Shown here one piece after another: positions 1 through 64,000 of a stretch of 64,000 nucleotides of DNA. The translations under genes were made by a program, and so were the position numbers. The stretch comes from Albula goreensis (lineage: Eukaryota; Chordata; Actinopteri; Albuliformes; Albulidae): assembly GCA_022829145.1 (NCBI GenBank), contig CM040761.1, positions 21,768,245 through 21,832,244 on the forward strand, given 5' to 3'. The notes beneath the pieces are model-generated. The model had not been told where the DNA came from. It worked only from the letters and a program-made list of their open reading frames with translations, and did no database searches. Positions within the stretch are counted from its first letter, which is position 1. Each line of letters starts with the position of its first letter.

Positions 1-1792
1 TAGCTGGTCTGTGCGCACAGCAAGAGGCTGGCTTATCTCGCTGACTGAAGGAGGGAGGCAGATGAAGGCATTTCGCTGTGCAGTCGAAGCTCTCACGTCG
101 GGAGGCCCCCTGGGTTTAATTTGGTTGTTCCGATTTGGCGAGCTTCCCGGAGCTGTTTCCGCGGTAACTTTGATACCCATTCTTGGGGCACAGCGGACGC
201 GACAGGCATGTTTCACCCGCACGCTCCGGGTGATGAGCACAACAGGAACAGGAAACCCGAAGCAGGGAGTCGGAGCTCATCTCCACTCATTACAGAGGAG
301 GAGGTCTGAGCCACGTCAGCAGACAGACACATTTCCTGTTTTCCATCTCCTCAAAATTTTTATTATTTTAGGAGACAAGTGAGCAGCAACTTGCTGAAGT
401 TCACCAGTCATTTAAAGTGGGATTTTTAGGTGCAGATATTGACCAAAAGAAACCTTATTGATACTAATTAGATTTTATTTCCTTTCCAACAGTTTATTAA
501 TTGAGCAATCACATCTGAAAGGTTTATCAGCAACATGTTGTCGGTTTGTGAACAGTTAGGATTTTCATGGATTTCCTCTTGGTTTTAAAATATTTTGATA
601 AAGTGCTGTCAGAATTATCTGTCCAAAATGAGGTAGCCCAATCTGACACACTGCTATTAACAATGGCCACATGGTTGCTTGTTGTTTTTGTTTTATCACC
701 GCCTCTGTATTGTTGAAGACCATTCTTACAGCTCAATCCTCAGTTGCATCAGCTTCTATTATGCTTCTTATCTGCTTCTCCCCCATGTGTAGACAAAATC
801 AAATTAAAGGTAAATTGTGCACTGGTATCAGGTTTAGGAATCCATTGGTGTACAGTCTGCAAAGGTGTGTTGTCAGTCAGCAGTGAAATATGGGTTGTGA
901 TTCGGGGGAAGATCGAACAGGTGTGATTATACTCATTTCAGCTGGCCACCCAAGAGCCAAATGCAGCCCAGCATAGTCATACACTCTTGAGAGCAAAAAA
1001 AAAAGCTTTCAGGTGTCTTCCCGGGTCTTCAGTTGCAAAGTGTCGGCGAACGAGCCACTGCTTCAAGAATAATTGCAGTACATTGGGGATAATTAATATG
1101 CACTATACATTCAGAAAGCATCAGCTGTGTTTACACACATGCGCATCACATTTCATTGACACACTGTTTCATAAGCAGTACAGGGGGTCCTCGACTTACG
1201 AACGAGTTCCGTTCCTACAACTTGTCGTAAGCCGATTTTCGAAATAAGTCGGAATTTATACCTAAATTATACCTAAATGAACACCTTAAGTCACTCACAC
1301 TGTACACACAGCACATGAAGAACATATAAAATACAGTAAATAAATGAAACATTAATTTAAAAAAAGAGAGAATAATTTCTTATCTTTATTTCTGTGGTCG
1401 TATTTATGAGCCAAATCGCTTAGGTCGAAACTAGGTTTTTGAAGTAATTTATGGGAGATCGTTGTAACCCGAGGACCCCCTGTATATGGAAAATGTTTGG
1501 TGAGAAGTAGCTGAATAACTGGTATTATGGTGATTGATGTCATATCCTGTCAGAAGCAGAAGGGCTATCTGTCTGCTGAAGGTAAGTTCCTGTTAGCCAG
1601 GCATTTCCTTCTTCCCTTTGCCTCTGTCGTCCCTGGCTTGCCCTGGGTGGGTCTCAGGATCGGGTTCTGCCTCATGACAATGCTACTTTGGAAAGTGCTG
1701 TGCAAATAAAATGTAATTAAACACTTTAAGAAGGGCTGAACGGCCTGTTCTCATTTTTATGTGTATTCTTCTGCCTCTCATCCCTGTCCCAG
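1..1792 (+). other. uxs1: uxs1 intron (3' part; start lies outside window)
   Basis: No reading frame here matches the N-terminal part of UXS1 (membrane anchor and stem), so the missing 5' exons must lie upstream. The stretch holds a pogo/Tigger-like MITE at 1181-1482. Near 1670-1730 there is a fragment ending in an AATAAA-rich tail that resembles a SINE or LINE 3' end. The rest looks like plain intron. Confidence 0.7.
1181..1482. mobile_element. Pogo/Tigger-like MITE, copy 1
   Basis: A 302-bp non-coding element. It begins CAGGGGGTCCTCG and ends CGAGGACCCCCTG, which are inverted repeats of about 13 bp that extend imperfectly further inward. It is flanked by TA on both sides (1179-1180 and 1483-1484), the target duplication of Tc1/mariner/pogo elements. 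A second copy, alignable over its whole length, lies at 27083-27378. Neither copy has a transposase frame, so this is a non-autonomous derivative. The superfamily is inferred from the TIR and TA. Confidence 0.75.
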
Positions 1793-1853
1793 TTTCTCAC
1801 AGAAGTACCCACCTGTGAAGTTCTTGTCAGAGAAGGACAGGAAAAGAATTTTG
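1793..1853 (+). CDS. uxs1: uxs1 coding exon (residues 73-92)
   Basis: The exon follows a pyrimidine-rich acceptor ending cccag and is followed by donor gtaagt. Its first T completes a Ser codon begun upstream. It encodes [20 protein letters not shown], matching human [20 protein letters not shown] with one Thr/Ser change. An acceptor ten bases later (ctcacag) is possible but would drop conserved residues and break the frame. Confidence 0.93.
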
Positions 1854-4800
1854 GTAAGTTTCCTCCTTACTTCAGCAATGTCTTCCATCTCTTTTAGCTT
1901 CGATAGTTGCCTTTATCTCTGGTTATTTTTTTTAAAATAGCATTTAAAAGAGTTTTTTTCCCCAAAAGGTTCTCGTTTTATATATTGGTTCCTTGTACTC
2001 TGTCAGACAAAAAAAAAAAAAAAAATCCAAAGGCAAAATTGCTTTCAGACTTAAACTTTATTCAGATTTAAAATTATGTAGCTGGCTCCCAGTCAAACTG
2101 CATTTCACTGTCACCCCTAATTTTAATGCCATAAGTGCCATCCCTTGATGCATTGGTTGTCTCCCATTTCCTCAGTCTAGATTGTTAAAATACCAGGTTG
2201 GCCCAGAATTTTTAATATTTGTCAAGAACTCATTACATAGCCCTCAGGTGCAGTGGAGGGTGTGAAATTAGTGTGGAGACGGTGGGGCAGCTGAGGGAGT
2301 CTTGCTCAGGTACCCAGGCGTGAGCACAGAGACCTGGGGTGATTACATTAGTGTGTGTGTGGGGGGGTAATGGAGCCTTATCCCTGCAGCTGCTTCCACC
2401 CCAGTGGTGCAAACTGAAACTTACAAACTTATCATTCTGTCTGATCATTTCCCTGTTGACTAAATGGGGGGAGTGTGTGTGTGAAGGGGGTCGGTCTTTT
2501 TTTCAATGAAATCCCAGACAACCACTTGCTCTCTCCTGGAACAATATTTAGCAGGATAAAAATCCTCAGGCCATTTTTTTTACCCAAATCACAAAAATAG
2601 TTGCTGATTTTTGGGTCATTGGAAAAGACTTGGATGTACCCTATGGCTCTCCTGGTCAAGGGCTGGGCAGCCGTAAGCTTGCATATTTACAGATACTTCA
2701 TTCTGTTGGTCACCGCATGCTTTTGCTGTCTGTGATGTCACTTGTGTGGTCTCCTTAACCCTGCTTCCGCCCCGCCCACTGCCCAGATCACCGGAGGGGC
2801 GGGGTTCGTAGGGTCACACCTGACGGACAAACTGATGATGGACGGGCATGAGGTCACGGTGGTGGACAACTTCTTCACCGGCCGCAAGCGCAACGTAGAG
2901 CACTGGATCGGCCACGAGAACTTTGAGCTGATCAACCATGACGTGGTGGAGCCGCTGTACATAGAAGGTGAGCAAGACCTCAGTCCAGTGCTCTCCAGAT
3001 AATGCATGCAACGTGATGAGATTGTTCCCACTTTCATTCATTTGAAGTGCCGCCCACACACGATAATGGTTGCACAGAAGAGGCAACTGGACATCGGGGT
3101 GTTGGAAGCTGAGTGGACTTCTCTCAGATCAGTGTCAACATCACTTCATAGCTATGATCCTAGACAGCTCAGCCACTGCCATTATCGCAATGTGTGATCT
3201 GCATGTTTCACCTGTCATGAACCTGCTTGCTCCTTCACCTCCAACCCAGTGAGGCTTTGCTTGTGTCCCTACCACCTGAGTGACATGCCAGCCATCTGTG
3301 CTTTGGTAGTGAGCACCCCATAATTTGCTGTGTGATTTTTATTATTTTTTTTTTTCCCCTGGAAAGGCTTGTCTCTAAACACTGTGTCACAAGTAATGGA
3401 AGGGGGTTCTTTGTGTGATATGAAAATTTCAAGTTTCAGAATCAAGTCAGCGTTCTGCATCAAAATCATTTTGTTTGTTTATTTACCAAATGGAGGCATA
3501 CGCAGCAAATGTATGCCTGTGATGTTTTTTTTATTATTCATTATTCAGTGTCCCGCTTGCTGATAAGTCAAATTTCAGAAACCAGTCGAGCATATGACGT
3601 ATGCTTTGTGCTGCTTAAGCTCATTTTTACTGGACGCTCTTTGAGTGGATGCAGCCAGTATCAATGACTGATGAAAGAGACAAAGTGTCTGAACTACTTT
3701 TCGGTTTCCCGGCAATTCCGAAGCGTTTGTTCTCTCTCAAGCCCAAATTGATTGAATTCGCATGTGATGCATTCTACCAGAGAACAGCTCTGTTATTTGC
3801 TGTAGCTTTTACGTTGGTTTAGCTTAAAAGTTTTCCCCTCGCTTGCACTTGTGATTTCAGTTCTTTTGAAACAGCGACAGAAACAACAGGTAGCAGTCGG
3901 TCACTGATGGAATCGGAACAGAAATGAAAACATAAAATATGAAAATGGACTGTTTGTCTTCTTCAAGTAAACACAGCAACAAAATTCTTGTCATGTTTTG
4001 TTGCTGCATGATTTGTTTGTTTGTTATAGGTATAGGATTTGCAATACAGAACATCTGTGTGGCTCTTAAAAACCCATACTGTGCTCAAAGTTAAGGTGAC
4101 ACAGGAGTTTATTTTCAGAACAAGAGGCTGTTTCGCTTTCCTTAATATCTTCAGACTTGCAGACAGATTGGGTGACATTTTTCTTATGAAATTGAATCAC
4201 CTTGTGTCCGTATACAAAAAATGTCTACTGTTATTTTAGGACAACGTCCCAAAATTTAGGATTTTTCAACCTGTGCTTTGTTAAAACCAAATGGCAGTCA
4301 TTTTGTTTGCTATTCATTTTGACTCTCAAACTTCTTCTGCGCAGGTTATGCTTTCTTCTGTTGCTTTTGCTTGTCATTTCAGAGCATCACAGTGTTGAAA
4401 TGTTGAATGGAACAAAGCCCGGCTCAGTGTAGGTGAACAGGGTTGCAGTGATGCTTGAGTGTAGAATGCTGGCATGTTAGTGCAGAACAAATCGAGTGTG
4501 TGAAGTGGTGCCGTGTGTAGTCATTTTGTACCTGCTTTCAGGCGTCTTTCATTGACTTAAATAATGTCAACCATCACAGCACATTTTGACGTGCTCACCA
4601 AACACCTGTAATTTCAGATTTTTTTTTCCTTTTACAAAGGGTTTCAAATGCAACTCCCTCAGGCTGAATTGACGTGGAATGGTAAGAGCGGGTAGCAGAA
4701 CAGAGACTGGAAAAAATGTTTTATGCCGTCTTTGGGAGTGACAGGTCTTCAGCGTTTTCTTTTCTGTATTTTTTCTAGTGGCACTATTTAGCCTAAGTGT

Positions 4801-7800
4801 GGCTCATAGTTGCTCCAGAGAGTAACATCTTGGGCCATTAACTGAAGGATGGAATTACTGACTGAGAGAACCTCTGTGGTTGAATTGCTGCTTTTCAGAT
4901 TCAAACGGGGAAGGATGAAAGTTTCAGCTTTAAACTGCTGGCTGCCCTGGCCCCATTTAGCATTGTTTCAAGCTGATTTAAAGCAGCAATGCCTTAGAGG
5001 CGGCAAATGTTTTACCTTACAGGACATGGTTAGTCTCTGCGCACATCCTATGAAAAAAATTCCTAAAGATTTTTAAAGAAGTATTAACAGATTTTAAAAT
5101 CAAAATAGAAAACTACTTTTAAACTTTTTTAAATTCAAATAGGATATTACTATATAATAACACTGCTTAAAATTATACGTTGACAGGAAATAAAGGTAAT
5201 GGGACTCCTCTTGGCACTTGAGAAACTGTTTCCCACACCCGACCTTGTGTTTTGTCAGTGATGGAAGGATGGCGCTTTGTGACATCACAAACAAGTGGAA
5301 TTAAAAGAACTGTGAGCCAGTAGCACACTAATTGATTTGAGTCGGCCAGGCTGTTTTGCTTTATAAAGCAAAACCTTTTGATTTGATTGGTTCAATAAAG
5401 TACATGATTGACAGCTCCAGCCATTATGGGGTGAATGTGAGCTTGAATGATTTTCCTCTGAAGCTTCTGGGAGCAGCCATTCCAGTATTTGCAATGAAGT
5501 GAACCTTGAGTTTTCCTGTATCATCCTGTGCTCAGCCATGTCTCACCATTCTTTGAGGCTTTTTTTGGCAGCCATGTTACAAGCGTGACACAAAATAATT
5601 GGTAGATTGCTTAAGAATCAGGAGAAACAAACTGTGTTTTTTCAAGGTTTCACAGTATTTAAGTATATTTGTGGGCTGTTATGTACTGTACAAATTCTAC
5701 TTTCCTGGTCTGACTGAAAAAGCCCTTGTGTGTTTTCTATGGAAGCTCTTGAGACATTATGTGCCCCAAGGTCCACATCATTTCGACGTTATCCTCAATT
5801 TGTTGGCCTTGGAAACCTGAATACTTCGTCTGTGCTTTCATTGCTCCACTCTTATTAAGACCGTTTGGGTTGTCATTGGTAACTTGCGAAAACCTCTTTA
5901 ACACAACAGACACACCGGCTTGACCTTTGATGAAGAGGTTATGACATTTTGGGTAATAGAATAATGGCAAATGTTTTTCCTCATAATTTCTGCTGTCAAG
6001 CAGTACTTTTATATTTGACCTCAAAAATGATTAATAAAATGCTATTATATGTCTTTTCTAACTCCACCTCCACATGCTGTTCAGTATTTATTGTCTTCCT
6101 GTTCTGTGCAAGTTGAGTAGACCTCAGCTACGTGACTGAGGGGTTCAAAACCCCAAGGCTATGTTAGCTGGATGCTAATGCTCTATGTTAGATGAAGTTT
6201 GCAGTTTACACAGCACACCACTCAAACTTGTGTCACAGAAAACAAAGACTTGAAACCCAAGACCAAAAACTGTGCTTTTGTAATGTTGTTTTTGTCAAAT
6301 ACCTCCTAATCATGACTCTGTAGGTTGGACAGTTTTTCAGCTGGTCTGTGGTTAACACACTGTTAGCTTAATCGCACTGGCAGGATATAGCTTTTTCGAG
6401 AGGGGCAGGTGCTTCTACGCTTAATGTTTTCTTGGGCTTAACCGTTCTAAGTGTCGATTACAGTTCATTTTCAGTTCTCAAGCAGAGTAATCTCGTTTTG
6501 CACTGCGTGCTGCATGTGGTATCTGGAGATTGCCTCCTAAAATCGAGGATAAAAACCAAATCCGCTGAGAATATGTGGCAGAAGCTGAGAAGTGCGTCAG
6601 TGAGAACAGGACCGTTGTTCTTTAATCTTTCAGATTTTTCAAGCTTTCTAGTTTTATCTACAAACTAAATGGTCTTATCTCTGGATGAGAGGAATAATGT
6701 GTGTTTTTCAATATACAGGGCTTGATAACCATATCCCTTCATAAGGAGTGAGCTTGGCCACTGATAATATTTCAGTCATAAGTTGCATGACCAAACATTT
6801 GTACAGGAGCCTGTTTTGTCCACTTCTGGAATACAGACTGAAACAGCTCTACACACACAATATCCCAGACTGCTTTGCAGGAATACCAACAAGCAAGTTC
6901 CAAACATCAGTGTAACCCAGGTAACCAGACAGGATTCCATTTTTTTTTCTTACAGTGGACCAGATCTATCACTTGGCATCTCCCGCTTCCCCTCCAAACT
7001 ACATGTATAACCCCATCAAGACCCTGAAGACTAACACCATCGGGACGCTCAACATGCTGGGTGAGTGCCACAGGACATATGTCATCATGCCAAAAGTTTG
7101 GCTCATTGCCATTAGCTTTTGGTTTCTCAGTTCTTCACTTGGTTATGGATTAGTTATGATGTCTGAAGTCTGAAATGACTTTGTGTTCACCTTGCTCTAC
7201 CAGTGTTCTATCCCTAGATGTAACGGCCTCAGTCTGACTCCCTATAGAGTACACTACATAGTGAATAGGGAGTTGTTTAAGACACAGTCCAGGAGTCTGT
7301 GCTTTCACCAGTTAGTGCTCCAAATGATTCAGCTGTCAGCCTGTTATTTAATCCATTGAAAATGTTATTTCTCTCTCAATGATTCATTTGCCATGTAGCA
7401 AAATAACAAGACAGAAGCATTAATTTTTATGATTAAAAGTCCTGGGATATCAACATGGGACTATGATTAATCATAGCAAACATTACTGATTCTGACATAA
7501 TGCAGCCTAACAGGATAAGTTAAAAATGTCTGATTAAGAACGATCAATGGCTTGTTGCGATTCAGTGGTTGCGGGCGTGATTTTCGATGAAAAGCAGAAT
7601 ACTCGGGGGTGAGGCTGAGCCGGGGAACGGCGCGGCAGGGTACGGTATGTTAGAGCCGCATCGGCAGTCTGTGACCGAGTTCCATAGCGGGGGGTCAGAG
7701 CTGCAGTGCGGTACGGAATGTCAGCGGCGTAGCGCAGTCCAGCGCTTTGGAGGGCGGGTGCGCGGTTGCGCGGGTGCGCGGGTGCGCTCCAGCAAACTGA

Positions 7801-10800
7801 AGGTGCAGTCGAGTCAAGTCAAACCTTCAGCCAATCATGGGCTGGTGTGCGTTTCCCACATCAGCAAAGCCCATTGGTTCATGCTGCGCTCGGCTGGGAT
7901 TGGAAGGAACATGATGTAGCTGTGAGCTGCACTCGTGAGTCTGACAGTGACGAAAACCTGCCTGCCTGTCAGACTGTGTTTACAGTCCTCACAGTATGGG
8001 TGTCCGTCTCTCTCTCATTTTTGATTTTCAGGCAGGGATATGACAGGCTGGGATAGACACTCAGATGTCAGTACTCTGACCTCGTTTTTTGAAGTCAAAA
8101 ACAAGAAATTGCTAAATAATTCAGTCAGGAGGAACAAAGCACTCGAGACTGAATTAATCAAAATATCATTCTCTCTCATATGTCCTGTGTCCGTTGTTTT
8201 TACATTGGACTTCACATGAAAGGCAAAACTGATTTTCCTTTAGATGAAGTTTGTCTTGTTAATTTTAATAAATTTAATATAACAGCAGAAACAATGGGGG
8301 GGCACTGATGCAAATTAACTAAGCTAATAACACAGAGATATGGGGAACACATGATCTGTTTAGAATCGACACTCAGTCGGAATGAACTCCTCACAGATTT
8401 TATTTGTTTCATCTAACGGTGAAAATAATGCATGGAGGAAATGTAAACATTGTTTTATTTATTATATAAATAAATTCAGTAGACCCAGTGTTTGACTTAT
8501 TTAGAGAGTTGGCAAACTTTTTCAAATGAGCTGCTGAAAACTTGACTTGAAATATCTATGTCATACATATAGATATACAAGTCAGTTTTTTTTTTTTTTT
8601 TTTTTTTTTTCCAGAACTGGGGATACAGCAAAGACGAGTGAGCCAGCTTAATAGGCCCTGATACATATAGATGAAAATATTTTGAGAGGGCACCAAGCAG
8701 AAAATATAAATGGATTTCTATTTTTTATTATTCTTCTTTTTGCAACTGATGAGTGAGGAATTGGCAAACAGAAGTGTAGTGTGTAGAGGAAGCTGCCATG
8801 GGGGTAACATCGGCCACAGGTACAGTAACATTCTAGTGAAAGCCTAAAAGTTCAAGCATTCCATCTACGATTTGAGTCATGATGTTCTCATAGCTATAGC
8901 CCATATTAACCAGTATCCTGGTTATGACTAACCTGTATAAGAAATTGGACATTCCTCTGTTAAACAGAACGCAACATTGAACAGAAGTTGCGAAAACATA
9001 TTTATAACATATTTTGCATTTTCAGCTTTTAACAGAAAGTCTTTTCCAGAGCAACCTACAGACAGATTACGTTTTTAAACACTGACCGGGAATATTGCCG
9101 GATATTGACTGAAGCAACATAGGTGATGTACCTTGGGTAAAGGTGCAGTGCTGATGGCCTGGGTGAGAATCAAACTAGACATAAGCTTGTCAGCTCTGTC
9201 TTGCAAGGATTCTTGGGTCTTAATTAACTCACTAGCTGGTCTTGAACTAAAAAAAAAAAGATCTCGGGAAGTTATTGAGGGTTTTTGAGAGAAGTAAATG
9301 TTTGCAGTGCACTCCTTTGCTAAAGTGGAAAAATAAAATGACACTAGATTTAGCAAAAACAGGAAGATTAAAGCATGTCTCACCGGGCTGATTTAGAACA
9401 CTATGCTTACTCTGCACACAATCGTGTAAGCTGCTGTCATATGTTAGGGTGCCTGTAAATCTCTTTTTAGGACCCCAGAAATCTCTTATTAAGACCTCAG
9501 AAAGAATAAGGACCATTATTCAGTGTACAATGGTCATGGAAATGCAGTCACTGATAGGTTTATAGTTTAATGGACTGTGACAGTCAGCATCGTTGGGCTC
9601 ATCTCGTGTTGACTGATAGTTATGAAAACAGGGAAGCTGTCATGGGCGAATGATTCACCATAACGGGCAGAATTATCAGGTTTTGCCCAATAATGACTTG
9701 TGTGAAATGGGTCATCCTTGCTCTCCTGTATGTTCCATCCACATTTTTTTAATTGGACTTTTAATTGGACTAATTGGACTTTAATTGGATACACCTCCAT
9801 TGCATTTTTTTCTGCACAATCACAGGTTGGGGGTGGCTCACATCGATTAACAGTTTTTTGAATATTTAAGAAAATGTTTTAAGATAAGGTCTCTGGAAGT
9901 CTGCCCATCTGGCTTCCAGGATGAAAGAGTCAGAACCCTCTCTCAGCTGTCACGTATCTGTGTGGCGTCAGCCGCTCAAAAATCACTCCCTCTGTCCTCT
10001 TCTCCTTCCTAGATGCAGGGTGATTGCGTGGGGGTGGTAACTGGGCGCTTCAAGATACCCATCTGGAAAGAGCTGTCGAGCTTTTGTTTGTTTGTTTGTT
10101 TGTTTTCTTTGTTTAGTTGCCCCCTCCCCCCACTCTATTGTGCCAGCCTCCTCTTCATCACGACAGGGCTCACCTGTCAGTCTCTCCCGCACACAGGGAC
10201 ATTGCTGTTATTCCAGTCCGCCTCCTGCTTTCACTGATTACGTGTGATTCGAGGAACACGGGCATTCAAGCGCTGCTTCTTAGTGATAGGTGGTGTGATG
10301 TGTATAATAATCTTTAAAAATCGCACATGCTGGACCCAGTGCCCCTCCCCCGCCCGTTATAGAGTGTAATTTCTAAGTGTCTTGATAGTGATTGCAGAGA
10401 AGCACAAAAAGAAGCCATTTAATGACTTTGCTGTTCCTGGACTGTAACTTGTCATTATTTCTGTATAGGGTGTCATTTTTTGCAATTACCGAAGAGAAAT
10501 AGAAAAGTGTTTGTTGTAATTTGGTTTAAAATGCACTCAGGCAATGCTGAGAAAGGTCTAAATGCTCCTCGGGCAAAGCCTTATTTGGCCGATACCTATA
10601 TGTCACGAATTTTTAGTGTTGCGTAACTTTTGATGTGGTGAGGTTTTCTGTACGTGTCCTAATTCATTAACACGAACATGGTGAGATTTTGGCCCGTTTG
10701 ATCTTCTGCCGACCTCAGAATAAGCTGATATACTGGCCCTTGATTCCAGGTGTGCCACCCCAGTGGCTGATTTCATTGCTCTTGTCTGTTTCTTCCTGGA

Positions 10801-10881
10801 GGTAATGATTAGGTTGATGCCTGTGACACTTGCATCTGTCCAGGTCAGGTCATGACTTGGTATTTGTGAGAGTTAATTTGC

Positions 10882-10921
<40 letters not shown>

Positions 10922-13900
10922 GCTCTCTCTCTCTCACTGGCCAGATTGTATACCTGAAATGGAAGCCCATGTATGATGAGTTGGATTGATTGCTCTTGTC
11001 TGATTCTTCCCAGGTCTGGCCAAGCGCGTTGGGGCCCGTCTCCTGCTGGCGTCCACATCAGAGGTGTATGGAGGTAAGAGGCGTCACTGCCTTGCTCGTC
11101 AGCCTGAATATTTCAGTACAGTTCTGTCCAACTCTGTCCATCAAGAACGGTCCATTAGCATTTTATCTTAGATTAAGCATCTGAAGTCAAGATTAGAGAG
11201 AAGGGACCACTTACATATCCTCGTGTGTATCTCAGCCTGAGGCCTTGGCTGGACTGTGTAGAGAGCTATTTAAGATTCTACCCCTGAAGGGACCTGTTAC
11301 TGTGTGTTAAGCAGTCAATGCCGGTACCTTCCATTTCTCTTAATTATAAGATATGAAACAGAGGTGAGTGTTTTTGAAAGCGATTGGGTGAAAGAACGGA
11401 GGTTGTTATTTTATCAGAGATGTAAGAGAGGGATTGAGAGGTCCTTTTTCAAAAGAGACTTTTTCTCTTTCCTGTGGTGTCTTTAAAGTCGAGGTCTCTA
11501 AATGATTTAAGTGCAATCAAAGTTTGTTGATGGTGTTTGTGTTTTTCAACATCCACCCAGAGTTTGAGGTATTCTGCCAGCGCTTCAGTGCTTTTCACTT
11601 TTCATGTGTTTCAGCTTCACAGACTTTGTTTGTTAACGTGAAGACGGCAAAAGTCTGTAGGGATTCCTTCTCAAAATATCAAATGGACAAGAGCAACGAG
11701 CTGCTTTTTGATTAGCAGTGGCTGCTATCCCTCTAATGAAGCTAGTAACATTCAGAGTTTGTGTCGCTGGGTGTTCAGTTTCGAGAAAGGTGTTAATCCG
11801 CTTTAGAATATGCGATGCAGAATTTGTGTCTAAAAAAACCACAAACAAAAGCTTCACCCTGTGCCCTGCAAAAAAACTCTCAATGTATATGAGAAAATCT
11901 CTATTTCTAACATTCTAATAAGTCTTGTTTTTATGTATAAGTCTCAGGATTTCTTATACTAAGACATTTTATTATTCCACAGAGAATAATAAAAGTTGGG
12001 AGACAACTTTGCTAATTTAAAGCAGCATTTTAAGTTTAAATTTAGCTAATTTTTCTCAAATCAGCTGACCCCAAGGACGTCCACATTCAGGGTTGCCAGT
12101 TCCAGTCCCTGTCATCCGTTGTCTAGGCAGTTGAGAGGGTGTGGTCTTTGAGAGTTGAGGCTGCATTCATTTGTTGAAGTATCTCTTTAGATGACGTTAA
12201 AAAGTACTTATTTCCAGCACATCCCAGAGGAATTTCAATGAATCGTGTCCGTTTCATAGAGGAATTTCTTTTATCGGTGATCATTTTTGTTGTTATTAAC
12301 TATGTATATTTTATTATGAATGAAAGAAGAGGTTTTCATCAAATTCTACAGAGACTTTACTGGTGGAACTTGTGTTTAAGTACATATTGATGAGAATTTG
12401 AAGCCCTTTGCTGTGCCCTTTTTCAGAATGTCTTGGGGAAAAAATCAACTTCAAGAGGGAAAAAAACATAATTCTTAAAAGCAACTGATCTTTCCTGTTT
12501 TTCATTTGAGAGACACTCTTTTTGCCCTCGGCATCGTCTCATTTCATTTTCTTTGACATGTTTCTTGGCAGCGCAGTAGGTGTTGGATGTCTGTGCCTTA
12601 TTGACTGTCATAATCTTAAAATTTGCATCTTAAATATTTTTTCAATCCTTTGGTAGCTTGCCCAACTTCTGATCCAGTTTTTTTTTGGCTACATTATTTC
12701 TCCATTATTCTGCTGCTTAGCTGGCCACTCCCCACCACCTCTGTACAGTGTTATATTGATAGTAATATGTTAAACTAGTCTGTGAAACTTTAGGCTTGTA
12801 CATTCATGTAGTCTATTTTTTAAAGGGAAATGAACCAACTTATATTTGAGTATGGCGATTCAAATAATTATCCGACCCTGGGAGCTCAGACTGGGGCACA
12901 CCTGGAACCCCGTTTTCAGTCTGTAACTCCCCAGCATTCACACGAGGGATGACGCCAACAAATCAACACCATTTTTCCAGCGTTCGGAGGCCACTGGAGG
13001 AACAGTGAGAAAGAAAAACACCTCTACCTAAGTCTGGGAGGGAAGCAATCAGAATAGGTAAATGTTTTCATCTCCAGCAGTGAATAGAAAATTGTGGCTC
13101 AGCCAATACGAAGACATTGGTTATTTATTTATTTTGCCAGTGGCAATTTGAAGGAGATGAAAAAAGAGCCGAAAGAAGTGTGAACTGAATCCAGATACTC
13201 GAATAAGCACAGTTCTTGTACACTGTTTTTGACTTCACTGCCTGTGGCGCGTGGAGCGGTATTCAGTTTTCCTCAAGAATCTGTTGAGACGCGAGAGGGG
13301 AAAAGTCATGCTAAGTAGCGCTAGGGCATGAAATGGCGACCATGTCATGACCTGACACCACTTTAGTAAGTCAGACTCATTAAATATAATTAGTTCCCAG
13401 CGAGTTGCCTGATTCTTAAGACTCCATTTTGGCTCAGGATACCATGTGTGTAAGCAGCTGTCGGGGCTCTGTAACTCTGCAGTCCAGTTTACTGGGAACA
13501 GCTCAGCCCACGCACCCAGCTGGACAATCGTGTTAATTGCAAAGTGTAGACTGAGGGTTCCAAGAATTCTTGTTGTTTCCAAACCCCTGAAATTATCATG
13601 CCGTAGACTAGGACCACCCACCTCAATATATATATATTTTTTTTTTTCTCAAATTTTGACACACAGCAGAGGCAAATAAAACATTAGCGCATGGGAACAA
13701 GCGTAACCTGCGATGCCATTAAATCATGGCTTTATGTACAATTAGACATCTAGTTTTCTGTCACAACATGCATATTCAACGGCTGCTATAACCACGTTTA
13801 CTAATGATTTGTAAAGAAGCAAAGCTCACTTTACCTCAAAATCTGATATGCAATTCATGAAATATGGAAAAATAAACAAATAATAAAAATGAATATTCTT

Positions 13901-14591
13901 AAATATCTCCAAGTTGCTCAGCGGATACTCTGTGGCACCAGTTTTGGAACCCTTAATTTGCAGAATATGTCAGTAGTTTGATGTATTGTGTGCAGTGTAA
14001 AGTGCTGTCTCTGCACTTTGTGCTGAGGTTTTTTTTCCCCCTCATCCATTCTGCAGATCCAGAGGTGCACCCCCAGAGCGAGGATTATTGGGGTCACGTG
14101 AACCCCATCGGGCCCCGAGCCTGCTACGATGAGGGGAAGCGGGTAGCAGAGACCATGTGCTACGCCTACATGAAGCAGGTGAGCTAGGGTACTGCGGCAC
14201 TGAACATAAACCCACGTTTCACACCCAGCCATGAACACACACACACGCACATGCACACACAGACACATACAGATCTTTATGAACACACACACATACAGAT
14301 ACACACACACATGTACAGGTACTTATGCACATACACACACACGTGAACATACATACACAAAAGTGCAATCATTCATACATTTGCAGTCACGCGTGTGCAC
14401 ACACACACACACATACACACGTCCAGATACTGATGCACATACACACGCATGCAAACCTTCATACGCACTAGGGGTGAGCAGAAAGGGGTGCGTATCTGTA
14501 TTCGTTTAACCACAAGCATTATTCGTGCTTTCCGAATACCATATTCAGATTCGGCTACACCCCTGATACACACAAGTGCAATCATTTATAC

Positions 14592-14622
<31 letters not shown>

Positions 14623-17600
14623 CAGGGTATCGGGATGGAATAGACAGGGTTAAATTGTTTAGCATTTTGCCTTGGCTCCTGTGATTCAGTGGGCTTCGCG
14701 TCAGAGAGCTAAATGCCACCTGCGTTTGCTTTCATAAGAAATCGGCTAAATGAAAAGGCTCCTGGAATTATGACGTCTGTGTGCATGAGGGAATGCTAAA
14801 TGGGACTTATTCGAATTCCTTTGCAGCATTACAGGTATTTTGTAAGTATTGGCATTGGCATAGCGCGATGACTGGGAGGCCTCGGCTTGGGGAAGAACGC
14901 TCTCACATTCCCAGTGTAGAGTGCCCTCCTTTTCTTTGCGGTGCATTGCATCATGTGCCTGTTATCACGGGGTCCGGCTAAGTAGACCTGGTAATAATAA
15001 GCTTACGTAATGAAAAGAGAGAAATTCATTAAGTAAATGGACTCCTGGAACTGATTCCCCATTATCACATTGTCTCCTGGAAACGAGTGTGAGTGCATGC
15101 GGGTCTGAGTTCTCCCCGTCCATTGTGTCACGTAGACAATGAGGAGTTTCACTCTGTAGGCAGCAGCATGGTAATACCAGAATCAACGTCAAATTAGCCT
15201 CACAAACCAGGCCCCATGCATATTATTGTGATTAGCCATAAAAGCAGAAGGTCCTGCTGATATTACAGAGAAAAGTCTGCTGATATCCCCATCATTGACT
15301 GTAATGCAGTGGCTTTCTTTGAAGTTGGTGCTGTAAAAACCAGCCAATGAAAAGCACTTCAGAAATTCTTACGTAGCACGCTATCACTCTTTTCAACTAA
15401 TTTAAGGCTGGGGCTTACATTCCGAAGAGGATACTGAACCAACTGAGCAGACGATTTTATTAGATTTGTCTTTTGTGACAACTGTCTTTCTGCTCATCTT
15501 TCCTTTAATGACACACAAATCCAGACAAAAAACCCTCATACTGTTTTTAAAATATTTTAAAAATTTTAGAAAACAGGTTAAAATCTTACATGTTGTAAAA
15601 TCCCATGAAACACAAGCAAGTGATTGTCATTCCCCTGTAGGGGGTTTGTGAGAAACGTGTGAGCTGCTTAGCCAGGATTAGCATCCACACTTACAGGGAT
15701 GTGCCGCAGCGGGTTATGATCTGTCTTTTTGTTTGTTCTTTTTTGTTGTTATTCTTCTTTGCTATAGTCAGTGGAAATAAAAAAATGACCCATTTCTGAG
15801 AAGTAAAACACACATTTTCGAGGAAAATATTGCTGTTTTTTACTGCCTCTCATGTTGTAGTCTTCTATACCTCTCCGCCAAACATCCTTTTGGTTCTGAG
15901 AGGAAATAAAAAATTAGAGGGTTTTCTTTTGAATGACAAGAAACATCCACAGTGATTTGGCTTCTCTGCACTCTGTCATTCCCCCTGCAGGGTGAGTATA
16001 GCCTGTAGTTAGTTCAAGGCTGTTGGCAATTTCAGAACCTTTGTGGACCATGCGTCAGAGAGAGGGGTACCTTCCGGCCCTCTATTGTATGGGTCTGGGT
16101 CTGACCCCAGAACATCATAAACCAGGACTGCAGTTGGCCCACTTAACCTCTCACTGGAAAGTGGTGTACGTCATGCCAACTTCCAGGTCTTCCACTTTTC
16201 TAATATACTAATATACTGGGGCCCACTCTCTGCCACAGTGGTATTGGTCCATAAAATAAGCCAACCCCCGCCCCCACACCACCACCACCCCACTCCCCCC
16301 ATCCTCTCCCAACCTTAAAAAGAGTCCATCACATTTTTTCAGCAATAATGAGAACCAGGCAGGCAGTATGTAATGTAAGACAGTAACAAAAGCGAATGGC
16401 TAACGATAATAGTGTTGAGTGTCTCTGGATCTCACAGTGCATAAGTAAGCAGGGAAAGGGCCAGAGACTTCATTCCACCCGGCATCGGTGAGCAGGGCCT
16501 GCCTGGACAGGGCACAGCGGACATTTTCACACCAGAATGCCCACCACAAATCAAATGGGGGGAGGAGGTGGGGGGATTCTTTCAGCCACTTAACTCGGGG
16601 GATCGAGTTTTAATTAGATCTGTAATGCGATTTGACATTTCTATCACTGCAAAAGGAAGGAAGGACCATAAACAAAGTCAGATTTTAAGGGCTGAAAGGA
16701 AGCGAAGGTGAAACCCTGGTGCTGGGGTTCCACAGGATCACCTCCTGTACAGATGCCAAGGATTTCAAAGGGAGGGAAAGGGAGAAGCTGAGCAGGTGAC
16801 AGGCCAGCAGAGTGGATAAGCCTTAAAGGTTTTAAGCCCTCCTTCCTTGCCAAGAGTGTCATGCGGTGTGGGGTGGATGACCCGCCGCTGGTCAAACTCT
16901 GACCAGGCGCGGTCCAGAGCGCCGGGCCGCCATGCACACTTGTTGATCGGCTGCCAAAACTTCCCACTTCGGTTTGGGAACCGCACTGTCCGCAAGTAAC
17001 AAACTGTTGCCCAATTTCTGCACGCCCCCCCTGCTTCTTGCTCCACTGTGAATCCACACGGGTTGGTGGGGGCTGTCAGAGCAGTTGTCACACTAGCGCT
17101 TAATTGATACAGAAACAGACCCAGCCCCCCCACCACCCCCGACACCCCCAAGCGATGACTCGATTAGAGCCATGAGGGGCGAGGTGAACCTGTGACACCT
17201 CTACGTGACCACACCACAGGAGGCTCTGAGCCCCTTCTGCTCTGGAGCACCCCCAAATTATCTACCTGTCAAAGACCCCACATGCAGCTCTAATAATTTC
17301 TGCTGCAGTGTTGGGAATTACTGAATGGAAGCAAAGTTTTTCGGTGGAGTTGAAAATTCCAGGTGGTCCTTTGCTCACAACAGACTTTTTTCTTTCTCTT
17401 TTCTTGTTTTATGTGGAAAAAAACTGCATTGTGCTTTTAGCAAAGCAGAAGTGAAACAGGATGTCAAAGTGGTCTCTGAGTGGTGTGTGTGTGTGTGTGT
17501 GCGTGCATGCGTGTGTGTGTGTGCGTTTGTGGTTAGCCCACAGTGATGCCCATAATTTTAGGAAAAATAATTCTTCAAATATTTTTTCTTATTTCACTTC

Positions 17601-20600
17601 ATTTGAAAATGAATTTCTTCCCATTTGTTTGAAAATGATGACAGTGACTCTCTGCATTTCTTACCTTTCTAATCCACCCAACCTTCTTTGGTGATGTTTC
17701 CACAAAAAACCTTTCCCCAAACATAATCTTCCTTCAAATTGATAGATTGATTGATTTGAATATCATAAAATAAATTGCAGATGGCATTTTCTTTTGCTCC
17801 GTTATTTATGATTCTGTGACATTTAAAAAAAAAAAAAAAAAAAAAAAAATCAACTGAAGGTAAGAGAGGGAAAAATAAGGATGAATTCTGTCATGGTTGC
17901 CTGTGGTAATTGCACGGGCTGTGAAATGAACGTATCAACCGGGATTTGATGTTAAAGTGGTTTGAATTCTGTGAAACCAATCATATCTGAACAATGCCCT
18001 TTTTGCTTGGTCCACAAACCCATGCCATCCACATACACAGTAAAAACCAAAAACTGAAGAAGCTGGTACCTGTACTTGCCTGTGTATGTTTGATCATTGG
18101 TTGTATTTATAGATTTTATAGTACATATACAGTCTTGCTGGATAAGAAAAAAAGATAGTGGTGCTTGTTTTTCTTGTGTACACAGTGGTGCGCTCACTCA
18201 AAGATGTTGCGAAGCTTGAAGGGAAACGGCTTAAAAACTTGTAGAATTTTTGTGTGAGCTTGATGACAGTAGCATTACGTAAAACAGAATAGGAAATATG
18301 TGACATTGATCACAAAACCTTTCCCCAGAGGATGAAATGCTGAAAGGGCAAGCTGTGGCTTTTCATTCAGTTTCTGAATAATGAAATAATTCCTATTCTG
18401 CAAGAAGAGAAAAACTCTTTTTTGAGGCTTTCTTCATAATGTGGAAAACATTTGGCCTATGAGGATTTTTCTTCGTCAATCTTCATTTTATGTCATAACT
18501 TGAAGGATAAATCATTTTATCTGCTAGGGGCACTATTCAGAATTCATTTATTCAGAATGTGTATGGAGGAGGTACTGAATACACATATTTCAGGAAGTGA
18601 TGCCGACTTTTAGAACATACAATACAGCACCATGTTGCTTTCAGCTTATGGAATGCGAAACCTGGTATTCTAGAAGGGCACAGAAAACATTAAAGCATCC
18701 CATGTTTGTAAAATCAAGAACTTTTGCCTTCAACAGGTGTTTAAATTAATCAGATTGTTTTGGCTTCCTCATAAATGTAATGAGCAGAAGAATAGTTAAT
18801 AGCATATGTAAACACATATCAGACTAATGCAAAAGGTATTGTATGTCATGTAAATGTATAAAAAAATGTTTCTTCTCTGTAAACTGCTATTAATCCATTA
18901 TTGTCATCCATTCTCCTTGACTTCCTCAGTCATTCATTGTGTATCATCTTCGCATTTTTACCACAGGTTCCCAATTAGCAAAGCACTGAAAGTGTGTGTG
19001 GAATGTTTGAATGGTCTTGTTAATGACAGGCAAGTCTTTCTTCAGATGAGAGTATAACAGTGCTGAGATATCCTGATTCCCAGCATCCTTCAGGTGTTCT
19101 ACCAGTATGAAAGTTAAACTTTCATTCCCCTTGTGTGTTTGCCTTTTTATCCATGCATTTCTGTATGGTGAGCTTTCTGTGGGGTCGAGAAGAGTTAGCC
19201 GACCTCTTCTAAGATACAAGGATACGCTCCTTGTTAAGAGGTGATGTTCTTCAAACGTGGAAGGATATCACTGTGAGCAGACCTGAATGGTGCAAGTTGA
19301 AGAAGTTGAAATGAAGTTTTGCAACACCATTGACAACAAAAGGATAGAAGACAATCAAAAGAAAAGAGAAAAGCAGGTGCATTGAGCCATCCACACAAGC
19401 AAGAAGCAGTGACATTGCTTTGCCACTGAGAATGGACTCGGTCTGCAGGAGTGTTTGATTCCCCTCTTTTGTTTATCCTCTTCTTTATTTCCTAATTAAA
19501 TGTTCACATTGGCCTAAAGCACTCTTTCCTCTCAAACCGTCATGTTAGTCCATGTGAGATCCAGGCACTTGCTAAAAAAAAAAATCTAAATCTATCACCT
19601 CTAACCCTGGTGTGTCCTTTCAGCTGCCCATCCACCAATTACTGAAATTAAATCAATGCATGTCAAACACGCTTCACAACCTGCCCCGCCTCCTCTGCCA
19701 TCCTCGATTATCATGAATATAAGTGATGAATGTCCTCTGCCATCCTCGATTATCATGAATGTAAGTGATGAATGTCCCTCTCATTTTCCCCCAAATTAGT
19801 TGTCATGTCCATTTGCAGAAATCTGTAGTTCAAATCTGGTGAATATTTGCAAATTACCCTGTTGGTTCTGGCGCAGTCCAAATGCACATTTAGTTTCCCT
19901 TCTTTTAGAACAGGATGGAAACAAACCCTATAAATGCCTGCATCAGGTGATTTATCTACTTTTTTTAGAATCTTACTCTCTTTGATTTCTCATTGGCCTG
20001 TAATGTCATTAATGGACTCCTCCCGTATGTGCCTTCTTCTCTCAGGGTTTTTTCTTTATTTCATGAATGAGAAATCATCTAAAACAGAACAGAAGCAGCT
20101 ATAAGACTTCACAATTTTCATGCATGGCCTGTGAAGAACACAGCAGGTTTGTTTTCTTTTAAATGAATCATTACTTTATGCAGGAACAGGTAATGTTCAG
20201 TTTTGCCATTAACCACCGAATAAAAGACAATTTTCTTACACTGAAAGCAGTGTTATTCAAGATTGTGGCTGGTCCCAGGCTTCTTACTTTTTTTTTTTTT
20301 ATTTCATGAATGAGAAACGCAGCTAATTCATTGAAAAGTTTGAAGTGTGTATTTTTGCAACCATTAAAAGACATTGAAAGCAGTGTTATTCAAGATCGTG
20401 GCTGGTCCCAGGCTTCAATTTTTTTTTTTCGCAGGTATGCAATGTGACAGCCTCTCATATTTGTGTAGCCTTATGAACGACAGGGTCAGACTGTGTAGTG
20501 TGGGAGAGAGTGGAGGCTCTTTCATCAGTGACTTTAGAGTGTATGGATTCCCTGCGCTGAACGATGTTTCCCCAGTGTGGTCCTGAGGACCGAGCGCCAT

Positions 20601-21399
20601 TGAGATCTCCATTAAGCTTTAGCCCATTTGTCTGCTGTAGTGTTATTAGCATGAGGCTAATGATACAGTATTTATCCCTGCTTCCCCTGGCTCCTCTCAC
20701 AGGGACATCTCTCATCAGACGCTGTCCTCCCAGGGACGTTTTAGCAGCTTGCAGGTCTCGGAACAATGGGGTTCGGACAATTAATGGCATTGCAGCTGTC
20801 ATCGCCGGCCCCTACTGGCTGAGCCTGTCTCAGATTAGTGTCTCACGGTAACGTGCCGAGTCCGTGCTAAATCTCATGTTCGACTCTGCTCAGCGGGACA
20901 GCTTATTTATGAAAAGAGAAAAAGAAATTTAAAGAATGGCCTCATCAAAATCAGCAGAGAATGATATCGCATGCTAACGAGGGAACCAACGAGGCTGCCA
21001 CAGCAATGCCACCCATGTAAGTGGGATTATGGGTACTTACGCTGTATTTAATTGGATCAGATCTGGATGCCGTTAGCTGTGACAAGGATCTCAAACGCAG
21101 GTTTTAAGGCTGGAGTTTGCATTTTTAGAGGATGAGGAAGTGAAATGAAGATTGTTTATGATTTTAGAGTGGACAGGACCAGTTCTTTACCATAAAGATG
21201 ATGTCATGGCTTGGTTCATTTGTATCAATCATTTGAGCTGATAGTGAATCAATCAGCAATTCCCTGGCATGGTCAGTGTGCCATATTTTCTGAAAACACA
21301 AAGAAAATTGTTAAGGATGTGACAGTCCTCATCAAATTATGCATCCGTGAACCCTCTCAGCTTCAACACGTCTTCAACACTCCTGACCCTCTACCTCTA

Positions 21400-21436
<37 letters not shown>

Positions 21437-21491
21437 TTTCACTTTCACATGCACAGCCAGAGCCACCTATGTGCAGATTCCAACACACATG

Positions 21492-21525
<34 letters not shown>

Positions 21526-24500
21526 CTTTCACACACTAGCACATGAACACCCATAGCCACCTGTGTGCAGATTCAAACTCACACACACACACACACTCAC
21601 ATGCATGCACACATAGTTCTATCGAAACACTGTGTGATTATATACTGCACCGCTGCCTCTATCTCAAGTTATGTCCTCTTGGATGTACAGAAATCAATTT
21701 TCACCCTGGGAGTGGGAATTGTAATATTTTCAGTGTATTAACATTTAGAGTACTTCAGGATTTACCCATTTCCACCGAAGTGTTGTTAAACCACGGTGTA
21801 CTATTGAACTGATGTACAGAGGGCAGACAGTCATTGTGTTAAGAATGGCTCCTGTCTTTAGGCATGTCACCGCTCTCGTTCTGGTACATTGTCTTAAGAT
21901 TCTGTCTCGCAGGCATAGATCAATCCAGACAAAAAATGCATTTCCTGTACAGCTGACTTTTTTCATTTGTGGAATATTATAATGCATGTAGGGCCATTCT
22001 TCTTTTTTTTTTTTGTTTCTCTTTTTTGGTAGCTGTGAAGTAAAGCTACCCCCTCCCATCCTCCAGTTCTGATCCAGGAGTACTTCACCATTCACTAGCA
22101 GATTCTCCTTTTTCCTCTCTTATTATGTGGCTTCTGAAGTGTCAGGAGAAATCTATTATAATCTGTTGCATAACTCCAGCACCTCAAGTATATAGCAGAT
22201 GTGACCCACCATCTAAATATTCAGACAGCATGATTATAAGGCTACGTCTGTCTCCACTGTAGCATCTACTCTTGACTTTGGCTCTGGGTGACCATTGTTT
22301 ATCCTTTTTTCATTCCTGTTAATCACAAGGTCATTGAAAGCGTGCATTTAAAATTCTGTTACCACTTTTATTCCATATAACACTCGGCTCATTGTCCTTT
22401 TGTCTATCCTTATATACCACATAATTTTCTGTTCGATGAATGATTTACTTCCAGTGACCAGGTGTTTACTGTTTGCACAGTTGGAACACTGTTGGCTTCA
22501 CCTGTCAGTGTATGACTTAAAGGGCCAGCTTTGTGCTCTTGTTGGAATGTGCAGCACAGAATTTACTGGGATCTTTCATCCTACTGGGGAAGACGTGTAT
22601 GAAGATCTTGCAGAAACTGGGGCGGTGACATTTGGATGGAGACACACACATCCTGACTCCTGGCCTATCAGAAAGGGTGGGGGGGTAGTCGTTTGTAGAG
22701 GGGATGACGGAAACCTGGATTTCGCATCTCCCATAGCGACTGCTGCTATCTCTCAAAGGCAGGCCATTTTTTTCTCATTCGAGTCATCTCCCCACCCCTC
22801 CCCTCTCTTCCCCTCCATCCTTCTTCCTCTCTTTTTTCCTCCCTTCATTCTAACAAGCGATTTACTCTCTCTTATCCCCCTGATCCGGTGAGTATGTCGG
22901 CTGTATATGTTATAGGCTTGACTTGCAGCGTCTTCCCCTTCGATGTCATCCTCATTGGAATTCCTCCTTTCCACGGCGCCGTTATCTTGTCACGTTGACT
23001 AATGTATCCCAGCAGGAAGCTGCCGCTGCGGTGCGATACCTCCACCCAGCATTCTCAGGGAGGCAAACGCGAAATAGACACATCTTCAAAAGCGCCGACA
23101 GAAACCTATCAGCACTTCCAAACAGCGAGGAGAGCAAATCCCGCCAAACGGCCATATCGGAATGATTCCAAGGGGCCATTTTCTGTTCAGGAGCGTCAAA
23201 GAATGGGGGCTTTTTCCTGGGGCAAAAATAATGCCGTTTCCCTGGCTTTGGAAGGATGTGGGTGCCGTCCTGGCTTCACATTGTTGACTTAATTCAGTTT
23301 GCTTTCAGTTACTACATCCCTTCAAGGCCAAATCCTAATGTCTAATGAGGCTTTTAGGTGTCAGGTACCTTGTGTCTGTGTACACAAACACTGCCTGTTT
23401 TATTTCGGCCTTTAGCTTAACAAACCCCTGGCACTGTGTTTTGTGCACAGGCCATGCTCAGTGACTTACATGGTGTCTGTCTGTTTATTCATCTGGATGT
23501 TGACTGAGGAAAGTGGGTTAAGTGCCTAACTGGAGGGTAGGTGCCACCTGGAAATCAAACTTACGATGTAACGCTTGAACTGGTACACTCTCATTGTAAG
23601 AAAGTAAGCCCCCATGTGTCTCCATCTTCCGCACCCCTAACCAAGAAAACAAACACCTGAATCAAACTGTTTCTGTGCTCCAAGAAAGGTTTTACAAAGA
23701 CAGAGAGTCCTCAAACTACTGCTGGCTGCCATGATGCAAGTGATTTGCAGAACTCAGAAAATGTCTTTTTTTTTTAATCTCAAGGGGATGATTTTAAATG
23801 AAGTCATGTATTACTTGTCCTCGGTTGGAGGGAAGGTCCTGTGAGTGTCTTGTTCTTTCAGTACAGGTGTTGGTTTTCACAGGTGTGAGCATTCCCTGGT
23901 GAGCACCAGAAGGGAACTGGCCAGGTGTGGCTGCTTGAGGTGGTCTCTGATCAGCTACAGACAGCACAAGGCGGCACGAGGCGGTTAAAAGGCGTGAAAA
24001 CTCCTTCCTAATTGGTGGGAATGCCACTCACGGAGGCCTATAGAAAAGCGGCAAATTGGAAAGCCACTGGAAACTAACCTCAGCTTTCTCAAAAAAACTG
24101 GCTGTTGACAAGCTGCCTCCAGCCAGTCAAATTTGGAAGAGCCATGTTTCCCATCAAGTGTCTCAGCACTCAGCCATTCTGGTGTTTCTTTGAAAGTGAG
24201 TTTGAAGCTGCAGCAAATATGCCACATGGAAAGGTACTATTATATGCAAATGATTCTCCATTTTATCAGCCCAACGTTGACACAGTGTCTACAGCCACTC
24301 AGATCTGGAATAACTGTTTTGGGACAGGTTTCTACAGAAATGATTGTCGGTCTAAGTGTCATCTTTTTTCCCTAATTGGTTTAGTTCTAGTTCAGCTTTC
24401 ATATTTTGGTTCTTGAATAACTTTCAAAATGTCACATGTGCCTCATAATTTTGCCTGCAAGTGAAATGTAATTTTGTGGAAAGCAAAACTATGATTCAGA

Positions 24501-26690
24501 GTTTAACAAATGAATGACTTCTGAAATATATTCTCTCTGCTGTTTGCATAGTAATTGAGGCAGGGGAAATGTCAGAATTTAAATCGATGTGCTTCGAGCT
24601 TAGATAACATCTTTGAAAAAGTACATTGGGAATTATTATCAAACACATAAACTCTTTGATCAGCCTGATCAGGCAAATTGGAAAGAGAGAAACAAGAACA
24701 GAAGGCAAACAAAGTTTCTTTTTAACACCTGCAAAGTTTATTAATGTAAATGTAAATTAGTGGCTGTGGAACGCTGTGGATATTGTTATTCCCACGTTGA
24801 ACTGTTCAGCAACTGTTCCTCACGGTGAGCTGTTCCCTGTTATTCCTCTGTCATCACAGGAGGGAGTAGAAGTGAGGGTGGCCAGGATCTTCAACACCTT
24901 CGGTGCTCGAATGCACATGAACGACGGCCGAGTAGTCAGCAACTTCATCCTCCAGGCCCTGCAAGGGGAACCGCTCACGGTAAGCTGGGATGGTCACGGG
25001 CCCCGCAGAGGTCTTCTCTCCCTTCCTGTCTTCATCTTTTCACTGATCTGTAGTGACTCTGGATTAACTGTGTGCAGTTTCTGTCATATTTCTTTCAACT
25101 GTCTTTGCTCTGGAGATCAGGTGAAGGAAGGAAGGAGGAACCCAACTGTAGAGTTTTTGGACACAAATGCAGTCAAGGGGAGGGTCACAGTATACTGTCC
25201 TATAAATAACATCATGGTCTTTAGTTGCTCCACTCAACTGGAGAATCAAAGATTAAACTGCCCTGTAAAGAGAGTTATGGTGTGTAGCTGCTGCACTCTA
25301 ATGAAGAGTCACAGGCTTAATTAGTGCTTCATTCATAGTTATTTATATGTCATTGACAATGACCAGGAGGTTGTGACCATGATCCTGTGTGTGTGAGTAC
25401 ATTTTCAGAAAGATCCATATGTGTTTATCTCTGTTTTAGGTTTATGGGTCAGGGTCCCAGACGCGGGCGTTCCAGTATGTGAGGTAAGCAGTGGGGATCT
25501 TGTGACAGGGCTGGGTGCCACAATTTGCTGCATCGTTTGGCCCCACAGCCAAGCTAATGACAGCTGAATGCCTGTCTGACTGGTTCTGGAGCAGTGGATG
25601 CTGTGTGGGTGTGAGGTGGTTTTCTATGGGGACTCCCTGGGTTCCCTCAGAGGGGTCTCACTGTGTTTACATGGAGGGGGACAGGGATGGGCACAGGGGT
25701 GGGGGTGGGAGAGACTGCAGTTCCTTGTCTCTTTAAGGAGTTCTCACAGGCTTACACAGATAGTCAAACACACAGACAAAGACGTTCGCAGTCATGCACA
25801 TATACTTACACACACAATCTCTCGTGCTCATACTTACTCACACACATACTCTCAAAAATATACTCACACACACTTAAAAACATACTAACACACACAGACT
25901 ACCACACAGGCACACACACACACACACACACAATCACAAATAATGTTATTTATATTTGTACTTCTGTTGAAAGGGGAGAAGAGTTGCAGTATTCTAATAG
26001 ATTAAAAAATTGGTGAGCTGAACAAATACATTCTCAGCTGGGGAAAAGTGCATGATCATGATAAATATCATGAAAGTCTCAACTACAGTTCACCCGATCG
26101 GTAAAGAGCGGTAAAATCGGGTTAGGTAGAGTAAGCGTGACAGTGCCCCCGTTGTGTTGTTAGCAGTATCAGGGAGTAGGAAATGGTGCAGGCCGACCCA
26201 TTGGGAGCCAGACTCTGAGTTTTATCGAGGACCCAGGCGTAGCGAGGGGAGAAGGATCTGGAAGTTTGTCGTGGCAGGGGGTCCGCCCCAAAAGCATGAG
26301 TCCCAGTGGAGGGCGAGGAAATCCAGAACACTCAGGAGGGCGCCGAGCCGCCAAGACACCCTCCCCCCACCCCTCCGCCTCATTGCAACCGCTGTGGGGC
26401 CTGGAGCCCCCCCCCGGTCACTGCAGTCACCACACTGGGAACATCAAAGGCCCACATTTTAGAACCTGCAGAGCAAGCAGCTAATGCCCTTTCATCTCAA
26501 ATTGAGGATCGGTTATCATGCGCGCAGATTTTATCAGCTCCCACGGTAGCGTTGCAGGTTGTGGAGGTGTGCGTGCGTGTGACAGCGTTTGAGGATACGT
26601 TTGAGTGTGTGTGTCTATGCATGTGTGCACGTGTGAGTCTGTGTGTCTTTGAACATGTGTGCTTGCTTGTGGGTGTATGTTAACTTGGAA

Positions 26691-26721
<31 letters not shown>

Positions 26722-29700
26722 TGTATCAGTGTGGATGCAAAATCAAATTCCCCTCTTTGCCTGCTTGGCTCGTTATTATCGCAGTTGCACTCTTATTCCC
26801 CTGCAGATCCTTTTAAAGGTCTTATTTATGCTGCTTTCCTGCTTTGCGCACTCACCATGTTGTCGCAGAGTGAAGCCCACAGCCAAAGCCCCACTGAGCA
26901 GAGTGACATCATTCCTGCGACTCAGAAAGTGTTGGTTACGCCCAGGAACTTGAATCGGCCATGGAGGCCTCTGCAAGAAAAGTTCAGATCAGTAGCCTAT
27001 CATTGTCCCAGCATTGGGCAATTGGATTGCATCTAAAATAAAAAGAGAGACAAGTTTAGTTACAAGTTTAAAATGCAGAGTGCAGGGGGTCCTCGACTTA
27101 CGAACGAGTTCCATTCTTACGACTTATTGTAAGCCGATTTTCGTCGTAAGTCGGAATTTATACCTAAATTAACACCTTAAGTCACACACAACAGATGAAG
27201 GACATATAAAATACAGTAATTAAAATGAAACAGTAATAAAAAAAAGAGAGAAGAATTCCTTACCTTCTGTATTTACGAACCAAACCGCTTAGGTCGAAAC
27301 TAGGTTTTTTACGTAATTTATGGGAGTGCGTCATAACCACAACGTAACTCGAGACCGTCGTAACCCAAGGACCTCCTGTAATTCACAACACCCAAATAAA
27401 CTGGAAAAAAAAATATTCAAGTGCATAAAGTTAGTGGGAGGGGCTCCCAGTGCTGAAACATCTGACAGCAGCTGAACTACTGCAATATATAGGCTGGTAT
27501 TGATAAAGGATTTCACCTGCTGATCCTGAATCAGTTTAGTCCTTTAGCTCACAATGGAGAAGGTAGGGATGTGAGCATTAGGGACCTGATCTAAGATCAG
27601 TCTGTGAATACATGCTGTGGTGTTTCCCAGGCTCTCTGTTCCCATAAGTGCTCACATCACCAGGCCCGGCCTGTCAGGCGGAGAGAGTGTGATGGAACGC
27701 CTCAAACTGCAACCTTCGGTCCATTAAAACGCGATCAGCGGAGGACTCCGCCCACGCAAGAGCGCGGGGAGCCATTCATCGCACAGGCCGCCAAGCCAGG
27801 GCACCCCCCGAGTAATCCAGCGTTTAACATGCCGTCTCGCTTTTATGAGTTTATGTAAGACAAACACAGCTGCCCCTGCATTTGTGTATCCATAAATTTA
27901 CTCCCTTCTGCAACTTAAGGTTGCCTTCAGAAAAATATTACCTTTTTATTTTTTTTTTTTACAATTTTTCCCCACATCTGATTCCCCTTTTATATATTTT
28001 ATATATTCAGGGGGAAGGGATAGAACACTCCCTGGGGATTAGCGAATAGAAATAATCTATGTCTGAGAAAGACGCACGTTATCCGTATATCTGGGTGGGT
28101 AAAATTAGAAACATGTGGGTGTTTCGGTCAAAAGTGGGGTGGGGGGCCGGGTGGGAGGGTTAGCGGGGAGCGCTGTGGCTGTTTTCGTTTGGGCGGTGGA
28201 GAAAGTGTGGGGAAGATTCCTCGTGCGTAGCTTTTGATGGGATTACTACACTTTCCTGTAATTGAGTTCAATGCATTTCAAAGCCCCAAATCTCTGTTTT
28301 GATTGAAAAAAGACCGCAGTGTGTGTCTGTGCACAGGCTGATAATTCTGGCCCGACCAAAAGGAGTTTATCGGTTAATAATGGTCTGGTTTCCAGTGCCG
28401 GGGAGGGGAGGGTGGTTCCCAGTTTGTGGATTCTCCATGGATGCTGTTGCTTTTTAAAATCTATTTAAAAGGTGACTTTTGAACAATGTGATCCTCCCCA
28501 TGCCCCCCTAACTAACCTTTATCTCATTCTGATGGCTGGCAAAGGGAAGAAAGAACTTCAAAGAAGTATAGGTGACGACCGTGCGTGTAGCGCAGGAGAT
28601 CGTTGGGTGCAGTTTAATCAGCGACGCTTCATCCTGCCGCCTCCTGCCAATGCGGAGATCAAATATGTGAAGCCGCTAAACTTTGGGGAGGACGCTGGAG
28701 AGAGTGAGAATGGAGCTATTTGAAGCCCACTATCTTCGAAAGCAAACATCTCTCTGAAGCCCAGGTATCATGCGATTAGCGTTACGTAAAAGAGGAGGCG
28801 CAGCGGACACCTTGCGATGACCTCGGCCGCCCCGCTCAAAGGTTTTTTTTTTTTTTTTTTTTTCTTCCCCCCCAACAGTGCTGGGGAAAACTGGGTCAGG
28901 CTCAGATGGCTAAACCGGACCTGTGGGTTATGCTTGGCCGAGACGTTTCGTGGCTCGCAGTGGAACCCTTCGAGCGGCGGAGCATTGGGACTGAGGTTGC
29001 GGCCCATTTCTCCAGCAGCGCGCCTCAGGCTGTGTCATTAAAGCACGGTGGTAATGACCATCGTACCTGGGGCCTCTCTAAATCCCAGGACAGTGCCGGC
29101 TTCGGGAGCGGCTTCTCCACTCCGCTCCGCTTTGGACTTAATGATCCGGGACCCCTACTTGATGTCTTTACCCCTCACTCCTCCGGCAATCTCCCCCCTC
29201 ATCCATCCTCCTTTTGCCTCTTCAGGAATCCGCAGTGTGACCCCGTACGTGCCAACTATCTGCGGTCAAATCTTGGTATTACGGCACAGGAAATTGCTTT
29301 AAAAATGAAGGTTAAAGCCAATAAAAACAGAGCCTACCGGGGAAAAGAATCAAAAGCATGGACCAATTCAAACCAGTAGGACTTTTTCCCACCTCTTCTG
29401 GACCTTTTTTTTTGCGACTTGGTCCGTAAAAATTCTGGACACCTGCGCAGGCTAAGCCTCATGGCATAGACATGGCTAGTTCCGGTGTGGACTGTGTCAT
29501 TGTCTGGCTACGGGCCCTGAGGTACAAGATGGGCCCTGCAGACGAAAAGGGGGGGGGTTAGCCATTAGCCAGACGCGGCTCCCCCGGGACTGCGCTGAGT
29601 ATGTGCCCTAAAGCTTCTCAACAGGAGCATGCCTGGGGTGTACCCTGCTTAGCTCATAGTGTGAAAAAACAGCTCCATAAAGAGAGATGTCTGCTGCTTT

Positions 29701-32700
29701 CTTTGGGTGACAAACACAGATATAATATGCAAGGTGCTCCTATGTTGGGTGTCTATAGATGAGTCATTGGTGAGTGATGGTACACTGTGGAAAAAATACT
29801 CTCATGAAGCCATTATGCTCTGTCAAAGCCTGTGTTGTCTGAAAGACATCTCTGTTCCTCTTTTATTTTTACTTGCTACTCTCCAGGGAATGCCGAGAGT
29901 AAATATGTCACCACAGACCTTCCATATGCATATGAGAGTACCTGCACTGATAAGGAGAGAACTCCTAAAAATAGTTTTCCATCGAGCAGTGGCACTTTTT
30001 AATTTTTACTTAGTGTGTGTGCGTGCGTTCATGTGTGCGTGTGTATGGAAAACATCCCCTGGGTTGTGGGTTAAGGTGTTGGACAGCACACAGTTAAATA
30101 CTTCCTGTGTGAGTGTAGGTGGCATAGTACTTTCACAGGAACAGGAAGCTCTAACCGTCAGCCTGCTGGTGATGACAGGAACGGGAGATCAGATTGGCAG
30201 GGGGATAGGGTGCAAAAAACCAAAACCTACACAGCAACGCATAATCAGCCTCAGAATCACTTAGGGAGGGCGGGGAAAAAAAAAAAAAACAGTCGATCTA
30301 TGTGGATCAATGCGATTGACTGGAGCAGGTCTTAATCATAGGAATGTGGGTTTGTTTGGTCACCTCGTTGCGGACAGTACACCCTGGGTCACCCACTCGC
30401 AACACTCAAATCCACCCTGAGTAGATGACATCATCTCTACCATCCCCTCTCTAATTCCTGTGGCAATCTAATCAGCAGGTTTGTGGGAAAGGAAGGACAC
30501 CTCTTAACCCCCCCCCCCCACACTTCTTCAGATTAGGGTTAACACCTCAGCAGAGCGCGGTTGCTGTGGAACCTGCACCACTACAAGCAGAGGAGGGCTT
30601 TCTGGGGTATTTTTAGACATTTTTTTTTTTACTGGTTGTAGGTGTTGTTTACTTGTTTGAAGCTCCTGGTGACAGACAGGTTTTTTTTTTTTTTGCCTTG
30701 CCTTCCCCCTTTAAGGCAGGTTTTAAGTCATCCTATTTTGAGAGGGGCGTCTTTGGGTGCAGCTGGATCTTTCAAAAAAAAAACCCTGGCTCTCATAGCA
30801 TTGCTGTCATGTTGGGGGACGGTGATACAACATTAATGTCATCCCCTCAACAACACATTTTCTTTGCAACAAAGATCTCTTTTTGATCTCTAATCATTAT
30901 GTAACAGCTCTACTTATTTACTTTATTTACTTTTAAAGTAAGCAAGAAAAGTCAAGGTGCTGTCTCAGCTATTTTTTTAGACCTGGGATGGAAGATCTTC
31001 AAAGCCGACAGACTGTAATATAAAAATATGTATTTATTTAATGTTATTCCTACAATAACATTGCAGTGCTATAACTTGACTGTAAAGGTATATCCTTTAC
31101 AATCCCCTTCCCCTGCTGGGAAGTTTTAAAAATGAGAATTTAAAGCAAAGTCCTCACCCACTGCAGCTGCTTGTCTGGAGCTAAACCTTAAATCTGAGGA
31201 TTGTCTCAGACAGGTCACGCTCTCAGGGCTTACAGACCGGCAAACAGAAGAGACTTGCTGGTCTTTCTGAAATTCAGGAATCCTTGGAGCTGTCCTCTCC
31301 TGCTGTTTATCCGCGGGTCACAATGTGCCGAACTTAGAGGAACACCGAGTACACAAGGAACAGGCAGGGGGCAGGGCAGCGTTCAAAAGTCACGCCCATC
31401 TGATAAACAGGTAGTGAACAGAAAGTATAATCAACATTATGAACACATGTGGTGCCAGTACAGCCTGCTGGTGCCATGCCATTGAGTCAACACCATGTGA
31501 AACTTTGTGTATTGTATTAATATTTTGTAAATGTTTTATAAATTTCGTTTTACATTGTATACATGCTTAACTGGGTTTAGATATGGTGGCTGGCTACACT
31601 CCAGGTTGCATGCTGTGGATGGGGTATTGTCACCCTTGAAGGACAACCATCTATTCTGGAAAGGATGACTTTAACATGGGGTGAAGGTGACCTACTATGT
31701 ACCATTCAGGCTTCAATTCAGAGTTTGCTAACTGGGCATTGAAGCCTAAGAAATGTTCATCGATCTCAGTCTTAATAATTAATATAAGAATGTCTTCCTT
31801 ACCCCATTAAACTTTAAAACTCTTAATACACGCATTTTCAGAATTTACTTACTGTGTATATCCACCAAGTTTCACACACAGTCGTAACACATTTGAATGA
31901 TCTTGTCTCTGCCACATCTGGCCATGTGAATCTGCAGGTCGTTTCCATTCAAGGTCTTTATCCGGCTTCTTTCTTCTCTAACAGTGCTCCAAGATCACAT
32001 GATGAAATGATGTTATATCACTTCTCCTAGATCATTGGTAACTCATATTATCGCATGAAGCACGGTTTTCAGGGAACTGCTCCTCGAAATGACCCCCCCC
32101 TCCCCCAAGGCAAAATTTAGGCAACATTATACATTCAAGCAGTTACTGATATCATATTGCCTCGCTAGGAAAATATGCCTTACAGCATAAGGGAATCACC
32201 AGACCTAATCACTGTTGAAAATAAAGTCGTTCTATTTTATTTTTTTTCACCTCCTGCGGGTTCAAACCCACAAGTGTGAAAGCAGTAGCGGTCACTCTAG
32301 GCAGACTCAGAAAACCATGTGTACAAGGCGTACTGTGAACACAGACACAGCAAGCCTCTCGGTTCTGTTGTGTAGAGTCTTGCGCTTTCCCAGCGGGAGG
32401 AATTTCATGCGCAATCATCGGCGAAGCGGCCTAATGAGGGCATGAGATCCGTGAGCGCGCTCTCATAAAGCGGATTAGCACACCATTCGTAGCGCCATCG
32501 ATTAAAACAATTTGAGGCCGATCCGTCTGCCTCTTGCGCAAGGCCAGGCGATGGTGCTGACGGTATCTCTCTTAGTGGGAATACACGCTGTTTAAACCTC
32601 CCTCCTCAAGCTGGGTATGTCAGTAGCATTTTTAATTGCGTGCAAAGGCGACGTGGAGGAAGTGATTGCATTATCAAATGCCGTTGTCATAAACAACGGA

Positions 32701-35700
32701 CATCATTTTCCCACCTTCGACTGATGATGCAGGATCTCTTTTAATGTGTCACACCCTAAAAGCAGAGATATCCTCCCCTGTTCCTGGTACATGGCAACCA
32801 CCCCTCCCCCCCACAAGCCTGCCTTGTCACTTAAAGCTTTGATGTTGGGACCTGATTAGAAACGCAAAGACCTGATCACTGGAGATTCAACCATCTTTGG
32901 ATCAATACCATGAACCTGTATCGATTTCTGAAATGGAGAGACGGGGCACGAGAGAGAGGGAGCGAGAGGGAAGGGGAGAAATTCAGCCTCTTTGATTTTT
33001 ACCCCTAGTGTCAATCCATCCCTCCAACCCCCCTGCTAAGCTTAAACAACTCACCGAGACCCCTCACTGTTTTGAAATACCACATTAAACATAGATCCAA
33101 TTTGATTCAGAAATTGTTCTTTTCAACTTCGCGGTGCGCGCGTGACTGACAGGCAGGGGGTGGCGGGTGGGGGGGGTTGGTGCTAACTGGCAGTTTAACC
33201 ACAGCGTCGAGGCAAAGCTCTCAAAGGATGGGAAAGTTTAGATTAGAAAAAAAGACATTCAGGAAGAGATTCTGGTGTCATGCAGGAAGTCCTTTGTCTG
33301 AAGACAGTCATCTGTTATCCCATATTTAGTTTTTTACGTCTCCGTTGATCAAGACCAAATGGATGGTCATTGAATTTCTGAGCCTTTGGTTAGCTTGTGG
33401 GTTATTGATGGGCATGTTGTGGAGATGAATTATAGATTTTGTTTTTAGATGCACTTGATAAGATGTACTGAATATAGATATGATATGATATGCAATTTAA
33501 TGTTTAATTTATTGCTTCAATGTGAATGCGTAGTCCCAAAGGCAAACCAAGAGCAATTCTGCAAAAATATATCAGTGCAGTATCCAGAAACATTATAAAG
33601 CCAGACAAACCAAGCACAGGCTAGTAGTGAAAGGCTTCATGAATCCCAAAATGGATGGCACTACCACATGATGTATTTGAACCAATCAGAGGACTGCTCC
33701 AATAGCTGATTGGCTCACGCTGTTATCGATCATTTTTTTTTCATCCCAAACAGGGGACACTTTTTCCTTTTAGTGTTTCACTCTTAGCTCTGATAACGTG
33801 TTTGTGAAATGTTCTTAGCTACATGACAGTCTTCCCTACCAAAAAGTGAAAATATGAAAATGAAATATTCATAAGATAAAACATTTTAGAAGAGTCATCC
33901 GAAGAGCAAGTGTTTTGCCTTCTATTGGACCAGGATGTTCCCAAAACAGGCTTACCATGACAGAGTCAGTTCTCATCACTTCACTATGGTAACCAAATCC
34001 TTCCTCAGAAAATATTGTGGAACATATAAAATTTTGCTCAGTTCTATTTATGCTAATATAAAATGGAAAGTGAGGCCTAGATGAAAAAGAATGGTTTCAG
34101 GGCATTATTTTGTCATTGCTTGGTTGATGCTGTGCTGTCATGGACATCAAAGTATCGCTCTGTTCTTTGTTGTATTTCTAGATTGGAGTGGTATTCGTTT
34201 TCTAATTTGTCTGTGCCTTCTACAGACCTGCAATTGAAGATGATATATTTAATGTGAAAACATTTGTTTTGATCTTAGTTTATTTATAGTGGTATCTGAT
34301 GCAGGAGGTACAGAAATGATTGGAAAGTCATTTAAAATGACTAGAGTGTTGTGGAACAGAAGTCTGTGCACATTGTTGTAGATTGGGTTGCCATGGTTCT
34401 GCACCCCATAATCTGCCGAAGACCCCATGAACTCTACGGTACCCTGTCACTCATTCTCCAATACATGTCACTGCTGAACCAAAATGTAAAACTGTGCTCG
34501 TTCAGAGTCTGTTTGTTTTTCTTTTGTTTGTGTTTGGTGAGGTACCTTCAGTCAGTTTGTCTTGTTGGATCACAGAGGGGTATTTATAACTGACTGTGCG
34601 GTGTTACAGTTTAAGATGGGGAGGGGTGGTTTTGGTGACAACAGGACAAAAGCAGCAGCTCTCATGGTTTAAAAGAGGGCAAAGTGCTCATCACTGTACT
34701 GCATCTCTCAGCCCCAGAGAAAGGCAGCAGAATCTGTACTGGGGGCGGTCTGATTTCAGGCCCTCCATGGAATGGATTTTAAAGGAGCGTGTTATAGAAT
34801 AACAAACACTCAAGAGAAGCTTGACACAGCCAATACTCACCTTTACCACTACCACCACCCTCATCATCATCACCATCAAAACCATCATCATTATCATCAA
34901 CCACACTACCATCAATGTCATCAGTGTCATTCATCACCAATATTACAATTATCATTACAGTCACTCTCATTACTGATTGGAGACCAAAACAGGCTGTGGT
35001 TTGACAACTCACTCAAAATGGCCTCCGTGCACCACATTGACACCTCTCTGTTGTAGGGACGGTTGGTTTTTACCCGTTTTCCTCAGCATCGGAGTATTCT
35101 TCTCAGCCACATTGCAAGCGTATCATTAAATCTGAGTATCACATCACATTACATTCATCATTAGAAGACATGCGCTCACTGCTGCCTGCGCTGCAGTGTG
35201 TTAATAGTTAAACTTGTGTAAATGTCGTAGCTGACAATAGAATCCTGGTGATTCTGTGCCAGTGATTAATTGCATTGCTTGCCTCCCTTTATGTGGTAGA
35301 TTTTGAGCAAAGATTATATGTTTTCAGAGAGAACACAGGAAATGTGTTGAAGTATTTTGCATGAAATATTTCAGTGCAGCACAGTTCAAAGTACCTTCTG
35401 TAATATAAGGGTTTTTTGAAAATGTGAATATTTATTTTGCTTTAAGTGAACCAGAGTGAACATTTTAAAACAATGTAAGAAGCAGAATAGTGACTGGGAT
35501 GTGTACATGCTGCTATGTCTTTCTCTGTGATCTCTGCTGCCCCTCTCTGGCCAGTGAGGGTATTGCAGTGTGCTGTTCATTCATGAATAGCTCTGCTGAA
35601 TGAGCCTGTGATGGCCGTGACTGTGAGTCATCGGTAACAGGTGGAAGTGGAGCAGACTGGGAACATGCATCAGCATCGTAAGCAATGTCTAATAAATGTC

Positions 35701-37436
35701 AGAGCAGTTAAAGCAGTCATTAGCGACGGCCTTGGTTCTCTTCCTGGCTTGTAAAAATTGTTACATCAGCCATTGAAACCGTAGGAAGCCCAGACCTGTC
35801 CTTGCCACCCTCCTCCTCCTGTACTAAGCGGGCCTTTATCAGCAGCACAGGAAGTAACAAAGTACTGTAGTAAAAGAAAATAAAGAAAAAGAAAATATGA
35901 CAAATCCCACCAACCTCCCCCCTTGAAGATGAGTACCGATAAGTAGGAGATAACTGGCAGTTACAGTCAGGATTCAAGGACTCAAAGAGGCAGTTATTGG
36001 CACGACCAACAGTATCCAGGGCCAGCTAAAGCATTTCCGAAAAGTGAATAAGACATGAGAAGACAACCCATCCCTACATGCGCACCAGCAAATAGCAGAG
36101 GTATGGCAATTTAAAAAAGGAACTCAATGATTTAAGGACCCTATATTAGCTGTTGCCAAATCATAAAAAAAAAAAAAAACGAAAGACAATGTCGCCTCAG
36201 CCCACCTGCACCCTCCCCTGTACGTACATTCCAAAAAAATAAATGACAATTATTAGAGGTGGGTGTAGAATTTCGATTTGACTCCTTTCTTTGTCCTGCT
36301 TTCCCTCACCCCTCTCACCTCCCATCTCTTTCACTCTGTCCTCACTCTTTGTTCTTGTGTCTTTATTTCAGTGATCTGGTGAATGGACTGGTGTCTCTGA
36401 TGAACAGCAACATCAGTACTCCTGTCAACTTGGTGAGTCTCTGCCGTGTCACCGTGCCTTACATTATTCAAAAGCTCGCACAGAGCCAATGGTCCCAGGG
36501 AGCTCGCAGAACATCCTGGAAGGGCAACATTAACTGCAACTGATCTTCAGTGTTTGTGGTTACATGACGAAGAGCAGAGAAATGGAGACAAACGATCAAC
36601 AAAGAATGCAGAATTCAGACCGGGACTGTGGCTCATTACTTATGACCTGTAGATTTCGGCATGCTCATTTGGAGTAGCCTGGAGTAGAACTAGAAATGTG
36701 AATGTCTAAGGCTGAGTATTGTCAGTGGGAACCTGACCAAAGATCACCACCCCTGCCCTGAGACCCCTTTATGAATCTGGTTCCTGATTTAGGATCAGTC
36801 TTGCCTGTGAGATAATAATGAAGGGTAGAGCATGGACAGAGGACGGCTGACCCGAGATCAGTACTTCATGAATATGGTCCCTTGTTTCAAAGTGGAGTAA
36901 TCCAGTCCAGCGATAGTGCAAAACGTCAGAAAAATAAAATTTCCCACCCCGATGTGCAAGCTAGACGAGACTGTAAAGAGAGAGATGAAACAAAAGAAAG
37001 CAAGCCCAGAGTGTAAGTAGAGTCCCTGGATACGTCTTTGTATTGTGCGGAGATTATGTAACCATGTAAACGAACTTCTAAGTCAGTGATGCAAACCATT
37101 AAGCAGCACAGAACACCGACAAATGCTCGGTTTCCATTGGCAACTACACCGTGCGTCAGACCACTTTAGAAACCTATCGAGTACTTTTCGATCCGCTCGT
37201 ATCTGCAGAGAGACAGCAGTCAGGCCTCCTTAATATGTCACCTGGTGAATGCGTTTCCTGGTTCAGTCCACATGAGAGAATCAGTGTCCGGGAGTGACAG
37301 TTTCTCTCCTACTCCAGACTCACCCAGTTAAGTCTCCGCTCCCGTAACCGAGAGCCAGCTGTGTCTTTAGATTTTCAACAAGTGTTATCGAACACCTGTT
37401 ATTACACTCAGAGTAAGTAGGTAAAGGTTGTTTTTC

Positions 37437-37469
<33 letters not shown>

Positions 37470-40400
37470 TAACCAGAGTACACTCTAAGATACAAAAATA
37501 CCCCCCTTATTCACTCAGAAACTCACTCTGCTTTCCACAGCAGGGCTGCCCTCACACCCAGATGAGCATAGAGGGAATGAGTCGTCATTTAAGTATACTT
37601 AAGGTCTAGATATCCCGTTCAATAAGTCATCGCTGTACCTGCGATCGCTTAAAGCCCGGTGGCTATTTTCAACACGAACTAAAACAAATAAAACCTCTCA
37701 ATAAAGTAGACGAACGCTGTATAAACGGGTTTGCTGCTGTGGGGAGATCCGTGGTGGAGAATGCCAGGCTATCGACGGAGACGTAATTCTGGAGGATTTT
37801 AAAGTAATAAGATGAGGCTCAGGAAGGCCCCGGCGCTGATCTGGAACTTCCCGCGTTTCTGCGCGCGAGCAGCGGACTCGGCCAGGAAAGGGATCTCATC
37901 TCTGGAAGGTTCTGGCTGTCCGTTAGCGGGGCTCTGAATCTCGGAAAGCACTCCATGGCTGTGGCTGTTCTCTGTCCTGGGCTACAGAGCTGAAGCAGGT
38001 CACACACTCTACAGTGCATTATCTCTCTGACACATCCTGCACAGCACTGCGGAGAGAAGAAACAGGGCTAAACGCTACTCATAGCACCCTTTTTTTGTAC
38101 ATGTCTGAATCATGTCATCAGCAGGCACTCGCAGTGTGTTTATGTTCACTTTCTATAGAAGAGTTCTGTAAAGACATGTTGTTGGGCAGCCTATAGCCTA
38201 GTGGCTAAGGTACATGACTGGGACCCCTGAGGTTGATGGTTCAAGTCCAGCCACAGTAAGAACACCATTGCTGTTGGGCCCCTGAGCAAGGCCCTTAACC
38301 CCACATTGCTCCCAGGGAAGATTGGCCCTTGGTTAGCCTAATCAACTGTAAGTCGCTTTGGATAAAAGCGTCAGCTAAATGACAGTAATGTAACACAGGT
38401 CATATACACTGTTATTATACATAATTTATACAACTGCTACAAAAACTACTACTAATTATATTATTATTAAGATTATGATAATATGACAGACAGCTCTTCC
38501 AGCAGTAACCATTTCCTCAGAAGGTCTTCAGTTGAAATATTAACTAAACCGCAGCCTTGCTTTCTCTCAGCCATCTCGCAAGGAAAAGTCACAGGACGAT
38601 TCGGCCCCATAGACATGTGACAGAGGTCTGCATTAGAGGAGTGGGTGCACAACTTTCCAGTGAAGAAGCAGTATGTGCTAATGAAGGAGCACTGTAACGT
38701 TAGCAGCGCTGTTAGCAAGCATCACACGGCTTCCATGAGCTGTGCCCCTCCGCAGTCTCAGGTGGCGGCAAACACACGGCCGAATGCGTGATCACATGCT
38801 CGGTCAGCCTCGGCTAATCGCCCATCACATTGTCATTTGCGTGGCATCCTAAGTTGACGTGTTACGGGCTGTCCTCGTCTAGCCCAAATAATCATGAGAC
38901 TGTGTTACTGCAGTTAGTCCTGCGCCCACTGTTTTTGGAACCGGTGTCGACAGACTGTTTTCTCTTTTGTTTTCCTTTCAGGGGAACCCAGAAGAGCACA
39001 CTATACTGGAATTTGCGAGGCTCATTAAGAGTCTGGTCGGTAAGTTGGTAATCAAAGACAGTCCTCATCTAACCCGCACATATAGCTTCCCAAACTAAAG
39101 AATACAAAAAACAAGGGGTGGGGATGAAAAAATCTGCATGTTCTCTTTCTCTCTGCTCCTCCCTATCTCTCCCTCTTCCTTTGTTCTCTCTCACCTCTGT
39201 TTCTATCTATTATATTATGAATATTTTTTTTTTCTTACAGCGGGTGAGCAGAAGCCCCCTGGGCCTCTGGGAGTTGTAGTATTAGCTCAGTCTGTGTGGG
39301 AGAGATGGCAGTGTTACCAGCACAGAGCAGGGACATGCACAGAGCAGGGTATCGCTCCAGCTTCACCCTGGACCGGCTGCTCTATCTGAGTTTGTGGGGA
39401 AAAACCAGCAGCTTCATCGACAGAGTCTGCCTGCCCTCCCCTCCCAAAGCCCCAGCAGGGGGTGGCAGTCCACCCCCTTGCATAGAGTTTCAGTGAGTCA
39501 TGCTACACTGAGAGTCCAGTAGCTCCTCTTTGCAACATTTCTTTCTTTGCTTGTAATAAGAGTGATTGGGAAAAACGATTGGTAAAGTAAGTCTGAGGCT
39601 GTGATCATGTGGGAGGAAGAGACAGGGGTCCAACGTCGAGCTCGGCAGACGGTCTCTGCCTTCTCCATACGTGGCCGTCGCCCAGGAATGTGGCGAAGTA
39701 GCAAGCCCAGGCTCCAAAGGCCCAAGGGGGCGGTGAAAGGGATTGTGGGTAATGACATGTTGCAGTACCTGTCATCACAATCGTTTCAATCTCAAATTGG
39801 TAGCATTTGTGATCCCCCCTCTGCCCAGATCTCTGAAACAGCGCCTGCCATAGAGTGTGATTGATGCACTCTTAGTGAGGGAGGGATAATTGCAGCGGTT
39901 TCCAATGGAGAACATCATTCGGCTGTGATGGAGGAGGAGGAGTTAATTAGACTAATGAAACTGGGCCAGAACGAGGCGAGCCAGATAGAGGAATGTTTGC
40001 TAGGACACTGGAGAAAACCCAGCCCTATGAATAAGATGAAAAGTCTGTGCAAATATGAAGCGAGATACAAATATAAGATCCATTAAATCCTCTTAGAATT
40101 TAAAAGGGTAAAAAAGGACAAATTTTATTTTGAGTAATATTAAGGCTGTTATTTTTGGATTTTTAAGGCTGTAGTTTGAGTATCATTGAGACTGTAGTAT
40201 GATCAGCATTAAGGCTGTATTTTTGCTAATGTTAAGGCTGTAGTTTGAGTAGTATTAAGGTTGTAGTTTGGCTAATGTTAAGGCTATAGTTTGAGTATCA
40301 TTGAGACTGTAGTATGATCAGCATTAAGGCTGTATTTTTGCTAATGTTAAGGCTGTAGTTTGAGTAGTATTAAGGTTGTAGTTTGGCTAATGTTAAGGCT

Positions 40401-43184
40401 GTAGTTTGAGTAGTATTAAGGTTGTAGTTTGGCTAATGTTAAAGCTGTAGTTTGCGTAGCATTAAGGTTGCAGTTTGGCTAATGTTAAAGGCTGTAGTTT
40501 GAGTAGCATTAAGGCTGTAGCTTGAGTAACATTAAGGCTGTAGTTTGTCTAATGTTAAAGGCTGTAGTTTGAGTAGCATTAAGGCTGTAGCTTGAGTAAC
40601 ATTAAGGCTGTAGGTGTTCAGTAACAGCAGTCTGGTATGTAAGGCTAATGGTTTTCACAGAGCTGATGTTATGCATCCTCTCTCCCCCTCATCAGTGAGC
40701 CGCAGTCAGATCCAGTTCCTCCCGGAGGCGCAGGACGACCCCCAGCGGAGACGCCCCGACATCCGCAAGGCCAAGATGCTCCTGGGCTGGGAGCCTGTGG
40801 TGGGTGCAGTCCCTACTCACCATCCTTCCAGAATGTTCCTCATGAAACTCTCCAATCACAGAGCTGTTAAACTTTCATTTCATAGCCAATCACGTAGCGG
40901 ATACTCAGATACTCAGTCTCTCGAGTGACCGGAAAGGGAAGTTACAGCTTGAGAAAGAGAGCAGATTTTCAGCGAAAAAGAACTTTGAGTCGTTCTAGCA
41001 AGTTTTAGCCAGCATTGAGTTTAAGGTCATTGGTTCAGTTGTCTTGAGTCACTGCCTTTACTCTGAGGGACACCCACTCGAGAACATGATTCATCAGAAG
41101 AAGAAACTGCCTGTTCACTTCTCAGCAAAGCACATCCACAGAACACTGTGTGAACTTGCATAACACTGGACTGACCATGCCCGGTGTCAGCAAAGACTGT
41201 CTATCACTACAAGATGTTTGGCTGCCCTCTTTGAAATTCTGAAACAGAACATTCCATCACGAGAACTTTTTGACTGTTCAACAACCCTTGATGTGATTGA
41301 GACCGCAATATTTTATTGACAAATCAGATCTAAAAGTAGATAAGTCAAAGTGGTGTCGACCTGGTCAGTCTCTCTGTCCTCAAATTTTTAAGTGAAGTTA
41401 CTCATAATTCCTCTAGTGAAGAGACAGTGACCAATGATTATTGTGTTTTTGTTTTGCTGTGGTTTTGTTTATTTGTTATACTGCATCTGCAGTAGTATTG
41501 CAGCAATATTCCTGAATGCAAAACGCCCTAGGGAAGGGTATACGAGAGAAACAAATATAGGGAAGGCATTTTGTTGAACACACTGTACCCTCAGCATTTA
41601 CAAAGCAATCCTATTGGGGCTATTGATTCACTATGTTCTCTTTGATGCTGAAACAGAACATTCCACCACGGAACTTTTGACTGTTCAACAACCCTTAATG
41701 TGATTGAGACCGCAATATTTTATTGACAAATCAGATCTAAAAGTAGATAAGTCAAAGTGGTGTCGACCTGGTCAGTCTCTCTGTCCTCAAATTTTTAAGT
41801 GAAGTTACTCATAGTTCCTCTAGTGAAGAGACAGTGACCAATGATTATTGTGTTTTTGTTTTGCTGTGGTTTTGTTTATTTGTTATACTGCATCTGCAGT
41901 AGTATTGCAGCAATATTCCCTGAATGCAAAACGCCCCTAGGGAAGGGTATACGAGGGAAACAAATATAGGGAAGGCATTTTGTTGAACACACTGTACCCT
42001 CAGCATTTACAAAGCAATCCTATTGGGGCTATTGATTCACTATGTACTTCTCACATCTAATTTAACTATTTTTTGTTCCTGGCTTAACTCCCATTGGTTG
42101 GCATTTGTTTTGAAACTTTAATTGGCATAAATATTACAAACACAGTATTGAGGATAACACATATTTCATAACCATGCTAATGGATGATACAAGCATCATT
42201 CTATTCAACTGATTAGTGAGTCATTGCTGAGTTTCATTAGCTTCCCGCTGCCATACAGACACCTCATTTCAGCACTGTGCTTCTCAGCTATGGGAATACA
42301 TCCTTCACATCGGAGTTAGGGTGCAGAGGGTGGAAGTGTGGGAGAGGTCCGCCCCCAGTGCGTGCAAAGATTCTCTATGAGATAAGATGCTGAGCTCTCC
42401 TCTCTTTATGCTGAAACAGAACATTCCACTCTCGGAACCCTTTCATGTTTCAACAACCCTTATTGTCATGGGAACCGCAAGATTCCACAGACCACAAGCT
42501 TCCATTGACAAACCAGATTGTCAGTTCTGTATTCCTTGTATGAAAAGTTGTGACTCTGTACTTTTGAAAGGGAAAGTTCATAGTTTTTACCCATCTCATG
42601 AATAATCTGTCCCTGAGAAAACTTTTCTTTAATGAATTTTAAAGGTCCACTTTGTAATCCTGTTCTCAGAGCATCTGTATATAGCACTTTTTACAGCACA
42701 GATTGTCACAAAACAGCTTTACACTGATCCCAGGCCTGTGAGCCCCTCAGCGCAAGTATAGTACAACAGTGGCAGTGGAAAACAGAAAGAAACCTTGAGC
42801 AGAACGCAGCTCAGAGAGGGAGCCCATCTGTTTCTGGCTGGCCTTGGGCATGCATTGGCTGTAACAGCAGAGTAAAGTTAATATTATAAATAATAATCAT
42901 TAATAGCTTTGGAAGGTGTAAGGAGAGAAGGAAAAGTAAGGTAGCAGGATAGCTGAACCGGAAGTCAGGTTGCTTGATCTAAACTCTAGGTGTGAGGCCG
43001 AAGCAGGGAGGAGAAACTAATGCCGTGTGTGTTTGTGTGTTTGATCACGCAGGTTCCTCTGGAGGAAGGTCTGAACAAAACCATCCAGTACTTCAGCAGG
43101 GAACTGGAACATCAGGCTAACAACCAGTACATCCCTAAACCCAAACCAGCCCGGATGAAGAAAGGGCGGTCCAGACACAACTAA
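1793..43184 (+). CDS. uxs1: UDP-glucuronic acid decarboxylase 1 (UDP-xylose synthase), exons for residues 73-420
   Basis: UXS1 converts UDP-glucuronate to UDP-xylose and CO2 with bound NAD. It is a type II Golgi/ER protein of the extended SDR family, and UDP-xylose primes glycosaminoglycan linkers. Coding exons are 1793-1853, 2787-2967, 6956-7060, 11014-11073, 14057-14178, 24860-24979, 25440-25483, 36372-36432, 38982-39039, 40696-40799 and 43053-43184. All junctions are GT-AG and the phases match throughout. The joined product is 348 residues and, in human numbering, ends exactly at residue 420. Visible are the NAD-binding GGAGFVG motif (about 95-101), Asp119, the STSE segment (201-204), catalytic Tyr231 and Lys235 in YDEGKR, and Arg361. 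The first 72 residues (cytosolic tail, anchor, stem) are outside the window. One oddity is Ala264, where the human protein has Pro in FGPR. Confidence 0.97.
1854..2786 (+). other. uxs1: uxs1 intron
   Basis: Intron of 933 bp with AT-rich simple tracts, including an A-run near 2008-2026. No gene or mobile element was recognised. Confidence 0.8.
2787..2967 (+). CDS. uxs1: uxs1 coding exon (residues 93-152, NAD-binding motif)
   Basis: Acceptor cccag, donor gtgagc, 181 nt, phase 0 in and phase 1 out. It carries [12 protein letters not shown], the Rossmann G-x-x-G-x-x-G loop, followed by the strand ending [12 protein letters not shown] whose Asp119 is expected to hold the NAD ribose. It is virtually identical to the human exon. 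Confidence 0.97.
2968..6955 (+). other. uxs1: uxs1 intron
   Basis: Intron of 3,988 bp, mostly AT-rich unique sequence. Short frames here have no coding character. I recognised no mobile element or strong regulatory signature. Confidence 0.75.
6956..7060 (+). CDS. uxs1: uxs1 coding exon (residues 153-187)
   Basis: Acceptor ttacag after a long T-run, donor gtgagt, 105 nt, phase 1 in and out. It encodes the [14 protein letters not shown] segment and the NTIGTLNML helix of the SDR fold. The first codon (Val) is split with the previous exon. Confidence 0.97.
8586..8610 (+). repeat. Poly-T tract
   Basis: An uninterrupted run of 25 T in a uxs1 intron. It could be the A-tail of a decayed reverse-strand retroposon, but the flanks show no recognisable body. 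Confidence 0.9.
10885..10936 (+). repeat. (CT)n microsatellite
   Basis: About 52 bp of nearly perfect CT dinucleotides with two interruptions, lying 77 bp before the next uxs1 exon. Confidence 0.95.
11014..11073 (+). CDS. uxs1: uxs1 coding exon (residues 188-207)
   Basis: Acceptor cccag, donor gtaaga, 60 nt, phase 1 in and out. It encodes [20 protein letters not shown], identical to human by my recall. The STSE residues belong to the catalytic Ser/Thr region of the decarboxylase. Confidence 0.97.
11074..14056 (+). other. uxs1: uxs1 intron
   Basis: Intron of 2,983 bp of AT-rich unique sequence with a short TA/T-run near 13627-13647. Frames are short and unconvincing. I saw nothing else in it. 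Confidence 0.75.
14057..14178 (+). CDS. uxs1: uxs1 coding exon (residues 208-248, catalytic Tyr-Lys)
   Basis: Acceptor ctgcag, donor gtgagc, 122 nt, phase 1 in and phase 0 out. It contains YDEGKR, with catalytic Tyr231 and Lys235 in the SDR Y-x-x-x-K motif, and the GHVNPIGPR loop that precedes it. Both residues are intact. Confidence 0.98.
14231..14633 (+). repeat. (CA)n-rich array
   Basis: Impure CA/ACATAC dinucleotide array in several blocks, interrupted by the MITE at 14469-14565. A short unit containing AAGTGCAATCATT occurs on both sides (near 14360 and 14576), showing that the array expanded by duplication. Confidence 0.9.
14469..14565. mobile_element. Short hAT-like MITE
   Basis: A 97-bp insert in the CA array. 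It starts TAGGGGTG and ends CACCCCTG, the terminal pattern of hAT elements. The 8-bp flanks are atacgcac (14461-14468) and atacacac (14566-14573), one mismatch apart and of hAT target-duplication length. Because the flanks are CA-like, the duplication could be chance. Confidence 0.55.
17482..17524 (+). repeat. (GT)n microsatellite
   Basis: About 43 bp of GT dinucleotides with GC interruptions. Confidence 0.9.
17825..17849 (+). repeat. Poly-A tract
   Basis: Run of 25 A. No retroposon body was recognised upstream. Confidence 0.9.
19692..19775 (+). repeat. 42-bp tandem duplication
   Basis: Two head-to-tail units of 42 bp beginning tcctctgcca, nearly identical (one visible difference, ATA versus GTA). 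The high identity suggests a recent duplication. Confidence 0.9.
20242..20416 (+). repeat. Direct repeat, about 42 bp, offset 133 bp
   Basis: A block starting tgaaagcagtgttattcaag occurs at 20242 and 20375 with near identity. The piece ttatttcatgaatgagaaa is also shared between about 20055 and 20298. The region has therefore been duplicated in overlapping segments. Confidence 0.85.
20560..20940. promoter_or_regulatory. Candidate conserved non-coding enhancer
   Basis: Unique, non-repetitive, mid-GC sequence dense in homeodomain cores (TAATGA, TTAATGG, ATTAGC), a SOX-like AACAATGG, and an E-box in GCAGCTGTCA beside GACAATTAATGG. This composition is typical of vertebrate developmental enhancers and stands out from the AT-rich intron. 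Conservation cannot be tested here, so this is inference. Confidence 0.35.
21401..21598 (+). repeat. (CA)n microsatellite cluster
   Basis: Three CA tracts (about 21401-21434, 21483-21521 and 21580-21598) separated by related spacers containing cagccac-ctatgtgcagattc-like sequence, indicating tandem duplication of tract plus spacer. Confidence 0.9.
24860..24979 (+). CDS. uxs1: uxs1 coding exon (residues 249-288)
   Basis: Acceptor tcacag, donor gtaagc, exactly 120 nt, phase 0 both ends. It encodes [18 protein letters not shown] and [17 protein letters not shown]. The GAR at 263-265 (GCT codon at 24905-24907) replaces the GPR of human UXS1. All other substrate-loop residues look standard. Confidence 0.97.
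24980..25439 (+). other. uxs1: uxs1 intron
   Basis: Intron of 460 bp containing an imperfect tandem repeat of about 63 bp (roughly 25195-25320). A frame continues from the upstream exon into this intron only by chance. Confidence 0.8.
25440..25483 (+). CDS. uxs1: uxs1 coding exon (residues 289-302), 44 nt
   Basis: Acceptor ttttag, donor gtaagc, phase 0 in and phase 2 out. It encodes [14 protein letters not shown] plus the first two bases of Ser303. This small exon holds the QTRAF segment conserved in UDP-sugar SDR enzymes. Confidence 0.96.
25790..25932 (+). repeat. CA-rich simple sequence
   Basis: Impure ACACACAC and ACTCACAC array of about 140 bp ending in a perfect CA tract. Confidence 0.85.
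26560..26720 (+). repeat. GT-rich simple sequence
   Basis: Impure GTGT array ending in a perfect GT tract at about 26692-26720. Confidence 0.85.
27083..27378. mobile_element. Pogo/Tigger-like MITE, copy 2
   Basis: A 296-bp copy of the element at 1181-1482 in the same orientation, starting CAGGGGGTCCTCG and ending GGACCTCCTG. It shares the interior, including the AAATACAGTAA and GAAACTAGGTTTTT segments. The right flank is TA and the left is TG, so one side of the TA target duplication has changed. It retains an inner inverted segment around cgtaagccgattttcgtcgtaag. Confidence 0.75.
27560..27605. repeat. Fragment of a dispersed fish repeat
   Basis: Contains the self-complementary GACCTGATCTAAGATCAG core. 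The same type of core occurs in the longer element near 36690-36900. I recall it as a common teleost interspersed motif. Family name not assigned. Confidence 0.35.
27640..27860. promoter_or_regulatory. Candidate conserved non-coding element
   Basis: Unique CpG-containing block with CCATTAAAACGCG, GCCATTCATC and CGCTTTTATGAGTTTATG segments, the last resembling Cdx/posterior Hox or POU-type sites. It differs sharply in composition from the flanking intron. Function is inferred from composition only. Confidence 0.3.
28843..28863 (+). repeat. Poly-T tract
   Basis: Run of about 21 T inside an otherwise CG-containing block (28560-29340). No exon was recognised around it. Confidence 0.85.
32380..32760. 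promoter_or_regulatory. Candidate conserved non-coding enhancer
   Basis: Unique block with many CpGs and homeodomain-type cores: GCAATCATC, CCTAATGAGG, ATCGATTAAAACAATTTG, TTTTTAATTG, GCATTATCAAATG and CATAAACAACGG (fork-head-like). The density of these sites and the absence of repeats suggest a developmental enhancer in a bystander intron. No direct proof is available. Confidence 0.4.
34850..34935 (+). repeat. (CAT/ATC)n-rich trinucleotide stretch
   Basis: Degenerate ACC/ATC/CAT trinucleotides over about 85 bp. Both strands give spurious His- or Asp-rich frames. Confidence 0.85.
36372..36432 (+). CDS. uxs1: uxs1 coding exon (residues 303-323)
   Basis: Acceptor tttcag, donor gtgagt, 61 nt, phase 2 in and phase 0 out. 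It encodes [21 protein letters not shown], matching the human segment with a few conservative changes. Confidence 0.97.
36690..36900. repeat. Dispersed fish repeat (unassigned family)
   Basis: Contains GGGAACCTGACC, GAATCTGGTTCCTGATTTAG and GACCCGAGATCAGTACTTC segments ending ATGAATATGGTCCC. I recall this arrangement as a common short interspersed repeat in teleost introns. Boundaries are approximate. Confidence 0.4.
37438..37469 (+). repeat. (ATT)n microsatellite
   Basis: Perfect trinucleotide run of about ten units. Confidence 0.95.
38184..38393 (+). mobile_element. tRNA-headed SINE, + orientation
   Basis: A 210-bp element starting GGGCAGCC. It has an A-box-like TAGCCTAGTGGCTAAGG and a B-box-like GGTTCAAGTCC, a body including GAGCAAGGCCCTTAACCC, and the L2-type tail AAGTCGCTTTGGATAAAAGCG ending GTAATGTAA. 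A reverse copy lies at 61690-61892. The head is tRNA-derived but lacks a cloverleaf, so it is not a tRNA gene. Transposition depends on LINE machinery recognising the tail. Confidence 0.85.
38982..39039 (+). CDS. uxs1: uxs1 coding exon (residues 324-342)
   Basis: Acceptor tttcag, donor gtaagt, 58 nt, phase 0 in and phase 1 out. It encodes [19 protein letters not shown], close to human. Confidence 0.97.
39040..40695 (+). other. uxs1: uxs1 intron
   Basis: Intron of 1,656 bp, the last third of which is the minisatellite at 40131-40613. Frames at 39296-39864 show no homology. Confidence 0.8.
40131..40613 (+). repeat. Minisatellite, 23-bp unit with higher-order structure
   Basis: About twenty units around the core AAGGCTGTAGTTTGAGTA, each close to 23 bp, alternating between a GAGTAGTATT-type and a GGCTAATGTT-type end. 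A block containing TATCATTGAGACTG recurs 115 bp apart (40181 and 40296), five units. Near the 3' end a different block recurs every 70 bp or so. Confidence 0.92.
40696..40799 (+). CDS. uxs1: uxs1 coding exon (residues 343-377)
   Basis: Acceptor catcag, donor gtgggt (weaker than the other donors), 104 nt, phase 1 in and phase 0 out. It encodes [20 protein letters not shown] and [15 protein letters not shown]. Arg361, implicated in nucleotide-sugar binding in the human enzyme, is retained. Confidence 0.97.
41239..42045 (+). repeat. 409-bp tandem duplication (two units)
   Basis: Units 41239-41647 and 41648-42045 both begin CTGAAACAGAACATTCCA and run to ...GATTCACTATGT with only scattered small differences. 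The high identity points to recent duplication. The unit shows no coding frame and no terminal inverted repeats. Confidence 0.93.
42399..42545 (+). repeat. Diverged third copy of the 409-bp unit (5' part)
   Basis: Starts TCTCTTTATGCTGAAACAGA and keeps CAACAACCCTT, GGGAACCGCAAGATT and ATTGACAAACCAGAT equivalents before similarity fades. The divergence is much greater than between the two tandem units, so it is an older relative. Confidence 0.75.
42640..42860. repeat. Dispersed fish repeat fragment
   Basis: Contains ACAAAACAGCTTTACACTGA, AACAGTGGCAGTGGAAAACA and GAAACCTTGAGCAGAAC. I recall this series as part of a widespread teleost interspersed repeat. The family and ends are not resolved. 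Confidence 0.5.
43053..43184 (+). CDS. uxs1: uxs1 terminal coding exon (residues 378-420 and stop)
   Basis: Acceptor cgcag after a GT-rich tract, phase 0 in, TAA at 43182-43184. It encodes [20 protein letters not shown] and the basic tail ending [11 protein letters not shown]. The last residue aligns with human residue 420. Confidence 0.98.
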   Translation, partial: VPLEEGLNKTIQYFSRELEHQANNQYIPKPKPARMKKGRSRHN

Positions 43185-44005
43185 GGGGCGGGGCCCGCAG
43201 AGGCAACGCCCACAGATTGGAACACTTGGACTCCAATGTGAAAACAGCACTCCATTTCAATGTTTACCTTCCCGACTCCTTCACAGCGGCAAACTGAGAC
43301 CCAGTCTCCAAGATCCAGCTTGCTTTCAGAGATGGACGTGCCTAAGAAAATAACTGGAAGAAAGGAGAGCTGAAAAGTTCACCTTGCACTTATTCAGACA
43401 TTTGTGTTTATTTAAGAGCAGACTGAGGACCCCCTGTCTGCTGTTTGAGCTCCTCTTGTGAGGTTCTTGTTTGATGTGATCTTTTTTGTTGCTTTCAATG
43501 TTGTTAAGTGTCTTTGCAACAGACTTTTGATTCCAGGGATCTTTGAGAAACGCTGAGAAGTTAGAGCCCCTCAGAGTTTGCCATTTTAAACAAACGCTAA
43601 AGTACCAAGTGTGTGACTTTACACCAAACCTCACTTTAATGTGGGTTTCAGCGAAGATTTACAGTGTAGTCTAATCAGGATTCAAAGACAACAGTCAACC
43701 CAGAGGATGTGTGTGTGTGCGCATGTGTATGTGCGCATAACCGTGTGTGCACAAGTAGGGATGTACATGCGTGCGAGCTTGTGTGTGTGGGCGTCAGGAT
43801 TTGAGTGCGCCTGCATCCAAGCACACAATCGAAACATGTATAAAAAAAAAAACAAATCATGAAATTGTGTTTCTATGTGTAACCAAGTACAGCAGTACTG
43901 AATATCTGTTGCATTAACTTGAATTTTGCATAATGTGGGATCTCATGAAGAATATTGCCTAAAGTTGGTTTATGCTATTTTAATAAAGATATTTAAGAAA
44001 GTGTG
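43185..44005 (+). other. uxs1: uxs1 3' UTR
   Basis: About 820 nt from the stop to the expected cleavage site, ended by AATAAA at 43982-43987. It includes a GT-rich stretch at about 43708-43790. The cleavage position is approximate. Confidence 0.8.
43982..43987 (+). terminator. uxs1: uxs1 poly(A) signal
   Basis: Canonical AATAAA about 800 nt past the stop, followed by a G/T-rich run. Cleavage is expected near 44000-44010. Confidence 0.8.
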
Positions 44006-44167
44006 AGGATGCAGAAGCGGCTTGTATTTCATGACAGATTGTTGCTGTTGTCCCAGCAACCCAGCATGCTTAACCCAACAGCTGTGCTGGGTTTGGTCAG
44101 CAGCCGTGCGAAGGCTTGTCTGCAGTCACCACAGGCTCTTCTCTTAGGAAAGGAGAATGCTTCCCAC

Positions 44168-44173
44168 TTTATT
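44168..44173 (-). terminator. ecrg4: ecrg4 poly(A) signal
   Basis: AATAAA on the minus strand, 331 nt beyond the ecrg4 stop. It places the ecrg4 3' end within roughly 150 bp of the convergent uxs1 3' end. Confidence 0.7.
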
Positions 44174-44503
44174 CTGGTGACATAAGAGCACACACCATAC
44201 ACATCTCTCCTTATTTACAAAAATGCAATGCACCGTATACAAAAAATAGAAGCAGTTTTAGACATAAAGGACACTTGGAACTGTGGAATAACTGTGGAAT
44301 GCGGACTGTGAGGTGCGGTCGGGCTCTGCTTTCGGGATTGGTAGAAAACAAGGTGCTGGCGCCTTCTCTATGGTTACGGCATGCTAAGGGGCAGTGAAAT
44401 GGACATCGTGCTAATGCGTTAGCGGGGGGGAGTACGGCCTTGGTGCGGTGCCCTGACAGAAGACCTTCTTTGCCCCCCCCCACACATGCCCTCGCATGAA
44501 GCT

Positions 44504-44653
44504 TTAGTAGTAATCGTAGTTGACGTTGGCGCCATGTCTGTAGGCGGTGGGGTCGCGGGGTCCGAGGGGGGAGTTCTCGTCGTAATGGTGCTGGCGGCCC
44601 TGGTCAGTCCCTCGGTAGTGGTCCATCCAGTAGGACAGGTGAGCCTCAAGTGT
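44504..44653 (-). CDS. ecrg4: ecrg4 exon 4 (residues 96-144 and stop)
   Basis: Acceptor ccacag, phase 0. It encodes [15 protein letters not shown], then [14 protein letters not shown] and [11 protein letters not shown], followed by TAA at 44504-44506. Aligns with the human C-terminal tail. Confidence 0.95.
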   Translation of the reverse strand, partial: TLEAHLSYWMDHYRGTDQGRQHHYDENSPLGPRDPTAYRHGANVNYDYY

Positions 44654-46851
44654 CTGTGGACATCACAGAAGAAAACAACTGGGTGACCGCAGATTCTCCA
44701 GGAAATGTCAGGACGGTAATGGCAACCTGCAGGGGACTGGGCTGGGGAGGGTGGGGGGTGATGGTGGGGCACAGAGTGTGGCAGACAGCTGAGGCCAGAG
44801 GGCCACAGGTGTCTCTGGGTCAGGCCATTAGCGTGATCACACCCTGGCACTGTACTCGGAGCTGTCAGGCGCGCCTCCCTTATAGTGCTGTCCCTTGGCA
44901 GGATATATTACAATAAAACACACTATCAAGGTCTATCTCCTATCAAGTATGTAGGCATCAAGGTCAAAACAGACATCAAAACACACTTTATGCGCAAATC
45001 TACAAATAAATGCAGATATTGCAATACATTTTGAGTAATGCTGTGGAATATATTTATGTAATGCAATTTCCAAATCCACAAGGTTCGCATAAACCCAGAG
45101 AGCATCCCCATGTCTGTACTTGTCTGGTTTAGTTTAGGGGCAATTTATGCAATTTCCACCACACCCACCCACCCCTGGAAACCAAAATTTCTGAAACTCG
45201 AGACTCATCTGAAAACTGAATATCTTTGTCTAGCCTTTTCTGTTACACTATTTTTGCTGAAAAAGCTACTCTGGAAAATGTTTGTTCCCTCTTTCTGTTT
45301 GTGTTGTGCATGATGTGGTTTCTCCTAACACAGGGTGTTTATAGTTTATGCTCTCACAAGTGCCAAGAACTAAATGCCATATTGGCATTTTTAACAAAAC
45401 TCCTGCAGTACAGCACTGTGCCCAAGGCATGTTGTGCTGCGTAGGATCCGAGCCCTGGGTTTGGGCAGGCGGTAGAGGGTAACAGTACTCCTCCCCAGCT
45501 CACAGTGTTTGGTTGCCTGACCATTCCCAAGTCATAAATTTCTCCTGCTTCCTTGACGTCCCTTAAATGCTATTTGCCTGGGAGGTTTTCCTGCGACTTT
45601 GACAGAAACCTTGAAACAATAAAATTTTGAACTGCAAACACTCATTGTTCGCCATTGTTAAGACATTATATCATGACCCAAAAAAATCAGTGGCCCTCAT
45701 TCATGATCCTGTAGATCTACAGTGTGTGCTGTTTTTTTTCCATAATCCATAATTTTTTTCCACTAATCAAGTGCTGTATAACAACAACAACAAAAAAAAC
45801 ACTATGTCTCTCAGCTGTCCAGGACCATGAGTGAGGGTTGTTATCTAACGTTACAGAGATAATGTGGGTATGGTGTTGCAAGTCAAGTCGGGGAACGTTC
45901 TAAGCATAACATTAGATCACAGTGCAGTGGGAGGCTGACCTAAACCTCCTCTGATGTTCAGGGAACGTTTTTGGTTGGCCGGGTCTCCACTCACCGCCTC
46001 GTCGAATCCCATGTACATGAACTGCATGATCCACTGCTGCACGTCGGCGCGGCTGCGGTCCCAGATCTGTCTCTTACGGCGCTTCAGAGATGTCAGGAAC
46101 TCTTTGGCCTTGGACGGCATGACCGCGACCGCTGGAGGCAGGGCCCGGTCCGCAGGAGGGGCTGGGGCTGGGGGGGGATGACACGGGGCATCTGAACCCA
46201 GAATAAACCCCAACACTCGGCTGTCCATCCGTCCATCTGTCTGTCAGGCCGTGATGCGAACGCCACGGGAGAATTCACCTTCCCTCAGGGTGTGAAATTT
46301 CCAGATCGCACCCTTCCTCTAACACACACAGCCCATTCCCCCTTCGGGCGACATCATCAGCTCGTCAGCACCCCATAATTACCCCATAACAACGACCACC
46401 CATCCTCAGGAACGCCCCCAGCCATCACAGCTGACAGTTACCAGTCACCATCTGGGACCACACACAGCGGGGGTCAGACTCCGAGCGACTTAATTACAGA
46501 CACTGGAAAGGAGAGGAGCACCGGAGGGAGCACACAGATTGAAGTATTTTGAGGATTAGCAGTGAAATTTAGCCAGTATTGAATTTACAAGTAAGATTTC
46601 TGGGCGTATGTGTGTACATATTTTGGCAGAGTTTTGGATTTTTTTTTTTATTCCCCAACAAACACTACATATTCATTTTGTGTTGCGGTTACGTTACCTT
46701 CTCTTTTCTTCAGGATCTTGTGAAGTTTGCTCTCACTGGAAACATCTGTAAAAGGACATGGTAACATTTAGGATCTGGTCCAAGTTCTCTTTCTGTCAAT
46801 CTCTCAGTCTTTCTCAGGATGCCCAGTGAGCTCAACCTGACAAACAGAGAA

Positions 46852-46906
<55 letters not shown>

Positions 46907-48158
46907 ATCTATTAGATATCTCAGCTCTCTGTGTCTCTCTGTTTGTGTCCGCGCCTCTTAAAAAAATAACAGAAACAGTCTAAAAAGCCCGAGTTAGGTG
47001 CAGCCGGGTCCTGCTTTCTCAGCCGGCTGCCAGGAGCGGTTCCATCAGGATTTAAGTGGTCTGATTGGAGCAGGCCCTCCCCGGCTGTGACTGTTTCTAT
47101 CCGCTCCCTTTCCACCGCTCTGCATCGGGCATGCGCATGGCGCTGGTCGTGGGAATGGCTCACAGATGTTAGAAATTGTCTGAACATGCTGACACATGCT
47201 GAAGTGTTCTCTCTACTGTACCTAATTGTCCGGGGAGAGAAACTTTTTTTTTTTCCTTCAGCATTGGGCTGGAAAATTCAGCACATTCTGATGCTGTTTC
47301 TAACCCAAAACTGGAGTTGAAACAATAGCACATTTTCATTTTATTATACCTTCCAAAACGGATTCTGAACAGCAGCCCAGTTTCACATATTCATTTGAAT
47401 ATCTCTCTCTCTCTCTCGCTCTCTCTCTGTCTCTCTCTCTACTGCAGTATTCACCAGAGAAATTAAAGTATGTTTCAGCATGCTCAAAGTTCTGAGAGAA
47501 AAAATGTCTGAGTCCAAACTGAGGACAAAGATTAAAATTTCCTTAATATGAAAGTAAGACAGCATTGTGGCCCCAGGGTCCTCACAGAGAGCGATAGAGC
47601 CCTCATCAGCAGAGCCAGGGGCGGAGGTCATTTCCCTTTCTCCTCGAACACAAATACCATATTTACTCGTCTTTCACCATCTCCCTCCTCTCCTCCTCTG
47701 CACTTCCACTCTCACCTTCTCACAAAGGAGGTGGGGTGAGGTTAGGGGGGTTAAAACAGAAGTGTCTTGAGCTCCTGTCATCCCATGGTGCCCCCCTCTC
47801 ATTACAAAAAAGTACTGACATGCACCCTTGCATTTCGGTTACATACTGACTGACACCCAGATAGCAAGGTGTGCCCTCTCTCTCATTCTTTCTTTCTCTC
47901 TATATCTCCCTATCCTCCTGCAGTGGTTGCATGCATGAGAGAGACTCTGCTCTTTCTCTCCCTAACATCCAGTTCCCCCAACTTTCCACAGACTCTTCTG
48001 CTACTCATGCAGTATGTGCTGTAATCGGACAGGAGGAGAAAAGAGAGGTGCAGGGAGAACAGAGTGAAACTGGGAGCAGAGGGGTTACCTGAGAAAGCCA
48101 GGAAGGCGAGCAGTGTGGTGAAGACCAGCAAATGCAGGCAGAGGTTGTGAGAAGCCAT
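44504..48158 (-). CDS. ecrg4: Augurin (ECRG4), secreted peptide precursor, complete
   Basis: ECRG4 is a small secreted, membrane-tetherable precursor processed into hormone-like peptides. In mammals it acts in choroid plexus, leukocytes and growth control. Coding exons on the minus strand are 48089-48158, 46698-46745, 45995-46161 and 44504-44653 (435 nt, 144 residues; human 148). Order: signal peptide 1-23 (hydrophobic [13 protein letters not shown]), a short [11 protein letters not shown] segment, the [20 protein letters not shown] region with processing site R67-R70|Q71 at the same position as the human cleavage, the core W-D-V-QQW-QF-MGFDEA, and an acidic/Tyr-rich tail ending NVNYDYY (human NYDDY). 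All junctions are GT-AG and phases agree. It is tail to tail with uxs1, its neighbour in human 2q12 too. Whether this is ecrg4a or ecrg4b is not determined. Confidence 0.95.
44654..45994 (-). other. ecrg4: ecrg4 intron 3
   Basis: Intron of 1,341 bp. AT-rich with short homopolymers; nothing else recognised. Confidence 0.8.
45995..46161 (-). CDS. ecrg4: ecrg4 exon 3 (residues 40-95, augurin core)
   Basis: Phase 1 in, phase 0 out, donor gtgagt. Encodes the [10 protein letters not shown] processing site and the [13 protein letters not shown] core. Two acceptors six bases apart (exon start 46161 or 46167) are both in frame and differ by Pro-Ala. I chose the proximal one, but either or both may be used. 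Confidence 0.92.
46162..46697 (-). other. ecrg4: ecrg4 intron 2
   Basis: Intron of 536 bp with no recognised element. Confidence 0.8.
46698..46745 (-). CDS. ecrg4: ecrg4 exon 2 (residues 24-39), 48 nt
   Basis: Acceptor ccttttacag, donor gtaacg, phase 1 both ends. Encodes [16 protein letters not shown], matching the human segment NKLKLMLQKRE. The exon is too short to appear as an open frame but restores both the frame and the homology between exons 1 and 3. Confidence 0.93.
46852..46906 (+). repeat. (TATC)n microsatellite
   Basis: Perfect tetranucleotide run of about 13 units. Confidence 0.97.
47402..47440 (+). repeat. (CT)n microsatellite
   Basis: CT run with two interruptions. Confidence 0.9.
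48089..48158 (-). CDS. ecrg4: ecrg4 exon 1 (signal peptide)
   Basis: ATG at 48156-48158 in context GACCATGG, a good Kozak match (purine at -3, G at +4). It encodes 23 residues with a hydrophobic core ([13 protein letters not shown]) and ends in phase 1 with donor gtaacc. Confidence 0.93.
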
Positions 48159-48420
48159 GGTCGCTCTTCCTCTCTCTCAGCCCAGGACGCGTTCAGTGTG
48201 GCTCTGGAGCTGAAGTGGGATGGAGGCAGGGGGGGGGGGCGGGCGGAGTGGGGGGGGGGGGGGCACTAGAGGAGGATCACCGTGGAAACATTCCTACAGG
48301 AAATGTGCTGGCGCTGGTGGAATGCCGTAAATGCGAAACCCCAGCAACTCCCGGACCCGTTCACTCTCACTCTCTCTTCTCAAAGTGAAGATTCATGTGC
48401 GTCTGCATGCTTTTGCCACA
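48159..48420 (-). promoter_or_regulatory. ecrg4: ecrg4 5' flank with long G-runs
   Basis: Immediately upstream of the ecrg4 start codon. G-runs of 11 and 14 at 48229-48239 and 48250-48263 on the plus strand (template strand for ecrg4) are joined by a CGGGCGGAGT spacer. No TATA box is evident. The position suggests the promoter or 5' UTR, but the TSS is not defined. Confidence 0.45.
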
Positions 48421-49131
48421 TCTGCTAAAGCAACAGTTTGACTGTCACGGGGGGATTCTTCCTTTCCTTTGCTGCAGGGTCACGGCTTTATTTATGCGCT
48501 CTTCTGCCGGCTCCTCTGCAAAGCCCGTTCTTTTGAGTAAACTTCTGCTTATGTCATTACCTGTAGGAAGAGGGAGAGGAAATGTCTTAAGCAGCTCTCA
48601 GACTGCACTCCTTATATTTTCATAAAAAGGAAATATCTGAACGCCTGATAATACTATATTGTGGATCATAAAATCCACAGGAAAAAAAAAAAAAAACAAA
48701 CAAACTCCATGCAATAACTGCGCACTGTACAAATAGAATTGACATCGCATTGCTAGACCTGCATCATAATGTCTACCACCAAAACGTCATTAAACAAAGT
48801 GTTTTTTTTTTCCATATGCAGAAATTGCATGTGTTTTTTTTTATCTGTTTAAATTTGAATATGTGTGAAAATGTCAGGATTTAATAAAATTTTATAATCG
48901 GCACACTCCTTATGACATTGTTATGGAATCTTAACTATGTAATCTATGTCAGAATTGAGTGCAGATCTCAGACAGTGAATAAGGTAAACAGGGACATTGG
49001 TGGCTTTGCTGACTCTGTAGAGCGAGCGAGCGCCTGCGCCTGCCAAAACTGCAAACCTCTCCAGCCGCTACTCTTTCCTACTCATTTGGTGCCAAGCAAT
49101 GGTGGAGTAAACAAACAGGCTTTGGAACAGC
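48421..49131. other. Intergenic, ecrg4 upstream
   Basis: AT-rich unique sequence with short A- and T-runs. No gene or mobile element recognised. Confidence 0.7.
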
Positions 49132-49137
49132 ATGGAA

Positions 49138-49383
49138 TACACACAAACACTCACGCATGCACGCACACACTCACACACTCGCGCGCACGCATGCACACAC
49201 ACACTTGCGCACACGCATGCACACACACACTCACACACTCGCGCACACGCATGCACACACTCACTCGCGCACACGCATGCACACACTCACTCACTCACCC
49301 GCTGGCACGCACACACACACACTCACACACACACTCACTCACGCACACTCACGCACACACACACACTCACACACACACACACA

Positions 49384-49424
<41 letters not shown>

Positions 49425-49568
49425 GTGCACGCATGCACACACTCACGCACACACACACACTCACACACTCGCGCACACGCATGCAAACACTCACTCACTC
49501 ACCTGCACGCGCGCACACACACACACACTCACACACACACACTTGCGCGTGCATGCACACACACAGGT
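49138..49568 (+). repeat. Long alternating purine-pyrimidine (CA/CG/TG) array
   Basis: About 430 bp of CACACA, CACTCA, CGCGCACACGCATGCACAC and related units with a higher-order repeat of about 30 bp. Three forward frames stay open through it, giving His/Thr-rich spurious ORFs. Confidence 0.95.
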
Positions 49569-49658
49569 GCTTTATTGGCAAGACATGCACTGTGTTGGCG
49601 AAGCAAATGATAAAAATGACAACAGCTACCATGTGTATGCCTTATTGGATCTCATGAG

Positions 49659-49735
49659 GTAAAAGGAAAACGGTAACATTTACGATCTGTTCCAAGTCTC
49701 TCCTTCTATCCGTCTATCTATTTAATCTGTCAGGC
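49659..49735. repeat. Duplicate of ecrg4 intron-1 block
   Basis: GTAAAAGGA, GGTAACATTTA, GATCTG-TCCAAG and a following TATC-like stretch match 46748-46807 (the acceptor side of ecrg4 exon 2). The AG of the acceptor and the exon itself are not present here. Confidence 0.6.
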
Positions 49736-50449
49736 TGTTGTCATGTGAAAGCTCATATCTTATCAGTAAACTCTCTCACTGTGCTTTTGTAAGGGGTGGG
49801 TTTACTTCAGCAGCTGCCGGCCTCCGTCGCACCACCTCTAACATCCCTGATCAACCTGAGACAGCCCTCAGACAGTCAGGTCCATTCAGACAGAAATGAG
49901 AGTCCTCCTTCAAGGCCGTGTTTTTCTGTATTTCCATCAGAAAGCACAGTGTTTGGACGCCCTGCCCTCCTGTGCCTTTACTTCTGAAAGGAAATCCACC
50001 CCGGTCATTCTTAGTGGGTGACTCTGAGTTTGAGGTGATTTGATGGGAAGGTCTTTCTGTGGTCCGAGCATCCAGTTCTCTCCCTGTCAAACAGGGTGGT
50101 CAGAAGATGTTCTTCATGGTGACGAGGTAACGGAGCCTCTTCCCACTCAGAGATGACACTATGTGGTCATGCCTCCAGACAGTTACAGTACAAAGGCCAC
50201 TGGCACTGGGCTTCGTTACCTTTTGACAGCTCAATAACATTCACATAAATCCTTGAATGGCAGGGCTGATTGGTAACTCATGTTATCGACATGCTGGCTT
50301 CTGATTTTTGGATGGCCAGGTGGTCAGGTGTCAGTACTGACCATGAATGGAATTACTGACCAGCAGCTCTTAAGGACATCAGCACATAACTGGCCATACT
50401 GCCTGCTAGAGAGGGTTGGTTTCAGTTGTTTATCTCACCTTTAAATCAA
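49736..50449. other. Intergenic
   Basis: Unique sequence without a recognised gene. The open frames on both strands show no homology. Confidence 0.65.
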
Positions 50450-50775
50450 ATCAAATTCATAGAGCACATTTCATAAAGGAATCAATTCAATGTGTTTTAT
50501 CAAACAGAAACATAGCTAAAACATACAGCAAAGCAATTAAAAAAATAAATAAAGGATAAGAAAGTACCATTAGGATCAAATTAAATACCAATGAAATTCC
50601 TTTGAACAAAAGCTGCACAGAAAAGATATTTTTCAGGTTTTTTTATAGAAACTCTTTCATGTTTCAGTGTTTTCAAGGCCAGTTGGCAGGTTTTTCCAAA
50701 GGCAGTGTGCATAGAAACGTAATGCTGCTTTCCCTGCAGGTTTGGCTCTGAAGGATCACCAACTCCTCTGTCCTT
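50450..50775. repeat. Dispersed fish repeat (unassigned)
   Basis: Begins around ATTCATAGAGCACATTTCAT and runs through A-rich sequence to CCAGTTGGCAGGTTTTTCC and AATGCTGCTTTCCCTGCAGG. I recall this series (from a gcacatttcata start to a gctgctttcc end) as a common teleost interspersed repeat. The class is unresolved. Confidence 0.45.
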
Positions 50776-51545
50776 GCAGTCCGGCTGCGGCAACTGGGGC
50801 AGGCAGCGTGCTCATCTGATGCAATGACTGCGCAGCTCAGCCAGTAAAATGCGCAGCAAAAAAAGCACGGAAGTAGCGGAGGGCGGCGCATGCTTCAGAG
50901 GCTGTGTCTCTGTCTGCATTTTCCTAAATGATGGAGGAGGATGAGGTTGCCACGGTTGCAATGGGAAACTCCAAACCAAGAATTAATCATTTGTTTATAA
51001 AAAGGTGATGAGTTTGTCGTGAATATTTCATCATGAACCGAGATTACTCGCCACTACACTTCTGCTGCACCATGACATGTTGGCACTACAAAGATAAGAG
51101 ATGAAAACAACTCAATGTTCTTCAGAGAGAGTTCCTTCTTAGAGTCCCAGCCATGACACATTGTTAGAAACCAAGAGCACAGACTGTCCCCAGCTCTCTG
51201 CCTCAGCCCCCTGCAGAAGGGGCTTTCAGTTATCCCCTGCGCCCTGCCACACTTCAGTCACACTGCGCCGCACGAGCTCAACATAGAGGATTCAGCTCCG
51301 CAGATGTGGAGTACAAATCAAACGCATCCTCACCCGCGTCAGTCACAGCAGCGGGGTCGCACTGATCATCAATTCATCTGAGTGCAGCACATCACATCTG
51401 TGCTGCCATATTGGAAAATATAAGGACGTATATTCACTCTCTGGGGGTGAAAGACATCAGGAATGTCATTTTAGAATGATGCACAGAGAGAGAAAGAGAA
51501 AGAGAGAGAAACTTATTCTTGTAGAGAAAGAGAGGGAGGTACAGT

Positions 51546-51548
<3 letters not shown>
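50776..51548. other. Intergenic
   Basis: Unique sequence. The CpG-containing part at 51230-51400 has ATCATCAATTCATC-type motifs, but I cannot support a call. Confidence 0.6.
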
Positions 51549-51578
<30 letters not shown>

Positions 51579-51593
51579 TAGATAGATAGATAG

Positions 51594-51628
<35 letters not shown>

Positions 51629-51629
51629 G
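51549..51629 (+). repeat. (GACA)n(GATA)n compound microsatellite
   Basis: A GACA run passes into a GATA run over about 80 bp. Confidence 0.97.
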
Positions 51630-51860
51630 CTTACTTATGATGTTCACTGGATATCCCTATATCAGTTACTAAGTCTGTAATATTTTTGAGCAGTGCAGCT
51701 CTGGTGAACATGATGTTCAGGCTACACTGCTAGACATAGGGGCCTGCTAACGCTAGTTTACCGCCCTGCTCCAGACATAGGGGCCTCTGTTCGACACAGG
51801 GTTGCGCCAGGGACGCAGGAAGCTGGCACGGGCATCTGACCACAGAAATACCCCAGAGCT

Positions 51861-51951
51861 ACTGCTGGTGTGGAGGTCCGGTCAGGTACTGAAATTGACC
51901 TGAGAGACTGCTGGTGTGGAGGTCCGGGGTACTGAAATTGACCTGAGAGAG
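51861..51951 (+). repeat. 46-bp tandem duplication
   Basis: Two units starting ACTGCTGGTGTGGAGGTCCG, at 51861 and 51907, differing by a short indel. Confidence 0.9.
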
Positions 51952-54229
51952 ACGGGGGGGGCGGGGGGGGGAGGAATGGAAGCTGGGTCTAGGGCTGGGG
52001 AGAAACTGAGTGAAAGAGCAGAAGTGTGTTTTTGTCAACAACCTCAGTGGTGTTTCCATATGGTCCTCTGCAACAGAGCAGCATTCACATTTTGCAACAG
52101 CAGTGTTGCAGATTTACATTGCCTCCCACATATATTCAGATTTTTAAGTCAAACTGGGTGGTTGGGGGGGGATTTAACACAAGTGCTGTTCAGGGTCAAA
52201 CATATCCTTTCAAATCCCCAAAATAAAAAGTGTGCTTTTGTTTCATATTAATCATTTTATCTTAAGTCCTGTGTAAATAAACTTTTGCAGTTCACTGTCC
52301 CATTGTACAAGCAGGATACACTGGATCATCATCGAAACCAGGTGTAGGAAACTCCACTCCGGAGGCATGGTTTATGTGCATTCATTTATTCATATATATT
52401 CCTTTGCCACAGATCAGCCTGTTCGCTGCATTCACCCAATCACAATTTACTTGCAGATTATGTCACATACGAACATGAGAACAATCTTTGGGTGTCATGG
52501 CATCATCAAGAATTCAGCTGAGATGTCAGATCACATAAATAATTGAGCAGAACTAGAACTTGAAGTCCAGAATTAGGTACAGCTCTTCTTGCCCTCCCCT
52601 GGTAATTGGTATATTGGTATATTTTCTGAGCATAATTATTTCGAGGCTCACATACTTTATCTAGCGGGGTTGTCAGACATGCTCTGTTCCATTTGTGTCT
52701 GATCCTAACGGAGAACGGGCTAAACCCAACCCCAGAGGCTCCCCTCTTCCTCCCACTCTCATGTGTCATGTGAACGGGGGGTTTTACTTCGACAGTGTTC
52801 ATTTGCTTCATACTAAAAGAGATGCTTTTTTTATCTGCCAGAGAAATGCTTAAGAATGTGGTGACAGGAGAGAGCCGTCTCCCTCAAGCCTCTCTCGTAT
52901 TTGGAGCAATATACCCAGAACACCCTCTTCGTATTTCCAAGTGAAAATGTGTAACATCTTTGAATAATGTGTAATAATCCCCTTTTATTTTTTAATACTA
53001 AAGTCTCTAAACAATCATACATAACATTACTTTTAAATCGGTTCAGTTATAAATGAATTTGACAGGTTGATTTTTAAATTACGGTTTACAGACTTGCCTT
53101 CTGAAAAATTTTACCTAGCACTTAACCCCAAATACAAGATGGGTAATTACCATTTTCAGATACTAGACACTAAAGGATATCTTTACAAATCAAGGTAATG
53201 AAACAAAGTAAATGAATAAAAAAATTCGTTCTACAGTCTCACTTACCAACATTCACAACAGTAAATAAACATTTTTTTTTTCTAAAATCAACAGGCATTC
53301 ACAAATGTGTCACTTATTGATAAATGAAGACCAATTTCTGTGTGTCACTCAGAGTCAGCATACCTTTTCTGTCTGCTGTAGGCCCTGTCAACATAAAATA
53401 TAATCAGCTGATGAAAACAGATGGCATAGAACTGACCTGCTGAAAGCTACTGTGCTCTAAAGAAAATAAACTTGCAGCTCACCTACGCTGGCGGGAATGT
53501 GAAAGTCGACTCTCTCAGGTGAAACCTAAACATTGTTCCAGAGACCGTGTCACCTTCGACCTCCGGCAAGACAGGACACGCTCTGAGGAGAAATTATCTT
53601 GTGTTGACATGAAACAGAATCACTGTTTGTCATCACGGAGGAACTACCAGCTCAAAGGTTTATGCTTTTTTGGGTTTCATGTTTTGGGGCTAGATTATGT
53701 AATCTTTTGCTGGACTCCTCAGTAACTGAAATTTAACCTGTTTTCAGTGGGGATTTGTTTGTGAATAAACGCCATGGGCCCACTGTATAACCTATTTTTA
53801 GATAAATGTATGGCTTTGAAAGGTATAGCGTCACTGTCAGCCTTGCATTCTTTCTCTCTTAGTTCCAAATGCCCAGGCCCTGCACCCAGACATGGAAGTG
53901 ACAATGTGTTGATTTTTTTTTTTTTTTTTTCACTGAGATAATTCATCCATCTAATTACTGCTCGTGGTTATCACGTCTTTCTCAGCACAGCCAAGTTGTA
54001 ATCAAATTAAAAAGCATCATATGCCCCTGAAACTTCCCAGAACCAATCTGGCACCACATAAAAGAAAGACGACTCGGAGTCATACAGCAGGATGATGGCT
54101 GTATTCAGGGGGGCGTATTTTCTGCTCGACGCAGGAGGAGCAAAAACAACTTGGGGAAAGACAGATGCTCAGCAATATGCAATAAACATATTTCCAAAAG
54201 GTTACGCTGTTTCCTCCTTTTAACTCAAT
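51952..54229. other. Intergenic
   Basis: Mostly AT-rich unique sequence, with a G-rich run near 51955-51972 and T-runs. No gene or mobile element recognised. Confidence 0.65.
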
Positions 54230-54439
54230 TTCCTATCACGACTTTGAAGCTCCCCGTATTCCCCTTGGGACCGAGGTAAATCCTCTCGCTGTAGATACCT
54301 GCATAATGGACTGGCTGCTGGCTTTTTGCCTGAGCCCTGACATTCCTTCAGGTGGTTCTGCCATCTCGCGGGACGGACTGGATTCTTCCTCCGTCGTGAC
54401 GAGAGAGCTCATCAGAGCCGCCGGTCGGGCCGCCCGGTT

Positions 54440-54640
54440 TATGTATCAATATGCAGTATCACTGGTCGTCTTTATTCATGAGTCGCGATCCACGCATGAT
54501 TTATTCATGGTCCGTTGGATTGAATCACCACGCAGGATCGCCGTTTGTCTTATTCGTGTAACGGAATTAAATCAATACGAGGGGTATCACAATTTGTATT
54601 ATTCATGCACCAGAATTCAATAAAAACACGGACTCCATCT
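54440..54640. promoter_or_regulatory. Candidate regulatory element with repeated TTATTCATG motif
   Basis: TTTATTCATG occurs at 54471-54480 and 54500-54509, CTTATTCGTG at 54549-54558 and ATTATTCATG at 54598-54607, with ATGCAG/GCATGA octamer-like halves nearby. The block is unique and lies between ecrg4 and otospiralin. POU or Hox binding is inferred from the motif only. Confidence 0.35.
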
Positions 54641-55609
54641 CAAATAAGAAATACAAACCAGGCGTCAACTGATGTCGTTTTCTCGACAGGGGGTGATTTT
54701 TTTTAACTTGAAGTGAGACAATGGACTCGCTCCTGGTGTTTGTCTTTTTGATTAGTGGGGAAACTTTTTTGACCCGTAGCAGGCTGTAGTCTCTTGAGGG
54801 CGATGCCAAGTTCTCATTTGGCAAAGTACATATCCGCATATTCCATGTTAATATGACTTTTTCAATAATATGTGTATTTGAAAAGCTGCCCAGTTCTAAT
54901 CTTAAGTGTAACAAGCCCTGCCTGTATGGCCTTCTCCAAAATGCTTCACTTTTGGCAAAATATAGCAAGTTGCTGAATAAAAGGAGTAGTATTCTGTACA
55001 GCTGAGAAATTTTCCACTGAGAGTAAAAGCTGGCTATGTTACACAGGACGGAACATGTGCAGAAAACAAGCAGTCACTGATCTCAGTTTGTTATGGAGCA
55101 GGTTTGTGAATTGCCTTGAAATTATGAAATAATTTTACATAAAGAGAACTGATACGAGCTGAGATCAACCAGGTTATAGATAGAGAGGACTCTGCAGTGA
55201 ACCTTGGGACTGTTGACAGCATTTCTTGTTCCCTTTTTTTTTTACAGTGAAAATATATTGTTACAAGGTAGAGATGAGGAATGAAAAAGTGGTGTAAAAC
55301 TTGTCAAAACAAAGTATTTTACAACTTTAGCCAAGAGTATGGTTCACTCCCCAACAAAGATGAAAGAGGACGCATACTTAGCAAGGGGATTCACACATTT
55401 ACCATTTGTGTTTGGATAGATTTATTGTACAGCAAGTTTGGCCTATGGTCATATGCAGAGCTTCAAGAGAAATTTTGGAAGGGATTTATATACATTTACA
55501 CCACATTTTATTTTGTTTTTCTTTTTTCTTCCATTCAGCATGCTATGTAAGTATCAATTGACTTAATCAATTTAAGTCACAGATTGGTTGAATAATTCCT
55601 AATAATTGC
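54641..55609. other. Intergenic, downstream of otospiralin
   Basis: AT-rich sequence; no feature recognised. Confidence 0.65.
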
Positions 55610-55615
55610 TTTATT
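55610..55615 (-). terminator. otos: otospiralin poly(A) signal
   Basis: Minus-strand AATAAA 207 nt after the otospiralin stop. Confidence 0.65.
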
Positions 55616-55821
55616 TTGGAGAGCCGAACTTGGCTGCTGTTTGACTGGAAAAGACGAAATCGTGCTGATGTTCTGGCCCAATAGGACATAAGCGTGGTGT
55701 GATGGGTTCAGGGTTTGACTCTGGGCGCTGAGGTCTGGGCAGAGCGATGGCCAAAGGCTGGTTACTGAGCAAAGGGGGAAGAGAGCGGAAAGGAGGAGAG
55801 CGTGATTGGTTGCTTTCTTCT

Positions 55822-56003
55822 TCACTCGTCAGGATCTGGGGTGTCGTAGCCCAGCCTGTTGGCGGAGGGGAAGTGGGCCCAGAAGGTTCTGGCCAGGTCC
55901 TCGATCCGGTCGTATCCGGCTTGGCTCCGCAGCTGCTCCACCCAGCCGAAGAAGTCAGAGGCCGACATGCTCCAGTTGGGCATGCTGCGCTTTTCCCTGG
56001 TCT
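55822..56003 (-). CDS. otos: otospiralin exon 3 (residues 36-95, core domain)
   Basis: Phase 1 in, TGA at 55822-55824. Carries REKR|SMPNW and the complete otospiralin domain. The acceptor is a NAGNAG type (tcagcag), so an extra Ala could be included by starting at 56006. Both forms keep the frame. Confidence 0.93.
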
Positions 56004-56977
56004 CTGCTGAGAAACCAGAGGCAGTCTGGTCAACAGGGCCAATCACAGACTGCTCAGATAACGAGGGAACCAATCAGAGCCATCAAAGATGTAGAGGGAG
56101 CCAATGAGAATGAACTATCAGTTGGGTCACTGACATAATCACAATAAAACAGCCAAGACAGAGAGAGAAGATATATGCAGAGGTGGAAAACTCCCATCTT
56201 CAGAAAGTAGAAGTAATACCATGTGCTTTTACTTTCTGAAGCCTGGATATATGTGAGTTAATGGAAGGAAATGAAAGGAAAGAGCATAAATCAGAACTGT
56301 ATCCAACAAACTAATCTGCTCTTACTGCCACCACATTGGACGCCTTGCTGGGACACCAACCAATTTCAAAAGAGTAAGAGAGCTCAGCCATCAGGGCAAA
56401 AATTTTTTGGATTTTTAACATATTCATCATATTAATAATTCTTTTGTGTATGTTTTCAGTAGTAAAAATAATGATAAGTAACTGGTTTAAACATGACATC
56501 GGTCTGCAGCCGATGTCAGGAACAATTTTCAAGTCAGTGGAACTGGAACATCACGCCTGTGTGCTGTAGGAAGCTGTCTAACAAACATTCGGTTATATTT
56601 GCTGAGGCTGTCTTTCTCCACTGAAGTTCCCCTTTAAGAGTCAGTGGGGAGGCGGGAGGTGAGTGGGCAGTAAGTCTTTGAAAAGGAGTCCAGTGAAGAC
56701 CCCTTGGAGTGAGGTTACATAAGCTCCGACTGCGCCCCACTGGTCCTCGGGGAGAGGCCGAACAGCGCTCTGCACTTAACCGCTTAGCTCCCGGTGCAGT
56801 GTGTGTGCTGGTGACCCATGAATGCAGCCGGAGCGCAGAGCAGATCCCAAACCCTGCTGCTGTGCGCAGCTGTTCCTGCAGCTGCAGGGGCCAATGGGCC
56901 AGTGGGCTGAGACAGGCCCCGGCCCGCTGCTCCTCCGTGCCTACCTGCCCGCCAGGTACAGCTCCACACTGTGTGCC

Positions 56978-57020
<43 letters not shown>

Positions 57021-58438
57021 ATCCTGTGCTCCTGCACTATCACACCCTCTTTCCTTCACTCTCTTCCTCCATCTGCCTCTCCCACTGTCATGCACCCCTC
57101 CCCTCTCTCATTCACTTTTTCTTTTTTCCCCACTGTCTCTTATCCACCTCTCTCAGTCTCCCTCATTCTCTCTCTTCCTCCCTTGCATGCACTCCCACTC
57201 TCCCACTCTTCTGTCTTATTCTGTATCATCTCTCTACCCAGTTTTCCCTGTTTTTCTCTGTATCCCTCCCATTCTCTTCTCCTCCCTCTTCACACCTCCA
57301 TTATTCACCCTCTCCATACGCATCTCTCTCACATCCATGCTTACTCTACCTACCCTTTTCTCTTTCTCTCTCTCTCCCTCTCTCTCTGTCTCTCTCTCAG
57401 GGCTGATGTACCTATACCCTGAGACTCATCAGGAAGAGGTCAGTGTCGACACACAAACAAACAAGTTCAATAAACACAAAACGCTCACAGCTCAGGCCTT
57501 ACCTTGGGCCTCCTCGCTCACCGCTTTCCCAGCATCCTCTGCCACTGCCAGGGAGGGAGGGAGGAAGGAGGAGGAAGAGGCAAGAGAGAGAGGAGGGAAA
57601 AAAAGTAAATGAATTAAATGAATGAATTAAATGCATTCTCCACGCCTATATAATAAATTCCATTTATTTTATTTTCATTCCTAAGGGTTATTCTTTTATT
57701 TTAAATTCTCAGGCGACGCTGGGATGTTCCCCGCCATGCTGGAGATGGGTTGCTTTAATGCAGAGAGCCCTTATCAGCGTGTGTGTAAAGCGATGTAGAT
57801 TTTGAGGCAGATCTCAGTGCAGAGGAAGCAGCTGCAGTCTCTAGGTGTATCTGGGTTCTCCAGTTCCTCAAAGCACTGTTAAACTGCGAGACATGCATAC
57901 AAATCCACATTAATTAAGCTACGGTAAGTCCTATGATCCCTTTAATCATTTAAATATATATTTTTGTGCCGCAGGCCGGGGGCATGGGGTTCCCTCTCAC
58001 ACACTGAGTTACTCCCACAGCGCTCAGCCGTTCCACATGCTCTCACTCTACACCTGTAGTCTCTTAGGCGCGGTAATCTGAATCATGTGACATATAGCAG
58101 CAAGGGGCTCAAAACCTCTTCATCTACGAGTTCCATTTTCTACAGAGCTCACTCCACATTCTGCTCTTAAGGGCCTGTTTAGGTTTTCTTCCCAACACCA
58201 CCCCCCCAAGATCCATAGTAGAACTAACAGTCATCATGTGTACGTATACACACATTCCACAGGGGTCAAATCGCTCCCTTTGTGATTTTTTTTTTTAACT
58301 TGGTAGCACACAGGCTAAGGTCTACAGGTTAAGCTTAAGTGTTTTCGCCAGCTGTGCTCTCCTGTTTTTTGCAGGGTGTGTATCTGTATGTGTGTGTGTG
58401 TGTGTCTGTATGCATATGGTGTACGTGCATGCTGGATT

Positions 58439-58469
<31 letters not shown>

Positions 58470-59728
58470 CAAGGGCAGCATAGCGTTGAAGCTCTCGTGC
58501 TGCGTTCACTGGGCAGCTAACGGTCGGTACCACAGGGAGTAGCGAAGGTGCAGAAGGAGCGGTCAGCTGGAAGACAGGCGAAGGGGAGATGGACGCAGCA
58601 CTGCGGTCAGTGCGCTTGGGTTCCTTCTGACATTTGCCATTTAATGCCTGCGCGTCAAACCCCCTGGGGACACGGGGAGGAGAGGGACAGACACGCAGCT
58701 AACCTTCAGCCCTGGCTGAGATTCACGTCCACGCACACAGCTAACCTTCAGCCCCGGCTGAGATTCACGTCCACGCACACAGCTAACCTTCAGCCCTCTC
58801 TCAGCTCCAGGGTGCCTCCCTGTTACCCTGAGTCACTGTTACCAGACCCATGCAAGGTACTGCATTAATTACAGTTGGAAGATGCAGTATAAATAACTAT
58901 AGGAATGTTCTGGAGAACTTTAAGGTTCAATTACCGTGGTTTTTCTCCTCAGTGTCAGTAGTTGTGTTGCAGCCATTAACATTATTTAGGGTTATGGAAA
59001 ATAATGAATCACATGTTAGTAAAAAAATGTGAGCACAGATGTTAGTAAAATATGAAACCATTGAGCAGTAGAGTGTTTTGGGTATCATTGTCATAATGAC
59101 AGCAATAAAGACATCTTGAATTTACAGACCTCTCTGGAAGTGAATTGGAAGCATTAAGCTCTGAAAAGGATATCTTTCCTTCCATCATTCACCTTGTATC
59201 CAGTACTAGCACTGATTTTTTTGGATCCCTGTATTCCATTATTTGGAATCTCTTCTGTCCAGTAATTAATCTATACACCACACTGCCTTTCCATGAGCCT
59301 CAGCATCCAACAGGACTCAGAGTTCCAGCTTTCCTTAAAAAAAACACGTTTTGGCTGAAGAGCGCACACACCATATTTTGAAGCCTTAATTTGAAATCAC
59401 AAAAATCTGCAGACGATGAGGCGATCCAAGCCTGGAGCTGGAAACCCCTTAATTAAAGTGCTTTGTCCTTTGGGAATGCCTGAAGCCCAGCACTGCAGAG
59501 CTTTGTTTGAATCGAGTCCGCCCCCCTCCTGCCTGATGGGGGTGTCACAGGTGTCCCTGCCAGCGATGACACCGTAGGGAGCCAGCCTCCCTGCAGGGCT
59601 TTGATGTGCCACAGGTGGGCAGGAGGTGACATGCCCCGTCCCCCCCGGCGACAGGACCACGTACCTGTTAGACAGAGCAGGCCCAGCAGGGCGGCGCAGC
59701 CGAGCAGCATGACGAGCAGTCGAGGCAT
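55822..59728 (-). CDS. otos: Otospiralin, small secreted protein, complete
   Basis: Otospiralin is a small secreted protein of inner-ear fibrocytes needed for hearing in mammals. Coding exons on the minus strand are 59665-59728, 57503-57544 and 55822-56003 (288 nt, 95 residues; human 89). Order: signal peptide 1-21 (LLVMLLGCAALLGLLCL), a short acidic segment VAEDAGKAVSEEAQ, R38-E39-K40-R41 (furin consensus R-x-K-R), then the otospiralin domain [36 protein letters not shown] ending DPDE. The [13 protein letters not shown] block matches human IEDMARTFFAHFP. Junctions are GT-AG with matching phases. It sits 7.7 kb upstream of ecrg4 on the same strand. Human OTOS lies far away on 2q37. Orthology is clear by motif; the symbol follows the human gene. 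Confidence 0.92.
56004..57502 (-). other. otos: otospiralin intron 2
   Basis: Intron of 1,499 bp. Its centre, 56985-57400, is an extended pyrimidine-rich tract on the plus strand. A 237-residue frame at 56709-57422 arises from that tract and is not a gene. Confidence 0.8.
56985..57400 (+). repeat. Polypyrimidine (CT-rich) tract
   Basis: About 415 bp composed overwhelmingly of C and T, bounded by pure CT runs at 56985-57018 and 57362-57400. Such mirror-like homopyrimidine tracts can form triplex DNA. In the otospiralin transcript it would read as a purine tract. Confidence 0.9.
57503..57544 (-). CDS. otos: otospiralin exon 2 (residues 22-35), 42 nt
   Basis: Acceptor ccctggcag, donor gtaagg, phase 1 both ends. 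Encodes VAEDAGKAVSEEAQ. It is too short to be an open frame on its own but joins exons 1 and 3 in frame. Its sequence is acidic, like the human propeptide-like segment. Confidence 0.85.
58382..58464 (+). repeat. (GT)n microsatellites
   Basis: Two GT tracts separated by a 33-bp spacer. Confidence 0.92.
58699..58800 (+). repeat. 42-bp tandem repeat, about 2.5 units
   Basis: Units starting CTAACCTTCAGCCC at 58699, 58741 and 58783, almost identical. The last is partial. Confidence 0.92.
59665..59728 (-). CDS. otos: otospiralin first coding exon (signal peptide)
   Basis: ATG at 59726-59728 in context AACTATGCC. Encodes MPRLLVMLLGCAALLGLLCLT plus one base (phase 1), donor gtacgt. A strong acceptor (cacgtcttcctgcag) ends 13 nt upstream of the ATG at 59741/59742, so the exon probably starts at 59741 and a non-coding exon lies further upstream. 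Confidence 0.9.
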
Positions 59729-59754
59729 AGTTTCACACAGGCTGCAGGAAGACG

Positions 59755-59823
59755 TGCACACACACACGCACACACACACAGACACAAACACACACACACA
59801 GACACAAACACACACACACACAT
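59755..59823 (+). repeat. (CA)n microsatellite
   Basis: CA/CAGACACAAA array of about 69 bp, adjacent to the inferred acceptor of the otospiralin ATG exon. In the transcript sense it is a TG tract in the polypyrimidine neighbourhood. Confidence 0.93.
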
Positions 59824-61680
59824 GCATGGAATCAAAACGCAGACACACATATCAGCTGTGCCTTAGTTTTAAATGCTTTGTTTGCACGGCATCTTTTAAA
59901 GGTATTCTACCAAAGCTTAGCTCATTCTATAAAAATGCAACGTTAACAAAAAAGTATTACCATGTAATTTAGAAGACATTCTTAATTACAATGACTTATT
60001 GAAGCACAAAAAAAAAAAAAAGAAACAAAGATTCCCTTACAAGATGTCAAAAAATCAGGTAGCAACAGAAGATAGGGCTTATGTGACAGACAAAGAAAGA
60101 AGCAGAATGAAGGAGAAACACAAACTGAAATAAACAAAACAACTCAAACAAATTGATCACAAGAAAGCCATAAAGAAAGACTATGGATAGACAGTCTACG
60201 TAGACACTGTTCTGGGAGAGAGGATTTCTGGATGTTTCCGCATACCTGCAGCAGGGCTTCTGGGTCCTTTCTGCTCCGAGTGTCCAGCAACTTTGCCTTG
60301 GCTCACGGAAGAGAGGAGAAGAGCCCACTGGGAACTGTTTGCTTTTCACAGAGCGGCTCCGTATGTCGTACCCTACTGCTCTTTTTCCTACCGTGTCTTC
60401 ACTTCTCGCACCTGTGCATCTGGAGCCATGCGTCTCAAAGGGGGCCATTGTTTGGGCCCAGGGACCCGTCAATGTAACGAGACAGAGGGTGGGAATTTCA
60501 GACGGCAACCCCCTTCCCCCCAAACACTTCTTGAGACGCAGGCTCTGCTGGTACCGTGACGGAGACCAGAACCAGGTCGCAGTTCTGATCCATGGGAATG
60601 AGATCCACCAGGGCAGGGGCAGATCCATTAGTAACCTGAGTACTGCACTGCTAACAGCGCTCTGTTGTGATTGATGGTACGGCTCTCATTCACTTCATTA
60701 ACCATGACATGCAGACACCAGTGTCCAAAATGTTTTTTTTTTTTTTTTTTTCAAGCAATTCTGACTGGATGCAAAAGACTGTTCGGTCATTAAATGTGAT
60801 ATTCCCCACTGCAAACAAGTTCTGAAACCCAAGGGTCCAAGTTTGCCATTTTGGCTCAGTACAGTGAAATTTTAGGAATGCTTTATACTAAGATTGCCAT
60901 AATTATGAATAACCATAAATAAAATGTTTTGATTCAAATTTTTTTCCCCACTGTATCTGACCTAAGATTTCACTGAGTTCAAACATGTTTAGCAAACATG
61001 CTATACATCTACAAATTGTTATGTGATTACCAGTGTGTGTTCTAAAGTTAAATGGTTGATTAAATAACTTATTCTTTAGCACAGGCACTGTTAATAGTGT
61101 TATTGAAATGTTTATTTCAAACTATTTATACTTTAGAGAAGTTATGGTCTGTGGTGTTATGGCACTGGTTGTCTTCAGAATTCATTTCACATTTCAGACC
61201 AAACCAAAACATTTTCTGAGCTTTTCAAAAATTGATTCACTTGTACATGTCAACAGATGCGCTTTCATATCGGCCCTATCACTCCCAATCTCTTTTATTC
61301 AAAGAGAATAGGAACCAGAGGAGTTCTGTTGAAAGCTGTCTGTGAAAAGTCTCCCAACATGCTGACAGCAAGCCACATTTTTAATCAGTCCGTAAGCCAC
61401 CCAGGAGTCATCACAGACATGGTATCACAGACCAAAAGAGAAATCACATGTCTGCAGTCATTCACAATTCCCTCAGTGACACGGAACACAGGGTGTGATG
61501 GGATATGTAGTGTTCCTGGTCCATCTTTTCTTGGCCTGGTGTTCCAGATCACCTGCACTCTATTTACCTTGCTGTTGATCATCAGGGTCCATAACAAAGT
61601 ATCTAAGCTTGGGGACAGATTAACCGAGAATCATTTTTCTCCTGTCCATATTCTAACCACATCCATAATGAGCTAAAAGG
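59824..61680. other. Otospiralin 5' region and intergenic
   Basis: Minus-strand donor CTGCAG|gtatgc at 60246/60245 could end the non-coding first exon of otospiralin. Otherwise unique AT-rich sequence with T- and A-runs (60733-60752). Frames of 193 (minus) and 139 (plus) residues lack homology. Confidence 0.45.
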
Positions 61681-61689
61681 CAAATCCAT

Positions 61690-61892
61690 TACATTACAGC
61701 CATTTAGCTGATGCTTTTATCCAAAGTGACTTACAGTTAATTAGGCTAACCAAGGGCCAATCCCCCCTGGGAGTAATGAGGGGTTAGGGCCCAACAGCAC
61801 TGGTGTTTTGCTGTGGCCGGACTGGAGCTTAAACCACCAACCTCAGGGGTCCCAGTCATGTACCTTAGGCACAAGACTACAGACTGCCCCTA
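61690..61892 (-). mobile_element. tRNA-headed SINE, - orientation
   Basis: Reverse copy of the element at 38184-38393: tail ATTACATTACAG and TTTATCCAAAGTGACTTA on the left, GGGTTAGGGCCC and the tRNA-like head ending GACTGCCCC on the right. A 9-bp target duplication CAAATCCAT flanks it (61681-61689 and 61893-61901), so its ends are well defined and insertion was by retroposition. Confidence 0.87.
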
Positions 61893-61970
61893 CAAATCCA
61901 TGCTGGCATCAGCACTGCTATGTGTAGATGTGGCTCTCCCAGGTGGGGCAGCACTCTGCCCTCAGAGCCA

Positions 61971-62220
61971 TACCTACACCTCTCAGGTGAGCCAACATCA
62001 CCTGGGTCTCACATGTACTATACCTACACCTCTCAGGTGAGCCTACATCACCTGGGTCTCACATGTACTATACCTACACCTCTCAGGTGAGCCTACATCA
62101 CCTGGGTCTCACATGTACTATACCTACACCTCTCAGGTGAGCCTACATCACCTGGGTCTCACATGTACTATACCTACACCTCTCAGGTGAGCCTACATCA
62201 CCTGGGTCTCACATGTACTA
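61971..62220. repeat. 50-bp tandem array, exactly 5 units
   Basis: Five units starting at 61971, 62021, 62071, 62121 and 62171, nearly identical except for one visible substitution in unit 1. Each unit contains CAGGTGA, 7 bp, TCACCTG: a perfect 7-bp inverted repeat that is also two divergent CAGGTG E-boxes. Confidence 0.97.
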
Positions 62221-62377
62221 TGATGTCTGATGGAGGTTTTGCTCAGCTAGGGTGCTCACCTGGGGTGTTTTTTTCAGCCAGCTGTGCGTTTACCACTGTT
62301 TCTCTTCGGATAGCCGAACTGTCTCTGCAAGACTCCATGCTGATTGATTAACTGTATGCAATGGCACGGTTTTGCAG

Positions 62378-62505
62378 AAACCCCCTTATACGACATCCTC
62401 TTCAGGTCTGTCCGAAAGAGCAGCCACATCCATCTGCTGGAAGGAGACAAAGAAAATGAGGAAGAGGTGTGGAGCGCGGAACAGAGCTATCAGAAAAATG
62501 TCCAG
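62378..62505 (+). CDS. Candidate exon of an unrecognised gene
   Basis: I do not recognise this protein. Acceptor ggttttgcag and donor gtaaga bound 128 nt that are open in one frame. Two bases complete a codon from upstream, followed by 42 codons ending in phase 0, from TPLYDILFRSVRKSSHIHLL through EGDKENEEEVWSAEQSY to NVQ. The mixed basic then acidic composition, G+C above the flanks and good splice sites look coding. No partner exon was found in the window, so the gene would extend beyond 64000 or have its other exons unrecognised here. It could be a chance frame. Confidence 0.35.
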
Positions 62506-64000
62506 GTAAGAGAAACACAGCCAGCTCCAAACAATATCTGCAGTTCCCCTGACGGTGACCTCATAATCACGCCTGACCCCTTGCATTCTTCTCCTGACCT
62601 CATTCCTCTGGAAGATAGAACGGCCAGAACACTGGGAAGCAATCAACAATACAAAACATAAGCCTTACCTTATTTCTGTGTACACACTGCAATTTAACTG
62701 CCTAACTGGAACCATCAGGGTGTGTTTTGTATTTTTTTTTTCATTCCACAAACATCTGATCATACATTCCATTTTATGGCTTTTTGATATTACTGCCAAT
62801 TGTCATATTTCTTCTCTCAATGTTCACTAGTCTTTAAAGTGTTCTGTTATTTTCAACCATTTTTCTATCAATTCCTGCCAAGTACACATGCAAGCAGACA
62901 GACCAAAGGTTAGGTGCGCGAGTGCACGCTGGCACACAGGCACGCACTGACCTGCATGCACACGAACATCCATTTTGTCCATTTTGTAATGTCTTAACTC
63001 TACTTTTAATTATTTCTGCGTGCAGTTGTGCATTGTCTGTGCATTAACGTTTTGGTAATGATTATAATCCTTTTTTTGTTTAAGCCTGCCGGGCTTGTGG
63101 ACTCAGTGGAAGTACTTGTGTCTGTGCTTAGCGGGCTGCTCTGAACCTCTGGTTAAAGGATCACAGGGGTCCTTTGGGAATCTAACAGTGATAATGTAGA
63201 CTGCCTGTATACAGCGCCAATTGCAGGCCTAGGACACAAGATGTGTGGACTCTCGGCAAATCAGTGGCTTAGATCAGTCACTTAAATGCTGAGGCAAACC
63301 AAAAACAGGCAGATACGGCAAGCCTTCATCACAACAGTCACTTTGCCAGGCCATTTAATTAAACAGAGGCATGCTACATTAAACAGAGGTATTGTACAGC
63401 ACTGTACTGCACAGTGCAGCGTGCTCATGCTCACACACACGCAGTGACTGCAGCCCCAGCATTTGCTTACATTTAATGACTCATCTTTGAAATATTATGT
63501 TGCTTATGTTGAGAGAGATTAGATTAAGTTAAAGGACTAAGTAACAATAGCTTTGAGTGTACAGAGGTGCACAGGAATGAGGACACTAACCACAGGAAGC
63601 AGCATTTGTCTCAATAGCGGTGGTTCAGAACCAAGGGAGTAACTTTCCAGTCACAGACAGACCAAACACAATCGCACCGTGTTAGCAAAGCTGCGTGACA
63701 TCTGAGCCAGTGCTCTCCTGTGAGACCGCTCTCTTAACGTGAGCGCCATCTGCTGTTGAACTAGTGACACAGCAGGGGTATCAGCGAAGGTTTAAAGCAG
63801 TCCTGGGGCCCTGCATATGCTAATTTTCATTACAAACACAGGTTCAGTCCCCAAGCTGTTAACTGTTCCTAATTATTATATCAGAAACAGATATAGATAT
63901 GCATGCTTTGAATAAATACACCATATTAAATTCCCACGACTTTTCATTAGTCAAACCATCAGACTAAAGATGTCATTCTCTTATTGTGCAACGAGGAAAA
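62506..64000. other. Intron or intergenic, 3' end of window
   Basis: AT-rich unique sequence. No exon, RNA gene or mobile element recognised. Confidence 0.6.

What the first reader, a model, noticed from the sequence alone, without database searches (positions are those of the whole stretch)
44504..59728. ecrg4 and otospiralin look like tandem paralogues of one secreted-peptide family
Seen: the two genes are adjacent on the minus strand. Both have a signal-peptide exon ending in phase 1 (70 and 64 nt), then a tiny phase 1-1 exon (48 and 42 nt), then a core exon with an R-x-K-R site. The cores align with one single-residue gap: Trp73/Trp46, Asp79/Asp52, Trp83/Trp56, Gln86/Gln59, Gly91-Phe-Asp / Gly65-Tyr-Asp and Trp104/Trp77 (ecrg4/otospiralin). 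The first and last Trp are 31 residues apart in both. Known: augurin and otospiralin are treated as separate families as far as I recall. In human both lie on chromosome 2q, far apart. Inference: an ancient tandem duplication still intact in this fish.
Basis: partly seen in the sequence, partly recalled or inferred. Interest (0 to 1): 0.82.

Follow-up and report, generated by a model that had tools for sequence, protein, structure and literature searches.

The report
Ecrg4 beside otospiralin-like: probable ancient twins
Two neighbouring bonefish genes for small secreted peptides, augurin and an otospiralin-like protein, share part of their gene layout and a faint sequence and predicted-shape resemblance, which makes an ancient tandem duplication likely but not proven.

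Summary
The genes, exons, phases and R-x-K-R sites are as described. Corrections: ecrg4 residue numbers are 2 too low; the Trp spacings (10, 21) are identical, so G-[FY]-D needs two compensating gaps; ecrg4 has an extra phase-0 intron inside the core.

The window gene is not the orthologue of mammalian OTOS but the otospiralin-like paralogue (unrooted 100/100 split).

Homology is unproven. hhalign is at shuffle level. An augurin HMM ranks the otospiralin-like core exon first of 3,677 non-augurin fragments, though only at E 0.14, and first with four disjoint row subsets; in reverse the augurin exon ranks 93rd to 669th of 3,679. AlphaFold2 helix starts agree within one residue. Tandem paralogy: about 0.6. 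Four paired-name paper searches found none.

The parts
48089..48158 (-). ecrg4 exon 1 (ATG, signal peptide), ends in phase 1
   Evidence: protein 100% identical to P0101 Albula goreensis
46698..46745 (-). ecrg4 exon 2, 48 nt, phase 1-1
45995..46167 (-). ecrg4 exon 3: RRKR site (46070-46081), W75 and W85, G-F-D turn; ends in phase 0 after Ala97
44504..44653 (-). ecrg4 exon 4: most of the second predicted helix with W106 (44627-44629) and the conserved augurin C-terminus; stop at 44504
   Evidence: Pfam PF15187 E 4.4e-57
59665..59728 (-). otospiralin-like exon 1 (ATG, signal peptide), ends in phase 1
57503..57544 (-). otospiralin-like exon 2, 42 nt, phase 1-1
   Evidence: models of relatives that lack a stretch at this place (P0008, P0033, P0029)
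55822..56003 (-). otospiralin-like exon 3: REKR site (55987-55998), W46-W77 core (55879-55974), stop
   Evidence: Pfam PF15182 E 1.5e-17
24851..25003 (+). stretch within a uxs1 (UDP-glucuronate decarboxylase 1) exon; uxs1 is the convergent neighbour of ecrg4
   Evidence: E 1.3e-20 to 4m55_A
40698..40805 (+). stretch within a later uxs1 exon
   Evidence: E 1.1e-12 to 4m55_A

Best explanation
The window holds two adjacent genes for small secreted propeptides: ecrg4 (augurin) and otospiralin-like, a paralogue of mammal-type OTOS. SHOWN: gene models, Pfam membership, grouping with the otospiralin-like paralogue, and chromosome linkage in a number of ray-finned fishes including Amia. INFERRED: both arose by tandem duplication of one gene, before the Amia-teleost split at the latest. 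That gene had a signal-peptide exon, a tiny phase 1-1 exon and a core with a furin-type R-x-K-R site followed by a W-x9-W-x20-W helical hairpin. INFERRED mechanism: each precursor enters the secretory pathway, a furin-like protease cuts at R-x-K-R, and the released C-terminal peptide (argilin in augurin; 54 residues in otospiralin-like) presents the two-helix core to a partner on the cell surface or in the matrix. Augurin has a further C-terminal exon; mammal-type OTOS lacks the cleavage site.
For: Exons and phases. Linkage: PYW-type with augurin-A 8 of 10 species, NW-type with augurin-B 2 of 2 (Coilia's augurin assigned by the tree), NW-type with the augurin of Amia, Conger and A. glossodonta 3 of 3 (tallied in 73); consecutive gene tags in A. 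glossodonta and Coilia. Augurin HMM puts the otospiralin-like core exon first of 3,677 other six-frame fragments, and first again with four disjoint sets of 29 augurin rows without Albula. Profile alignment reached by 8 of 2000 column shuffles for all otospiralins and 23 of 2000 for the fish paralogue; with Trp columns masked the same register is first of 65 offsets for all otospiralins and for mammal-type OTOS. Family-permuted decoys by family mean 1 of 300 and 9 of 300. Helices relative to Trp1: +4..+16 and +20..+31 against +5..+16 and +21..+38. [RK]x[KR]R within 12 residues before Trp1 in 121 of 121 augurin, 60 of 65 NW and 31 of 35 PYW rows.
Against: hhalign probability 2-11%; its score is reached by 33, 188 and 198 of 200 column shuffles with signal peptides in place, where the first pair's best alignment is the signal peptide itself, and by 42, 109 and 100 of 200 without. 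Reverse HMM search ranks the augurin core exon 93rd to 669th of 3,679 (that exon lacks W106 and most of helix 2); whole mature augurin of the window is reached by 41 of 950 E. coli windows, human augurin by 276 of 950. With Trp masked, the fish paralogue alone ranks this register 5th of 65. Mammal-type OTOS and PYW rows score near noise with the augurin HMM. ecrg4 has an unshared intron and exon. Signal-peptide exons ending in phase 1 are common (recalled). pTM is low (0.44, 0.29). The cleavage motif is absent in 72 of 72 mammal-type rows.
Confidence: 0.6

Rival explanations
1. The two genes are unrelated neighbours. Both are short secreted precursors, so a phase-1 signal-peptide exon, a basic cleavage site and a Trp-bearing helix arise independently, and linkage persists because the block was never broken.
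For: hhalign at shuffle level; weak reverse search; pairwise Smith-Waterman reached by 201 of 5000 shuffles; no cross-match to the other Pfam family.
Against: First of 3,677 fragments in the forward search, also with four disjoint row subsets; same register first of 65 with Trp masked for two of three row sets; agreeing predicted helix starts.
Confidence: 0.35
2. The resemblance reflects convergence on a shared partner or processing route: both released peptides bind the same kind of receptor or membrane surface through a Trp hairpin, without common ancestry.
For: The score is carried mostly by Trp positions (per-column scores); W2 and W3 are not Trp in mammal-type OTOS.
Against: Does not explain the shared tiny phase 1-1 exon or the linkage; mammal-type OTOS keeps the register without W2 and W3.
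Confidence: 0.05

Closest known systems
Augurin / ECRG4 (Pfam PF15187)
   Same: ecrg4 in the window is a plain member: 191.7 bits, 100% identical to an Albula goreensis protein. Precursor layout as reviewed in PMC10088197 (passages seen): leader, putative furin-like site at human residues 68-71, argilin downstream.
   Different: Nothing for ecrg4 itself. The neighbour gave no PF15187 match at E up to 10.
Otospiralin (Pfam PF15182), otospiralin-like paralogue (zebrafish si:ch73-23l24.1)
   Same: The neighbour is a member: 63.7 bits, among the NW-type otospiralin-like rows (97/91). PMC13188829 (passages seen) mentions a second gnathostome otospiralin paralogue; PMC11612004 (passages seen) lists zebrafish otos and otospiralin like as a duplicate pair with the figure 28%.
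   Different: Separated from mammal-type OTOS by a 100/100 branch; keeps W2, W3 and mostly the cleavage motif, absent from 72 of 72 mammal-type rows.

Membership tests
Augurin (PF15187): window ecrg4 | Pfam profile above its curated cut-off | tested here: met
   191.7 bits against 27
Otospiralin (PF15182): window neighbour | Pfam profile above its curated cut-off | tested here: met
   63.7 bits against 27
Orthologue of mammalian OTOS: window neighbour | Groups with mammalian OTOS rather than with the second paralogue | tested here: not met
   Lies with 36 other otospiralin-like rows; Solea otospiralin lies with mammals; unrooted split 100/100
One family joining augurin and otospiralin | Profile similarity above shuffled controls | tested here: inconclusive
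   hhalign no; own profile alignment 8, 23 and 132 of 2000 shuffles; forward HMM rank 1 of 3,677, reverse 93 to 669 of 3,679
One family joining augurin and otospiralin | Same gene structure | tested here: inconclusive
   First two introns phase 1 with a tiny second exon in both, but ecrg4 has an extra phase-0 intron and exon
One family joining augurin and otospiralin | Same fold of the core | tested here: inconclusive
   AlphaFold2 helix starts agree within one residue, ends of helix 2 differ by 7; low pTM; models could not be superposed here
One family joining augurin and otospiralin | Adjacency in outgroups (gar, shark, tetrapods) | not testable with these tools

The most novel reading that the evidence does not exclude
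Augurin and the otospiralins are one vertebrate family of furin-processed Trp-hairpin peptides born by tandem duplication. The uxs1 - ecrg4 - otospiralin-like block was copied in the teleost genome duplication, and the deafness-linked mammalian OTOS is a dispersed branch without the cleavage site, so the two peptides may share a class of partner.
Probability: 0.5. Interest if true: 0.6.

Novelty: new member of a known kind. Interest (0 to 1): 0.42.

Why it matters
If true, it links two secreted peptides studied in separate fields (augurin: tumour suppression, choroid plexus, Wnt; otospiralin: inner ear and, in catshark, chondrocytes) and lets partners and assays of one be tried on the other. 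It also corrects a comparison: the fish gene next to ecrg4 is the otospiralin-like paralogue, so work on it should not be read as work on the OTOS orthologue.

Tried and rejected
hhalign as proof: rejected, because its P of 0.002 to 0.02 is at the level of column-shuffled profiles of the same composition.

'One single-residue gap': rejected; offset 29 gives a positive sum over otospiralin-like 46-77, offset 28 a negative one.

nck2 upstream of otospiralin-like (expected from recalled human order): 60001-64000 in six frames gave no Pfam hit at E up to 0.1; it may lie beyond the window.

Shared expression: zebrafish si:ch73-23l24.1 stands in a gene table beside notochord genes (PMC9170247, one passage), while ecrg4b is described as epidermal and not notochordal (PMC5773182, passages), so no shared expression was shown.

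Exon-2 skipping in A. glossodonta augurin (P0104): suspected from its length, rejected on reading; it lacks 16 residues inside exon 3. Paper searches were too broad to be useful.

Full report
WHAT IS THERE. Both genes were rebuilt from the DNA. ecrg4 runs from 48158 to 44504 and otospiralin-like from 59728 to 55822, both on the minus strand, with GT-AG introns. The proteins are members of Pfam Augurin (191.7 bits) and OTOS (63.7 bits); neither was matched by the other family at E up to 10. The augurin protein is identical to P0101 of Albula goreensis, so the window is inferred to be from a bonefish of that species or very near it. On the other side of ecrg4, uxs1 exons lie on the plus strand, tail to tail. 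Human ECRG4 is at 2q12.2 (PMC10088197, passage); that UXS1 is its human neighbour, and that OTOS is at 2q37, is recalled.

The ecrg4 Trp residues are 75, 85 and 106, not 73, 83 and 104. The spacing 10 and 21 is the same in both genes, so the Trp align without gaps, and G-F-D against G-Y-D needs two compensating gaps. ecrg4 has a third intron (phase 0) after residue 97, so its core is split over two exons, and otospiralin-like has no counterpart of its long C-terminus. In 172 typed otospiralin rows only W1 and Asp of the matched residues are invariant: W2 and W3 are Y and F in 72 of 72 mammal-type rows, and Q59 and G-Y-D vary.

WHICH OTOSPIRALIN. A tree of 45 rows, drawn with a midpoint root, splits eight mammal-type rows (including Solea P0294 and the unnamed P0295) from 37 otospiralin-like rows (including Latimeria P0017) at 100/100; the window gene is among the latter. 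Bony fishes thus appear to hold both paralogues, as PMC13188829 (passages) says for gnathostomes. The otospiralin-like rows fall into NW and PYW types (97/91 and 97/84).

LINKAGE. Contig lengths serve as chromosome labels. By eye I found 31 species with such lengths in both lists and tallied them. PYW-type with augurin-A: same contig in 8 of 10 (Larimichthys and Seriola lalandi differ). NW-type with augurin-A or an unlabelled augurin: 0 of 16, three of them on small scaffolds; for the two Oncorhynchus species, which have two augurin rows each, both rows differ. NW-type with augurin-B: 2 of 2; the Coilia augurin bears no such label and was assigned by its place beside Clupea augurin-B (99/96). 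NW-type with the listed augurin of Albula glossodonta, Conger and Amia: 3 of 3. A second Menidia augurin row of another assembly (P0186) was not counted. Gene tags are consecutive in A. glossodonta (JZ751_028995/028996) and Coilia (ACEWY4_016284/016285). The augurin tree holds the seven PYW-linked augurin-A rows given to it in one branch (99/97) and Denticeps, Clupea and Coilia in another (97/90), but labels A and B are not each one clade (two changes each) and the elopomorphs are not placed. The simplest reading: a linked pair existed before teleosts, and each copy of the teleost genome duplication kept one pair. Limits: only the 120 best of 278 augurins were listed, so few augurin-B copies were seen, and the same chromosome is not the same as adjacent.

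HOMOLOGY TESTS. Against: hhalign probabilities of 2 to 11%. With signal peptides in place, shuffling augurin columns reached the real score in 33, 188 and 198 of 200 for three profile pairs, and shuffling otospiralin columns in 32, 150 and 182 of 200; in the first pair the best alignment was the signal peptide, not the core. Without signal peptides it was 42, 109 and 100 of 200. Ungapped profile segments: 124 of 1000 shuffles for the fish paralogue, 19 of 1000 for all. Pairwise Smith-Waterman: 201 of 5000. For: gapped profile alignment over mature regions was reached by 23 of 2000 shuffles (fish paralogue), 8 of 2000 (all) and 132 of 2000 (mammal-type only), and by 10, 3 and 25 of 1000 four-column block shuffles. 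With Trp columns masked, offset 29 ranked 5th, 1st and 1st of 65 offsets, and 179th, 46th and 1st of 3,520 segment pairs. Family-permuted decoys, by family mean: 9 of 300 (otospiralin HMM on augurins) and 1 of 300 (augurin HMM on otospiralins); by family maximum: 32 and 2 of 300. Overlapping E. coli K-12 protein windows: the augurin HMM scores the window protein at 9.2 bits, reached by 0 of 1,161 windows; Latimeria 8.4 bits, 0; Amia 5.0 bits, 4; PYW-type Lampris -0.6 bits, 170; Pongo OTOS -0.4 bits, 132. The otospiralin HMM scores window augurin at 0.8 bits, reached by 41 of 950, and human augurin (recalled letters) at -1.3 bits, 276 of 950. In six frames of the window plus the E. coli stretch, the augurin HMM ranks the otospiralin-like core exon first of 3,677 non-augurin fragments, at E 0.14, which is not significant by itself. 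It is first again for the core alone, for exon 3 alone and for four disjoint sets of 29 rows, but third for the argilin part. In reverse, eight otospiralin HMMs rank the augurin core exon between 93rd and 669th of 3,679. These tests share data and are not independent, and the row sets are related to one another.

STRUCTURE. AlphaFold2 on Anguilla otospiralin-like (P0001; W47/57/78) gives helices 51-63 and 67-78, with block pLDDT of 81-89 over residues 51-90; on P0101 it gives 80-91 and 96-113, with 82-89 over residues 81-110. Relative to Trp1 the starts are +4/+5 and +20/+21; the first helix ends at +16 in both, the second at +31 against +38. Overall pTM is 0.44 and 0.29, no null was computed for this agreement, and the models could not be superposed here.

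THE TINY EXON. Gene models of Conger, Onychostoma and Triplophysa tibetana lack a stretch at the place of otospiralin-like exon 2. OTOS isoforms of Rousettus, Manis, Dasypus and Neofelis lack the same nine residues after the signal peptide, judged against Kogia OTOS. Mammal-type OTOS thus seems to have a 27-nt symmetric exon at the same place; the phase is inferred from the junction Asp and was not read from DNA.

HOW IT LIKELY WORKS. In augurin a putative furin-like site at human 68-71 would release argilin, though mutating it had no effect on Wnt-reporter repression (PMC10088197, passages). The motif [RK]x[KR]R lies within 12 residues before Trp1 in 121 of 121 augurin rows, 60 of 65 NW and 31 of 35 PYW rows, and in 0 of 72 mammal-type rows. 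I infer that otospiralin-like is processed in the same way and releases a peptide starting SMPNW. The partner is unknown. Zebrafish si:ch73-23l24.1, whose name several NW-type rows bear, stands in a gene table beside notochord genes (PMC9170247, one passage).

NOVELTY. Searches for otospiralin with augurin, with ecrg4 and with c2orf40, and for otos with ecrg4, each found 0 papers in the held library. The zebrafish otospiralin paper cited by others (Baanannou 2020) is not among the 38 papers listed, and I did not see it.

Noticed in passing
window 56537-57055 (-) and 45995-46167 (-): Public A. glossodonta gene models appear wrong: P0002 carries an N-terminus that matches a frame of intron 2 here, in place of a signal peptide, and P0104 lacks 16 residues (VQQW...DEA) of the core.
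   Followed up: partly
window 24851-25003 and 40698-40805 (+): uxs1 exons, convergent with ecrg4; the other uxs1 exons were not mapped.
   Followed up: partly
window 49150-49600 and 56990-57400: Long GT-rich and GA-rich simple-sequence tracts (read on the minus strand) between the genes and in otospiralin-like intron 2.
   Followed up: no
window 58690-58840 (-): A sequence of about 40 bases (gctgaaggttagctg...) that seems repeated in tandem inside otospiralin-like intron 1, seen by eye.
   Followed up: no
P0066, P0099: The PYW-type proteins of Merluccius and Muraenolepis lack the R-x-K-R motif before Trp1; both are gadiforms (recalled), so this may be a single loss.
   Followed up: no
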